Shown: positions 1-64,000 of the stretch, one piece after another | How the letters are laid out: each line of letters begins with the position of its first letter | How positions within the stretch are numbered: the first letter of the stretch is position 1 | From: Impatiens glandulifera | Lineage: Eukaryota > Streptophyta > Magnoliopsida > Ericales > Balsaminaceae | Direction of reading: 5' to 3' | NCBI RefSeq assembly: GCF_907164915.1 | Contig: NC_061862.1 | Location: forward strand, 138,561,520 to 138,625,519 | DNA: 64,000 nt | The notes under the pieces: model-generated | Told to the model about the DNA's origin: nothing | What the model saw: the letters and a program-made list of their open reading frames with translations, nothing else | Databases searched by the model: none | Made by a program: the position numbers and the translations under genes

Positions 1-1345
1 CTGTCTTGCCTCCTGCGGAACCGGAAGGTTCCCGTTCTTCAATATTTCCCTCCTGAGCCGGAGGTGCAGTTTCTGTTGACTTGGTCGTCTCATCGACCGG
101 TTGAACTTCTGTTTGATCAGGTATTTCAACCTGATTGTCTGGCTTCCGACGACTTGAGACATCGTCCTCTTCGGTTTCTCTTGTGATCTCCTGGACCACA
201 TTCTGAATTGCTTCTGAGGCATTCAAGCCCACATCGGCTAATACCTCTTCGGCTTGCTTGCTGGGTGACTTGGAGGTTGCAGATTGAACATTTTCCTCTG
301 CTTCCTCTTTTGAGTTTGACTTGTTCTCCTTGCTCCCCGAAGATTCGGTTTGCCTTGGAGAATTAGATGGGATAGGAGTTGGGATAACGGTGTTGATTGG
401 GATGGGCTGAAAAACATCTGCGGTTCTTTCCGGTGGATTGTCCGAGGAAAGCGTTTTCTCGGAGTCCGCCGGTTTCTTTGCACTCTTCTTCGCTGAGACC
501 TTCTTCCTCCTCTTCGGTTCTGGTGGAGCTTCTGCCTCAACCGCTTTTCTTGACGGTTTCTTCTGTCTTGTTTCTTCTTCAACTGGAACCGATGAGCTAG
601 CTCCCTTAGATGATTTAGTCTTTGAGGTTTTAGGCTTGATCGTCTTCTCCGGTTTTTCTGCCATTGACTCAGAGTCAAGAATGTTGGAGATCGGAAGCGG
701 TATGCCTTCACCTAGTTCCACATTAAGGAACTCAAGAATCTTGACGATTTGCATAGCATAGGCCTGCACCCGGCCATCTTTCTTAATCACCATTTGACAA
801 AACTCTTCGAAGATAACGTACCCCCAGTCCACCTTGTCGCCGCGAACAATGGCTAACAACATTCTGAGCTTAAACTTTGTGAGGTTATCGAAGTTACCTC
901 CCTTTCCTTGGAGCGATTTGGCGATGACGGTCACTAGCCATCTGTATTCCGGTTTTAGCTTGATCTTCCGGCTGCTGTGGATCACCAGATCCTGACCTGA
1001 AAAAGATACAACCAACCGGGCAGCATTTGATTCTGCTTCGGTTAAGTCGAACTTTAGGTCTGAACCTGTGTTGGGCAGACCAAGAGCTTCCGCAAAGATT
1101 TCTTCAGTGATGAGGACGGCCTTCCCGTTGACAGTAGCCGAGATCTTTCTCTTCAACAGTGTCGCTGTCGCTAAGAACTCCGTCACCGCCGCCGGATAAA
1201 TGGTGAACGGACCAGAAAGGAACTTCTCCAACCCAGATTCTCGTAGAAGTTGAAGAACAGCTTTGTTCTTGTCGTCAGCATGCTCGTCAATATCTGCGAA
1301 ATCTACCTGCAACATCCATTGAAATGGAGCTTTGCCTAGATCCAT
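1..1345 (-). CDS. Accessory ORF3 of E1 (5' part, continues past window start)
   Basis: An open frame runs from the ATG at 1345 to base 1 without a stop, 448 codons. It is highly similar to the complete 944-codon ORF3 of E2 (16191-19025). Residues 1 to about 225 form the domain shared with ORF1 and ORF2 (a DFEDI motif near residue 15, SGLEKFL near 37, a VDW motif near 172, and a Y-A-x-Q motif near 196). After that comes a lysine- and proline-rich stretch with PEPKRRKK, which looks like a nuclear localisation signal, then an acidic Glu/Ser/Thr-rich region. No signal peptide or membrane segment is visible, so it does not look like an envelope protein. Function unknown; the domain resembles uncharacterised plant retrotransposon-associated proteins. 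Confidence 0.88.
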   Translation of the reverse strand, partial: MDLGKAPFQWMLQVDFADIDEHADDKNKAVLQLLRESGLEKFLSGPFTIYPAAVTEFLATATLLKRKISATVNGKAVLITEEIFAEALGLPNTGSDLKFDLTEAESNAARLVVSFSGQDLVIHSSRKIKLKPEYRWLVTVIAKSLQGKGGNFDNLTKFKLRMLLAIVRGDKVDWGYVIFEEFCQMVIKKDGRVQAYAMQIVKILEFLNVELGEGIPLPISNILDSESMAEKPEKTIKPKTSKTKSSKGASSSVPVEEETRQKKPSRKAVEAEAPPEPKRRKKVSAKKSAKKPADSEKTLSSDNPPERTADVFQPIPINTVIPTPIPSNSPRQTESSGSKENKSNSKEEAEENVQSATSKSPSKQAEEVLADVGLNASEAIQNVVQEITRETEEDDVSSRRKPDNQVEIPDQTEVQPVDETTKSTETAPPAQEGNIEEREPSGSAGGKT

Positions 1346-1457
1346 GATAATTTTGAGAGAAGAAGATGAAGAGTGATGATGATCGGAGAGAGGAGATCTT
1401 TGAAATTATGGAAATTTTAGAGAGAGAAAGCACGTGTGTTGAATGGGCTGATTTGAG

Positions 1458-1522
1458 TTTATATAGATGGCGGTTCCAAGCGGTTTTGAAGATGAACCGT
1501 CAATCTAATGTTTTGGCGCCAA
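1458..1522 (-). promoter_or_regulatory. Putative promoter of E1 ORF3: TATA box plus E2F-like site
   Basis: On the minus strand a TATATAAA box lies at 1465-1458, about 112 nt upstream of the ORF3 ATG. About 50 bp further upstream is the palindrome TTGGCGCCAA (1513-1522), matching the E2F/DP consensus core. The same two sites with the same spacing occur in E2 (19139-19204). Several GGCGGTAA/GGCGGTT copies follow upstream. Promoter activity is inferred. Confidence 0.6.
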
Positions 1523-1873
1523 CTTTCCCTCCAAAAAGTTACTGCCGTAACTTTCGGCGGTAAAAGCGGAAATTCGATGGGCGGTAAATTTTGAGAGGTA
1601 AAACCATGGGCGGTTAAGATTTTTCAAATTTTCATCTTTGCTCGAAGTTCCGGTTTCTCTTGAAGTCTTGTTAACCGGAGATAGTTAAGGTAACTTTAAG
1701 TTTTTGTATAGGTTTGAAAAACCGGAAAGGAATAATGAAAGTGACAAGCCGGAGACTTTTTAGGATTAACTATTTCATTAATACGGGAAAAGAAACGATT
1801 AGCATAGGAGCGGTTCTGGTCGTACATCAAAATGACCAAGAACCGGAAAATAGAAGTAAAGAGAAAGAAAAAT

Positions 1874-2635
1874 TTAATCTTCGGTGAACCATCCTCCTTC
1901 CACCATCCTTTCATACCATTTTTCAACGGTGTTTTCAGGTGATCGTTTCTCAATCCTTGATATCCACCTGTGCATCATGATCATGGTGAAAGTGTTGGAC
2001 GGTCCAACCGGAACACCGGTTCCAAGGTTGCGACGCTTGGACATCAAAAACCGGGTGATTTGAGGAGCATAACTGATCCTTCCTCTCTTTCCGGTCATAA
2101 GCTGCTTCAGCTTATTGAAGAGATAGGTGGACCAGTTGATGGAGGAGTCGCGAATGATTGCTATCATAATGTCGAATGCCTCCCGGCTGTAGTTCTGGTT
2201 GGGCATTCGGCCTATGATAGACCTTTGAACCAAGTCATGCAGGACTTGGTAGTGAGGAGCAAGTGTCTCTTTCTTCCCAAAGTCCTTAATCGGAGCGTTG
2301 GAGGAGGAGAACATATGGAAGAAGTCTTCCTTAGCCGGCAGGAATGGCGTCGGGAAGTCAGAAAAGCCTTCGGTCGGAAGGTGAAAAAAGGTGACGAATT
2401 CCTCCTCAGTAAACTGGAGGAATTGGCCGTCGACGATGGTGCGAATGCTGCCATCATCCAAGACATGACCGTTGTTAAAGAATTCATACACCTCCTCTTC
2501 GAGGATGGTGTCCGAACCCTTGAGAAATCCTTTCAAACCAGAGTCTATGATGTGCTGAAAAATGCCGTCATAGAAGGCACTTTCCTTGATATCCTCAAAA
2601 TCGATGATAAGAGTGTTTCTTAGCTCGGCAGACAT
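1874..2635 (-). CDS. Accessory ORF2 of E1
   Basis: Intact 253-codon ORF. Its N-terminal IIDFEDI motif (residues 9-15), SGLKGFLKG (about 32), LPTEGFSDFP (about 85-95), INWS near 170 and SYAPQ near 190 align with ORF1 and ORF3, so the three are paralogues. No catalytic motif, zinc finger, signal peptide or membrane helix is seen. It lies 529 bp upstream of ORF3 and 424 bp downstream of ORF1, too far for simple translational coupling, and it has its own TATA box. E2 has a 252-codon counterpart at 19534-20292. Intactness in both copies suggests recent selection or very recent insertion. Function unknown. Confidence 0.88.
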   Translation of the reverse strand: MSAELRNTLIIDFEDIKESAFYDGIFQHIIDSGLKGFLKGSDTILEEEVYEFFNNGHVLDDGSIRTIVDGQFLQFTEEEFVTFFHLPTEGFSDFPTPFLPAKEDFFHMFSSSNAPIKDFGKKETLAPHYQVLHDLVQRSIIGRMPNQNYSREAFDIMIAIIRDSSINWSTYLFNKLKQLMTGKRGRISYAPQITRFLMSKRRNLGTGVPVGPSNTFTMIMMHRWISRIEKRSPENTVEKWYERMVEGGWFTED

Positions 2636-2738
2636 GGTGATGGGTAGTGAAGAAAAGTTTGAGAGAGTTCTTGAGCTTTCGAGTTTTAGAGAGAAGAATG
2701 CTTGAAGGCGTGTTTTTGAAAATGGGGGTTGAATCCCC

Positions 2739-2745
2739 TTTTATA
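2739..2745 (-). promoter_or_regulatory. TATA box upstream of E1 ORF2
   Basis: TATAAAAGGGG on the minus strand about 104 nt upstream of the ATG at 2635. A TATAAAAAGGGG box is at the matching position in E2 (20396-20402). Confidence 0.6.
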
Positions 2746-3059
2746 GTCTGGAGTGAATGAGAGCATTTAATGAGAGGATTTAAAAATCTAGCCGTTTATG
2801 CTTTGTCATTAATGTTTTTGTGATTTTCCAAGAGAATAAAGGCAAGTCTTGTCAAATCAAGTCAGGCATGCTTTTTGATAATGAGAATTTATGTTCCCAA
2901 GAGTGAAATGATTCATTTTTGATACGACGCATTGAATATTGTAGATTTCGACTTAGAAAGGAAAGAAATCCGATTCATTAATTTGAAGTACGAAACCGGT
3001 AGTACAGCAAAAATACCGGTTTTGTAAAGAAAAGATAAAAGAAAAGAGGAGAGACAGGT

Positions 3060-3821
3060 TTAGACATTTGATGACTCAGCCGCTTGAGCATTTGAAGCCT
3101 CAGCCGCTTGAATTCTTCTAGCTTTAACCGCTTCCCACCGGTCGATCATCTCTTGTACTCGTTCTTTGGTGAGCACGTGCCTTGGGTGAAGAGTGACGAA
3201 GGCTCCGGTGTGGATCTCCAGACTTGCGCAGAAACCGCTCAGCTGAGGAGCGTAGCCGGTTTTGTTGGAGAGAATCATCTTCTTCAGGTTGCTGAAGATG
3301 ATCCAGGACCAGTTAACCGGTGTTCCAACCGTTACGGCGATCATCATCTCGAAGACCCTTTGAGTGTAATAGTAGCTTTTCTCTCTGCACAAGACAGATT
3401 TTCCCAGAATCTCGCAGAGAATCTGGTACTTGTGAGAAAGTTGACTCTTAGCACCCCAGGGTTTAACCGGGATGTTAGATCCAGAGAACCGACGACACAT
3501 CTCTTCCATTGTCACCGGAGAATAGGTTAGGTCGGTTACCCCTTCATTGGGTAAACCGCAGTACACAGCGAAATCCGTCTCGCTGAATAGGAAATTTATA
3601 CCGTAAACCTGTGCGACGAGTATATCTCGATGCACTTCTTTCACGGTTTCGAACAGTTCTTCGACTACAAGGTAGTCGATGATGAACCTGTTCTCAAGAA
3701 AGCTTCTTAGCCCACTCCTTTCAATGGCTAAGAACATTTCCTTGACTTCATGATCCTCATATTGGTAGATTGATTCAAAATCTGCCAATAGGATTTTCTT
3801 GGCTAGAGGGTTGGAATTCAT
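3060..3821 (-). CDS. Accessory ORF1 of E1
   Basis: Intact 253-codon ORF, first gene after pol (714-bp spacer). It shares the family landmarks: ADFESI (residues 12-17), SGLRSFL (37-43), CGLPNEGVTDL (about 88), VFEMMIAV...VNWSW (about 160-175) and GYAPQLSGF (about 190). The tail (VLTKERVQEMIDRW) is also recognisable in a decayed relic at 44.8 kb. No membrane or signal features. The chosen ATG lies 91 nt downstream of a TATA box and follows a CT/CA-rich leader. It is nearly identical to E2 ORF1 (20713-21474). Function unknown. Confidence 0.88.
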   Translation of the reverse strand: MNSNPLAKKILLADFESIYQYEDHEVKEMFLAIERSGLRSFLENRFIIDYLVVEELFETVKEVHRDILVAQVYGINFLFSETDFAVYCGLPNEGVTDLTYSPVTMEEMCRRFSGSNIPVKPWGAKSQLSHKYQILCEILGKSVLCREKSYYYTQRVFEMMIAVTVGTPVNWSWIIFSNLKKMILSNKTGYAPQLSGFCASLEIHTGAFVTLHPRHVLTKERVQEMIDRWEAVKARRIQAAEASNAQAAESSNV

Positions 3822-3911
3822 GTTTGTTTTTGAGAGAGAAAGAGGATTTTATCTCAAGAATTATGTTTGTGAATAGTGAGCTTGTGATGTTTTGAGAAGG
3901 GTTAAGGATGG

Positions 3912-3919
3912 TTTATATA
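3912..3919 (-). promoter_or_regulatory. TATA box upstream of E1 ORF1
   Basis: GGCTATATAAACC on the minus strand, 91 nt upstream of the ATG at 3821; conserved in E2 at 21564-21571. Confidence 0.6.
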
Positions 3920-4534
3920 GCCAGGGGATTCGGCTTGGTCTTAAATGAAGTTAAGCATGCCTGATGATGTCATCAGCTATTTAATAGACTTAACTTGTTG
4001 AAGTAACTAATGGTTATTTCCAAGGTAAATCTAATAATTACTAAGATAGCAATGATGAAAAATATCTATTGACAAGATGTAAGTCTCCCTCTCTTGATGA
4101 TGGACACATGTCGTCATCTCGATTGTGGTAGACTTGTTTTAATTAATCACAGGCTTCATTTTTCAGAACATGCACGAAAACTCGGTCAGTCATCTCAGGT
4201 TAACCGGAAAAGTTCATTTCATCAGACCAAAGTGCATATGTACTGAGCGGTTTTCCATGACCGGTTTTAGTAGGATATTTCCGTTTATGAAGAAAAGTTG
4301 ATTTATGTCAACAGTTGTTCAACTTTGGACTTGTTTTATCCACTTCAACCTGGTTACTTCAACCGTTTAATAAACATACATTTGATTTGAAATAATGAGA
4401 TAATCGGGCATAACTGGAGACTTCCTCCCGGTTAGCATATTTGATTTATTAATGGCCTATGTGAATATGGTTTGAGAAGCTTTAGCTTCTCCCTGAACAC
4501 ATATCCCGGTTTTGTATACAAGCATTCATCATGA

Positions 4535-6211
4535 TTATATCAATTGATTAAGATTAGTAAGACCCAAGATATTTCGAAAATGTGAAAACTTAGCTTCCTG
4601 TAGCGGTTTCGTGAAGATGTCCGCTACTTGTTGCTCGGTCGACACATATTCCAGCCGGATGTGTTTCTCCTGAACATGCTCCCGGATGAAATGATGTCGG
4701 ATGTCGATATGCTTTGTTCTTGAGTGCAACACCGGATTATATGTGATCGCTATGGCGCTGGTGTTGTCACAAAATATTGGAGACTCCTTTGCTTCTATTC
4801 CGAAGTCCCTGAGTTGCTGTTGAATCCAGAGGAGTTGTGCACAGTAGCTTCCAGCCGCTAAGTACTCCGCCTCTGCGGTTGACGTTGCAACGGATGTTTG
4901 TTTCTTGCTGCTCCAAGTGACTAGCCGGTCACCCAGAAACTGACAGGTTCCACTTGTACTCTTTCTGTCGATTTTGCAACCCGCGTAATCGGCATCTGAG
5001 TAGCTTATTAGATTGAAGCTCGAGTCTTTTGGATACCAGAGTCCCACTTCTTGAGTTCCCTTCAGATATTTCAAGATTCTTTTAGCCGCCGTATAATGAG
5101 ATTGCTTTGGATTTGCTTGGAACCTTCCGCACACTCCAACCGCAAATAGAATATCAGGTCGGCTGGCTGTGAGATACAACAGCGATCCGATCATTCCTCT
5201 ATATGCTGTGATGTCAATGGCTTGACCATCTTCATCTCTGTCCAGCTTCACGGAAGGACTCATTGGCGTAGCCGCTTCGGCACAAGTATCCATCCCAAAT
5301 CTCTTCAGCAGTTCGGCTGTATACTTCGGTTGGCTTATAAAGATTCCGGCTTCCATCTGCTTAACCTGAAGTCCTAGAAAGAAGCTCATTTCTCCCATCA
5401 TACTCATTTGAAATCTATCAGTCATCATTTTCGAAAATTTGTCACATAATTTTGGATCGGTTGACCCGAATATGATATCATCAACATAAATTTGAACAAG
5501 TAAAATTTGCTCCTTTCTTTCAAATTTAAAGAGGGTTTTGTCTACTGAACCGATTGTAAATTTGTGATCAAATAAGAATTGAATCAAAGTGTCATACCAA
5601 GCTCTTGGAGCTTGTTTCAAACCATAAAGAGCTTTATTCAGCCGGTAAACATGATTTTCATGTTCTGGATTTTTAAAACCTGGAGGTTGATTAACATACA
5701 CCTCTTCATTTACTTTACCATTTAGAAAAGCGCTTTTAACATCCATTTGATAAACTTTGAACTTTTTGAAAGCTGCATATGCTAAAAATATTCTAATGGC
5801 CTCAAGTCTAGCTACAGGGGCGAATGATTCTTCAAAATCAATGCCTTCTTCCTGCTTATAGCCTTGAGCCACTAACCGGGCTTTGTTCCTCGTAACTAAA
5901 CCGTCTTCATTGAGTTTATTTCTGAATACCCATCGTGTGCCTATAACCGGTTTGTTTTTCGGTCTAGGAACTAGGTACAAGACTTTATTTCTCTCAAACT
6001 CGTTTAATTCTTCTTGCATTGCCAAGATCCAATCTGGATCTGACAGTGCTTCATCTACCTTTTTCGGCTCAATTTGTGATATGAAAGCAGAGTTTCCATA
6101 GTGATCCAAATTTTGTTGCCTAGTTCGGACAGGTGAGGATATGTTACCTATTACTAGTTCAAGAGGATGATTTTTGTTCCTTCTGAGGTTAATCCGAGAC
6201 GTGTCTACCAA
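4535..6211 (-). pseudogene. pol: E1 pol, 3' part: reverse transcriptase and RNase H
   Basis: Long open frame carrying the C-terminal half of a copia polyprotein. The RT region shows the conserved [10 protein letters not shown], the first catalytic Asp in [12 protein letters not shown] and the YVDDIIFGS active site. RNase H follows with [15 protein letters not shown] and DNTSAI, and the frame ends in NLNQLI. It is separated from the upstream protease-integrase frame by a one-base deletion at about 6324/6325 relative to E2. So E1 can no longer make a continuous Pol from this locus, although the enzyme motifs are undamaged. E2 has the uninterrupted counterpart. Confidence 0.93.
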
Positions 6212-7797
6212 GCTTTCGGCTTGCTGATCAAGGTTAGACTGATCGGTAGGTTGAACAGAGTCAGACCGACCAATTTCTTCAGTAGAAACTGAAGCGTCAA
6301 CTTTCTGCGGTAAGGCAGCTTGATAGGCTGAATTTCAACATCAACCGCTTGGTCCTTGACAAAGCGTCTAAAAACCGGAACCTCGTCTTCATCATCAGAA
6401 TAGATATTGAAATTTTCCATTATGTTGTGAAGGTCGAAGGGTAATGCAGTGTTTCGCTCAACCGATTCATCGAAAACAACGTGTGCGGTTTCTTCAACTG
6501 TTAAAGTCCTAGTATTGTATACTCTGTAGGCTTTACTCACAGCTGAATATCCCAACATTATTCCCTCATCGGATTTAGCATCAAAAGCGGTCAAGTACAT
6601 CTTGCCGTTATTGTGAACAAAGCATTTACTACCAAAAATTCGAAAATACCGTACACTTGGAATTTTATCAAAATAAATTTCAAAAGGAGTTTTCGAAAAC
6701 CGTTTAGTCACTAGAGATCGATTTTGTGTATAGCAAGCGGTGTTGATAGCTTCAGCCCAAAACTTTTGAGCGATACCCGAATCGGCTATCATTGACCTTG
6801 CGGCTTCCTTGAGAGTTCGGTTTCTTCTCTCAGCCAGGCCATTTTGTTGAGGAGTTCTGGCACTAGACAACTCGTGCCTAATACCGGAATCATCAAGAAA
6901 AGTAGTTAAATTACTGTTGATAAACTCAGTTCCTCTATCACTTCTAATTTTGTTTACTCGAATAGATTTCTCATTTTGTATTCTCAAAATCAGTTTAATC
7001 AAGTTTGAAGTTGCTTGATTTTTAGAAGCTAGGAAAGTGACCCAAGTAAATTTGGAGTAATCATCAACAACTACCATAGTATAATGCATGCCTCCTAGAC
7101 TAGTTACTTTAACCGGACCGAACAAGTCCATATGCAACAGTTCTAAACATCTTTCAGATTGATAATTTCCTTTACTTTTAAAGGATGATTTCACTTGTTT
7201 TCCCATTTGACATGCAGCACATACTTTATCTTTTGAAAATTTAACATTTGGAAAACCGTGAACCAGTTCCTTGGAACAAATAAAGTTAATCGTTTTGAAA
7301 TTCAAGTGATTTAACCGTTTATGCCAAAGCCAATTTGGATCATTTCCGGCTATCATACATACAGGTTTTTCGAAATCAGTTTTCCAGTTCACTTTGTAAA
7401 TGTTTCCTATCCGGTTACTGGTTAACAAAGTGTCATCATTTTGATTTTTGACTAAACATGAGTTTTTATGAAATTCAACCTTGTAGCCCACATCGCACAT
7501 TTGGCTTATGCTTAGTAAATTAAAGCTTAGTTTTTCTACTAATAGCACATTATTTATGGATAATTCACCATGGACAATCTTACCCTTGCCCACGGTTTTA
7601 CCTTTTGAATTATCCCCGAATGTGATGAATGCTCCGGTTTCGTACTTGATGTCGGTCAGTAGCTCCTTGTTTCCGGTCATGTGCCTTGAGCATCCACTGT
7701 CCAAGTACCATTCAGAATTCTTTAACCGATTGCTCCTCCTTACCTGCAACAAACAATTATTTACAACTTTTTGGTACCCACATTTAGTTGGGTCCAT
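6205..7797 (-). pseudogene. pol: E1 pol, 5' part: protease and integrase, ends at frameshift
   Basis: Starts at the ATG (7797) that overlaps the gag stop. An aspartic protease motif ([12 protein letters not shown], residues 31-42) is followed by the integrase HHCC zinc site and a DDE core: Asp in HMDLFGP, Asp in SDRGTEF and Glu in AERRNRTL, the last two spaced 35 residues apart. After residue about 490 the reading frame leaves the E2 alignment because of a one-base deletion near 6324. The last 40 or so residues before the stop at 6205 are therefore out-of-frame translation, not real protein. Confidence 0.92.
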
Positions 7798-9652
7798 GGT
7801 TGATTAGTCCCTTTGGGATCCAGACTTGAATTAGTCGGATCACTTTCCCGGTTATTGTTTTGATAATATTTGGCTTAACTTCTTGGCCGTTGCTCAAGAA
7901 TGCCTTATGTGGTGATGGACTTCTTTGATGTCGGTTTTTATTATTTTTATTTGGTTTCCTGTTGGCTTTCCTTCTCTCAGGATGAAGCCATTTTTCAGAT
8001 TCGTTAGGACCTACATACTTAAGCGTTTCTTCCGGTTTTAGGTCATTTTCGGTTTGTGAACTTTTGACAAATTTTACAAATGGAAGATTGTTTTTCGTTA
8101 GTTTCATCCCGTTAGATTGTTTTGTTTCATTTTGTTTACTTGGATCATAACCGATACCATATCTACACTTCGGATGTCGTTTATAATTACACATTTGTTT
8201 CACTGCTTGACGCGATCTCTCCCACGCAGCCGTGACGTACATTGCTCGTTCATCGGTTTCTATTACCGGTTGAACTGTCTCCTCATCATCCGAGAATAGT
8301 TCATCCGGTTCATGTGTTTTGATCTCATATGTTTTATCGTTTTCATCATTTATTTGTTCGGTTTTAGGTTCTACAGGTGTTGGCATATACGCAGATATAT
8401 TTCTGAACTCAGCAACCATTTGGTTGAGTGCAGATACTAGATCTTCTTTAGTAAATTCATCAGAAGAGAAATCAAATACCTCTTCGTCGTTTGCCATGAA
8501 GCATGTTACTTTCTCTTCACCATCTTCATTGTCGGAATATGCCCACTCGCTTCCACCATCGGATGCAATGAGAGCTTTTTGGATCTCCTTTCCTTCATCA
8601 GCATGTTGATCATTATTTCTTCGGTAGTCGTTTCGTTGGTTGTTGTTGTTTCCCCGATAATTGTTTCCTTGATAATTATTTCCCTGATACCGGTTGCCTT
8701 GATAATTATTCCCTTGATAATTATTTCCTTGATAATTTCCTTCCGGTTTTCTATCGTCTCTTCTTGGTTTTCTACACTCTGACCTGAAATGTCCAAAACC
8801 ATCACAGTTATAGCATCTTTTGTTTGATTTATCTACATAGTTATAATTAAAATCATTATTAGATGGTGGTTGGCTCTTCTTCATGAATTTCCCGAATTTC
8901 TGGGCTAGCATCGCCATCACATCGTCGGTTATTTGATCAGTGTTTTTGACTGGAGCCGGTGCGGTTGATACTGTAGCCGCCGGTTCCACCGATGTGACCA
9001 AGGCTCTTGTTGCGGTTGATATAGATGTTTCATCTTCGATCCGAGACTTGATCTCGAATTCGTAGGCTTTCAAATCCTCAAACACATCATGCAACTTCAT
9101 CTGCCCAAGGGTGCTAGACTCCCTCATCACCATGGTCTTGATATCCCACGTGCTTGGCAGTGATCTTAGAGCTTTGATGATCACTTCTCGGTTGTCATAC
9201 TTCTTTCCGAGTGTTTGAAGCTCGTTTACTACGCTGGTGAACCGATTGCTAAATTCCTTCATATTTTCTCCCGGTTTCATCCTTATGTTTTCATACTTCT
9301 GCGTAGCCACCAAGATTTTATTCTCCTTGGTTCTTTCGTTACCCTCGTGGATCTGGATAATCGTTTCCCAGGCTTCCTTTGCATTTTCGCACTCTGATAT
9401 CTTGTTCAAAGTGTTGTTATCTATAGCTTTATAGATGTGCCTCATGCAATGGTTGTCCAGGTTGCTTCTTCTCCGATCTTCACTCGTCCACTGGCTTTCC
9501 TCCTTGTTGATCTTGATCGGTCCTTCTTTCAGGACTCGGCTCATCTCATCATCTAACGTTATCAGATGTAGATACATCTGTTTCTTCCAACTGCTAAATG
9601 CTTCGCTGTTTAGCATTGGCGGCTTGTCGCTGTGGGTCATGCTTCCCACCAT
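7784..9652 (-). CDS. gag: E1 gag: capsid/nucleocapsid polyprotein
   Basis: A 622-codon ORF from the ATG at 9652. The frame stays open upstream into the LTR, but that part is before the primer site and is LTR sequence, so MVGSMTH is taken as the start. Residues about 1-230 are the copia Gag (UBN2/retrotransposon Gag) region. One CCHC zinc knuckle (CX2CX4HX4[15 protein letters not shown]) lies at residues 280-293 (8815-8774) and binds RNA in this family. It is followed by an Asn/Gln/Gly repeat tract built of NYQGN units. The 3' end (KGLINHGPN, stop at 7784) overlaps the pol ATG by 14 bp in a different frame. Confidence 0.93.
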   Translation of the reverse strand: MVGSMTHSDKPPMLNSEAFSSWKKQMYLHLITLDDEMSRVLKEGPIKINKEESQWTSEDRRRSNLDNHCMRHIYKAIDNNTLNKISECENAKEAWETIIQIHEGNERTKENKILVATQKYENIRMKPGENMKEFSNRFTSVVNELQTLGKKYDNREVIIKALRSLPSTWDIKTMVMRESSTLGQMKLHDVFEDLKAYEFEIKSRIEDETSISTATRALVTSVEPAATVSTAPAPVKNTDQITDDVMAMLAQKFGKFMKKSQPPSNNDFNYNYVDKSNKRCYNCDGFGHFRSECRKPRRDDRKPEGNYQGNNYQGNNYQGNRYQGNNYQGNNYRGNNNNQRNDYRRNNDQHADEGKEIQKALIASDGGSEWAYSDNEDGEEKVTCFMANDEEVFDFSSDEFTKEDLVSALNQMVAEFRNISAYMPTPVEPKTEQINDENDKTYEIKTHEPDELFSDDEETVQPVIETDERAMYVTAAWERSRQAVKQMCNYKRHPKCRYGIGYDPSKQNETKQSNGMKLTKNNLPFVKFVKSSQTENDLKPEETLKYVGPNESEKWLHPERRKANRKPNKNNKNRHQRSPSPHKAFLSNGQEVKPNIIKTITGKVIRLIQVWIPKGLINHGPN

Positions 9653-9680
9653 CTTTGGTTGCTTGAGTGTTAAGAACCTC

Positions 9681-9692
9681 GCTCTGATACCA
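9681..9692 (-). other. E1 primer binding site (initiator tRNA-Met)
   Basis: TGGTATCAGAGC on the minus strand, complementary to the 3' end of plant initiator tRNA-Met, two bases from the LTR end. The gag ATG is only about 28 nt downstream, a very short leader after the PBS. Confidence 0.9.
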
Positions 9693-9694
9693 CT

Positions 9695-10943
9695 TGTTAG
9701 GATCGGGGACGCCCTTGGAGGACCGGGGTGTTTTCCGGTTTCGGTAGGGTGATCGCTTTCAACAACACACAACTCTTTTGGTGATAGTCCGGTTAAAGAC
9801 TATAACCGTTCTCAGCACTGCACAACCTGTCACAGACTCTTGAACCGGGTTCAAGGGCGGAAATGTCTGTTTCAGGTTGAAGCAACGTTTGCGACTTTAG
9901 ATGATGTTTAAGAAGGAGGCGGTTTAGTGAAGGTGAGTGACTGGTTTTAGGAATATGATTAGTTTGCGGTTTTCGTTAAGAAAGCGGGAAATGAAAGCGA
10001 ATGAAAGAACACGAGACAAGGAAATTTGTTTATGGATGTTCGGAGCAAACCCTCCTACGTCACCCCTTCTTCTCAGGTTATGAGAAGGATCTCCACTAAC
10101 TCTTTAGAGTTACAATTACACTTCCGGTCGAGCCCAACTTCGCTACTCGCCGGTTACACCAAAACTCACACTTTGATGTAATACAACAACTCAACACAAT
10201 AACACACAAATGGCTTCCGGTTTTAGGCAAACCGGTTTTTGAATATAAGACTTTATCTCTCTAGAATTTAATGCTTTGATGATTTGCTTTCGTAATCCGT
10301 CACTTGCAGAACTGCATTGAATGAAGACGATCCATCTTCCTTTTATAGCTGAAAGTAGCTAACGGCTACTTTCTTCTCTCTCTTGCGGATTGGTTGATCG
10401 TCATCACGCCTGTTTGCAGAAGGATTGCTTGCACGCTTCAACTTCCTCAACACCTGGCATTCATGCAGGTAGCTCTGAGCATATGATGACATAGCCGGTT
10501 TTAAGATTGATACACGTGTTGAACATCCGCCTCCGGTTGTCAGCATCGGATCAACAAAGCATCATTGCTTTCCTCGCATGCTTCTGATCGGATCCGATCT
10601 TCTTTTATTCTTTCGAGACACGTTTCTTCCGTCATGGTACGTCACTCTTGAGATTTGAATCTTCTGACTTTTGATCTGTACTTTCCAGTTTCTGTGTCTT
10701 TGTGCATTATGATCCGGTTGGAGTGTAATCTTTTGTTCTTCGTTAACCGGTTGCTTTGAGAAGGTGAAGCCGGTTCCTGTGATCTTTTAACTTGATCACT
10801 TGAGGCTGGTTTCTTTGAAGTAGTAGCAACCGGTTTTTGATGCCTCAACCGGTTCCGGTTTGTCAAGTACCTGCACATGAAGATTAATCTCTGTTTAGTT
10901 TGTTTGTCTGGTTCAAAAATTAATCTACTTAATTTTTCTATCA
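9695..10943 (-). repeat. E1 5' LTR (1249 bp)
   Basis: Starts TGTTAGGA and ends CTATCA on the plus strand, giving TG...CA ends with short inverted ends. It abuts the PBS on one side and E3 LTR sequence on the other. It is closely related to the 1255-bp LTRs of E2 but with many small differences, so E1 and E2 are separate insertions rather than a duplicated segment. AACCGG/CCGGTT motifs are frequent. Confidence 0.93.
10341..10347 (-). promoter_or_regulatory. LTR TATA box, E1
   Basis: GCTATAAAAGGAAG on the minus strand, inside the LTR. Transcription would start near 10311, leaving about 615 nt of R-U5 before the PBS. The same box is in both E2 LTRs. Confidence 0.6.
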
Positions 10944-11151
10944 CCATAGGAAGTAGCCACTGACAAAACTCTCCAACACAAACGGGAGACGGTGAAACTG
11001 TTTTAAGGGAACTGTGATTTTACAGGTCTCGGAGCAAACGAGAAGACTTTCTCTTCATCTCATTAAATAATATATTGTATATATTCTATTATCATTGTAT
11101 TGTATTCATATAATATTTATGTGTTATTGTTACGAGATAAGATTACCAACA
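10944..11151 (+). repeat. E3 5' LTR, 3' portion
   Basis: Matches 29624-29830 of the 3' LTR, including the ACACAAACGGGAGACGGTGA block and the ATTACCAACA end. The rest was displaced by insertion of E1. The leader after it ends in TTTTGTTTCAG just before the gag ATG, which resembles a 3' splice site. Confidence 0.85.
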
Positions 11152-11215
11152 ATCGTAAAACAATCTCATATTACTTATCTTAAATTTTTACACGTTTCTG
11201 GTTTTGTTTCAGAAA

Positions 11216-11750
11216 TGACTACCGAAATATCTACTCCCAACATGAGGATGTCGGTTCTCGCTAACCATCTGGATAAGCTAGAAAAGTTTGATGGCTCAAA
11301 CTTTAAGCGATGGTAGTAGAAGATGTTCTTCAACCTCACGACCTTGAGTCTCTCGTGATTCCTCACGGAGGATCCTCCCACTCTTAAAATTGATGAGCCA
11401 GACGTGGCTTCATCATCGGATGCAAACGTGCATCCGAAAGTTGATGTGCAAGCGGCTTCGGTCATTGATGCTTGAAACCATTCAAATTTTTATGTAGAAA
11501 TTACGTATTGATTGGTTTGTCGAATTCATTGTACAATGTGTATAGTAAAAATAATACGGCCAAAGAACTATGATAATCTCTTGAACGTAAGTACAAAACC
11601 GAAGATGCAGGTGCAAAAAAGTTTATGGACGGTTGATTTTTTTGGACTACAAAATGGTAGATTCAAGACTGGTCATTAAACAAGTTCAAGAGATCCAAGT
11701 TATTTTACACGAAATTCATGTCGAGAGTATGAATTTGGGAGAAACTTATA
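11216..11750 (+). pseudogene. gag: E3 gag pseudogene, 5' part
   Basis: The first 33 codons (11216-11316) read as a copia Gag N-terminus (LDKLEKFDGSNFKRW) and then stop. Further Gag-like pieces follow in shifting frames, including KTEDAGAKKF and a stretch reading LDYKMVDSRLVIKQVQEIQVILHEIH (11638-11730), typical of plant copia Gag. The frame is interrupted after 11750 by a solo-LTR-containing insert and resumes at about 13390. Confidence 0.75.
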
Positions 11751-11824
11751 AGATCGACGTAATCGATAGAGACGGGGGTCTGGCTATTGATGACGACTTC
11801 GGACAAACAATTTGATATAAATCC

Positions 11825-13390
11825 TGTTAGGGATTTAAATCACTTTCTATTCTTCACAAACCCTTGCAAACTCTTGAACGATTCAACTGCGGAAATATTT
11901 GCTTAGGTTTGAAGTTAAGAACCAAAAATGAAAAGATGACAGAATGAAAAGACACATCAGTCTGTTTATGGATGTTCGGAGCAAACTCTTCTACGTCACC
12001 CCTTCTTCCAACCACCAAAAGGATTCACTATACTTTTTTGAGGATCAAATACAGTTTGCACAGATAGCTCACTGTTCAACAGAACAGACTCTGTTCAACT
12101 TACAATATGATGAAGAATATCACTCAGCTAAAATAATGCTTTGATTCTAACTCTCTCTTGATAAACACATAGTAAAGCAAGAAAGTAGTTCTTCAATCTG
12201 CAGTAATTCTATTCAATAGTAGTTTTTCAGCAATTATATCTGATTGATCGATCATTCATCCGTGGTCCTTGAAGATCTTTAAATAAGGAGCCGGTACCAA
12301 CGGTCAAATCTTATATAATGACACATGGAGAGCTTCCATTGGAATGCCTCCATAGTACACAACAGACTCTAAGCACCAGGATCGCGGTCGTACCAATCTG
12401 GTAGTGCGCCAAATATACTTCTAGGATATTCCTGCAAAAACATGTAGTGGGAAGAATATTTGCTTACATGGCATTAATCAATTGGTTGCAACTGGCTATC
12501 GTACTGATCTTCACTGGAAAGTGGAGCAGGAGTAGCGTACAGCTAGTTGATCGTAGGTAGACGTGTTCTAGCTTCAAGCAACTACTTTAAGCTTGGCATT
12601 TGACGTATTTCCCTTAGACGACCTCGTCTAATGAAATTAGACGCCCACGTCTAATCGCAGGATCCATTAGACCACCTGGTCTAATGAGATTAGATGACAC
12701 ATCTAATTACGGTTCCCTTCAGACCAATCTGAAGGAGTTAAACTACACGTCTAACTTTCATTAGTTAGACTGCACGTCTAACTATACATCCCTTCAGACT
12801 AATCTGAAGGAGTTAGACTGCACGTCTAACTCTCATACGTTAGACTGCACGTCTAACTACATCTCTATTAGACTACACGTCTAACTACATCTGTTAGACT
12901 ACATGTCTAACTACGTATCCGTTAGACTGCACATCTAACTACATCTGTTAGACTGCACGTTTAACTACGTCAGTTAGACTGCACGTCTAACTACGTCTCT
13001 ATTAGACTGCACGTCTAACTACATCTATTAGACTGCACGTCTAACTACGTATCTGTTAGACTGTACGTTTAACTATGTTTATTAGACTACACGTCTAACT
13101 ATGTCTGTTAGACTGTACGTCTAACTACGTCCGTTAGACTGCACGTCTAACTACGTCCGTTAGACTGCACATCTAACTACGTATCTGTTAGACTACACGT
13201 CTAACTCAATGCATCTAATGCCTAATCAGTCTAATGAACCTCATTAAGACTTAGTGTAATATAACCTGTTTTCGATACAACTGCACCAAAAACAATTAGA
13301 TGGCTTATATTGAATTTTATATACATCAAATCAACAAAATTCTAATAGTCAAACTACTTTGACACTTAGTCAAAATAATTTGACCCAACA
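11825..13390 (-). repeat. Solo LTR of an E1/E2-related family inside E3 gag
   Basis: TGTTAGGG ... CCCAACA ends. At 11967-12011 it shares the block GATGTTCGGAGCAAACTC...TACGTCACCCCTTCTT with the E1/E2 LTRs in the same orientation. No PBS or polypurine tract adjoins it. No clear 5-bp target duplication is seen. About 75 bp upstream (11750-11824) belong neither to gag nor clearly to the LTR. It contains a large palindrome minisatellite. Confidence 0.7.
12618..13206. repeat. Minisatellite of about 20 palindromic units
   Basis: About 20 imperfect copies of GTTAGACTGCACGTCTAAC, each a dyad (TTAGAC / GTCTAA around a 5-nt centre), spaced roughly 25-35 nt. Units carry an ACGT core (CACGTC). First units are more divergent (TTAGACCACCTGGTCTAA), later ones more uniform, suggesting local expansion. 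Confidence 0.9.
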
Positions 13391-14430
13391 AAAACTTTCC
13401 AAGAAGCGACTATTATTGAGAATTTGTCACCGCCTTGGAACAATTTCAAGAACTACCTTAAGAATAAGCGAAAGAAGATGAACATAAAAGACTTAATGAT
13501 TCGTCTATGCATTGAAGAGTAAACTAAAATCACCTCAAAGAAATACTTTAGCCGCCACTTTGAAAGATATGGGATTGGTTGATGTGATTCTTGGAATCAA
13601 AGTGATTAGAAGATCGGAATGGATAGTTCTAAGTCAATCACATTATGTGGATAAGATCCTTGAAAAATTTAACAAGGTTGATTATGTGTTGGCTAAGACT
13701 CTGATAGATACGAGTCAACATCTACCTAAAAATCGCAGGGAGAGAGTTTTTCTCAATTAGAATATTCTTGAATAATTGGGAGTCTAATGTACATAATAAA
13801 TTGTACAAGACTAGATATAGCCTATGCAGTAAGAAAACTAAGTAGACACACGAGTAATTCGGGTAATAATCATTGAAAAGTCATTATACAATTACTTAGA
13901 TATTTAAGAAATACTTGTGATTATGGTATGCACTACACGAGACATCCTGTTGTTATTGAAGGGTACACTAATACTAATTGAATTTCAGATATGAAAGACT
14001 CTAAGTCAACAAGTGGATATATATTTACCCTTGTAGGTGAATCTATATCTTAGAAATCTTCTAAACAAACTGTTATTGCTAGTTCCACGATGGAATCTGA
14101 ATTTATATCTCTTCACAAATGTGGTGAAGAAGTTGAATGGCTACATCTATTCTTAGAAGATATTCCAATGTGGTATAAGCCCGTACCAACAATTTCTATT
14201 CATTGTGATAGTTAATCTACGATCGAACGAGCTAAGAGTCATATGTATAATGGTAAGTCTAGACACATACGTCGTGTACATAATACTATTAGACAATTAC
14301 TCTCTACTTGAATTATCTCAATTGATTACGTAATATCAAAAGATAATATTGTGGATCTGCTAACTAAATGGTTAAATAGAGAGTTGGTGTTAAAGTCCTC
14401 ACAAGGAATGAGACTTAAACCTACAATAAG
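13391..14430 (+). pseudogene. pol: E3 gag remnant joined to RT/RNase H pseudogene
   Basis: 13393-13505 reads as Gag C-terminal sequence (TIIENLSPPWNNFKNYLKNK). Directly afterwards 13512-13760 reads as late RT (LKDMGLVDVILGIKV, LSQSHYVDKILEKF), then RNase H (SDMKDSKSTSGYIF, SSKQTVIASSTMESEF, SKDNIVDLLTKW) to about 14430. Zinc knuckle, protease, integrase and most of RT are missing, so an internal deletion joined gag to the end of RT. Several in-frame stops are present. Confidence 0.85.
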
Positions 14431-14571
14431 TTAGTATTAAGGGAAACCCAACCTAAGATGACTGGAGATCCCCAAAACTAGGTTCAATGAGACAACCTAA
14501 TTGTACTAAACTTGGTAGATTACTATGGGTAAAAAATCCTACAATAAAATAGTATTTTAGGAAAGGATAAG
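14431..14571 (+). other. E3 3' untranslated sequence before the E2 insertion
   Basis: Non-coding remainder after the RNase H stop region; continues at 28595 on the other side of E2. No feature of its own seen. Confidence 0.5.
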
Positions 14572-14576
14572 CACAC
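14572..14576. repeat. Target-site duplication of E2, left copy (CACAC)
   Basis: CACAC immediately before the TG of the LTR at 14577, repeated exactly at 28590-28594 after the other LTR. Confidence 0.92.
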
Positions 14577-15831
14577 TGTTAGGATCGGGGACGCCCTTGG
14601 AGGACCGGGGTTGTATTTTCCGGTTTTGAAGTAAGGGAGGCCGCTTACGACAACACACACACCTTGGTGATAGTCCGGTTAAAGACTAAAACCGTTCTCA
14701 GCACTGCACAACCTGTCACAGACTCTTGAACCGGTGTTCAAGGGCGGAAGTGTCTGTTTCAGGTTGAAGCAACGTTTGCGACTTTTAGATGATGTTTAAG
14801 GAGGAGGATGTTTAATGAAAATGAGTGACCGGTTTTGGAAGTATGATTTGTTTGCGGTTTTCGGTAAGATAGCGGGAAATGAAAGCGAAATGAAAGAACA
14901 CAAGACACAGAATTTGTTTATGGATGTTCGGAGCAAACCCTCCTACGTCACCCCTTCTTCTCAAGTTATGAGAAGGATCTCCACTAACTCTTTAGAGTTA
15001 CAATTTACACTTCCGGTCGAGCCCAACTTCGCTACTCGCCGGTTACACCAAACTCACACTTTGATGTAATACAACACAACACAATAATCACACACAAGGA
15101 TTTCCGGTTTTAGGCAAACCGGTTTTAGAACATAAAACTTTATCTCTCTAGAATTTAATGCTTTGATACTTTGTTTTCGTAATCCGTCACTTGCAGAACT
15201 TTCATTTAATGAAGACGATCCATCTTCCTTTTATAGCTGAAAGTAGCTAACGGCTACTTTCTTCTCTCTCTTGCGGATTGGTTGATCATTAGCACGCCTG
15301 TTTGCAGAAGGGTTGCTTGCACGCTTCAACTTCCTCAACACCTGGCGTTCATGCAGGTGACTCTGAGCGGATGATGACATAACCGGTTTTCAGATTGATA
15401 CACGTGTTGAACATCCGCTTCCGGTCGTCAGCATCGGATCACCAAAGCATCATTGCTTTCCTCCCATGCTTCTGATCGGATCCGATCTTCTTTTATCTTT
15501 TCGAGACACGTTTCCTCCGTCATAGTACGTCACTCTTGAGATTTGAATCTTCCGACTTTTGATCTGTACTTTCCGGTTTCTGTGTCTTTGTGCATTATGA
15601 TCCGGTTGAAGTGTATTCTTCTATCTTGGCTAACCGGTTGCTTGAGAAAGTGAGGCCGGTTCCTGTGATCATTTGTCTTGATCACTTGAAGCCGGTTTCT
15701 TTGATATGATAGCAGCTGGTTATTGATGCACGATTTCCGGTTCCGGTTTGTTCAGTGCCTGCACATGAAGTTTAATTTCTGTTTAGTTTGTCTGGCCGGT
15801 TCCAAAATTAATCTACTTAATTTTCCTATCA
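14577..15831 (-). repeat. E2 3' LTR (1255 bp)
   Basis: TGTTAGGATC ... CCTATCA, same length as and apparently identical to 27335-28589. TATA box on the minus strand at 15229-15235. Preceded, in element orientation, by the polypurine tract AAAAAGGGAGAAAT. Confidence 0.96.
15229..15235 (-). promoter_or_regulatory. TATA box in E2 3' LTR
   Basis: GCTATAAAAGGAAG on the minus strand. Because this is the 3' LTR, the box points into flanking E3 sequence. Confidence 0.55.
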
Positions 15832-15987
15832 ATTTCTCCCTTTTTGATTATTTAGAATAAATATTCAAAAATTGTAATGTGTGGCCGGTTTTAAGAAAAT
15901 TAACTTACTTAATTTTTCTATCAATTTCTCCCTTTTTGATTATTTAGAATAAATATTCAAAACTTGTAATGTATGGCCGGTTTTAAA
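15806..15987 (-). repeat. Tandemly duplicated LTR-edge/polypurine module
   Basis: Two copies of a roughly 92-bp unit comprising the last 25 bp of the LTR, the polypurine tract and about 50 bp of 3' UTR: one at the real LTR edge (PPT at 15832-15846) and one internal (PPT at 15924-15938). The second copy again has TTTTTCTATCA directly before the tract, so it mimics an LTR boundary. Confidence 0.85.
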
Positions 15988-16190
15988 GATTTTGTTTGAG
16001 AGAAATGTGTTTGAAAAACATGTGTTTGATTTTTGAACAGTGTATGTTTTGAAAAATACAAGAGGTCGGTGAACATGTATGTTTTGGAAACATAAAAAGT
16101 ATGTTTGAAAAATATAGAAGTTAGCAAAAGAAACCAAGTTCCGAAACACATCAAAAACATAATTGTTCAAAGTAATAATAAAAATAGAGT

Positions 16191-19025
16191 TTAAGACTTG
16201 GATGATCCCCCCTTGTCTTGCTCTTTTTCAAGCACTTTGTCCAGACGTTTCCTTGCTTCTTCTGTTCTTGCTCTTTGCTCTCTAGCACGTCTGTCAGCAT
16301 CTATCACCACACCTGCCCACACACTTGTATGGCCGGGGACCTTTTTCCTAAGATTGAAGTTGGCACAAGCTGGTTTTGGCGGTGGACGAGGTTGGACAGT
16401 CAAAGGTCTGCAGCTTGGATTTGCGGTGGATTCTCCGGTTGACCTTCTTTTCCGTCTGTTGAGTTCCTCCGAGTCTTCTTCTTCTTCTTCATCCAGCGGT
16501 TCCGCATTCAGTCCAACCGGTTCGGCTGTCTTCAATTCTGCCCTTCTTAACACTTCTTTAACCGCGCTTCGTTTCTTCTTGTTCCGAGTACTCATGGAAT
16601 GAGATGATTGACCCTGTACCGGTTCCTGAGCGTTTGCCTGCTCCTCTTCATTGCATTGTTGGGCCAACTCATGATCCTTGTCTTCAAGTTCCTTCTGAAC
16701 CCGTTCTCTTTCAATCTCTTCTTCTTGCAACTTCCGAGCGGTTTCAGCGTCTTTTTCGATTTGAGTTTGTGTTGATCCGACTTGAACTTTGGACATTTCA
16801 CCGATCTGGATTGCCATTGCTTGCAGCATATCCAGAAGTGGAGCGGTTGCGGTTTCGACAGACTTGAAGATCATGACTTGGACCGTTGTTTGCATAGTTG
16901 TATCCATCATAGCTTGTAGAGAGTTTACCATTTTGTCTTCAGCTGCTGAGATCCTTTCTTCGGTTACCGCCTTGAAGTTCCCCAGGCATGAATTAACGGT
17001 TTCCGCCACTGCTTGCTTAATCTGATCGATGTCCAGAGCTTTGATATGTTGAGCGGTTTCTTGTTCCGGATTTTCAGATGTGCCGGATGTTTCCCCATTA
17101 AGAAAGAAAGGTCTACTTTGATATTGCTCAGGATTATTGAATTGACGCTTGCAGGTATCCCACCATTTATTATCAAGGCGTTCATAGCTTTGCACAAGCC
17201 GTTCTCGTACTCCAATAAATCGCTCCGCCATCTTCATTTCAATCGGTTCCAGCTCTTTTCCTTGGATTTCTTGAAATGCATTCTCAACAGCCTGTAACCG
17301 CACGTTCTCAAGAATTACTGGAGCTTTGCTCATTGCCGGTTGAATTAGTTGGGTGTTGGCTAACTCGAGTGCCTGTTCTTCTAACTGGATGAGTGCGTCC
17401 CATTGCTTGTTTCCTCTGAAACCTGGAAGCATGTCGGATAGTTTGGTCTCACTTCGGAGCCTCACCCACCGAATATATGGAGCCAACGCTTCACTTGCAC
17501 CCTTATTCATATCTTGAATAAATTCATCGAACAACTCATTTTCTTGCTCTAACGTATACGGGTATTCTTCTCCGGTTGTGGCTTCAGTCTGGGGGTCGAC
17601 CTGCAATGTGCCCGTTCCGGTTTCAGTTTCTTCAATCATAATGCCCTTGCCTTTATCTGCCTGAGAAGGGCCTTCTGGAACTTCCTTGTCTCCTGCGGAA
17701 CCGGAAGGTTCCCTTTCTTCAATATTTCCCTCCTGAGCCGGAGGTGCATCTTCAGTTGACTTGGTCGTCTCATCGACCGGTTGGATTTCTGGTTGATCAG
17801 GTACTTCATCCTGATTTTCTGGGTTCCGACGACTAGAAACGTCGTCTTCTTCGGTTTCTTTAGTGATCTCTTGGACCACATTCTGAATAGCTTCTGAAGT
17901 GTTCAAGCCCACTTCGGCTAACACTTCATCGGCTTGCTTGCTTGGGGACTTGGAGGTTGCAGAATCAACGTTTCTCTCTGCTTCCTCCATTGGATTTGAT
18001 TTGTTCTCCTCGCTCCCCGAAGATTCGGTTTGCTTTGGAGAATCAGATGGAATAAGAGTTGGAACAACGGTATTGATGGGAATTGGTTGGAATATCTCTG
18101 CGGTTCTTTCAGGAGGATTGTCCGAGGAAAGCGTTCTCTCGGAGTCCGCAGGTTTCTTCGAGCTCTTCTTTGCTGATACCTTCTTCCTTCTTTTTGGTTC
18201 TGGTTGAGCTTCTGCCTCAGCCGCTTTTCTGGACGGTTTCTTTTGACGTTTTTCTTCTTCAACCGGAACCGATGAGCTGGCTCCCTTGGATGACTTTGAT
18301 TTTGCGGTTTTCGGCTTGATCGTCTTCTCCGGTTTTTCTGCCACTGACTCAGAGTCAAGGATGTTGGATATCGGAAGCGGTACGCCTTCACCTAGTTCCA
18401 CATTCAGGAACTCAAGAATCTTCACGATTTGCATAGCATAGGCCTGCACCCGGCCTTCTTTCTTGATTATCACTTGACAGAATTCTTCGTACAGCACGTA
18501 ACCCCAGTCCACCTTATCGCCGCGGACGATGGCTAACAACATTCTTAGCTTAAACTTTGTAAGATTGTCGAAGTTACCTCCCCTTCCTTGGAGCGATTTG
18601 GAGATGACGGTCACTAACCATCTGTATTCCGGTTTCAACTTGATTCTCCGGCTGCTGTGGAGCACCAGGTCCTGACCTGAAAGGGATACAACCAACCGGG
18701 CAGCATTTGATTCTGCGTCGGTTAAGTCGAATTTCAAGTCCGAGCCTGTGTTGGGTAGACCGAGAGCCTCCGCGAAAATTTCTTCAGTTATAAGAACCGC
18801 CTTCCCGTTGACGGTAGCCGATATTTTTCTCTTCAACAGTGTCGCCGTCGCCAAGAACTCCGTCACCGCCGCCGGATAGAGGGTGAACGGACCGGAGAGG
18901 AACTTCTCCAACCCAGAATCTCGAAGGAGTTGAAGAACAGCTTTGTTCTTGTCTTCAGCGTGCTGGTCGATGTCTTCAAAATCAACCTGCAACATCCATT
19001 GAAACGGGGCTTTGCCTAGATCCAT
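16191..19025 (-). CDS. Accessory ORF3 of E2, 944 residues
   Basis: Intact ORF. Residues 1-225: the domain common to the three accessory proteins (DFEDI at 15-19, SGLEKFL at 37-43, VDWGY at 172-176, YAMQI at 196-200). Residues 230-295: basic, with PEPKRRKK near 276, a likely nuclear signal. About 300-500: acidic, low complexity. About 505-660: a second, more ordered part including PYIRWVRLRS and paired tryptophans. About 780-830: charged heptad-rich sequence (DAETARKLQEEE) likely to form a coiled coil. The tail 905-944 is again highly charged. No membrane segment or signal peptide. It is preceded by its own TATA box and followed by the polypurine modules. Function unknown; a DNA- or RNA-associated structural or regulatory protein is conceivable but unproven. 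Confidence 0.9.
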   Translation of the reverse strand: MDLGKAPFQWMLQVDFEDIDQHAEDKNKAVLQLLRDSGLEKFLSGPFTLYPAAVTEFLATATLLKRKISATVNGKAVLITEEIFAEALGLPNTGSDLKFDLTDAESNAARLVVSLSGQDLVLHSSRRIKLKPEYRWLVTVISKSLQGRGGNFDNLTKFKLRMLLAIVRGDKVDWGYVLYEEFCQVIIKKEGRVQAYAMQIVKILEFLNVELGEGVPLPISNILDSESVAEKPEKTIKPKTAKSKSSKGASSSVPVEEEKRQKKPSRKAAEAEAQPEPKRRKKVSAKKSSKKPADSERTLSSDNPPERTAEIFQPIPINTVVPTLIPSDSPKQTESSGSEENKSNPMEEAERNVDSATSKSPSKQADEVLAEVGLNTSEAIQNVVQEITKETEEDDVSSRRNPENQDEVPDQPEIQPVDETTKSTEDAPPAQEGNIEEREPSGSAGDKEVPEGPSQADKGKGIMIEETETGTGTLQVDPQTEATTGEEYPYTLEQENELFDEFIQDMNKGASEALAPYIRWVRLRSETKLSDMLPGFRGNKQWDALIQLEEQALELANTQLIQPAMSKAPVILENVRLQAVENAFQEIQGKELEPIEMKMAERFIGVRERLVQSYERLDNKWWDTCKRQFNNPEQYQSRPFFLNGETSGTSENPEQETAQHIKALDIDQIKQAVAETVNSCLGNFKAVTEERISAAEDKMVNSLQAMMDTTMQTTVQVMIFKSVETATAPLLDMLQAMAIQIGEMSKVQVGSTQTQIEKDAETARKLQEEEIERERVQKELEDKDHELAQQCNEEEQANAQEPVQGQSSHSMSTRNKKKRSAVKEVLRRAELKTAEPVGLNAEPLDEEEEEDSEELNRRKRRSTGESTANPSCRPLTVQPRPPPKPACANFNLRKKVPGHTSVWAGVVIDADRRAREQRARTEEARKRLDKVLEKEQDKGGSSKS

Positions 19026-19138
19026 TGATGATTTTTGATGAAAAGATGAAGATTGATGATGATCGGAGAGAGAGAATCTTTGAAGTTCTGGAAATCTTTA
19101 GAGAGAGAAAGCGCATGTGTTGAATGAACTGTCTTGAG

Positions 19139-19204
19139 TTTATATAGGTGGCGGTTCCAGGCAGTTTTGAAGATGAACCGTCACTTTGGAGTTTTTGGCG
19201 CCAA
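19139..19204 (-). promoter_or_regulatory. Putative promoter of E2 ORF3: TATA box plus E2F-like palindrome
   Basis: TATATAAA at 19146-19139, about 114 nt upstream of the ATG; TTGGCGCCAA at 19195-19204, about 50 bp further upstream, in the context TTTTTGGCGCCAATTTTCCC. Spacing matches E1. Confidence 0.6.
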
Positions 19205-19533
19205 TTTTCCCTCCAAAAGTTACTGCCGTAACTTTGGGCGGTAAAGGCTGATTTTGATGGGCGGTAAATTTTGAAAGGTAAAACCATGGGCGGTTATGAT
19301 TTTCAGATTTTCATTTTTGCTTGAGATTTCGGTTTTTGTTACATCTTGTTAACCGGAATTTGTGAAGTTAACTTTAAGTTTGAGTATGAGTTAGAGAAAC
19401 CGGAATGAAACAATGAGAATGAAAAATTGAAAGACTAAAATATTTCATTGATATAAGAAAGAAGAGACATAATAGCGGTTCTGGTCGTACAACAAAATGA
19501 CCAGAAACCGGAAACGAGAATACAGAAAGAGGT

Positions 19534-20292
19534 TTATTCGGTGAACCACCCTCCTTCCAGCCTTCTTTCGTACCACTTGTCGATGGTGTTCTGAGGAGAC
19601 CGTTCCTTGATCCTACACATACACTTATAGATCATGTCTATAGTGATAGTGTTGAAAGATCCAACCGGAACACCTTTTCCAAGGTTGCGACGTTTGGACA
19701 TGAGGAATCGGGTGATTTGAGGGGCGTAGCTGATCTTTCCCCTCTTACCGGTCATAAGCAGCTTCAGCTTATTGAATAGATAGGATGACCAGTTGATATC
19801 GGTTTCTCGGATGATGGCTATCATAATGTCGAATGCCTCCCGGCTATAGTTTTGGTTGGGCATTCGGCCTATGATAGACCGTTGGACCAAGTCTTGAAAG
19901 ACTTGATAGTGGGGGGCGAGGTCTTCTTTCTTCCCGAAGTCCTTGACAGGAGCGTAGGAAGAAGAGAAAATCTTGAAGAAGATTTCTTTAGCCGGTAGAT
20001 GCGGCGTTGGAAAGTCGGAGAAACCTTCCGTTGGAAGTTGAAAGAATGTGGCAAATTCCTCCTCAGAAAACTGGAGGAATTGGCCATCGATGATGGTGCG
20101 AATGCTGCCATCATCAAGAACGTGACCGTTGTTGAAGAATTCGCACACCTCATCCACGAGAATGAGGTCCGAACCCTTAAGGAAACCTTTCAGCCCAGAA
20201 GCTATGATGTGTTCAAAGATGCATTCATAGTAAGAACTGTGCTTGATGTCCTCAAAGTCGATGATCAAGGTGTTTCTGATTTCAGTAGACAT
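19534..20292 (-). CDS. Accessory ORF2 of E2, 252 residues
   Basis: Intact; differs from E1 ORF2 by scattered substitutions and one codon of length. Family landmarks: IIDFEDI (9-15), SGLKGFLKGSDLIL (32-45), LPTEGFSDFPTP (about 85-97), INWSSYLFNKL (about 170), SYAPQITRFLM (about 190). No recognisable enzyme motif. Many differences from E1 appear conservative or silent, which would fit protein-level constraint but needs counting. Confidence 0.88.
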   Translation of the reverse strand: MSTEIRNTLIIDFEDIKHSSYYECIFEHIIASGLKGFLKGSDLILVDEVCEFFNNGHVLDDGSIRTIIDGQFLQFSEEEFATFFQLPTEGFSDFPTPHLPAKEIFFKIFSSSYAPVKDFGKKEDLAPHYQVFQDLVQRSIIGRMPNQNYSREAFDIMIAIIRETDINWSSYLFNKLKLLMTGKRGKISYAPQITRFLMSKRRNLGKGVPVGSFNTITIDMIYKCMCRIKERSPQNTIDKWYERRLEGGWFTE

Positions 20293-20395
20293 GATGAGGA
20301 AGGAGTGAGGAAGACTTAGGAGAGTTCTTAAGCTTTGAATTCTTAGAGAGAGGAATGCTTGAATGCGTGGTTTGAAAAATGAAGATTGAACCCCT

Positions 20396-20402
20396 TTTTA
20401 TA
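20396..20402 (-). promoter_or_regulatory. TATA box upstream of E2 ORF2
   Basis: GCTATAAAAAGGGG on the minus strand about 104 nt upstream of the ATG at 20292. Confidence 0.6.
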
Positions 20403-20712
20403 GCTGAGAATGAATGATAGCATTTAATGCAGGGATTTAAAAATGTAGCCGTTTATGCTTAGGTATTAATGATTTTGTGGTTTTCCAAGAGAATAACAGC
20501 ATGTATTGTCAAATCAATTCAGGCATGCTTTTGATACTGAGAATTTATGTTTCCAAGAAGGGAATGATTTGCTTTGATACGGCGCATTTAATGTTGTAGA
20601 TTTTGATTTGGAAGAAAGAGAGATCTGTTTCATTAATTCAAATACAGAAACCGGTGGTACAACAGAATACCGGTTTTGTAAGGAAAAGAGAAAGACAAAA
20701 GAAAAGACAAGT

Positions 20713-21474
20713 TTAGACGTTCGATGATTCAGCTGTTTGAGCGGTTGAAGCCTCAGCCGCTTCAATTCTTCTCGCCTTAACCGCTTCCCATCGGTCGATC
20801 ATCTCCTGCACTCGTTCTTTGGTGAGCACGTGCCTTGGATGCAGAGTGACGAACGCTCCAGAATGGATCTCCAGACTTGCGCAGAAACCGCTCAGCTGAG
20901 GAGCGTATCCGGTTTTGTTGGAGAGAATCATCCTCTTCAGATTGCTGAAGATGATCCAGGACCAGTTGACCGGTGTCCCAACCGTTACAGCTATCATCAT
21001 CTCGAAGACCCTCTGAGTGTATTGATAACTTTTCTCTCTGCATAACACAGATTTTCCCAGAATCTCGCAGAGAATCTGGTACTTGTGAGAAAGTTTACTT
21101 TTAGCACCCCAGGGCTTAACCGGGATGTTGGATCCAGAAAACCGGCGACACATTTCTTCCATTGTCACCGATGAATAGGTTAAGTCGGTTACCCCTTCAT
21201 TGGGTAAACCGCAATAGACAGCGAAATCCGTCTCGCTGAAGAGGAATTTTTGGCCGTAAACCTGTGCAACGAGTATTTCTCGGTGCACTTCTTTCACGGT
21301 TTCGAACAGTTCTTCGACTACAAGGTAGTCGATGATAAACCTGTTCTCAAGGAAACTTCTTAGCCCGCTCCTTTCAATGGCTAAGAACATCTCTTTGACT
21401 TCATGGTCCTCATACTGATAGATTGATTCAAAATCTGCCAGTAGGATCTTCTTGGCTAAAGGGTTGGAGTTCAT
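20713..21474 (-). CDS. Accessory ORF1 of E2, 253 residues
   Basis: Intact and nearly identical to E1 ORF1. The frame extends upstream to 21561, but that ATG lies at the TATA box and would be outside the mRNA, and E1 does not conserve it; MNSNPLAKK at 21474 is therefore the start. Shared domain: ADFESI (12-17), SGLRSFL (37-43), CGLPNEGVTDL (about 88), VNWSW (about 172), GYAPQLSGF (about 190), VLTKERVQEMIDRW (about 220). No membrane or signal features. Function unknown. Confidence 0.88.
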   Translation of the reverse strand: MNSNPLAKKILLADFESIYQYEDHEVKEMFLAIERSGLRSFLENRFIIDYLVVEELFETVKEVHREILVAQVYGQKFLFSETDFAVYCGLPNEGVTDLTYSSVTMEEMCRRFSGSNIPVKPWGAKSKLSHKYQILCEILGKSVLCREKSYQYTQRVFEMMIAVTVGTPVNWSWIIFSNLKRMILSNKTGYAPQLSGFCASLEIHSGAFVTLHPRHVLTKERVQEMIDRWEAVKARRIEAAEASTAQTAESSNV

Positions 21475-21563
21475 GTTTGTTTGAGAGAGAAAAGGTGGTT
21501 TTATCTCAAGGATGATTCTTGTGAATAGTAAACTTGTGATGTTTTGACAAGGATTAAGCATGG

Positions 21564-21571
21564 TTTATATA
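21564..21571 (-). promoter_or_regulatory. TATA box upstream of E2 ORF1
   Basis: GCTATATAAACC on the minus strand, 90 nt upstream of the ATG at 21474. Confidence 0.6.
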
Positions 21572-22177
21572 GCCCGTGGATTCGGCTCAGTATTAAATGA
21601 AGTTAAGCATGCTTGATGATGTCATTGCCTATTAAATGGACTTAACTTGTTGAAGTAACTAATGGTTATTTCCAAGGTAAATCTAATAATTACTAAGATA
21701 GCAATGATGAAAAGTATCTATTGATAAGATGTAAGTTTCCCTCTCTTGATGATGGACACATGTCGTCATCTCGATTGTGGTAAACTTGTTTTTAATTTAT
21801 CACAGGCTTCATTTATCAAAGCATGCACGAAAACTCGGTTAGTCATCTCAGGTTAACCGGAAAAGTTCATTTCATCAGATCAGAGTGCATGCGTACTAAT
21901 CGGTTTTCCATGACCGGTTTTAGTAGGATAATTCCGTTTTATGAAAAAAATAGTTGATTGATATCAACAATTGTTCAATTTTGGATTTATCTTATCTACT
22001 TCAACCTGGTTATTTCAGCCGCTAAGTAAACATACATTTGATTTGACATAATGAAGTAGTCGGGCATAACCGGAGTTTTCCTCCCGGTTAGCATGTTTGA
22101 GTTTATTAATGGCCTATTAAACTGAGAAGCTTTTAGCTTCTCCCTGAACACATATTCCGGTTTTACATGCATCATGA

Positions 22178-25100
22178 TTATATCAATTGATTTAAATTAG
22201 TAAGACCCAGAATATTTCGAAAATGTGAAAACTTAGCTTCCTGTAGCGGTTTCGTGAAGATGTCCGCTACTTGTTGCTCGGTTGACACATATTCCAGCCG
22301 GATGTGTTTCTCCTGAACATGCTCCCGGATGAAATGATGTCGAATGTCGATATGCTTCGTTCTTGAGTGCAACACCGGATTGTATGTAATCGCTATGGCG
22401 CTGGTGTTGTCACAGAAGATAGGAGACTCTTTTGCTTCTATTCCGAAGTCCCTGAGTTGCTGTTGAATCCAGAGGAGTTGTGCACAGCAGCTTCCAGCCG
22501 CTAAGTACTCTGCCTCTGCGGTTGACGTTGCGACGGACGTTTGCTTCTTGCTGCTCCAGGTAACTAACCGGTCACCCAGAAACTGACAGGTTCCACTTGT
22601 ACTCTTTCTGTCGATTTTGCATCCCGCGTAATCGGCATCGGAGTAGCTTATTAGATTGAAGCTCGAGTCTTTTGGATACCAGAGTCCCACTTCTTGAGTT
22701 CCCTTTAGATATTTTAATATTCTCTTAGCCGCCGTATAATGAGATTGCTTTGGATTTGCCTGGAACCTCCCGCATACTCCAACCGCAAACAGAATGTCAG
22801 GTCGGCTAGCTGTAAGATATAACAGCGAACCGATCATTCCTCGATATGCTGTGATGTCAACCGCTTGACCATCATCATCTTTGTCCAGCTTCACGGAAGG
22901 ACTCATTGGCGTAGCCGCTTCGGCACAAGTATCCATCCCAAATCTCTTCAGCAATTCGGATGTATACTTCGGTTGGCTTATGAAGATTCCGGCTTCCATT
23001 TGCTTAACCTGAAGTCCTAGAAAGAAACTCATTTCCCCCATCATACTCATTTGAAATCTATCAGTCATCATTTTCGAAAATTTGTCACATAGCTTTGGAT
23101 CGGTTGACCCAAATATGATGTCATCAACATAAATTTGAACAAGTAAAATTTGCTCCTTTCTTTCAAATTTAAAGAGAGTTTTATCTACTGAACCGATTGT
23201 AAATTTGTGATCAAAAAGAAATTGAGTCAAAGTATCATACCAAGCTCTTGGTGCTTGTTTCAATCCGTAAAGGGCTTTATTCAGCCGGTAAACGTGATTT
23301 TCATGTTCTGAATTTTTGAAACCTGGAGGTTGATTGACATACACCTCTTCATTTACTTTACCGTTTAGAAAAGCGCTTTTTACATCCATTTGATAAACTT
23401 TAAACTTTTTGAAAGCTGCATATGCTAAAAATATTCTAATGGCCTCAAGTCTAGCTACAGGTGCGAATGATTCTTCAAAATCAATTCCTTCTTCCTGTTT
23501 ATAGCCTTGAGCCACTAACCGGGCTTTGTTCCTCGTAACTAAACCGTTTTCATCGAGTTTATTTCTGAATACCCATCGTGTGCCTATAACCGGTTTATTT
23601 TTCGGTCTAGGAACTAGATACCAGACTTTATTTCTCTCAAACTCGTTTAATTCCTCTTGCATTGCCAAGATCCAATCTGGATCTGACAGTGCTTCATCCA
23701 CCTTTTTCGGCTCAATTTGTGATATGAAAGCAGAGTTTCCATAGTGATCCAAATTTTGTTGCCTAGTTCGGACGGGTGAGGATATGTTACCTATTACTAG
23801 TTCAAGAGGATGATTTCTGTTCCTTCTGAGGTTAATCCGAGACGTGTCTACCAAGCTTTCGGCTGGCTGATCAAGGTTAGACAGATCGGTAGGTTGAACA
23901 GAGTCAGACCGACCGATTTCTTCAGTAGAAACTGAAGCGTCAACTTTCTGCGGTAAGGCAGCTTGATCAGGTTGAATTTCAACATCAACCGCTTGGTCCT
24001 TGACAAAACGTCTAAAAACCGGAACCTCGTCTTCATCATCAGAATAGATATTGAAATTTTCCATTCTGTTGTGAAGGTCGAAGGGTAATGCAGTGTTCCG
24101 CTCAACCGATTCATCGAAAACAACGTGTGCGGTTTCTTCAACTGTTAAAGTCCTAGTATTATATACTCGGTATGCTTTACTTACAGCTGAATATCCCAAC
24201 ATTATTCCCTCATCGGATTTAGCATCAAAAGCGGTCAAGTACTTCTTGCCGTTATTGTGAACAAAGCATTTACTACCGAAAATTCGAAAGTACCGTACAT
24301 TTGGAATTTTATCAAAATAAATTTCAAAAGGAGTTTTCGAAAATCGTTTAGTCACAAGAGATCGGTTTTGTGTATAACAAGCAGTGTTGATAGCTTCAGC
24401 CCAAAACTTTTGAGCTATACCCGAATCGGCTATCATTGACCTTGCGGCTTCCTTGAGAGTTCGGTTTCTTCTCTCAGCCAGGCCGTTTTGTTGAGGAGTT
24501 CTGGCACTAGACAACTCGTGCCTAATACCGGAATCATCAAGAAAAGTAGTTAAGTTGCTATTAATGAATTCAGTTCCTCTATCACTTCTAATTTTGTTTA
24601 CTCGAATAGACTTTTCATTTTGTATTCTCAGAATCAGTTTAATCAAGTTTGAAGCAGCTTGATTTTTAGAAACTAGAAAAGTAACCCAAGTAAATTTAGA
24701 GTAATCGTCAATAACTACCATAGTGTAATGCATGCCTCCTAAGCTTGTTACTCTAACCGGACCGAACAAGTCCATATGCAGCAGTTCCAAGCATCTTTCA
24801 GATTGATAATTTCCTTTACTTTTAAAAGATGATTTCACTTGTTTTCCCATTTGACATGCAGCACATACTTTATCTTTTGAAAATTTAACATTTGGAAAAC
24901 CATGAACTAGTTCCTTGGAACAGATAAAATTAATCGTTTTGAAATTCAAGTGGTTTAACCGTTTATGCCAAAGCCAGTTTGGATCATTTCCGGCTATCAT
25001 ACACACAGGTTTTTCGAAATCTGTTTTCCAGTTTACTTTGTAAATGTTTCCTATCCGATTACCGGTTAACAAGATTTCATCATTTTGATTCTTGACTAAG

Positions 25101-25441
25101 CATGAGTTTTTATGAAATTCAACTTTATAGCCCACATCACACATCTGGCTTATGCTTAATAAATTAAAACTTAGCTTTTCTACCAATAGCACATTATTTA
25201 TGGAAAGTTCACCATGGACAATCTTACCCTTGCCCACGGTTTTACCTTTTGAGTTATCCCCAAATGTGATGAATGCTCCGGTTTTGTATTTGATGTCGGT
25301 CAGTAGCTCCTTGTTTCCGGTCATGTGCCTTGAGCATCCACTGTCCAAGTACCATTCAGAATTCTTCAACCGATTGCTCCTCCTAGCCTGCATCAAACAA
25401 TTATTTACAACTTTTTGGTACCCACATTTAGTTGGGTCCAT
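22178..25441 (-). CDS. pol: E2 pol: protease, integrase, reverse transcriptase, RNase H (1087 residues)
   Basis: Uninterrupted copia-order polyprotein. Protease DSG at residues 33-35. Integrase zinc site H159, H164, C193, C196; catalytic D224, D287, E323. RT: conserved Asp 686 in the [12 protein letters not shown] block and YVDD at 771-774. RNase H: D935/D937, E976/E978, D1011. All catalytic residues are present. The start ATG (25441) lies inside the gag stop overlap, in the +1 frame relative to gag. Product would process Gag-Pol, copy the RNA and integrate the cDNA in the nucleus. Sequence style places it with Sirevirus-type elements (inference). Confidence 0.96.
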
Positions 25442-27293
25442 GGTTGATTAGTCCCTTTGGGATCCAGACTTGAATGAGTCGGATCACTTTCCCGGTTACA
25501 GTTTTGATAGTGTTTGGCTTAACTTCTTGGCCGTTGCTCAAGAATGCCTTATGTGGTGATGGACTTCTTCGATATCGATTTTTATTATTTTTATTCGGTT
25601 TCCGGTTGGCTTTCTTTCTCTCAGGATGAAGCCATTTTTCAGATTCGTTGGGACCTACGTACTTAAGCGTTTCTTCCGGTTTTAGTTCATTTTCTGTTTG
25701 TGAACTCTTGACAAATTTTATAAACGGAAGGTTATTTTTCGTTAGTTTCATCCCGTTAGATTGTTTCGTTTCGTTTTGTTTACTTGGATCATAGCCGATA
25801 CCATATCTACATTTCGGATGTCTTTTATAATTGCACATTTGTTTTACTGCTTGACGTGATCTCTCCCACGCAGCCGTAACATACATTGCTCGCTCATCAG
25901 TTTCTATTTCCGGTTGAACTGTCTTCTCATCATCCGAGAATAATTCATCCGGTTCATGTGTTTTAATTTTATATGTTTCATCGTTTTCATCATTTATTTG
26001 TTCGCTTTTAGCTTCTACAGGTGTTGGTATATACGCAGATATATTTCTGAACTCAGCAACCATTTGGTTGAGTGCAGAAACTAGATCTTCCTTAGTAAAT
26101 TCATCAGAAGAGAAGTCAAATACCTCTTCGTCGTTTGCCATGAAGCATGTTACTTTCTCTTCACTATTTTCATCGTCGGAGTATGCCCATTCACTTCCAC
26201 CGTCTGATGCAATGAGAGCCTTTTGGATCTCCTTTCCTTCATCAGCACGTTGATCATCATTTCTTCGGTAGTCGTTTCGTTGATTATTGTTGTTTCCCCG
26301 ATAGTTGTTTCCTTGATAATTGTTTCCCTGATACCGGTTACCTTGATAATTATTTCCCTGATAATTTCCTTGATAGTTTCCTTCCGGTTTTCTATCATCT
26401 CTTCTTGGTTTTCTACATTCCGACCTGAAATGTCCAAAACCATCACAGTTATAGCATCTTTTGTTTGATTTATCTACATAGTTATAATTAAAATCATTGT
26501 TAGATGGTGGCTGGCTCTTCTTCATGAATTTTCCGAATTTCTGGGCTAGCATCGCCATCACATCATCGGTTATTTGATCGGTGTTTTTGACTGGAACCGG
26601 TGCGGTTGATACTGGAGCCGCCGGTTCCACCGATGTGACTAAAGCTCTTGTTGCGGTTGATGTAGATGTTTCATCTTCGATCCGAGAATTGATCTCGAAC
26701 TCGTAGGCTTTCAAGTCCTCAAATACATCATGCAACTTCATCTGCCCAAGGTTGCTTGACTCCCTCATCACCATGGTCTTGATGTCCCACGTGCTCGGCA
26801 AGGATCTTAGAGCTTTGATTATCACTTCTCGGTTGTCATACTTCTTTCCGAGTGTTTGAAGCTCGCTTACTACGCTGGTGAACCGGTTGCTAAATTCTTT
26901 CATATTTTCTCCCGGTTTCATCTTTATGTTCTCATACTTCTGCGTAGCCACCAAGATTTTATTTTCCTTGGTCCTTTCGTTTCCCTCGTGGATCTGGATG
27001 ATCGTTTCCCAGGCTTCCTTTGCATTTTCGCACTCTGATATTTTGTTCAAAGTGTTGTTGTCTATAGCTTTGTAGATGTGCCTCATGCAATGGTTGTCCA
27101 GGTTGCTTCTTCTCCGATCTTCACTTGTCCACTGGCTTTCCTCCTTGTTAATCTTGATCGGTCCTTCTTTCAGGACTCGGCTCATCTCATCATCTAGTGT
27201 TATCAGATGTAGATACATCTGCTTCTTCCAACTGCTAAATGCTTCGCTGTTTAGCATTGGCGGCTTGTCGCTGTGAGTCATGCTTCCCACCAT
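25428..27293 (-). CDS. gag: E2 gag (621 residues)
   Basis: Intact Gag starting at MVGSMTH just after the PBS; the upstream open frame is LTR sequence. One CCHC knuckle ([14 protein letters not shown]) sits in the middle, followed by NYQGN-type Asn/Gln/Gly repeats with one less Asn than in E1, so the tract is length-variable. The C-terminal part is acidic, then basic. It overlaps pol by 14 bp. Confidence 0.94.
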
Positions 27294-27320
27294 TTTGGTT
27301 GCTTGAGTGCTGGGAACCTC

Positions 27321-27332
27321 GCTCTGATACCA
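27321..27332 (-). other. E2 primer binding site (initiator tRNA-Met)
   Basis: TGGTATCAGAGC on the minus strand, two bases inside the LTR end. Confidence 0.92.
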
Positions 27333-27334
27333 CT

Positions 27335-28589
27335 TGTTAGGATCGGGGACGCCCTTGGAGGACCGGGGTTGTATTTTCCGGTTTTGAAGTAAGGGAGGCC
27401 GCTTACGACAACACACACACCTTGGTGATAGTCCGGTTAAAGACTAAAACCGTTCTCAGCACTGCACAACCTGTCACAGACTCTTGAACCGGTGTTCAAG
27501 GGCGGAAGTGTCTGTTTCAGGTTGAAGCAACGTTTGCGACTTTTAGATGATGTTTAAGGAGGAGGATGTTTAATGAAAATGAGTGACCGGTTTTGGAAGT
27601 ATGATTTGTTTGCGGTTTTCGGTAAGATAGCGGGAAATGAAAGCGAAATGAAAGAACACAAGACACAGAATTTGTTTATGGATGTTCGGAGCAAACCCTC
27701 CTACGTCACCCCTTCTTCTCAAGTTATGAGAAGGATCTCCACTAACTCTTTAGAGTTACAATTTACACTTCCGGTCGAGCCCAACTTCGCTACTCGCCGG
27801 TTACACCAAACTCACACTTTGATGTAATACAACACAACACAATAATCACACACAAGGATTTCCGGTTTTAGGCAAACCGGTTTTAGAACATAAAACTTTA
27901 TCTCTCTAGAATTTAATGCTTTGATACTTTGTTTTCGTAATCCGTCACTTGCAGAACTTTCATTTAATGAAGACGATCCATCTTCCTTTTATAGCTGAAA
28001 GTAGCTAACGGCTACTTTCTTCTCTCTCTTGCGGATTGGTTGATCATTAGCACGCCTGTTTGCAGAAGGGTTGCTTGCACGCTTCAACTTCCTCAACACC
28101 TGGCGTTCATGCAGGTGACTCTGAGCGGATGATGACATAACCGGTTTTCAGATTGATACACGTGTTGAACATCCGCTTCCGGTCGTCAGCATCGGATCAC
28201 CAAAGCATCATTGCTTTCCTCCCATGCTTCTGATCGGATCCGATCTTCTTTTATCTTTTCGAGACACGTTTCCTCCGTCATAGTACGTCACTCTTGAGAT
28301 TTGAATCTTCCGACTTTTGATCTGTACTTTCCGGTTTCTGTGTCTTTGTGCATTATGATCCGGTTGAAGTGTATTCTTCTATCTTGGCTAACCGGTTGCT
28401 TGAGAAAGTGAGGCCGGTTCCTGTGATCATTTGTCTTGATCACTTGAAGCCGGTTTCTTTGATATGATAGCAGCTGGTTATTGATGCACGATTTCCGGTT
28501 CCGGTTTGTTCAGTGCCTGCACATGAAGTTTAATTTCTGTTTAGTTTGTCTGGCCGGTTCCAAAATTAATCTACTTAATTTTCCTATCA
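27335..28589 (-). repeat. E2 5' LTR (1255 bp)
   Basis: Apparently identical to the 3' LTR at 14577-15831. TATA box on the minus strand at 27987-27993, transcription into gag. Confidence 0.96.
27987..27993 (-). promoter_or_regulatory. LTR TATA box driving E2 genomic RNA
   Basis: GCTATAAAAGGAAG on the minus strand about 650 nt upstream of the PBS. Confidence 0.6.
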
Positions 28590-28594
28590 CACAC
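28590..28594. repeat. Target-site duplication of E2, right copy (CACAC)
   Basis: Exact repeat of 14572-14576. Confidence 0.92.
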
Positions 28595-28953
28595 GAGCTT
28601 TTAATGATTCTTTATAACCAAAGAGATCACCTATGTGAGAGAGTAGTGGGGTCGCTTCGAAAGAATTTCACGTCTCAATTCTAGACCCTCTCATTGAACC
28701 AGGAGAGTGTTCATGGCCAAAAAAAACACAATCATGAGAACTGACATGTATCACGAAGAATTCTATGTGAATGTGTGTAATCGTTTACACAAAATGTAGA
28801 ATAGTTCAAGGACATTGAGACTACTAATCGGCTAGTAAAGTTATATACTTTCATAAGGGAAGGTTCAAAGGGTTACACCTACCTATCCTACATAGATTTC
28901 AACCGTTGAACTTTTCACCGGTTAATCTTTCAATTTCCATTAATGTGGGGGTT
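28595..28953 (+). other. E3 3' untranslated region ending in polypurine tract
   Basis: Non-coding continuation of E3 after E2. It ends ATGTGGGGGTT directly before the LTR TG at 28954, the expected polypurine tract. Confidence 0.75.
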
Positions 28954-29830
28954 TGTTAAAATTAAACTAATTCTATTAATCAAATGAAAATGATATTTGG
29001 GCAAATGAAATTTAAACCAAATTAAAATGTGAATTAGTGGTGAAGTTTAATCCAAATGAAATTCTCATGAAATTCAAATGTGAAATAATTGTGAAATTAA
29101 TCCAAATAAAATTCACATGAAATTCAAATGTGAAATAAAGTGAAATTAATCCAATTCAAATTCAAATCAAATTCATTGTGAATTAAATTTATTAATTGTT
29201 ACAATTAACATTAGTTCTTTGAATGAGGCAATTTATAAATGGTGTTAATTGCTCTATTGTAACTACACGATACTTGTTGTTGGATGTACTGTGCAAGATG
29301 ATGAAAATGCAAGCAAGGATAACCGTTGGATGAATGGATGATAAATTAGTGACCGTTGGATTAAAGAATTGATTATGAGTTTAATTTTCAACTATAATTA
29401 TCTCTTCACCTTGTATTCCTCTCCATACATTATCTTATCACTTCTCACTCTAGAATTCTGAAATTCTTTCTTTGTTTCTTTGAGTGTTCTTGTGAGTTTT
29501 CTTCGATTTTTTCTTGACTCGACCATTTCTGTGCGAAACTCGATGATTGTGATTCATGTACTTTTATCTAGTTCGTTGTTGTAGTGATTTTTCTATGCTA
29601 AATCATTGCAGGTTTCGTTGTATCCTGAGAAGCAGCTACGGACAAAACTCTCCAACACAAACGGGAGACGGTGAAACTGTTTTAAGAGAACTGTGATTTC
29701 ACAGGCCTCAGAGCAAACAAGAGAACTTTTTCTTCATCTCATTGAATAATATATTGTATCTGTTCTATTATCATTGTATTGTATTCATATAATATTTAAG
29801 TGTAATTGTTACGAGATAAGATTACCAACA
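28954..29830 (+). repeat. E3 3' LTR (877 bp)
   Basis: TGTTAAAATTAAAC ... GATTACCAACA. The 5' part (28990-29180) holds AT-rich degenerate repeats of the type AAATTCAAATGTGAAAT. The 3' part matches 10944-11151. Related LTRs occur on the minus strand at 37120-37964 and around 56470-58075. Confidence 0.88.
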
Positions 29831-30554
29831 ATATATATCATTACAACAAATTCCAGTTGTTTCGACACATAATCTCCGAGGCATATTAATTGTCGGTAAA
29901 AATTTCTCTAAACGATAAATAACGTGTCTTGGAGAAATGCAGAGAGGATGGAGAAGGGGCGAGGGACACTAGAGGAGAACCAACTAGAGCAAAAAAATGA
30001 AGTCGTGCCTTACAATCATTTCCCTTGACTTCCCATATGTCGATTGCTAGATGGAATTTTGTCAAAACCAATTGAATGAATGCCAATTTTAGAAGAAAAT
30101 TGTTTTCTGAAATTTGTCTTTTTGTATTGTTGGAGATTAGTCTTAAATGTTTATTGTCTATTTCTAAAAATCATATAAGTTTGAATTTCTTGAAGGAATT
30201 GTTCAAATTTGATTTTGAAGTGATAATATTTTCCTATTATAATATTTTGGATCTCATCTGTTATCGTTAAATTATACCTATGACCTTGATATCTAAACTA
30301 AGCCTGAAATATTTTTTTTGATGATTAGATACTCTTATAAATTCATATTTGAATATGAGTATAAACTGATAAACATTCTCAAACAACTAGAATAATAACA
30401 TGTTTATGAAAAGAAATCAAAAGAATAACATTAATTTGTGAGTAAAAATTATTTGAAAGTCAGATGAAGAATAATAGGTTTGGTTAGTGTATGATGATCA
30501 TGCTTATATGTATAATTTATAATTTTTAAATAATCTTTTTGATGAATCAGGTGT
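29831..30554. other. AT-rich stretch without recognisable gene
   Basis: No convincing coding sequence or repeat ends seen; it may hold introns belonging to the importin-alpha relic that follows. Confidence 0.4.
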
Positions 30555-30873
30555 TTCATGTAAAAGAGGAATGCATCCAAATTATTCTTGCAAATGAAAT
30601 AAAAATAAGTGTTTCCAAATTGATTAAGTTTCTTACAAAGAATGAGTTCTCAAAATTTCATGTAAGAGTTCTTTAATCTATGTACTGGTATAATGATTTT
30701 CTTATGTATTGTCTTATTTTAAATGGGTTTGATTTCCCCATTTTGAGGCAGCTTGGGCCATCACAAATATTACTTCTGAATTTTTTGAGAGCACTAAAGT
30801 TATCATCGACATTGTCACGGTTACTATATTTGTGAAACTCGTCAGATCATTGAGTGATGATCTTGGAGATCAA
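30555..30873 (+). pseudogene. Importin-alpha (armadillo repeat) gene fragment
   Basis: 30742-30873 encodes 44 residues (FEAAWAITNITS ... SDDLGDQ) that align end to end, without gaps, with the FEAAWALTNIASG armadillo-repeat exon of plant importin-alpha, and a GTAAAT splice donor follows exactly where the exon should end. Upstream, 30600-30660 reads VSKLIKFLTKNEFSKFH, matching the preceding exon, and ends at GTAAGAG. Armadillo-repeat consensus Gly and Ala are replaced and the acceptor before FEAAW lacks AG. The rest of the gene is absent. The parent protein is the nuclear import receptor for basic NLS cargo. Confidence 0.7.
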
Positions 30874-30969
30874 GTAAATTCTTCTACGTTCATTCCTTCT
30901 TTATTTGTCCGTATGTTCTCAAGTGACTGATTTTGTCTAGAGCATTCAAATTTCCAAAGAGGTAGCCCC

Positions 30970-32106
30970 CAGGGGCGGAGCCAGGATGAAAAATTACCTG
31001 GGGCTGACTCCAACTTACATCTCAGAATTAACTTTCTATGTTTCGCTTTTTTTTCAATAAAATTTTCACGATTATAAGAAGATGGAAACCCGTCATGTCC
31101 TCTCAATGCACACGCTTGCAAAGTAAGACACCGAGTGCTTTCAATAATTGTTGTAACCCGTAATCTATTATTTTGTTTTTCATCTGAAGACTGTGCATTT
31201 AGTATTTTGTCAATATGACAAGGATATTCATTAGATTATCAAGATATTCAACTACCCTATTATGTGGTGAAATATTATATCTTATATGCATAACAAAAGA
31301 GCATCTATCCTCATCATTAACTCGCTTTCAATATTTGAATCCATCTATTGTAAATGTAGGTTTTGGGGTTGCTTATGTTAAAACAAGAAACATGGAAAAC
31401 AAAAAGCAGCATCTTTCAAAGGAGAGTATTCTAACCAAGTAAATTTATTAAACCAATGACTTTGGAACCGTCGATTTTGATTTCAAATTTGGTCGGCGGG
31501 TACTCATCCTTAATAGGTTGATATGACCCCATCTTAATATAAGCTCTTCTAATTTCATCCATTTGATTAAAAGGATATTTCTATATCGGAATACGTAATG
31601 TTGGATCAAGTTTAAGAGAACTTACATCAACATTAATTCTAGGAGATTTATTAAGTTCTTGAGTAGGGATATCAAATTCTTTATTTTAACTTGTTTATTA
31701 ATATTAATTTATATTTTCTTATAAATTTTTAAAATAGTTTAAAATTAAGAAATATAAAACACTATTATTATTATTTTAATTTTTATATTTTACCTTTATA
31801 AATAATTTGTATTATTAATTATATTAAAATAAATAAAAAATAATGTATAATTATTATATAAATATAATTTTAAAATAAATAATATTATTATATGATTTAC
31901 AAAATTTTATATATAATTTTTTATACATTATTATAAAATATAATAAGTTACAGGGTTTGATCACCTAACCTCATACTCACATTTCAATAACATAGCCAAC
32001 TAGGCTAAGACTCACATGTCAAACACATATATAACAGTTTTTCTTTTAGTATTTTAATTTAGGTGGGGCTGGAACCCACCCTAGCCCATGGGTGGCTCCG
32101 CCACTG
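30970..32106 (-). mobile_element. hAT-type (Tip100-like) DNA transposon, defective
   Basis: Terminal inverted repeats CAGGGGCGGAGCCAGG and, at the right end inverted, CAGTGGCGGAGCCACC. Flanking 8-bp direct repeats GTAGCCCC (30962-30969) and GTATCCCC (32107-32114) match at 7 of 8, as expected for hAT. Inside is a decayed transposase on the minus strand and an AT-rich right half. At 1137 bp it is internally deleted. Confidence 0.85.
31010..31690 (-). pseudogene. hAT transposase N-terminal relic (TTF-type zinc finger)
   Basis: Minus-strand fragments in more than one frame: DIPTQELNKSPRINVDVSS, DEIRRAYIKMGSYQP, a zinc-finger-like WLEYSPLKDAAFCFPCF and LQACALRGHDGFPSS, all hallmarks of the TTF-zinc-finger / hAT family transposases. 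Frameshifts and stops; the catalytic core and dimerisation domain are missing. Confidence 0.75.
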
Positions 32107-32239
32107 GTATCCCCGACCATAATTTTTTAAGCCATGCATTCCTTTTATGAACAAGTTATTTTGGATAGTACTCGAATAATCGCATCAACCCCTCTTAAAA
32201 CGGGGTAAAAATCTTTGAATTTCAAATATTTTAAGTTCA

Positions 32240-32445
32240 TAATTAATTAGCCACTCTCCTCTCTCCCTCCATATAATTGAATTGTAGCACAGTTATTAAA
32301 ACACCCATATGATTTGAGTAGTTTTAGCCGAATGCAAATTATCACCTTACTTTGAATTGAATGATACACCGCGTGCCCATCTTATTCATGATAATAGTCA
32401 CTAATTCACATTGATATATGCTCCTTCCCGATGAGTATATATACA
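32240..32445. repeat. Left arm of a dispersed inverted duplication
   Basis: GTTCATAATTAATTAG ... CACATTGATATATGCTCC (about 200 bp) matches the reverse complement of 53340-53405 plus 53690-53850, upstream of the HSP70 pseudogene, where a 280-bp repeat interrupts the match. Identity is high over GTAGTTATAGCCGAATGCAA-type blocks. Stretch 32115-32239 shows no feature. Confidence 0.75.
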
Positions 32446-33925
32446 TGTTTGGATCGGGATCGTCGATAAGGGACCGGGGTCCGGCTAAAGGGACCTCTTT
32501 AAACACACACACCGGTTGGCGCTAATGCGGTTAAAAATTAGAACCGGTCTTAACACCACATAGGCTGTCACAAACTCTTGAACTGAGTTCAAGGGAGGAA
32601 ATAGTTTGTTTCAACCTGAAGCAACACACACAGACCGGTTAAAGAAAAGAGTAGAGAAGGATCGGTTAGAATGAAGGAAACCGGTTCGGTTAGTTCGGTT
32701 GGAATACTCGGTTCGGTTGGAATACTCGGTTCGGTTGGAATAAGGGAAAACCGATACGGTTGGTTTAAGGGAAAACCGGTTCAGTTGGTTTGGTAACCGA
32801 AAATAAATGAAGAACACAAGACACAGATTTTATGAATGTTCGGAGATAAAACTCTTACGTCACCTCTTTTTCTCAAACAGTGAGAAAGATATTCACTAAG
32901 GAATATTCAACAACACAATACAATACACAATCGAGTCTTATTTACTACTCGTTGTTCACTTTATAATACTCACACAGTATTGTAATACACTTTTACAAAT
33001 ATGTAAATACACATAACTTTTCAGTTTGTTCTTATCACTCAATTGCTTTGTAGATTTCTCAAAATATGTTCGCAAGAGTGAGAAAGTCGCGCAACAGTTT
33101 TCGTTCGTTAGTTCTTCACACCAAGTCAGATTTCTTTGGCTCTCTTGCTTCCTTTTATACTAGAAATATGACAACGATCATATTTCTCTTTTTTCAGCAT
33201 TTAATGCGGTTGGTCAAGAAAAGAGGTTGCTTCTGGACTTGTACAAAGCTAGGTGACTGTACACCTGTCAGCTACATACTACTTAGAGGTTGTTTCTAGA
33301 TTTAGACAAGCTATAAGGTTGCTTCTGAACTTGTACAAAGCTAGGTGACTATACATTTGTCAGCTACCTACTGCCTAGAGGTTGCTTCTGGATTTAGACA
33401 ATTATGCTGTCAGTAGTTCATTTAATAATCAGAGCTGAAGACATAACTGGAGCTGAAGGCATTTAATTAACTGAGATTCATTTAATAACAGGAAGGCATT
33501 TATGACCGAAGTCACTCCTCATTTAATGCCGAAGTATTTAATTAACCGACAATGCTTCATTCAATACCGGTTGATTAATCTCCTATTCAGGAGCATTAAG
33601 TGTCGGTTGACCAATCTTTCATAAAGCCGAAGTCGAATACCGAACCGATATTCACTGCCTGTCGAGCCGATCTCGCCTTCAGGTAAATTTTAGTATTTTG
33701 ATAATCTTCCCTGAAATAACAAAATTTTAAATATTATTTTGCAGCTAATGAGATTTGATCTCTGGTCACCTATGTGACAGACAAAAGTGTTTACCACTAC
33801 ACTACAGCCCTTTTTTTTCTTATATTTAAACCAATTAATATACTTGATATGACTTAGCAGTTTAACATATATATTTATTTGAACTTAGTTTTATCTATTC
33901 ATTAAACTTTTCATAAGTTCTAACA
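32446..33925 (-). repeat. 3' LTR of the deleted element (1480 bp)
   Basis: TGTTTGGATCGG ... AAGTTCTAACA. Contains tandem GGTTCGGTTGGAATACTC units (32690-32760), the conserved TGTTCGGAG ... TACGTCACC block (32831-32876) and a tRNA-Asp-like segment (33747-33810). Confidence 0.85.
33747..33810 (-). repeat. tRNA-Asp-like (GTC) segment inside LTR
   Basis: Minus strand GTAGTGTAGTGGTAAACAC (box A-like), CTGTCAC anticodon-loop-like, GGTGACCAGAGATCAAATCTC (box B-like), in the order and spacing of plant tRNA-Asp(GTC). Degenerate, so a tRNA-derived insertion (SINE head) rather than a working tRNA gene. A second copy is in the other LTR at 36370-36429. Confidence 0.6.
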
Positions 33926-34240
33926 ATTTCTCCCTTTTTGATTATTTAAAAATAAATATTCAAAACTTGTAATTGTTGGTCGGTTTAAAGAAGTTGTATT
34001 TATTTGGTCGGTTGAAAAAGTTGTGGAAATTATAAATAGTTTTGTATGTTCTAACCATTTCTCCTTTTTTTATTATTTAGAATAAATATTCAAAATTTGT
34101 AATTATTGGGCAGTTTAAAGAGCTTGTATTTGTTTGGTCGGTTTTTTGGAAAAACGATTTGGTTTAAGGAGAACTTTATTTGACGAAGAATTTTGTATGA
34201 ATTTTTTTTGTATACTTAGCAATTTCTCCCTTTTGATTAT
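33926..34240 (-). repeat. Three successive polypurine-tract modules
   Basis: ATTTCTCCCTTTTTGATTATTTA-type modules (shown as plus strand) begin at 33926, 34057 and 34222. Each is followed by AATAAATATTCAAA and preceded by a TCTAACA/TTAGCA-like LTR edge. Confidence 0.8.
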
Positions 34241-34287
34241 TTAGAATAAATATTCAAACCAGGCGGGTTTTATAATTTAAATCGGTT

Positions 34288-34410
34288 TAGGAATTATTGT
34301 AATCTAACAATCCTAAAATATTTCTAAGGGTAGAAAACTTAGACTCGAGAAGTGGCTTTGTGAGGATGTTAGCCACTTCATGCTTGTTCCCTTCATGTGA
34401 TGTGTTCGTC
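34288..34410 (-). pseudogene. pol: pol C-terminal stub (RNase H end)
   Basis: Minus-strand reading HEVANILTKPLLESKFSTLRNILGL aligns with the last 30-40 residues of E1/E2 Pol ([25 protein letters not shown]). Everything upstream is deleted. Confidence 0.75.
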
Positions 34411-35273
34411 AGCAGCCGGCTGTTCGGATGCAATGTTGTCTCTTCCAAGCTTTTGTCTTGATTTATCTATATTCATAGACAATAGAAAATCTGGTCCCCA
34501 TTTTTCTTTGGGTCCGTGACTTATTAATCCCTTGGGAATCCATACTTTAATTATTTTGATGGATTTTATATTGTGTGTATGTATAGTATATTTACCTGCT
34601 GATGATTCTTTAAAGGATGATTTTCGGTAAACATCTCTTGACTTTCGGTCAAGTTTTTTCTTGCCATACAAAATGGTTGTCCTTCTCTCAGGTTTTAGCC
34701 AACTTGAAGTTGGCTTTACATAAATCATCTCATCCTTTGAAGTTAAATCATTACAGCTTGTAATTTCTTCCTTGAGCTTCTCATTCTCATATGAGATCTC
34801 ACTTATTTTATTTTTCGAAACATCATTTTCATTGTTTTGAAATAAAGATCATGTACTGCCAGGTTTAAAATCACTTACCTCAATGTCGCTTGCCATGAGA
34901 CTGTTGACCCTCCTTCATCACTTTCATTTGATGAGCTGTCGCTAAATGACCTTTCAAGAGGTTGAGTTAGCTTCTCCCAGGTTTCTTTGGCAATGGAGCA
35001 TGACCTGATTGTTGATAACATGTTTCTGTCCAAAGCTTTGTATATAGCATATCTAGCTATGTTGTCAAGATTATTCTTCCTTCTGTTCTTAGCTGTCCAT
35101 TCACCTTTTTCTTTCTCGATCTTAATCGGACCATCTGAGAGGATGAACATCATTTCATCATCCATGGTGGTCAAGTGCAAGTGCATGCGAATCTTCCAAT
35201 CAACAAACTTTTCGCTTTCTAGCATTGAAAGTTTATTGCCGAAAGTCATACTTGCTTGCTTTGTGGGTTGCAT
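34393..35273 (-). pseudogene. gag: Deleted-element gag pseudogene
   Basis: 35273-34875 encodes a Gag N-terminus (SMLESEKFVDWKIRMHLHLT, DDEMMFILSDGPIKIEKE) up to WEKLTQ, then jumps to an acidic segment. 34728-34393 reads the Gag C-terminus ([32 protein letters not shown]). The central part with the zinc knuckle is missing. Confidence 0.8.
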
Positions 35274-35289
35274 TGGTGTTAAGATTTCT

Positions 35290-35301
35290 GCTCTGATACC
35301 A
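35290..35301 (-). other. Primer binding site of the deleted element
   Basis: TGGTATCAGAGC on the minus strand, two bases from the 5' LTR. Confidence 0.85.
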
Positions 35302-35303
35302 CT

Positions 35304-36514
35304 TGTTAGGATCTGGATCGCCGATAGGGGACTGGGGTCCGGCTAAAGGGATCTCTTTAAACACACACACCGGTTGGAGCTAATCCGGTTAAGAATTATA
35401 ATCAGTCTTAACACCACACAGGTTGTCACAAACTCTTGAATCGAGTTCAAGGACGGAAATAGTTTGTTTCAGCCTGAAACAACACACTCAGATCGGTTAA
35501 AAAAGAGGGTAGAGAAGGATCAGTTAGAATAAAGGAAATCGGTTCGGTTAGTTAAGTAGTAATTCGGTTCGGTTGGAATAAGTAGTGATTCGGTTCGGTT
35601 AGAATAAGGGAAAACTGGTTCGATTGGTTTAAGGGAAAACCGGTTCGGTTGGTTTGGTGATCGAAAATAAATGAAGAACACAAGTCACATATTTTATGGA
35701 TGTTCGGAGATAAAACTCCTACGTCGCCCCTTTTTCTGAAACAGTGAGAATGTTATTCACTAAGAAATATTCAACAACAAAATACAATAAACAATCGAGT
35801 CTTATTTACTATTCGATGTTCACTTTATAATACTCACACAGTATGTTCGTAAGAGTGAGAAAGTCGCTCAACAATTTTTCGTTCGTTAGTTCTTCACACC
35901 AAGCCAGATTTCTTCGGCTCTCTTGCTTCCTTTTATACTAGAAATATGACAACAGTCATATTTCTATTTCTTCAGCATTTAATGTGGTTGGTCAAGAAAA
36001 GAAGTTGTTTCTGGACTTGTACATAGCTAGGTGATTGTACACCTGTAAGCTACCTACTACTGCCTAGAGGTTGCTTTTTGACTTAGACAAGCCTACTGCC
36101 AGCAGTTCATTTAATAAGCGGAGCTGAAGGCATATTATTAATCGGAGTTCATTTAATAACCGTAGCTGAAGGCATTTAATTAACCGGAGCTCATTTATGA
36201 CCGAAGTCACTTCTCATTTAATGCCGAAGTATTTAGTTAATCGGCCATGCTTCATTAAATACCGGTTGACCGATCTTTCATAGAGTCGAAGTTGAACAAC
36301 CGTTTAAACTACTGATAGGTAAATTTCTGCTTCCCTGAAATAACAAAAATTTATATATTATATGCAACTGGTGAGATTCAATCCCTGGTCACCTGTGTGA
36401 TAGGCAAGAGTGTTTTACACTACAACACCTTCTTGGTATATTTAAACAAATTAATATACTTGATATGACTTAACGGTTTAACATATATATTTATTTGAAT
36501 GTAGTTTTATCTAT
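35304..36514 (-). repeat. 5' LTR of the deleted element, truncated
   Basis: TGTTAGGATCTGG onward, matching 32446-33880 with a deletion of part of the middle; similarity ends at TTTTATCTATT. It holds the second tRNA-Asp-like segment (36370-36429). Confidence 0.8.
36370..36429 (-). repeat. tRNA-Asp-like segment, second LTR copy
   Basis: Same module as 33747-33810: GGTGACCAGGGATTGAATCTC box B-like half is better preserved here than in the other LTR. Confidence 0.55.
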
Positions 36515-37119
36515 TTGTTGTACCGCTTTTATGACCTTTTGTCTTCTTTCTAGAGACAACTTATACTTCATATTTTACTAGACTCTGTCAACCAATGAAT
36601 ATATACACATTTAAAACGATAACTTATTACCATAATAAAATGTAATATATAAAACAATGTATAAATAAAGATATGTATAAATAAAGATATCATCTCTCTT
36701 TATTTATTAAATCATCCTACCATATTCATTATTATTAATAATTTTAATAACCAAACAAATTTTTAAATAACACTAGAACAAATTAAATTATTGTGTTCTA
36801 ATTTATTTTATATATAACATTTGTATAATGAATATACAAATTAATGTTTCTTGAGAAAATTTTCATATCAAAATATATTAGCTTATAAAACTAAGCTTTA
36901 AAAGCATAAGAACATATGCGTTAATAATCAAACATATTTATATGCAATAAAGATTTATCTTTATTTGTTGATTCCTTAAGATGAATCTTTTTCATTTTTT
37001 TCCGAAATGAACATCATCTCTTTCGCAACACCGCGGCTCGTATTTCTGAAACATCAAAGACAAAGATTGTCGACGGCAAAAGCTACTAAATAACTTAGCA
37101 CACGAAACTGTTTTAAAAT
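36515..37119. other. AT-rich sequence and copia leader remnant
   Basis: 36515-36980 shows no feature. 37040-37119 on the minus strand resembles the E3 leader after its LTR, including TTTGATGTTTCAG followed by AAAT, so it is probably the start of the internal region belonging to the next LTR. Confidence 0.45.
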
Positions 37120-37964
37120 TGTTAGATATAATGTCTTTAATAACAGAAAAAATATATATACATACGATGTTACAAATAAATAAAAATAAAATAAGATATA
37201 CGAAGAACAATATCACCATATTTGATGTTGATTCGAGGTATGTGCTTGGCACATTTCCCTTAAAACAGTTCCACCATCTCCCGTTTGTGCTGGAACTTAT
37301 CATAGATGACTGTCTCCTAGGGTACAACGAATCCAGTAGTGATTCTGCACTGAAATCACTACTCGTCGAGCTTGACCAGTGTACCTGAACTATCACCGGG
37401 GGTTTCAACGGAAAATATCGAGCGAAGAACTCGAAGAACACTCACAAAATAAGAAGAGGGCTTTTGGAATTCTAGAGTGAGAAAAATTAAGGATGAAGTG
37501 TATTGTAAAATGAATAATGAATGAGTATATATTGTTGAAAAGTTAAACCATTAAATAAAATCATCATTTGATCCAACTGTTGACATTGTTTGCCTCTTCA
37601 TTATCTTAACGTTTTTCTCTTCATTATAGAGTAATTGTTTTCCAAAACAATTAAGGCATTTATAATTCAATACTAACGTTACATGGTTTTCCAATTTGTT
37701 AATAATAATATTAATTATCATAACAAATAATAATAATAACAAACTCATGTAATTTACACTACAAATTAACAACATTTTGTTAATTGGTCATCAAGGCATT
37801 TTAGATCAATTAATTTAAATTAATTGATTTAAATTATACATTTGGATCAAATTTCACCATTTAATTCACGTTTGAATTTCATGTGAATTTGATTTGATTT
37901 TATTACCCACATTCTAATTTCCATTCATTAATGGAATTTATAGAATTAGTTTAAAAATTCAACA
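37120..37964 (-). repeat. Copia LTR of the E3 family, minus strand (845 bp)
   Basis: Read on the minus strand: TGTTGAATTTTTAAACTAATTC ... ATATCTAACA, with the ACAAACGGGAGATGGTGGAACTG block shared with the E3 LTRs. No matching 5-bp direct repeats at its edges; a leader remnant on one side suggests a 5' LTR with a lost internal region. Confidence 0.75.
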
Positions 37965-38198
37965 GTTTGTTGGTTATTTCAAGCTAATAATACTTTTTTA
38001 AAATAGAAGAAGAGATGGAAGGGAAAATCCATGTAATTTTTATTAAGTTGAAATTATTTAAATACATACAAATGACTAGATAATGGAGCTAAAAATTGAG
38101 GAAATACATGTGCATGATCTCCTAAAAATCACTCACCCACACAAACTAAAACTGAAATATTAAAAATAAGAGGAAATAACAGCAGCTCCAAGCAAATT
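37965..38198. other. Unassigned AT-rich spacer
   Basis: No coding or repeat signal recognised. Confidence 0.4.
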
Positions 38199-39300
38199 TT
38201 AACGGACAAACCAATGATCTTTATCAACTACAAAGGTGAGAACCAATTCTGCACGGAAGAAATATCTTTTATAGAAATAATGAAGATGATCCGTGAAAAA
38301 CATTATCAAAACAATAAAATTTTGGTAACTCTAGTTCTCCTTTCTAGATGGTGTAGACCGCGATTTTGAGAAAACATTTGTATCAAAGATAAATTTCTTT
38401 TAAGTATGATTAGATTTGATTAGAGATATTATATTTGACGAGGCTAAATGATATTGAACTATTAGTGAAACCTTGGCTAAAGAAAGATTCATTACCTCAT
38501 ATTTTCTGCATCTTTTTCTTTATATATATTATGTAAAAAGAAGAATGATTTCTTACTTTAGATTTTTCTACCTTTTTATTTATATATATAGTATAAAATT
38601 CTTTCACCTTTTCACTTAAAATACTTCTTATTAGTTTTTATTCATAAATTTGATTTTTACTATTCTTATGGCAGTGAAAAAAACAACACACTTTATAAAA
38701 TGAATTTTGAAGATGTTTTTATAAGAATTGTTGCATATATACACATGTTTGTTTCTTTTCCAGATAAAGCATGAACTGATTTAATCCCGAAATGAATGAA
38801 AGAAATATTATAGTCGATGACGTGAAATTCTATGTCAAACACAATTCCCGATGGTTTAACTGGTATATGAGTACCAAGGATTTCCCTTCGTGCAATTTCT
38901 GTTTCATCGCCAAATAGAATTTAAAAATTGATTGGATTTGAGAGTTGTATTCATGATTATAATGAATGAGAAAGGAAGGTTAACAAAGGAGGAGATAGAC
39001 AAGTTGTTACAAACAACAGAGAAGTACAGAGAGCCGAGGACTAGGAGCACAAAAGAGGAGTGGAGACACAGCTGAGGACTATGCTTACAAAATGAGGAGC
39101 AAAGTCAAGAAGATGAGGTATAAGTTGACATATGGTAACAAGAAGAAGATAGATGATACAATAGAGGAAGCATATATACAATTGGACAACAATGAGATGG
39201 CAACCAAGGAAGATGTGTTTGAGGAAAAGCTGAAGGAGATAAAAAAGGGTGTGCAACCCCACATTACTGGTTTTGGGGAACCCAGAATGAGGAAGTTATT
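38199..39300 (+). pseudogene. HSP70 pseudogene fragments (copy A)
   Basis: 38205-38315 resembles the HSP70 nucleotide-binding-domain segment TDKPMIFINYKGE...TEEISFIEIMKM, matching 54370-54460 of copy B. 38946-39040 reads NEKGRLTKEEIDKLLQTTEKY and, after a frameshift, 39075-39260 reads DYAYKMRSKVKKM ... VFEEKLKEIKKG, the C-terminal lid of cytosolic HSP70. The long middle is lost. Copy A keeps the lid that copy B lacks. Confidence 0.75.
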
Positions 39301-39648
39301 TGATTATATATTGCTGCTGGTGTTGGGTTCTTTTATCTTCCTTTTTTTTAGTTTGAATTGGGTATTTTTATTATAACCCAGCTGATGTTACTCTACTAAT
39401 TAAATGTAAAAACAGCAAAAGACATAATAAGAAGTTTCCAACTGCAAGTAACCATGAAAATGAATGCCAGTAAGTAGTAGAAAACAAGCATTACCTGAGA
39501 ACTATTTATTTTTCATCTCAAGAAGGAACCCTAACTAGGATAGCTGTAAGTTCTCCTATTAATGAAGCACCATATTAGGACCACTTTTCATTGCAGCACT
39601 TTTCATCTTCGTCCTATATTAGGACAATTGATATGAAGTTTTCAAATT

Positions 39649-40668
39649 TTAGAATTCCACACAACAACTTGATCCCACAATTCCAGAAAAAACAGAATTA
39701 GAGGGGGGATGCAGTCTTTCAAAATTACTATCTTGGCCCTGCATAAAAAATAATCCCACCCAGTCCCAGTCCGAACAATAATGGTCCTTGAGGATGATGG
39801 CCATTAGTAATCTTTGCGTACCCAATTGGAGTCGACAACAGTTGTGCATGTTTTTGAACATAAACTTGAACAACTTCTTCTTCCACTCATACAATTCAAA
39901 CTCAGTGAGGCAACAAGGACACAATAAGTCACCAAAAGCCCATTCAACTCGTCTCCACTTCTCAGTTTGAAGATGATACACATCTGCACCATGTTCAAAC
40001 ATGCTGAAGTTAAGTATGCCCTTGCATCCGCCTATAACCCATAATTCCTCTCCAATTACCTGCAGCCCTTCGATCTGGCCGCCTCTCACCCGATGCAACT
40101 CGGTCCACTCATCCGTCCTTACATTATACTCCAAAACCGCATCCTCTCCCTGACCGAGGTGACCGCTGATGAATACCCGATGGCATTGTGAAGTCACGAT
40201 GGAATACTTTGAACTACTAGTTAAAGGCATGTCCTTGCCTTTCCTCCACCGTTGAGTCGCAAAATCGAACACGAACACGGACATAACCGGGTCACGACTC
40301 TCCGGATTACACGTGCTAAACACGACGAGTTTCCCTTCTGAGCTAGCAATTGATGTCGAATAAGAAAGCCCATTTGTTAAATTAGGGATCGGAGGAAGTC
40401 GGTTCCAACCCCGATTCATCGGGTCAAACACGTTGATTACATATTTGACAACAGAAAATATCGTGGTTGGCGGAGGAAATTCTTGGAGCAAGCAAGCCAC
40501 CTGATTTGTATATCCCAGTTGTTTCCTGATGGTGTAGAAATGAGGAGATCTAATAAGATGAAACCATTTACGACAGACTCGCGATGCGACAGGTAAGTCC
40601 TTGAAATGCAGACGAGCAAGGCAATCAAGAATCAAGCTTTCAGGCAAACCGTCTATAGGTGTTTCCAT
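39649..40668 (-). CDS. F-box/kelch-repeat protein (KFB/KMD-like), 339 residues
   Basis: Intact single-exon gene. The start is taken at METPIDGLPES (40668) in a GCCATGG context; the frame extends upstream to 40752 but that part is leader-like. F-box at residues 5-48 (GLPESLILDCLARLHFKDLP, VCRKWF). Kelch repeats follow: WNRLPPIPN (about 94), VFVFDFATQRWRKGKDMP (about 145), VLEYNVRTDEWTELHRVRGG (about 188), VYHLQTEKWRRVEW (about 235). It ends in SGIVGSSCCVEF, like the C-terminus of the Arabidopsis KFB/KMD group, SCF adaptors reported to target PAL enzymes or type-B response regulators. Role by homology only. Lies tail to tail with HSP70 copy A. It is the only intact non-transposon gene found here. 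Confidence 0.85.
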   Translation of the reverse strand: METPIDGLPESLILDCLARLHFKDLPVASRVCRKWFHLIRSPHFYTIRKQLGYTNQVACLLQEFPPPTTIFSVVKYVINVFDPMNRGWNRLPPIPNLTNGLSYSTSIASSEGKLVVFSTCNPESRDPVMSVFVFDFATQRWRKGKDMPLTSSSKYSIVTSQCHRVFISGHLGQGEDAVLEYNVRTDEWTELHRVRGGQIEGLQVIGEELWVIGGCKGILNFSMFEHGADVYHLQTEKWRRVEWAFGDLLCPCCLTEFELYEWKKKLFKFMFKNMHNCCRLQLGTQRLLMAIILKDHYCSDWDWVGLFFMQGQDSNFERLHPPSNSVFSGIVGSSCCVEF

Positions 40669-40752
40669 GGCTTGGACTAAGAAAGTGAGAGAGAAGGAAA
40701 AGTGAATTAGGGTTGTAAGAAAGTGAAGGTATTTAAAAAAGTTAAGATCCAT

Positions 40753-41074
40753 GGGCTATTGACAATTGTAGTTGTTGATATAAAAATTCACATTTAATGA
40801 AACTTACCGGACCTGTTATCTTAATACTTAAATTTATCAATTAAAAAATTAAAAATTATTTACTTTATTTTTATTAAATTTAAATACTAAATAATATTTT
40901 AATAATTAAAACAAAAATAACCTATTTTTTATTTTATTTTTTTTATTAAATAATATTTTTTTACTACTAAAAAAAGTTTTGACAACCTTAAGATAATGAT
41001 TTAGTTTAATCTTGTTCTCTGCTTTAAGTTTAAACGGGTTATGAATAGGAATGTTAGAATAGTTCTCTTTAATT

Positions 41075-41143
<69 letters not shown>

Positions 41144-42140
41144 TATTATTTCAATATTATTATATTTTTATTTGATTTTAGGTTTGGAGCATGATTTTTG
41201 TTTAATACTTATTTGATTCTTTGAATTATTTAAAGATTGAGTTATATGATTTATCCTTTATAATTTGTTTTTTCTTATAAATTTTACAAATATTTTAGAT
41301 TATATAAAAAATACATTATTTGTTAAAAAGATATTTGAGGTTTGTATGATAAATTATTAAAATATTTAAAATATAAATTTAATAAAATAAATAAAGTAAA
41401 TTTTAATTAATAAATTGATATCAGTGTTAATATTAAAATAAATAAATAAAATCAAAAAATATTATACCACATACGGCTAATATATACACGGGTGAGGCCA
41501 TATAACCATATAAAGCCCCCCACACCTAGAGATTTAGTGATAATATTTAATTAACTCAATCAAATTATTTTTATTAATTTTAACACAAAATTATTATATG
41601 TTTTTAAGATAATATAAAATGAAAAAAGGAAAAAAAAAAAAAGGAAATCCTAAATTTTAGGATAAGATGTACTAAAAATCTATATTTCAATTTGTAAAAT
41701 TAAAATAAATATTTTGATTAAATTTGAATAAATAAAATTAAAATAATTAAAATTATGATCCAAATCTAATTAAATAATTAATCATATTAATTATTATATT
41801 AATTATTGTAATAACTAAAATCTTAATTAATTAAAGTTAATGGCTAAAGAAAATCAATAAAATAATTTGGGATAAAGGTGTACTCATATTATCTTAAATT
41901 AATTTTAGAAAAATAAAAAGAGATTAAAATAAATAATTTAGGATAAATGTTGTATTTATTTTATTCTAAATAAATTATTTATTTAACCCAAAATATACAC
42001 TAATAAAATAAATTGACAAAATAATATCATATTTATTTTAAATATTTTGTTTATTTTAAAAGATTAAAAAAAACAAAGTTAAAAGTATGAAAGAAAAATT
42101 AATTTCAAATAAACTCTTAAGGTTAAAATAAAAAAATAAA
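40753..42140. other. Very AT-rich intergenic sequence
   Basis: No gene found. Contains the (TA)n tract at 41079-41140 and long runs of AATTAATTAAA-type sequence. Confidence 0.5.
41079..41140. repeat. (TA)n microsatellite
   Basis: About 60 bp of uninterrupted TA dinucleotides. Confidence 0.97.
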
Positions 42141-42560
42141 TATGTAATCAAGTGTAGCCGAAATTCGGGAGAATGACTATAATAGGAAGCATAACCTTCA
42201 GATAGGCATTGGGTGAAGAATGCAATATAATGCGTCGCCTGTGATAACGGAAGAAGACGAAGTAGCAAAGCATCAAACAGTTGATATAATGTCGTCTCCT
42301 CCAACACGGACGAAACGCTTGAGCGCTGACAGAACATGGACGAAACGCCCAACGACCGTGAACGCGCCAAGAAACGGTGTCGTTTTGGCTCTCCCTCGAC
42401 TCTCGAATGCGGAAGCTTAGAACGACGTCGTTTTGACCTGCATCTTCGTCTTCCTTGCGACGACGGATGGATAGACATTTGCAACCAACTTTGATTTTTA
42501 AAAGATGAAATTTCGTCGATTCTTGATCATTTGACTCCATTCAAAAATTGAAATGATCAC
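42141..42560. other. GC-richer island with ACGTCGTTTT palindromes
   Basis: Two similar motifs, AAACGGTGTCGTTTTGGCT (42373-42392) and AACGACGTCGTTTTGAC (42421-42437), of a kind common near plant promoters. Small ORFs on both strands look accidental. No gene assigned. Confidence 0.4.
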
Positions 42561-42584
42561 CCTACTTCGGTGATCATTTCTCTT

Positions 42585-43015
42585 ATATCTAGGATCGTCA
42601 TTACGACATACACCGACAATTGGCGAGGAGAATAGCCAACACACCATTATGGGTGTTTGACTCAATGAAGCCCACTTGGCCGATCAACCGACTTCATGAG
42701 GCTATAAATATCCCCATCAATCCGAAAGAAATAGATCAACTCTTAAGCCCTCAATCCGAATTTTCAGAAAAATCTTCCATTGAAGCTTCAAGCTTCTAGA
42801 TTTTTGAAATTTTTGTACCAAGCATTAAAGCTCGGATACATGCATCCTTAAAGCTTCCATAAGGTCCAATGAGTGTTCTTCAATCCTTGAAAAACTTTCA
42901 ATCACCCTTTAATTCAAACTTAAGTTTAAAATTAAAAAAATTATATTTCAGTTTGCAGAAGTTTGTATACTATCTGGTTGTTGATTTTTTTATTGGAAAA
43001 TGATTATAGGATCAT
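42585..43015 (+). repeat. Probable LTR/leader remnant of the Tork-like copia element
   Basis: Sits directly before a copia gag and contains the kind of short-leader text seen at plant copia 5' ends (TATAAATATCCCCATCAATCCG). Ends are not defined. Confidence 0.35.
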
Positions 43016-44740
43016 TTGCAAATTATAAGGTCTAATGGTTCAAACTATCATATCTGGAAGTGTAAAATGAAAGATCTTCTATTTGTGAAGTCTTTGCATT
43101 TACCTATTTTTGGTAGTGAGAACCCTATCTCCAAATCTGATGAGGAATGGGCTTTTGAGCATGAACAAATATGTGGTTTCATTCGTCAATTTATTGAAGA
43201 GAAAGTTTATAAACACATACAACATGAGACAAATGCATCTACTTTGTGGGGTAAACTTGAGAATTTGTATGTTTCAAAGACAGGAAGTAACAAATTATTT
43301 TTGCTCCAAAAGATTATTCATTTGAGATATAGTGATAGTTTTTCTATGGCTGATCACTTGAATGAGTTTTAGGGTGTTCTTGATCGGAAGTCAGGAATGG
43401 GTATAAACCTTGAAGAGGATGTTCAAGGGCTTTGGTTATTGACTACTCTGCCTAATTCATGGGAGACTTCTAAAGTTTCTCTTTGTAACTCTTTTTTTAA
43501 TGGTGCAGTGACATTAGAGATGGCCAAAAGTGGTGTCTTAAATGAAGAATTGAGACGAAAATCTCAAGGCTCTTCATCACAGTCAAATGTGTTTGTTGTT
43601 AAAAACTAGGGAAGACAGGATAGTAGAGGCGAGAAAGACAAGTCGAGACATAAGGGTCGAAACAAGTCTAAGTCAAAATACAAGCCAACTAAGTGTTACC
43701 ATTGTGGCAAAAGTGGACACATGAAGAAGAACTGTTATAAGCTTAAATATGAAGCGAACAGATCTAAACAAAAGAAAGATGAGTCTGAAGATCGCGTCTC
43801 AGCAACTACTTATGATCTCTTCACTTTTCATGACGAGAATACAATTAACCTTGTATGCGATGAGTCAACTTGGGTGTTTGACACAAGAGTTGCCATACAT
43901 GTTATGCCAAAGAAAGATTACTTTAAATCTTATACTTATGGCAATTTTGGAGTATTGAAGATGGGTAATAATGTCGTAAGTAAGGTTATTGGTATTGGAG
44001 ATGTTTGCCTAGAATCTAGCAATGGGTCGAAGTTGCTGCTTAAAGATGTTCGACATGCTCCAGACATGAGGTTGAATTTGATTTCAACTGGAAAGCTTGA
44101 TGATGATGGTTTCTCAAGCTCTTTTGGTTCTGGAAAATGGAAACTTTCGAAAGGTAACCTCGTTGTAGCTCGAGGAAATAAGTTTTCAAATTTATATTTA
44201 ATACAATCTTTAATAAGTAAAAATAATGTGAATATTGTACGAAGTAAAGAAACTTCAAAGTTATGGCACCGAAGACTAGGTCACATTAGTGAAAAGGGAT
44301 CGAATTTGCTAGTTAAGCAAAATGCTATTCCGGGTTTGAGTGACACAAATTTGGAAAATTATTTTGAATTTTCTTGTAGAAAAACAAACTCGAGTATCGT
44401 TCAAGCATAATCCTCACTCAAGAAAGTCAGATCTCTTAAAGTTGGTGCATTTAGACGTTTGTGGACCTTTAAAGGTACGAACTAACAGTGGTGCTCTTAA
44501 CTTTGTAACATTTATTGATGATCATTTTAGGAAACTTTGGATCTATATTTTGAAAACTAAAGATGAAGTTTTAAACAAGTTCAAATAATTTCATGCTCTT
44601 GTTGAAAGAGATACTAGAAAGAAGATCAAGTGCATTCGTAGTGATAATGGTGGTGAGTATTGTGGTACATTTGATGCATACTACAAACAATATGGGATCA
44701 GACACCAGAAGACACCTCCAAAGACTCCTGAGTTGAATGT
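43016..44740 (+). pseudogene. Tork/TNT1-like copia gag-protease-integrase relic
   Basis: Gag pieces: LIRSNGSNYHIWKCKMKDLL-like start at about 43020, QFIEEKVYKHIQHETNASTLWGKL, then after a stop INLEEDVQGLWLLTTLP. Zinc knuckle CYHCGKSGHMKKNCYKLK at 43690-43745. Protease region with STWVFDTRVAIHVMP, where the catalytic DSG-type motif has changed to DTR. GAG-pre-integrase LWHRRLGHISEKGSNLLVKQ, then broken integrase (VCGPLKV...FVTFIDDHFRKLW, IRSDNGGEY). At least four frame interruptions. Similarity stops near 44740, so RT and the 3' end are missing. Confidence 0.85.
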
Positions 44741-44799
44741 CCTTACAGAAGGATGAATTGACATCATTAGACAGATTTAAGATTCTAATTCCTTTGGGA

Positions 44800-45455
44800 C
44801 CCTATACGCCTTCTTTTCTTGATCTTTTCTTTTTATACTCTATCGATATAGTCATAGACTTTGTCATTGGTCAAAACGTAGGAAGGCTTAATGCGGACTC
44901 CGGGTCCAACAACACTTGGAGATGGAAGAAGAACATGTTGAGCTGAGCAACATATCCAATTGATATTCTTGGATAGGAGATCATTTTCACCAAGTTATCG
45001 AAAAGAATTTTTGACTAGTTGATGGGTACACCCCTAGTAATAGCCACCATCATCTCAAAAGTCTTTTTGGAGTAGAAATTAGTGGCTTCTTTAGCTAAAA
45101 GAGATTTAGAAATGATGTCACTTAGAAGAGAAAACTTAGGTTTTAGGGAAGACTTAATCCCATGAGTTTCTATAGGAAAGGAGGTGTCTAAGAAGAGAAT
45201 CTTCATCTCGTATAGAATGTTGTTTAAAGAGGTGGAAAATCTGAAAACCCCTCTGTTGGAAATTCGAAAAATCGAGCAAAGGTTTCTTCAGAGAAGGAGA
45301 CTTCATCTCCTCTTATTGTTGTTAGGAGAATTCTATCATCTATGATTCTTGCATACTCAAAGAACTTAAAAACAATTTGTTCGTAAATGACAAGGGAACC
45401 CTTGAGGGACTTCTTCAGACCAGAAGCTTAGAGGGATCCAAACATTGTGACCATC
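44800..45455 (-). pseudogene. Decayed accessory ORF of the E1/E2 family
   Basis: Minus-strand fragments align with ORF1 and ORF2: ASGLKKSLKGSLVIYEQIV, RIIDDRILLTTIRGDEVSFSEETFARFF followed by a FPTEGFSDFP match, then FPIETHGIKSSLKPKFSLLSDIISKSLL, FYSKKTFEMMVAITRGVPIN, IGYVAQLNMF and VLTNDKVYDYIDRV. Stops and frame changes throughout. It sits directly downstream of Sirevirus integrase sequence with RT missing, that is, at the accessory position of the same element type. Confidence 0.8.
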
Positions 45456-45679
45456 GGTTAAATCATCACAAAAGAGACATATTTGAAGTTTATAAGTAGA
45501 GTGTTTCGAGCAAAGGAGGCCATTTCTTGATTTCGAATGAAGAAGATGGTTTTTTGTTGAGAACATATCTGAATTTTTAAAGAGATTTCTAGAGCAAGGG
45601 AAGATAAGATCTCAAGGATAGTGAATCGATAAAGAAACATTTACCCAATAAAATCATCATTTAATAAGGAAGACATGAT

Positions 45680-46725
45680 TTAAGAACCATCATAAAGTCT
45701 ATCAGACAAAGAAAAAACAGAGGAAAAATAACCATCCGATCTATCTGCCTCCTTAAGGGTTCTGTTTCTCCTTTCAGCCAAGTCGTTTTGCTGTGGAGTT
45801 CTGGCACTAGACAACTCATGTCTAATATCAGACTCCTCAAGGTAAGAAGACGAAGTCATGTTAGTGAACTCAGTACTCCTATCGCTTCTAATTTTATTTA
45901 TGCTTACCGATTTTTCATTTTGCACTCTTTTAAGCATTTTAATCAAGTTAGAAGTAGGTTGATATTTAAAAGGTAAGAAAATAACCCACGTAAACCTAGA
46001 GTAATCATCAATAATTACTAATATGTATATCATGCCTTCTAAGCTAGTTATTTTCATTAGACCGAAAAGATCCATATGCAGAAGCTCTAAACATCTTTCA
46101 GATTGAATGTTACCTTTACTTTTAAAAGTTAATTTGATCTGTTTGCCCATTTTTCAAATAAAACAAACTTTATCTTTAGAAAACTTCAATTTAGGAATAC
46201 CTATAACTAATTCCTTAGAGAAGATATAGTTAATAGTCTTAAAATTTAGATGGTTAAGTCTCTTATGCCAAAGCCAGTTTTGATCGTTCTTAACTATAAT
46301 GCAAATAGGATTGGATGTTTTGTTTTTCTAGTTGACTTTGTAGACATTACATGTCCTATGCCCTGTCAATAGGGTACTTCCCTGTTGACTATGCATGCTT
46401 GTTTATGAAATTCAACAAGATATCTTATATCACACATTTGACTTATACTAAGAAAGTTATAGCACAGATTTTCAACAAGTAGCACATTGTTTATAGTGAG
46501 GTTACCATTGACAATCTTACACTTGCCCATGGTCTTACCCTTGGAGTTGTCACCAAATGTGATTCTTGATCTAAATTTTTTACAACATTGTTAGAAGCTT
46601 GCTATTTCTGGTCATATGCCTTGAGCATCTACTGTCCAAGTACCATTCTGAATACTCCAAATAGCTAACTTGTTTAATCTGCGAATAAAACTATTTACAA
46701 CCTTTGGTACCTACATTTAATGTGT
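45680..46725 (-). pseudogene. pol: Sirevirus-type protease-integrase relic
   Basis: 46150-45740 is open and clearly matches E1/E2 integrase ([36 protein letters not shown]). Upstream pieces to about 46720 cover the zinc site ([19 protein letters not shown]) and the protease (EWYLDSRCSRHMT) with stops; the protease Gly of DSG is replaced. RT and RNase H are absent. Confidence 0.85.
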
Positions 46726-47163
46726 TCATTAGTTCGGTTTTCGGGTTATTCTTTTTTTAGCCAATTCGAAAATCGAACCGAATTTGAATTTTATATTCGG
46801 TTTGAATTTCGAATAAGAACCCAGGTCTATAATGTGGCAGGGTACTATTATACCACTAGACCACTAGTGCTTTACTTTCTTTGTTCTTTTATTATTAAAT
46901 CTTGAAATCAAATATTCTAATTTGATTATTTTGAAGTTTCTTAAACTATGTTTGGAAAAATAAATAATAAAAAATGAATTCGGTTTTCGGTTTGGTTTCG
47001 AGTTGAAACTCAAACTCGAAAACCAATTGGAAAACCGTAGTTGAATTCGAATTGGTTTAAAATTTGATTCGAAAACCGAAAATGAAATTCGAATTCGGTT
47101 TATTCGAATTCGGTGAACTTGAATTCGGTCGGATATTCGGTTCAAGCCAAATATTGAACACCC
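46726..47163. mobile_element. Short insertion with GTGTTCA/TGAACAC ends and a tRNA-Gly-like core
   Basis: Interrupts the relic gag-pol junction, duplicating about 14 bp of it (TACCTACATTTAAT before, TACCCACATTTAAT after). Both flanks of the core are built from CGGTTTTCGGTTTGG-type repeats. Ends GTGTTCA... and ...TTGAACACCCC are weakly inverted. Family not identified. Confidence 0.6.
46803..46870 (-). repeat. tRNA-Gly(GCC)-like sequence
   Basis: Minus strand GCACTAGTGGTCTAGTGGTA, then ATAGTACCCTGCCAC with a GCC anticodon, then AGACCTGGGTTCTTATTCG. It follows plant tRNA-Gly-GCC closely through the D and anticodon arms, but the T arm and acceptor 3' half are broken, so it is a pseudogene or SINE-type head. 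Confidence 0.65.
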
Positions 47164-48840
47164 CTACCCACATTTAATTGGGTCCACAGTTAATCAGTCC
47201 TTTGGGGACATACTTGTGTTATTTTGATGGATCTCCTTGTGTTAGTCTTATTAATTTTTCTTGTATTAGGCTTGACATCTCTCTGTCTGTCTTTAAATTA
47301 GTCATAGTGTTTTGAGGATGAGTTTTGATGAGACCTCCTCGGCCTCTTGCTGTGTCTATGTCCAGTCGACTGACTGACTTTCCTTCTCTCAGGATTAAGC
47401 CACAGTGACTTGTCAGTTGGTTCAACATATTTTAGTTCCTTTTTAGTTACTGACTCATCTATATCGTGACTCGCTTGAGTGCCAGTTGAAGTACCCTTGA
47501 CAAAACTTATAGGAGGATGTTTGCCTTTCTTGGGTTTCAACTTCTTGCATGACTTGTCTGGGTTGCTGTTGTCATATCCTAGACCAAATTTTTAATTGGA
47601 AGGCCTTTGATGACTCGTCATCTGATTGACTGCATCCCCAGACTTTGTCCATGCAACAATCACATAGTTGGTTCTATAGTTTTCTTTGGTTAACAATTGA
47701 ACTGTCTCCTTGAGTTTTTCAATCTCAAATGATAGTTCATTTATTTTACCAGTTATGTTGTCTAGTTGAGTTGAAACGAGATCAGACAATTTCCTTTACT
47801 CAATGACTAGTAATTAGGTCCTCTCGAGTGAACTCTTTAAAGGAAAAGTCGAATACCTCTTCATCGTTATCCATAAAGCACTTGATGTATTCATCATCAC
47901 TATTACTTGAGGAGCTAGAGTCCAAATCACTTTGGGCCCACTTGCTTCTACTTTCTTCTACAAACATCGCTTTCTAATCCTTTTTATGATTGGATGATTT
48001 ATAATCCTCCTTATATTTCTGATCAGCTGGCTTCTTGTCGTCTATCCCTGGCTTCCGACATTCCGACTTGTAGTGACCTAAAGTGTTACAATTAAAACAA
48101 CGAATGTTAGCCTTATAATCATTAGAGTTATTGTTGTTATTGGAAGATGAGTTGGATTGATTATTCCTCATGAATTTTCCAAACTTCTTGACAAACATTT
48201 CCATCGCATTTTCGTTGATTTGCTTAGTCGACTTGATGGGCGAGGGAACTACTACCTCACGGTCGAGGATGAGGGCTCGTCTTCATTCCTTGAGTTCATC
48301 TCGAACTCATGAGCTTTCAGGTCGGCAAACATATCGTGCAACTCCATCTTGTGGAGGTTTCTTGACTCCCTCATCACCGTTGTTATAATGTCCCAAACAC
48401 TAGGAAGAACCTTCATTGCCTTGACGATGATTTCTTTGTTGCCATAGACCTTTCCCAGAATGGAAAGTTCCATGACAATTCTTTCATCGTCTCCCCGGGA
48501 CACATCTTCATGTTATCAAACTTCTGAGTAGCAACCATGATTTTGTTCTCTCTAGTTTGTTCGTTGCCCTCATTAAGTTAGATAATTTTCTCCCATATGT
48601 CCTTGGCGGAGGAACATGCCCTGATCTTTACAAACATGTTCTTGTTAAGAGTCTTATACAGAGAGTTCTTTTCCAAGTTATCAAGGTTGTTCTTCCTCTT
48701 ATCTTCATTTGTCCACTCGCATCTTGGCTTTTCAATCTTTATCATACCATTAGTGATAACATACCACATGTCGTCGTCTTGTGAGGCCAAATACACCTGC
48801 ATACGGATCTTCCAATCAACATGATGATATTTGATTGCTT
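47164..48840 (-). pseudogene. gag: Sirevirus-type gag relic
   Basis: From about 48840 down: DWKIRMQVYLASQDDDMWYV, KRKNNLDNLEKNSLYKTLNK, KEIIVKAMKVLPSVWDI, RESRNLHKMELHDMFADLKAHEFE, zinc knuckle CFNCNTLGHYKSECRKPG (about 48110-48050), an acidic region and LWLNPERRK near 47400. Multiple stops. It aligns with E1/E2 Gag along its length. Confidence 0.85.
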
Positions 48841-48857
48841 GAGAATATAAACAACTT

Positions 48858-48869
48858 GCTCTAATACCA
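48858..48869 (-). other. Primer binding site, one mismatch
   Basis: TGGTATTAGAGC on the minus strand, two bases from the LTR; one base differs from E1/E2. Confidence 0.8.
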
Positions 48870-48871
48870 CT

Positions 48872-50463
48872 TGTTAAGATCGGGTGCAACAATAGAGACA
48901 ATGGTCTTACTATATTGAACGCTTATACACTTCACTTTGATATAACTCTGTTAGAAGTTAATATTTGTTTCTATTCTACGCAAGCCTTCACAAACTAAAG
49001 TCAAGTGCGGAACTGTTTGTTTGGACTTGAATCGGGAGATGAAAGGGGATTAAAAGATTAGGAAAGTAAAGAACATAAGACACAAAGTTTGTTTATAGAT
49101 GTTCGGAGAAAACTCTCCTACGTCACTCCTTATTCTCAACCTTGAGAAGGATAATCACTAGAAGATTTGATTTGAGTACAACGCTTACACATACCCAGTC
49201 GGACAACCTGGACTTAGACACTATTTGTTTCAAACTCCTAGTACACAACACTATGTTGAACAGAAACAAATTTTTGTCAACTTACAATACTGAAAATTCA
49301 TACAAAATGAACAGTATGTAATACAACTTTAACAATCTAGAAAACTTCTAACTCTTAGAACTTGAGAGCTTAAGAGATTGATTTAGAAAGGATTAAGACT
49401 CGTAAGAAATTGTAATCATAAGCTCGTGTAAAAAGGTTGAAAGTAGGCGAAGAGCGGTGAAGCAAGGGTGTAGCAAATTGTCCTCTAACTTCTCTTTAAA
49501 TAGACAATATGCAACGGACACATTTGCTTCCGAGGACACATTTGCTTCAGAGAACACATGTCCTAATTTGATTGGATGAGTTCCAGAATAGTATATTAGA
49601 GAATATGCTCTTTTTATCTTGTCTATACTGGATGATAGTATGTCAAATATTCATTAATTGAATGTGGTGTACTGGGAACGTACAACGCATGTAATTTGAA
49701 TGATCTTGGTACATGGAAATCTTCTATAGGTCTGGCTCTGCTGCTGTGTCAGACTGCCAATAAATGATTGATGATGCGCTGGAAATGTATTTTGGATGCT
49801 TGATCAAATACTAAATTTGATCAAGTACCAAAAGCTCTTCACAAAAACCGAACTTTAAATACCGAATTTAATCAAATACTGGAAGCGCCTTGATACAAAA
49901 TCGGTCAGACTAGTTAAATACCGGAAGGCCTTGTATAAAACCGAAGAGCACATAAAACCGGAAGCGTTTATCCAAAAACCGATTTGGATAAATTACCGGA
50001 CGTGCTGATATAAAATCGAAGTTAATATAATATCGGGCGCGCTTCTGTAAAATACCGAACTCCATATAAAACCGGAAGCTAACAAAATACCGGACGCGCT
50101 TCTGTAAAATACCAAACTCGATATAAACTCGAAAGCTAACAAAATACCGGACGCGCTTCTATAAAATACCGAAATCAATATAAAACCGGAAGATAACAAA
50201 ATACCGGACGTGCTTATATAAAATACTGAACTCGATATAAAACCGGAATCGTTTATCCAAAAACCGATCTGGATAAAATACCGAATTGGAGAAATACCGA
50301 ATTGGAGATAGAAACCGGAAGCGCCTTATACAGAAACCGAAGTTGATCAAATACCGAATTTGATCAACAACCGGACAACTTTTCTTTTCGGTTTTTTTCA
50401 ATCTGCATAGAGTTAATTTAACACAACTCAGTTTACACTTATAATTAATATCTTAACTTAACA
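48872..50463 (-). repeat. LTR of the relic Sirevirus element (about 1.59 kb)
   Basis: TGTTAAGATCGGGTG ... CTTAACTTAACA. Contains the conserved TGTTCGGAG ... CTACGTCACTCC block (49099-49130). 49840-50380 is a tandem array of roughly 60-bp units with AATACCGGACGCGCTTCTGT and ATATAAAACCGGAAGC. Confidence 0.8.
49840..50380. repeat. ACCGG-rich tandem repeat inside the LTR
   Basis: Four to six degenerate units alternating ATACCGGACGCGCTTCTGTA and TATAAAACCGGAAGCTAAC. Confidence 0.8.
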
Positions 50464-50580
50464 ATTTCTCCATTTTTGATTATTTAAATTAAATTATCAA
50501 AACCCAGTAATTTTATAATCATTGACTAATTATCTTAAGTTAATTAGTTACTTTAATATAACAATTTCTGTCTTTGATTT
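50464..50580 (-). repeat. Two polypurine-tract modules beyond the LTR
   Basis: ATTTCTCCATTTTTGATTATTTA at 50464 and ATTTCTGTCTTTGATTTTC at 50564, each right after a TAACA LTR-type edge. They mark the 3' end of another internal region to the right, although the LTR on the left also has a PBS on its other side. Confidence 0.7.
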
Positions 50581-53339
50581 TCAAACGTTAAACAAGCTTT
50601 TAAACTTGATTCTGAGATAATAGAAAGTTGCTAGAAGGTCTTAAGAAGTTTTTTACACTAAACTAAACATTAATTCTACCTGTAATCCAAGAAATTAATT
50701 GAAATTTATTCTGAAACTTTTGAGTTCATAGTTACTTCATTTCTTCATTATTTGTTGATCGGATTGTTGGTACACAATCCTAAGAGATGAATTAAAAGCT
50801 AACTACATGATTAAAAACTAACGACTCAACCTAATTGAGAATCGCCTAATTTGAAACTTTTCTCCAACAATCGTGGATTGTCCTCTTGAAGCGGATGTCT
50901 GAAAAGAGTGATCTAAAATCATTCAATGAAGTACTTAGAAACTATTGTTGGAGTCAAATCTTGATTGTAATCATGTTTAATCACCTTTACAAAACATTTT
51001 GCAGGATCTTTATTTGCTATCTAGAGTGATTAACATGTTCTTGTTTTAATTTAAAGGCCAATGTGAATTCCTATGAGGATTATAGGACGGTTAGAATCAT
51101 TTTGACTTTGCTATAATCATTTGTATGAAATAAGATATTTGAGATGAAATTTTGAAATCTGATTTTGATGATCAATAGCTGTCTCATGCTAGATATGAAT
51201 GTTCTCGATTTAGTTTGAATCAAAGACTTGACTATGTTAGATTTAAGGAGAATTGAGACCCTCAATCTCAAATAGACAAACCGAGTTGAACCATTATACC
51301 AAGGATTCCCTAATGTTGGTTTAGTTTCCAACTTGTCTCTTAACCTGAACCATTTTAATCCAAAACCCTTGCTTGAATCCTAGATATATCCTACTAGTTT
51401 TCAACGGTTACAAATCAGCCACTGGACTAAGCCTTCATCCATGTTTTACCTCCACCTTCTAGAATTAATTTAAATTGATTCTAAGTCCCGTTTGGCTTAA
51501 TATTTCCAACATTTCGAATTCTCTAATTAATTTGGACCTCGAAACCATTTTAGAAAAATCTAAAAAAAAATATTAATGACGTGAACTAATTATTTTAAGC
51601 AAAATAAAATCATTTTCCAATTTTTAGAACTTGTTTGGAATATTTCTCAAATTCTTCAAACTTTGGGAACTCATAACTCAAGTTTTGCAATTCTAAAAAT
51701 TATGAGAAAAATGTTGAGTTTTGCAATAGCAAAACTATGGATCTTCTTCGAAATCAAACTTGTAACAAATCAGTTTCCAAATCGTCTATGAAGACAAACA
51801 GATTACGAAAACTGAAATAGCACAAAACAATAAACGACAACACAATATACATGGTTCGGTCAAAATCGACCTACGTCCACGGGAGGGATAAGTTTCACTA
51901 AATCAAAGAAATGTCAATAGTAGAAACTTACATGATCTGCTCTCAAATGAAAGAAGTGATTACACTAGGAATGATTGGACTACTCCACAATCAAAAGCTC
52001 CCCCAATCTTTCTCTCTGAATCAACCAAAGAACAAGAAGAAGAAGGAAACCAGAAAACCCTAGATCTGTAATTCACTCTCTCTCATAACAGAAAACCCTG
52101 ACCCGTTTACCCGGAATTTAAAACCCGCCGGAATGGCAAGGAACACCTCAACAAAAAAATTCATACACGATCCTCATAATTTAAATAAAATTGTCGTGAT
52201 AAAAAACTCTAATTTTGGACAAGTCTAGATTTTTACTTCATTCTAAGATTCCTAAATTCTTCTTATTAATGTTTAAGTCTGGTTTACAACTACAAACATC
52301 ATAGACATCCTTTCGAAATGGAATAAACGCGGTCCTTTTAGACATATGATATATCTTTAGACGAACCATTCAGGTTTGGAATCAAAATAAAGTGAACAAT
52401 TTATTTATGTTTCGAAATTTTTATTATTATGTAGTAGAGACTGTTCATCTGGACGGGCGTGTGACCATAGCGCCGATGTTTTTTCTAACACGTAACCAAG
52501 TACCGAGCCCAAAATAATTTATACAACTTTTCTTTCTTAGTTTCTTTTGGAGCAAACCATGTGATGACCCTTAAATGAGCTATAAAATCGACTTTTGTTT
52601 TAAAACAAAACTCAGTCTAGGCTTACAATTTTGGTTTCTCATCCCACTCGAAATTCGAGAGGAATGTAAGGCAAGTAGCTTAAAGACTTTGAAACGAGCG
52701 AGTTTTTGAGAAAACGTCGTGGTCGATTTTGCCTAAACGACAAAACATTTTCTAAAATAGTGAATGGGTCGAGTTTTACCATTTCGATTCCCACTCAGAA
52801 TTTTAGAGGAAAATAAGACATGATTTCGGATCGAATTAACCGCTCTTAAAACTAAGGAAAAATGTTTTAAGATCGAGAAACTTTTAAAAAAAGTGAAAAA
52901 AATGACGTAGAACTAGACTTTTATGTTATTACCTTTATTGAAATAAATCTTATAGTGAGAATTATTTGACTATTAACATCAAACTATTTATTTTCATCAT
53001 TTAATATTGAATAAAAATTGACATGGTAAAAACAATAAAACAAATAATAATATTGAACACTCAATTATATGAAATCTTTCTGTTTGTATTTATTTGTTTA
53101 AACAAATACATTTATTTTCTTTTATATTAACTTAAATTTTCAATTTGTAAGTGATCAAAATTTGTTATCATATTTTTCAATAGTCTTCATTTTAGATTTT
53201 AAGCTAGGCATATGCATATTACAAACCCATTAAAAAGTTTTACACCTTTTCCCTAAAATTTGCTCTTTCCTTCTCTAATTTATTTTTGAAAGGGAGAATC
53301 TTCTTGATTTTTGCAGCGCAAGAATAAGAAGAGTAGAAA
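50581..53339. other. Unassigned sequence with LTR-like fragments
   Basis: No gene found. 51838-51890 (ACATGGTTCGGTCAAAATCG, ACCTACGTCCACGGG) resembles the conserved block of plant LTRs, and 52400-52860 contains phrases typical of gypsy LTR debris, but I cannot define element ends. Confidence 0.35.
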
Positions 53340-53850
53340 TAAAGATATGTATATGCTCATCGGGAAGGAGGAGATATCAATGTGAATTAGTGACTATTAT
53401 CATGAACTAGGAAGATTCTCGTGCGATGCACATAGATAAAAATATATTGTTACAACGTCTCGTGTCATCAAATTTAGTGTTGAATTAAAAGTAAAAAGTG
53501 TTATTAGCCTAGTTGGTTGAAGAGTTGTATTTGTTTTATTAGGTTGCGAGTTCGAAATATACGTATATCATTTTATATTTTATTTTTAACCGTTTTAAGT
53601 TTATGGGCGGGTTAACCCAGAGTTCGACTCAAGTGTCCATTTATTCTCACATATATATCCAAATTAACCACAATTTTCAACCCGCCAATCCGGACACGCA
53701 CGCGGTGGAGCATTCAATTCAAGGTACGTGTGATAATTTGCATTCGGCTATAACTACTCAAATCATTTGGGCGGTGTTTCGAGAATGCTACAATTCATTT
53801 ATATGGAGGGAGAGATGAGAGTGGGTAATTAATTAATTATGAACTTATAC
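53340..53850. repeat. Right arm of the dispersed inverted duplication
   Basis: 53340-53405 and 53690-53850 are the reverse complement of 32240-32445; the middle is a separate repeat. It ends about 160 bp before the HSP70 pseudogene ATG. Confidence 0.75.
53406..53689 (+). mobile_element. Short tRNA-like repeat (SINE candidate)
   Basis: Contains TTAGCCTAGTTGGTTGAAGAG (box A-like) and GCGAGTTCGAAAT (box B-like) spaced as in tRNA-derived SINEs, followed by a body (GGGCGGGTTAACCCAGAGTTCG, TCTCACATATATATCC) that recurs at 58350-58570. Its absence from the left arm at 32 kb shows that it was inserted. Confidence 0.55.
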
Positions 53851-54009
53851 TCGGGATACCAAAGGATCATAATAATTATCTAGAACCACATTCTCGGGAT
53901 ACCAAAGGACAAGAATCAACAACTGACCCTAACTATAGTTATATATATAGCGTATACACGACAACATAAAAACAGTACCAGACATCAAGTTAGATTCATT
54001 TGATATATA

Positions 54010-55710
54010 ATGTCAGAGAAAGGGAAATGGAAAAGACCGGCAATTGGAATCGATCTGGGTACAACAAATTCATGTGTTGGAGTATGGAAGCACAACCGTG
54101 TTGAAATCGTAGTCAACGATCAGGGTAACAGAACAACACCCTCCTACGTTTCATTCACGGAAACAGAGCGGTTGATAGGTGATGGAGCTAAGAATGAGGA
54201 ATCTATTAACTCCATCAACACTGTTTTTGGTAAGTTTCTCTTCTTATACTTTTATAATGTCATTCCATATATAGTTTTCAAATCATTTTTTATGGTGGTA
54301 GGAGGTTTAGTGATGAATCTGTGCAAAGTGACACAAAATGTTGGCCATTCAAGGTGATTTCCGGGTTAAAAGATAAACCAATGATCGTTATCAACTACAA
54401 AGGCGAGGAGAAGAAGTTCTGTGCAGAGGAAATTTCTTCTATGGTTTTAATGAAGATGAAGGAGATTGCTGAGGCCTTTTTGGGATTACCCGTTAAAAAC
54501 GCTGTCATTACAGTCCCGGCTTACTTCAATGACTCACAAAGGCAAGCTACCAAAGACGCTGGCGTAATTTCAGGTCTGAACGTGATGCATATCATTATTG
54601 AGCCAACTGCAGCTGCCATTGCTTATGTCTGGAAAAGAATAGATCTGTAAGCAGCATGGTGGAGAAGAACGTACTCATTTTCGACCTTGGAGGAGGAACC
54701 TTAGATGTCTCTGTCTTGAACATTAATGGGCCTGTCTATAAAGTGAAGGCCACCTCTGGTGATACCCATTTGGGAGGAGAGGACTTTACCAATAGGATGG
54801 TGAGTCATTTCGTGCTGGAATTCAATCGAAAGAAAAACAAGGATATAAGTGGAAACCCCGGTGCCTTAAGCAGATTGAGGGCGGGTTGTGAAAGGGCTAA
54901 AAGGGCTCTTTCATATACTGCCCAGACCAATATAGTCATTGATTCTCTCTTAGACGGTGTTGACTTTAGTTTTAAACTAACCCAAGCCATGTTCGAGGAG
55001 ATGAACATGGATCTATTCATTAAATGTATGGAGACTGTTGAGAAATGCTTGAAGGATGCGAAGATGGAGAAGAGCAACATGGATGATGTAGTTCTTGTTG
55101 GTGGGTCTACTAGAATTCAGAAAGTGCAAAACCTTCTTACAGAGTTGTTCAATGGAAAGGAACTCTGCAAAAGTGTGAACCCTGATGAGGCTGTTGCCTA
55201 CGGTGCTACAGTTCAAGCTGCAATTTTGACTGGGGAAGGAAATGAGGAAGTTGAAGATCTGATTCTTATAGATGTCACTCCCCTCTCCCTTGGATTGGAA
55301 ACAAGTGGAGGCATAATGACAGTTTTAATTCCTAGGAACACTAGTATTCCCACAAAGCAGGAGAAAGTCTTTTCTACAAGTTCCGACAACCAATCGAGTG
55401 TTTTGATTAAAGTTTACGAGGGAGAGAGATCCTTCACGAGAGACAATAACTTTCTAGGGAAATTCGAGCTTTCAGGAATCCCCCTGCTCCGACCTGTGTT
55501 CCTCAAATAACTGTATGTTTTGACATCGACGAGAAAGGGATCCTGAATGTTTCAGCAGAGGTAGAGAATTCCGGAGAGAAGAGTATGCTAACGATAACAA
55601 ATGAGAAAGGGAGGTTATGTGTAGAAGATATAGAGAAGATGATGCAAGAGGCAGAGAAGTACAAGTTGGAGGACGAGATACATATGGAAGATGAACAACT
55701 TCTTCTTTAG
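54010..55710 (+). pseudogene. Cytosolic HSP70 pseudogene (copy B)
   Basis: Exon 1 (54010-54229) encodes the N-terminal nucleotide-binding domain start with [15 protein letters not shown]; intron 54230-54301 (GTAAGT...TAG); exon 2 begins [10 protein letters not shown]. The DAKRLIGR-type segment normally at this junction is missing. [20 protein letters not shown] and EPTAAAIAY are present, then a one-base deletion near 54626 breaks the frame. [14 protein letters not shown] and [17 protein letters not shown] follow, and a second one-base deletion near 55480 breaks the frame at the substrate-binding domain. The continuing frame stops at 55710, about 100 codons short, without the helical lid. Intact HSP70 would be an ATP-driven chaperone; this copy is very likely dead. 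Confidence 0.88.
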
Positions 55711-56029
55711 ATTACAAACCATTTACAAGACTCTGATTCTGATGACAACTTGAGTTCTCTTAAATGAAAACTCAAGAGTTGCTCTTACAATTAACTGGTG
55801 AATGCAGATGATTGTGTGGAGAAGATGAATGAATGATTTTGGGAACATATAAGGAAGTTGATTGATTATAATTATATTGCTTTTCTTTTATATTTGCATT
55901 ATTGATCATGATTCGGTATTTTATAAACTAGTATCTTAATTTATTGCTTCACAAAATTCAGTTGAGTTAATTTTATAAAGTTTCATTTTTTACTTAAGCA
56001 TCCAGTTTTCAAAAATATAGTTCCACACA

Positions 56030-56450
56030 ACAGCATGATCTCACAAATAAAAAAAACTCAAAACTAGAAGGCTGCATTCTTTCAAAATTACCATATTGGC
56101 CCTACATATAAAATAATTCCTTCCGACCATAACAACCTCCTGAGGGCGAGGACCTCAGTAAACTTTACTTACCGAATTGGAGTCGAAAACAGTTTTCCAA
56201 CACATTGAAGTTATTCTCGGACAACTTCTTCATCAACTCATACAATTCAATGTGAGTGTGGGGACTGTTAACTCATTAAGTCCTCCCAAAGCCCATTCAA
56301 CTCGTTTCCATTTCTCAGTTTGAAGATGGTACACATCTACACTGTTTTTGAACATGCTGATGTTTGTTATGTCTGCATCGGATTATAATCCATAATTTCT
56401 CATCAATTACCTTTAGCCCTATGATCTGCCCGGTTCTCACCCGAAAAAAC
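56030..56450 (-). pseudogene. F-box/kelch 3' fragment (copy B)
   Basis: Nucleotide match to 39655-40085, the 3' third of the intact kelch gene, including CAAAGCCCATTCAACTCG and CTCAGTTTGAAGATG. Stops and indels; the F-box and first kelch repeats are absent. Same tail-to-tail position relative to HSP70 as copy A. Confidence 0.8.
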
Positions 56451-56469
56451 TGTTGTTAATCTTATCTTG

Positions 56470-57090
56470 TAACAAAAACACAAAATATTATCACAATACA
56501 ACTAAATGATAATATAAAAAAATACAATAGTTTATTAAAAAATAAAATGAAGAAACTCCTTGATTATTCTGATGCTTTTGAGATTCACAGTTCCTTAAAA
56601 ACAGTTTCACTGTCTCCAATTTGTGCTGGAGATTTTTTGTCGGTGGTTGTTTCCCAAGGTACAATGAAACATGCAATGATTTAACACAAAAATAACCAAC
56701 GAACTTGACAAAATTATCTAAATTCTATCACCGAATTTCAAACAGAAATAGTCGAGTAAGGAAACTCAAAGAACATTCACAAAGATAAGAAAAAAACTTT
56801 GGGAATTATAATGTGAGAAATTATAAGATAATGTGTAGAAATATATTGGAGTGAAGGGATATATATAGCGGGAATTTAAACCCTAAAAGAATTCACCGAT
56901 TATTTAATTCAACGACCACTAATCATTTATCCAATGGTTAGCCTTGTTTGTCTCTTCATTATATTGACATTTCCTTTTCATTAGGATAATTAAAGTTAAA
57001 TAGGTTATATTAATAAGTATTTTGTAGTTACAATAACAATTTTCAAGACATTAATGTTAATTGCAACAATTAACAAAAATCTTCTACAAT
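56470..57090 (-). repeat. E3-family copia LTR fragment
   Basis: Aligns with 37220-37700: AAACAGTTTCACTGTCTCCA ... GTGCTGGAG, AAGAACATTCACAAAGATAAG, TTGTCTCTTCATTATATTGAC. The AT-rich 5' part of this LTR type seems to continue at 57800-58075, so something was inserted between. Confidence 0.65.
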
Positions 57091-57411
57091 CTACCTCTAA
57101 AAACAACGATAACAGCTCTACTACTGCAAATGTCCTCAATAAAATCAACTCCGACTATCCCAAAGCGCTTAACACCCACTTAGGATTGAATCAGGGAAGA
57201 CGATTGGCAATTCTAAGTTAGTCTATAAAAAAAATCTAGTGATACTCCGGCGTTTCAAGTCAACTCGTCGTCATCAAATTTCAGTGAAATTTTAGCAATT
57301 CAAAGCCTTTTCACTGCCATCCAGCGAAACTCCGGCGATCCAAAGCTAACTCGTTGTTATCCACATTTCATCCCATCGGTAACACCCTCTTCAATCTCTG
57401 CCTAAGACTCT

Positions 57412-57545
57412 ATTGCACCCATCTACGTTACATCCCGCAATCAGGTGGCTGACATACTCACCAAGGCGATTCGAGAAAGTATGTGGCAAGTTGGGCAGTC
57501 TCAACATCTACTACCCATCTTAGAAGGAAACAAATCCAAGAATTG
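57412..57545 (+). pseudogene. Copia RNase H C-terminal fragment
   Basis: Reads IAPIYVTSRNQVADILTKAI then a short tail to a stop near 57545; the VADILTK motif is the end of copia RNase H. Upstream coding sequence is not recognisable. Confidence 0.6.
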
Positions 57546-57799
57546 AATGTTATAGTAACAAATCAATGAGAATAATTAATTTTCTATTTGATTAAAGATT
57601 TGTTGCTAATTGTCAAATCAATTATAATTGACCTAATTTTATTTTATTTTATAAATAAACTTGATTTTTATTTTATTGATATTTTATTTTATTTTATTTT
57701 ATTTTTATTTTATTTTATTGATATGCAATCTTTACTATTTAAGCTCTAGATTTCTTATATAATACATGAGCAAATACAAACAATAAAAATATTATTTTT

Positions 57800-58075
57800 T
57801 CTCTCTCAAAAATTCTACATCTTCATTTGGATTAAATTGTACCTTAATTCAATTTGAATTTATTGTCAATTTCATTTAGATTTAATTTCACATTAATTTA
57901 CATTTGAATTTAGTGTAAATTTTATATGGATTAAAATTCACCATTAATTTAAATTTGAATTTAATATGAATTTTATTTGGATAAAATTTCACCAGTAATT
58001 CACATTTGAATTTGGATTGAATTTTATTTGGATTAAATTTCACAAATAATTCACATTTGAGCACCATGCCTTACC
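57800..58075 (-). repeat. AT-rich degenerate repeat, LTR 5' part
   Basis: Four to five units of TTCACATTTGAATTTNNTNTGAATTTTATTTGGATTAAAT, the same motif as the start of the E3 LTR read on the minus strand. Confidence 0.6.
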
Positions 58076-58149
58076 TTTCGCTCGAATATTCCCACGGTAA
58101 AATACGAGTGATTTTAATGATAAAGCTCAACTCAAGTATTTTTAGAAAA

Positions 58150-58290
58150 ACTAGCATGTAGTCCGTGCATTTGCACGAGTAATAATATAAAACCGAGAAC
58201 AAATTACGATTAAAATGTAATAACATTTTTAATTTACTCTCACATCAAATTTTCGACCCGACAATCCAGACACTTTGAAAATTATGCATC

Positions 58291-58338
<48 letters not shown>

Positions 58339-58600
58339 TTAGTTAGTTAAAATGTTGAACTTATATTGTTAAAACGTCCCGCGTTCATCAAATTTGGTGT
58401 TAAATTTAAATTATAAAGTCTTATTAGCCTAATTGGTTAAAGAGTTGTACTTGTTTGGTTAGTTTATGGGTGGGTCAACCCACAATCCGACCCAAATATC
58501 CATTTACTCTCACATATATATCCAAATTAATCACAGCTCTCGACCGGCAATCTGGACACTTTGAAAATTAAGCATCATTATATATATATATATATGTTTT
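58150..58600. repeat. Dispersed repeat with (TA)n and tRNA-like segment
   Basis: Two partial copies, 58150-58330 and 58340-58600, both ending AATCNGGACACTTTGAAAATTA(A/T)GCATCATTATATA. The second matches 53440-53689, including the TTAGCCTAATTGGTTAAAGAG box A-like motif. (TA)n tracts at about 58293-58334 and 58578-58596. Confidence 0.6.
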
Positions 58601-60249
58601 GTCAATTAGGTTTTGTTTGATCTATTTGTTAACCTTTCTCTTGAATCTCGTAAAATGAGGTGAGAAAACAATCACTCAAGAGTCGCCTCACTAAAATTGA
58701 ATTGAGATGAGTAACCAAAATAGAACTTACAAAAATTGACGTACTTTTAGCACTATTTTAATAGTCACCTCTTTGTATAATTCTCAAAAATTAAGAAAAC
58801 ATATTTTAAGAAATATTTTTGGGCTTAGTGTTTGGTTATGTGTGGGAAAAGGCATCATCGATTGGACAGTTCCTAATCCGAAACAAATTTGGCCTTTTTA
58901 ATTTTCACATTACATGTTACACATTTTATTTTATTTAAATTTAAATTAATAACCTAACCTCATTTCTCTTCTAAAGGATTTTACCTAGGCCCTAATCTAG
59001 GATCTAAAGGGAGCATGTTCTTTTCGTTTCTAAAATACATTTAGTTTGTGACATTAAGTAACTAAAGATTTCTATTATGTTTAGTTGGGTTACTTACAAC
59101 TTTAATGACAGATAGATACTGAAATTAATAAACGTTTGACTTAAACTTACAATGTGTTCAAATTTTGATATTAGTATATCAAAAATTCATAAATAATGTG
59201 ATAAGCATTCTCGATTTTTTATATATTTTTTGGACACATATAGCACAAGTCATTGACATTACAAGTTAGCAGTACCGGCCCCTGGATTTGGGCTGCCCCA
59301 TCCATGTAAAAAAGCGTGGAATTTCTTTTTTATGCATTAATTTTAGTTAAAATAAATTTCTTCTTGAATTCATAATCAATTGTTTTTTGATTCACACCAA
59401 ATAAGAACAATCAAGTTCAGTATTAGATAATCATTAATCATCAAAATAAAATTTCCAAATCTTATTCAAAGCATTATGCCAAAATGGAATTCATGCTAAG
59501 CTTATGATATTGATTTACAAAGCCACAAACAAGCTCCCTCAAGTGATTTAGAACTTATCCACACCGAATCACTCTCTCCGTGCTGTTCCCCGCCTGAATC
59601 TCTCTACGCTCGCTTCACCCATCATCTCCCGCGTGTCTCATAGAGTTAATAGTCACGAAATTACTGTCGGCGGTCATATCTACACAAGGACGTTGACTTT
59701 TGCATACTCTCACCATGGCCGTCTCCTTTCTCTCTATTTCATTTGTATTGATTTATTGTTCATAGCAAAGAATATGGTCTACGATAACATAGGTTATATA
59801 CATTTCTGATCAAATTTATCCGTTCTGATCAATTTGGATATGTAGGTTTCTTCTAGATCGGATTGGGGCCAACATACTTGAAATTCATTTATTTTTTTCA
59901 CATTTAGGGCTTTCTTTAATGAATTTTTTAGCGTTGTGGAATTCTCATATATTCGTCTACTCCTGTTCTTCTGATCACTTGGATTATTGGAGAAATTTGT
60001 TATAAGCATCTATGTCATCTATTAAATGTACTTCCATTCCATTCCTTTTGCTTATGATTTAGGGTTCTTAAGATACTATTTGGAAACTCATTTTGGATTT
60101 AGTCTGAATTCGGATATGGATGAGAAATCAAATAAAATTATGAACATGTTCTTACACCCTAAGATGTAACCTATGAAGATAAATTAGGGTTTAAGGTAAT
60201 AGATAGAAATGAGGAGAAGAAAGATCAAAGAACTATAAGGTGAGAGAAG
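58601..60249. other. Unassigned; partly gypsy LTR flanking the Mutator-like element
   Basis: No complete gene. The portion just left of 60249 is expected to be the continuation of the gypsy LTR interrupted at 60250. 59565-59760 has a short open stretch (NHSLRAVPRLNLSTLASPII) that I do not recognise. Confidence 0.35.
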
Positions 60250-61455
60250 GGAAATTTGACGAAATAACCCTCATAAGAGGATTATTTCCAAATTTAGCAT
60301 AGGCCAAATAATTTTTTCAAATTTAACCTTTTGCCTATGGAAAAAGAACCTTTTGCCCTCAAATTAAAAAAAAAATCAGTTGGTTTTCTTCTCCCCTTCA
60401 GTTTTCCCTCCCTCTCCTCTTTTCATATTTCCAAATCGCGTCCTCCCCGACGACGACCAATCTAAGCCCACGACCCACCTCTCACCGACGACGATCCAAG
60501 CCACGAAACATCACCGCTCCCTCGACCCCCGATGACTGTTAGAGCCCCCGAAGACATATCTGAGCCCCCGACGACGATCCAAGCAGAACGGAGAACGATC
60601 AAACAAAACCAAGGAAACCGGAACGTCTTCAACATTTAGGTTAGTTTTCTGTGTTTCCGTTGCCTTCGTCGCCTTCGTCGTTTCATCGCTGAAATGGAAG
60701 AATGTTTAGGGTTTCGTCGTTTAGAGTCTAGGGTGTAGGTTAGGTCGTGGATGAATGGTTTTAGAGCTTAGTTGATTGGTTTTACGGTGGAATATACATC
60801 TGACGAAGGCGACTGTGCATTTGTCGCAGGCGACTATGCATCTGTCGCAGGCGACAAATGCACATTCGCCTGTGACAGATGCATATTCGCCTGCGACATA
60901 TGCACATTCGTCTGCGACATATGCACATTCACCTGCGACATATGCACATTCGTCTACGACAGATGCACAGTCGCCTGCAATAGCCTTTGACAGATGCATT
61001 TTAAACCCAAAACGATTCAGTCAGCCTTCGACGATGCATTTTAAGCCTGGTTTTGTTGGATCGTTCTTCGCAACGATGATCGTTCTTCGCAACGATGATC
61101 GTTCTTTGTTCTGCTTGGATCGTCGTCGGGGGCTCGGATATGTCGTCGGGGGCTCGGACAGTCGTCGGGGTTCGGGGGAGCGGTGGGGTTTCGTGGATTA
61201 GATCGTCGTCGGGGAGAAGTGGGTCGTGGGCTTGGATCGGTTGTCGTCGGGGAGGAGGCGGTTTGGAAATATGAAAAGAGGAGAGGGAGGGAAAACTGAA
61301 GGGAAGAAGGGACGGAGAAAGGAAACTGTTTTTTTTTTTTATTTAAGGGCAATAATGTCTTTTTGCATAGAGAAAATGTTACATTTGAATATTTTGTTTA
61401 GCCTATGCTAAATTTGGAAATAAGCCTCTTATGAGGGTTATTTCGTCAAATTTCC
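60250..61455. mobile_element. Mutator-like element with long terminal inverted repeats, no transposase
   Basis: Ends GGAAATTTGACGAAATAACC and its inverse at the right. The inverted repeats extend about 200 bp with indels (CTCCCTCTCCTCTTTTCATA against TATGAAAAGAGGAGAGGGAG; CGACGACGATCC blocks). Flanks TGAGAGAAG and TGAGAAGAA resemble a decayed 9-bp target duplication. No transposase; non-autonomous. Confidence 0.75.
60790..60990. repeat. About 24-bp minisatellite inside the Mutator-like element
   Basis: Eight or so units of TGCACATTCGCCTGCGACAGA type. The array flips orientation after the first two units (GTCGCAGGCGAC, itself a hairpin, against TTCGCCTGCGAC). ORFs across it on both strands are repeat artefacts. 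Confidence 0.8.
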
Positions 61456-61671
61456 TGAGAAGAAAACCATTCAATAACATTCATACCCTTCAAAAGAGGG
61501 TATTCAGAATTACATATAGTCTGAATGATGAGCTGGCCTAACAGGTGACCACTTTATTAAAAATAGAAAATAAAGGTGGTTTAAACATAAAACATAAAGT
61601 CATGGTGAGTTTGAATAAATGAAATTACTGAAAATAATATTAATTGTCCTTATATCCCTTAGATCGTAACA
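61456..61671 (-). repeat. Start of the chromovirus 3' LTR
   Basis: On the minus strand the LTR begins TGTTACGATC at 61671, directly after a purine-rich tract GAAGAGGAGGGTAT (61685-61672) that follows the pol stop. It runs to 61456, where the Mutator-like element is inserted. Confidence 0.65.
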
Positions 61672-61700
61672 ATACCCTCCTCTTCAGTGTTTCGACGACC

Positions 61701-63478
61701 TCAGCGAAACGAACGATGTCTTGTTCTTCCCCAATTCGCGACTAGTTCTGGATGTGCAATTTCAATCGCCTCCTCGTCTTCCCACGTATTATCTTCATCA
61801 GTATGTCCTGATCATTTCACTAGCACCTGTCTTGTGTTACCATCTATATGTCTTTCTCGTACAATGGTTTCTGGAGTTAAGGCTTGTGATTTCATCTCAG
61901 GAAGTGCAGTAATTTCGCTTGGATTTCCTTGATAGCTTTTCAGCTGTGAAATATGGAACACGTTATGGATTCTTGATCCCACTGGAAGGTCCAATCAATA
62001 AGCCACTTCCCCTATTTTCGCACTAAATATGAATGGCCCAAAGAACTTATTCTGGAGCTTATGGTGATTTCCTCGGACCGATAATTGTTGATAAGGTTGG
62101 ATCTTGACCAAAGCCCAATCCCCAATTTTCAATTGTGCTTCAGTACGATGTTTGCCTGTCTTTTGTTTCATGCGATTCTGAGCCCGACTTAGATGAAATT
62201 TCAGCAGTTTTAATGTTTCTTCACTATCCAACAATAAACGATCAGCTTCGTCTACCTTCGAATCTCCACCTAAGTAAGGAGTGTGGATAGGAGGTGCGTA
62301 TCCGTAGATTATTTCAAAAGGAGTGGATTTCTTCGCGGAGTAGAAATTCGTGTTATACCACCATTCTGTTAGTGGTAACCATTTAATCAATTGCCTAGCT
62401 TTCTGACCTGTCATACAACTCAGATAAGTACCAATACAACGATTAACTCGTTCTGTTTGCCCATCTGTTTAAGGATGATAGGCGGTGGACAACGCTTGAT
62501 GAACTCCCTACAGTTTAAGAAATTCTCTCCAAAACGAGCTAAGAAATATTTTATCTCTATCACTTACAATAGATGAGGGAATTCCATGTAGTTTGTAGAC
62601 GTTGTCGATAAACACCTCTGTAATGCTTTTAGCAGTAAATGGATGTTTTAACCCGATAAAATGTCCCATTTTGGAGAGTCTATCCACTAATACCAAGATG
62701 ACGGTTTTTCCTCCATATGGGTGAAGGTTTTCAATGAAGTCCATTGAAATGGATTGCCAGACCTGGTTCGGTATGGGTAAAGGTTGAAGGAGACCTTTAG
62801 GGGCCACTGGTTCGATCTTGTTCCGTTGACAAATATCGCACTTACGAATAAACTCTCATACATCTTTTAACATTTCCACCCAGAAGTAACCCAACTGCAG
62901 CTTTTTGGTTGCTACTAATACTCCTGAATGACCACCCAATGGAGTTAAATGTGTGGCTGCGATCAAAATAGAATGAAGCTCGCTATCAAAGCCTACCACC
63001 AAATTGTCATTTTTCCTCAAACTCCCATCGATGAAAGTATAACTTAGGTGAGATTTTTCATTTTCAGTTAACTCTTGAATGAGTTTAATCATATTTGGAT
63101 CATATTGCCAAGCTTCATTTATACGTTTTATGATTGGAGAATGGTAGACCGATATACCAGCACATTGTATCATATTATTATGACGAGATAGAGCATCAGC
63201 CACTATATTCTCTTTTCCTCTTTTGTATTGTACTGTGAAATCATACCCGATAAGTTTATACAGCCATTTCTCCTGAGCAGGAGTCTGGACTCTTTGTTCC
63301 AGAAGGTGCTTCAACGCTTCATGGTCTGTCTTGACAATGAAGGACTTGTAGCGAAGGTATGATTGCCATTTTTCCACGACAAATGTAAGAGCTATTAGTC
63401 TGCGTTCATAGGTGGATGACGGATTCTTGGTTGCTGGTATGGATCGGCTGATGAAAGCGATCGACTTGTTCCCCTGTA
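61701..63478 (-). pseudogene. pol: Ty3/gypsy chromovirus pol: RNase H, integrase, chromodomain
   Basis: RNase H part: STYERRLIALTFVVEKW, TDHEALKHLLEQRVQTP, GKENIVADALSR (63440-63180). Integrase zinc region then core: MDFIENLHPYGGKTVILVLVDRLSKMGHF, IVSDRDKIFLSSFW, continuing with TEWWYNTNFYSAKKSTPFEI. C-terminal GDWALVKIQPYQQ and FHISQLK, then a chromodomain-like end (VLVK, stop, SGHTDEDNTWEDEEA). Stops near 62850, 62507, 62460, 61995 and 61807 break it. A chromodomain marks a plant chromovirus; the clade is not resolved. Confidence 0.88.
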
Positions 63479-64000
63479 TCAGCACTGCCCCAATCCAATG
63501 CCGCTCGCGTCCGTTTCCACCACAAATAGTTGTGCAAAGTCTGGAAAAGCTAGAACAGGGGGTGTCATCATGGCCTTCTTCAATTCCATGAATGCAGTTT
63601 GTGCTTCTAGTTTCCATTCGAACTTTCCCTTTTTTAATAGGTTAGTTAAAACCTTGGCAATTAATCCATACCCCTTTATAAACCTTTTGTAGTACCCCGT
63701 TAAACCAATAAATCCTCGCAGTTGCTTGATTGATTGGGGGATTGGCCATGTTTCCATTACTTGTAACATCTCGGGGTCAGCCACAACTCCTTCTTTGTCA
63801 ATAATGTGGCTTAGATATGATACTCGAATGCACCCAAATTCACATTTTTTCCTGTTAAGAAGTAAATCATTAGTTCTCAACAATTCCATAACTAACCTTA
63901 GATGTTGTAAGTGTTCCCATCTTGAGCTGTTATAGATTAGGATGTCATCAAAAAACACAAGGACAAACTTCTGAAGGTACGGTTTAAATATCTCATTCAT
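63479..64000 (-). pseudogene. pol: Ty3/gypsy reverse transcriptase fragment, continues beyond window
   Basis: LVFFDDILIYN carries the FDD active site; RKKCEFG, YLSHIIDKEGV, IKQLRGFIGLTGYYKRFIKGY and the RNase H start VVETDASGIG follow. A one-base loss near 63487 shifts the frame within RNase H. The window ends at the methionine at 64000, which is internal to the polyprotein. Confidence 0.88.

Follow-up and report, generated by a model that had tools for sequence, protein, structure and literature searches.

A SIRE-type copia retrotransposon of Impatiens glandulifera with three paralogous genes after pol, candidate internal promoters and a predicted VANC21-like fold

The element and its surroundings

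Four SIRE-type elements, designated E1 to E4 and all on the minus strand, were recognised in the window, by which we mean the whole stretch of 64,000 nucleotides analysed (Impatiens glandulifera, contig NC_061862.1). At least one copy of the accessory genes ORF1, ORF2 and ORF3 is present in three of the four: E1 has three (ORF3 being cut), E2 three and E3 one decayed copy. The features are as follows.

14577..28589, minus: E2, full-length SIRE-type copia retrotransposon of 14013 bp with target site duplication (TSD) CACAC, LTR pair, primer binding site (PBS) and polypurine tract (PPT)
27335..28589, minus: E2 5' LTR, with 19 AACCGG/CCGGTT sites and TATA box GCTATAAAAGG, first T at 27993
25428..27302, minus: E2 gag, 624 aa from MVGSMTH, with Retrotran_gag_2 (Pfam) and a CCHC knuckle
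22178..25441, minus: E2 pol, 1087 aa, in the +1 frame with respect to gag, with Pol_BBD, gag_pre-integrs, rve and RVT_2 (Pfam)
21564..21572, minus: TATA box CTATATAAA, candidate internal promoter 1, first T 97 bp before the ORF1 start codon
20713..21474, minus: ORF1, single domain for which a VANC21-like fold is predicted; 253 aa when read from MNSNP, 282 aa when read from an ATG further upstream
20395..20403, minus: TATA box CTATAAAAA, candidate internal promoter 2, first T 110 bp before the ORF2 start codon
19534..20292, minus: ORF2, 252 aa, paralogue of ORF1 (BLASTP; dN/dS 0.130)
19193..19204, minus: TTGGCGCCAAAA, palindromic site upstream of ORF3, also in E1
19139..19147, minus: TATA box CTATATAAA, candidate internal promoter 3, first T 121 bp before the ORF3 start codon
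16191..19025, minus: ORF3, 944 aa, N-terminal paralogous domain (about residues 1-230) with a weak PF20167 match, then a charged tail
15804..15986, minus: a 92-bp unit of LTR tip and PPT present twice, which duplicates the polypurine tract (repeat comparison)
14577..15831, minus: E2 3' LTR (LTR comparison)
1..10943, minus: E1, relative of E2 (90% identity) cut by the window start, with 5' LTR (9695-10943), gag and frameshifted pol
3060-3821, 1874-2635 and 2-1345, minus: E1 ORF1, ORF2 and ORF3 (open end)
44809..48877, minus: E3, older degenerate SIRE-type element with gag pieces (48877-47211), truncated pol and one decayed domain gene
32443-36100, minus: E4, short internally deleted SIRE-type derivative with two LTRs, PBS (35290-35301) and only remnants of gag and of the end of pol

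E2 has exactly the limits that an earlier note on this DNA had given it, being bounded by LTRs and flanked by the 5-bp duplication CACAC, and the absence of any difference between its LTRs over 1255 bp indicates a very recent insertion. Its primer site is AGTGGTATCAGAGC and its polypurine site AGGGAGAA, followed by AT/TG. Integrase lies upstream of reverse transcriptase (RVT_2) in pol, which is the copia order of Pfam domains; the CCHC knuckle of gag (zf-CCHC) scores 18.7 bits, slightly below the Pfam cut-off of 20.8. By domain order and structural features E2 is assigned to the SIRE-type copia elements (Sirevirus lineage): a large gag with a CCHC knuckle and a pol in the +1 frame are as expected of SIRE, and the 624-aa gag, the +1 pol and the duplicated unit of LTR tip and polypurine tract match the description of Sireviruses in PMC2829016. 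With Sirevirus/SIRE (Maximus) elements that carry an env-like gene or eORF-3'F, E2 shares the copia domain order, the +1 pol frame, a tRNA-Met-type PBS, a PPT followed by AT/TG, duplication of the PPT, CCGG-rich LTR repeats and a sense ORF after pol. Unlike them, it has three paralogous genes instead of a single ORF, a TATA box before each of these genes and no membrane segment in their products, and the published Sirevirus PPT octamer, AGGGGGAG at 10 bp from the 3' LTR, is absent from E2, where AGGGAGAA takes its place. A SIRE-type element with genes after pol is of a known kind; the triplication is unusual.

Gene order is alike in E1 and E2. The earlier note had ascribed the three intact ORFs to E1 as well, and this holds for its ORF1 and ORF2; its ORF3, which reaches the window edge after 448 open codons, is not callable as complete. 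The pol of E1 is broken by a frameshift at 6205-6211 into two overlapping ORFs, and its accessory ORFs are still open. In E3, the first part of the decayed domain gene (45523-44809) is nearest to ORF2 (44%) and the second to ORF1 (36%); its 5' LTR region (48872-50500) includes a 57-bp tandem repeat bearing AAAACCGG, and after the outer end of this region comes the PPT-like ATTTCTCCATTTTTGATT, as if the LTR followed an internal region. The LTRs of E4 are 88-90% alike over their longest pieces, and none of ORF1-3 was found between them; E4 could be mobilised in trans. Elsewhere in the window are a tandem array (12714-13206, between E1 and E2) built of 26/54/80-bp units, an inverted repeat (60250-61455) whose arms are 84-90% complementary, lie about 0.5-0.9 kb apart and enclose 21-bp tandem repeats, and two ORFs that from their translations we take to be an Hsp70-like fragment (54656-55510) and an F-box/kelch-like gene (39649-40752).

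Paralogy, selection and history of the accessory genes

Three intact paralogous genes follow the pol of E2 in the same orientation, as the earlier note had claimed and as the ORFs and pairwise BLASTP confirm (E = 7e-30 for ORF1/ORF2, 2e-18 for ORF1/ORF3 and 9e-16 for ORF2/ORF3). Their homology is far above chance and extends collinearly over a common domain of about 230 residues. The motifs that had been singled out in this domain were all found: DFE (residues 14-16 of ORF1; present also in E2 ORF2 and ORF3, with DFA instead in E1 ORF3), SGLxxFL, V/I-N/D-W, and YAPQ, where ORF3 reads YAMQ. Two further claims of the same note were borne out, namely the long extension of the third gene, which amounts to ~700 charged residues with basic clusters after the shared domain, and the absence of membrane segments such as an env-like protein would have, the highest 19-residue Kyte-Doolittle means of ORF1-3 being 1.27, 1.06 and 1.13.

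In a profile search the N-terminal domain of ORF3 resembles Transposase_32 (PF20167) over 145 residues (E = 3e-8; 34.1 bits, below the Pfam cut-off of 45), whereas a Pfam profile scan of E2 ORF1 and ORF2 gave no match to this family. When the domain alone was scanned, PF20167 matched two of the six members (best E = 6.8e-10). Transposase_32 is reported in the 3' aORF of sunflower Athila (PMC11728184), a Ty3/gypsy element, whereas E2 is a copia element whose ORF1 and ORF2 lack such a sequence match. By the description in PMC7264820, gene23 of maize Grande is likewise an accessory gene after pol, transcribed from its own promoter and encoding a nuclear protein, but it is single and antisense, whereas ORF1-3 are three and sense.

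The Lamiales, which the earlier note had supposed to be the related group, are not supported: all seven protein matches to ORF3 at E <=0.01 (7994 candidates scored) are gene models of Impatiens glandulifera, and Impatiens belongs to the Ericales. These matches indicate that the ORF3 family is multicopy in Impatiens under several unrelated names. One of the gene models, "sesquiterpene synthase 2-like" (P0007), combines terpene synthase domains with pieces of ORF3 (91% identity to E2 ORF3 in the best stretch), which points either to a gene hit by an insertion or to a gene model that is chimeric.

Neutral evolution of the ORFs, which the earlier note had said would make them passengers, is rejected by comparison of E1 with E2. 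The dN/dS ratio is 0.053 for ORF1, 0.130 for ORF2 and 0.126 for the first 448 codons of ORF3, with a non-synonymous deficit at Fisher p = 9e-27, 6e-27 and 2e-33, respectively; for comparison, gag has a ratio of 0.068, and two parts of pol have 0.104 and 0.045. The other refuting condition of the note, that most related full-length elements lack the ORFs, could be put to the elements of the window, where three of the four SIRE-type elements keep one copy or more. It is practically certain that ORF1-3 are paralogues maintained by the element. Orthologous proteins of E1 and E2 are 96% (ORF1), 80% (ORF2) and 92% (ORF3, over 230 residues) identical, whereas the paralogues are 26-31% identical to one another, which dates the triplication long before the split of E1 and E2; the three-gene module was born by old tandem duplication. 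Synonymous divergence of the two elements amounts to 0.22-0.29 in gag and pol, as against 0.42 in ORF1, 0.87 in ORF2 (19534-20292 versus 1874-2635; about three times the gag-pol value) and 0.44 in ORF3, an excess over gag plus pol with p = 4e-3, 3e-14 and 6e-5, respectively. Nucleotide identity of E1 and E2 drops to 79-81% over the stretch that extends from the ORF1-ORF2 spacer to the ORF2-ORF3 spacer. Together, the raised dS and the lower identity from spacer to spacer imply that the history of the accessory block differs from that of gag-pol, and the pattern would most simply be explained as a mosaic arising through recombination between element families.

Candidate promoters and LTR motif arrays

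In both E1 and E2, a single TATAWAW lies in the last 300 bp before the ATG in each of the three spacers; its position is -97, -110 and -121 in E2, and -98, -110 and -120 in E1. A C precedes every one of these boxes, as it does the TATA box of the LTR, and TCAGCTATAAAA is common to the LTR and the ORF2 spacer; the gag-pol region of E2 has four TATAWAW without the preceding C, and no TATAWAW occurs on the antisense strand of E2. In the three spacers of E2, the chance of a TATA box between -130 and -80 is 0.039, 0.042 and 0.007 (jointly about 1e-5, as the product of the E2 values over an interval picked after the sites had been seen), and the chance of one anywhere in 300 bp is 0.22, 0.21 and 0.05 (jointly about 0.002); E1 is not independent of E2 in these statistics. 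The six leaders, counted from 30 bp past the start of the box to the ATG, contain 1 ATG in 476 nt, whereas the 2640 nt ahead of the box contain 60; G is scarce in the leaders (4-7% versus 11-18%), and this alone would explain part of the shortage of ATG. The palindrome TTGGCGCCAAAA, presumably an E2F-type site, occurs twice in the window against 0.01 expected, both times in ORF3 spacers (E1 and E2), which count as one event because the two elements are related. Judging from the spacer sequences, each of ORF1-3 probably has its own internal promoter, for which these boxes are the candidates. For the env-like genes of Sireviruses, an internal promoter hypothesised by Peterson-Burch and Voytas is described in PMC2829016 as not conclusively identified, and PMC3414828 names stop suppression and an internal promoter, from other work, as means of expression while calling the function of these genes unproven.

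The LTRs are densely marked with AACCGG/CCGGTT: 19 sites in the E2 LTR versus 0.46 in shuffles, 18 versus 0.44 in that of E1, 7 and 4 versus 0.29 and 0.23 expected in the two LTRs of E4 (8.1 and 5.0 per kb), and 6 versus 0.47 in the LTR region of E3, where three of the six lie within the 57-bp tandem repeat; the body of E3 has no such site. The LTRs of E2, E3 and E4 can be aligned with one another over about 100 bp only, the exception to this divergence being a 438-bp match of 68% extending from gag into the initial part of the LTRs of E1 and E4. According to PMC2829016, repeated CGG-CCG motifs occur in Sirevirus LTRs and, in env-bearing elements, also upstream of the env-like gene. That AACCGG is the target of the ORF1-3 proteins is a possible but doubtful reading, and binding by a host transcription factor could account for the motif just as well. 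Against the idea of an LTR target, AACCGG occurs 20 times in the gag-pol of E2 versus 1.35 expected, and a comparison of E1 with E2 found its sites no better conserved than other CG six-mers. In sunflower SIRE elements, CG methylation is reported to be lost between the LTRs and to keep its peaks at the boundaries (PMC12844716), a pattern that does not fit LTR-directed demethylation in sunflower.

Predicted fold and possible roles

Structure prediction lends moderate support to a VANC21-like fold of the shared domain. VANC21 was the one single outlier in Foldseek searches with two paralogues among 350,542 chains (E = 0.05-0.08), the models being of low confidence (pLDDT 65-73, from an alignment of six sequences); on this footing the fold is likely. 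Sequence profiles of DUF1985 gave no match in the six members at E up to 10, a search in which the HMMER filters drop most matches above about 0.1. VANC21 is an anti-silencing protein that binds DNA in a sequence-specific way; it and its VANC relatives are encoded by VANDAL (MULE) DNA transposons, whereas ORF1-3 belong to a copia LTR element, are present in three copies and have neither detectable sequence similarity to VANC proteins nor DUF1985, and the AACCGG motif of E2 is found in coding DNA as well. VANC21 binds a short motif set in dense arrays in its own element, and the arrays evolve by tandem repetition (PMC5735166). A VANC structure is mentioned as unpublished work in PMC12859917 and PMC8756742, and PMC12844716 names VANC and leaves epigenetic self-modulation by Tork and Athila ORFs for future study. 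Among the matches listed (titles and starts of abstracts, open-licence PMC), none linked accessory ORFs of SIRE or other copia elements with VANC and none concerned three paralogous ORFs after a copia pol, which in both cases is a weak form of absence.

Our tentative best explanation, which falls somewhat short of even probability, is that ORF1-3 are VANC-like DNA-binding anti-silencing factors of a young SIRE-type element. Each gene, as we propose, would have a core promoter of its own for RNA polymerase II, which would allow the proteins to be made while the LTR promoter is silenced or not yet active. The proteins would enter the nucleus and bind the AACCGG-core clusters that fill the LTR, the bound LTR would lose DNA methylation and its promoter would work. 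The three paralogues may differ in binding specificity or partners, and the long charged tail of ORF3 may serve as an effector or oligomerisation arm.

The probabilities of the other readings overlap and do not add up to one with that of the best explanation. Unlikely, in our estimation, is that ORF1-3 are Sirevirus env-like or structural genes, particle-associated or movement-type, with no role in DNA methylation and expressed by splicing, stop suppression or from genomic RNA. They lie after pol, where Sireviruses have their env-like genes, a post-pol ORF is present in 74% of SIRE elements according to PMC6317226 (19 groups with little or no mutual similarity), and selection as strong as that on gag and pol fits any conserved function of the element; however, transmembrane and coiled-coil domains are given as common traits of env-like genes (PMC3414828), whereas no 19-residue window of ORF1-3 exceeds 1.27, the domain is predicted to match a DNA-binding protein fold, and a TATA box of its own precedes each ORF. 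We hold it no more probable that the proteins bind DNA through the VANC21-like fold and steer integration, transcription or nuclear import instead of counteracting methylation. Such a fold implies contact with DNA, not demethylation, and AACCGG may be a site for transcriptional activators, as suggested for the repeated motifs of Sireviruses (PMC2829016), but the sole outstanding structural match is an anti-silencing factor; the evidence is compatible with either reading.

Quite improbable is a coincidence of low-confidence models with A+T-rich DNA, which would leave genes of unknown function: the pLDDT and Foldseek values and a chance of 0.05-0.22 for a TATA box per 300 bp would allow it, but the single outlier was alike for two paralogues and is itself an accessory protein of a plant transposon, and three of three spacers have the box at a matching position. 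That ORF1-3 are passengers, host sequence captured and tolerated in one lineage without benefit to the element, is very improbable. Such transduction is known (PMC7264820), and the spacers between the ORFs look like those of ordinary genes, with TATA and AATGAA signals, but dN/dS of 0.05-0.13 across E1 and E2, a triplet far older than the split of these elements and a copy of the domain in the divergent E3 argue against it.

The anti-silencing reading leads to a wider proposal, which is rather unlikely to hold in full: that three genes of a copia element, each under its own promoter, form an anti-silencing module of VANC fold that recognises the AACCGG arrays of the element's LTRs and, by extension, that part of the env-like or Transposase_32 genes of SIRE and Athila elements are sequence-specific anti-silencing factors with the CGG-CCG motifs of Sireviruses as their targets. 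Whether the post-pol ORFs of Sireviruses have any function is asked in PMC6317226, and E2 offers concrete, testable answers on both the function and the expression of these genes, since a candidate promoter for each gene and a predicted fold link to anti-silencing proteins make this long-standing question testable. LTR retrotransposons form the largest part of many plant genomes. If the proposal is true, self-encoded sequence-specific anti-silencing, described for Mutator-like DNA transposons, would extend to them.
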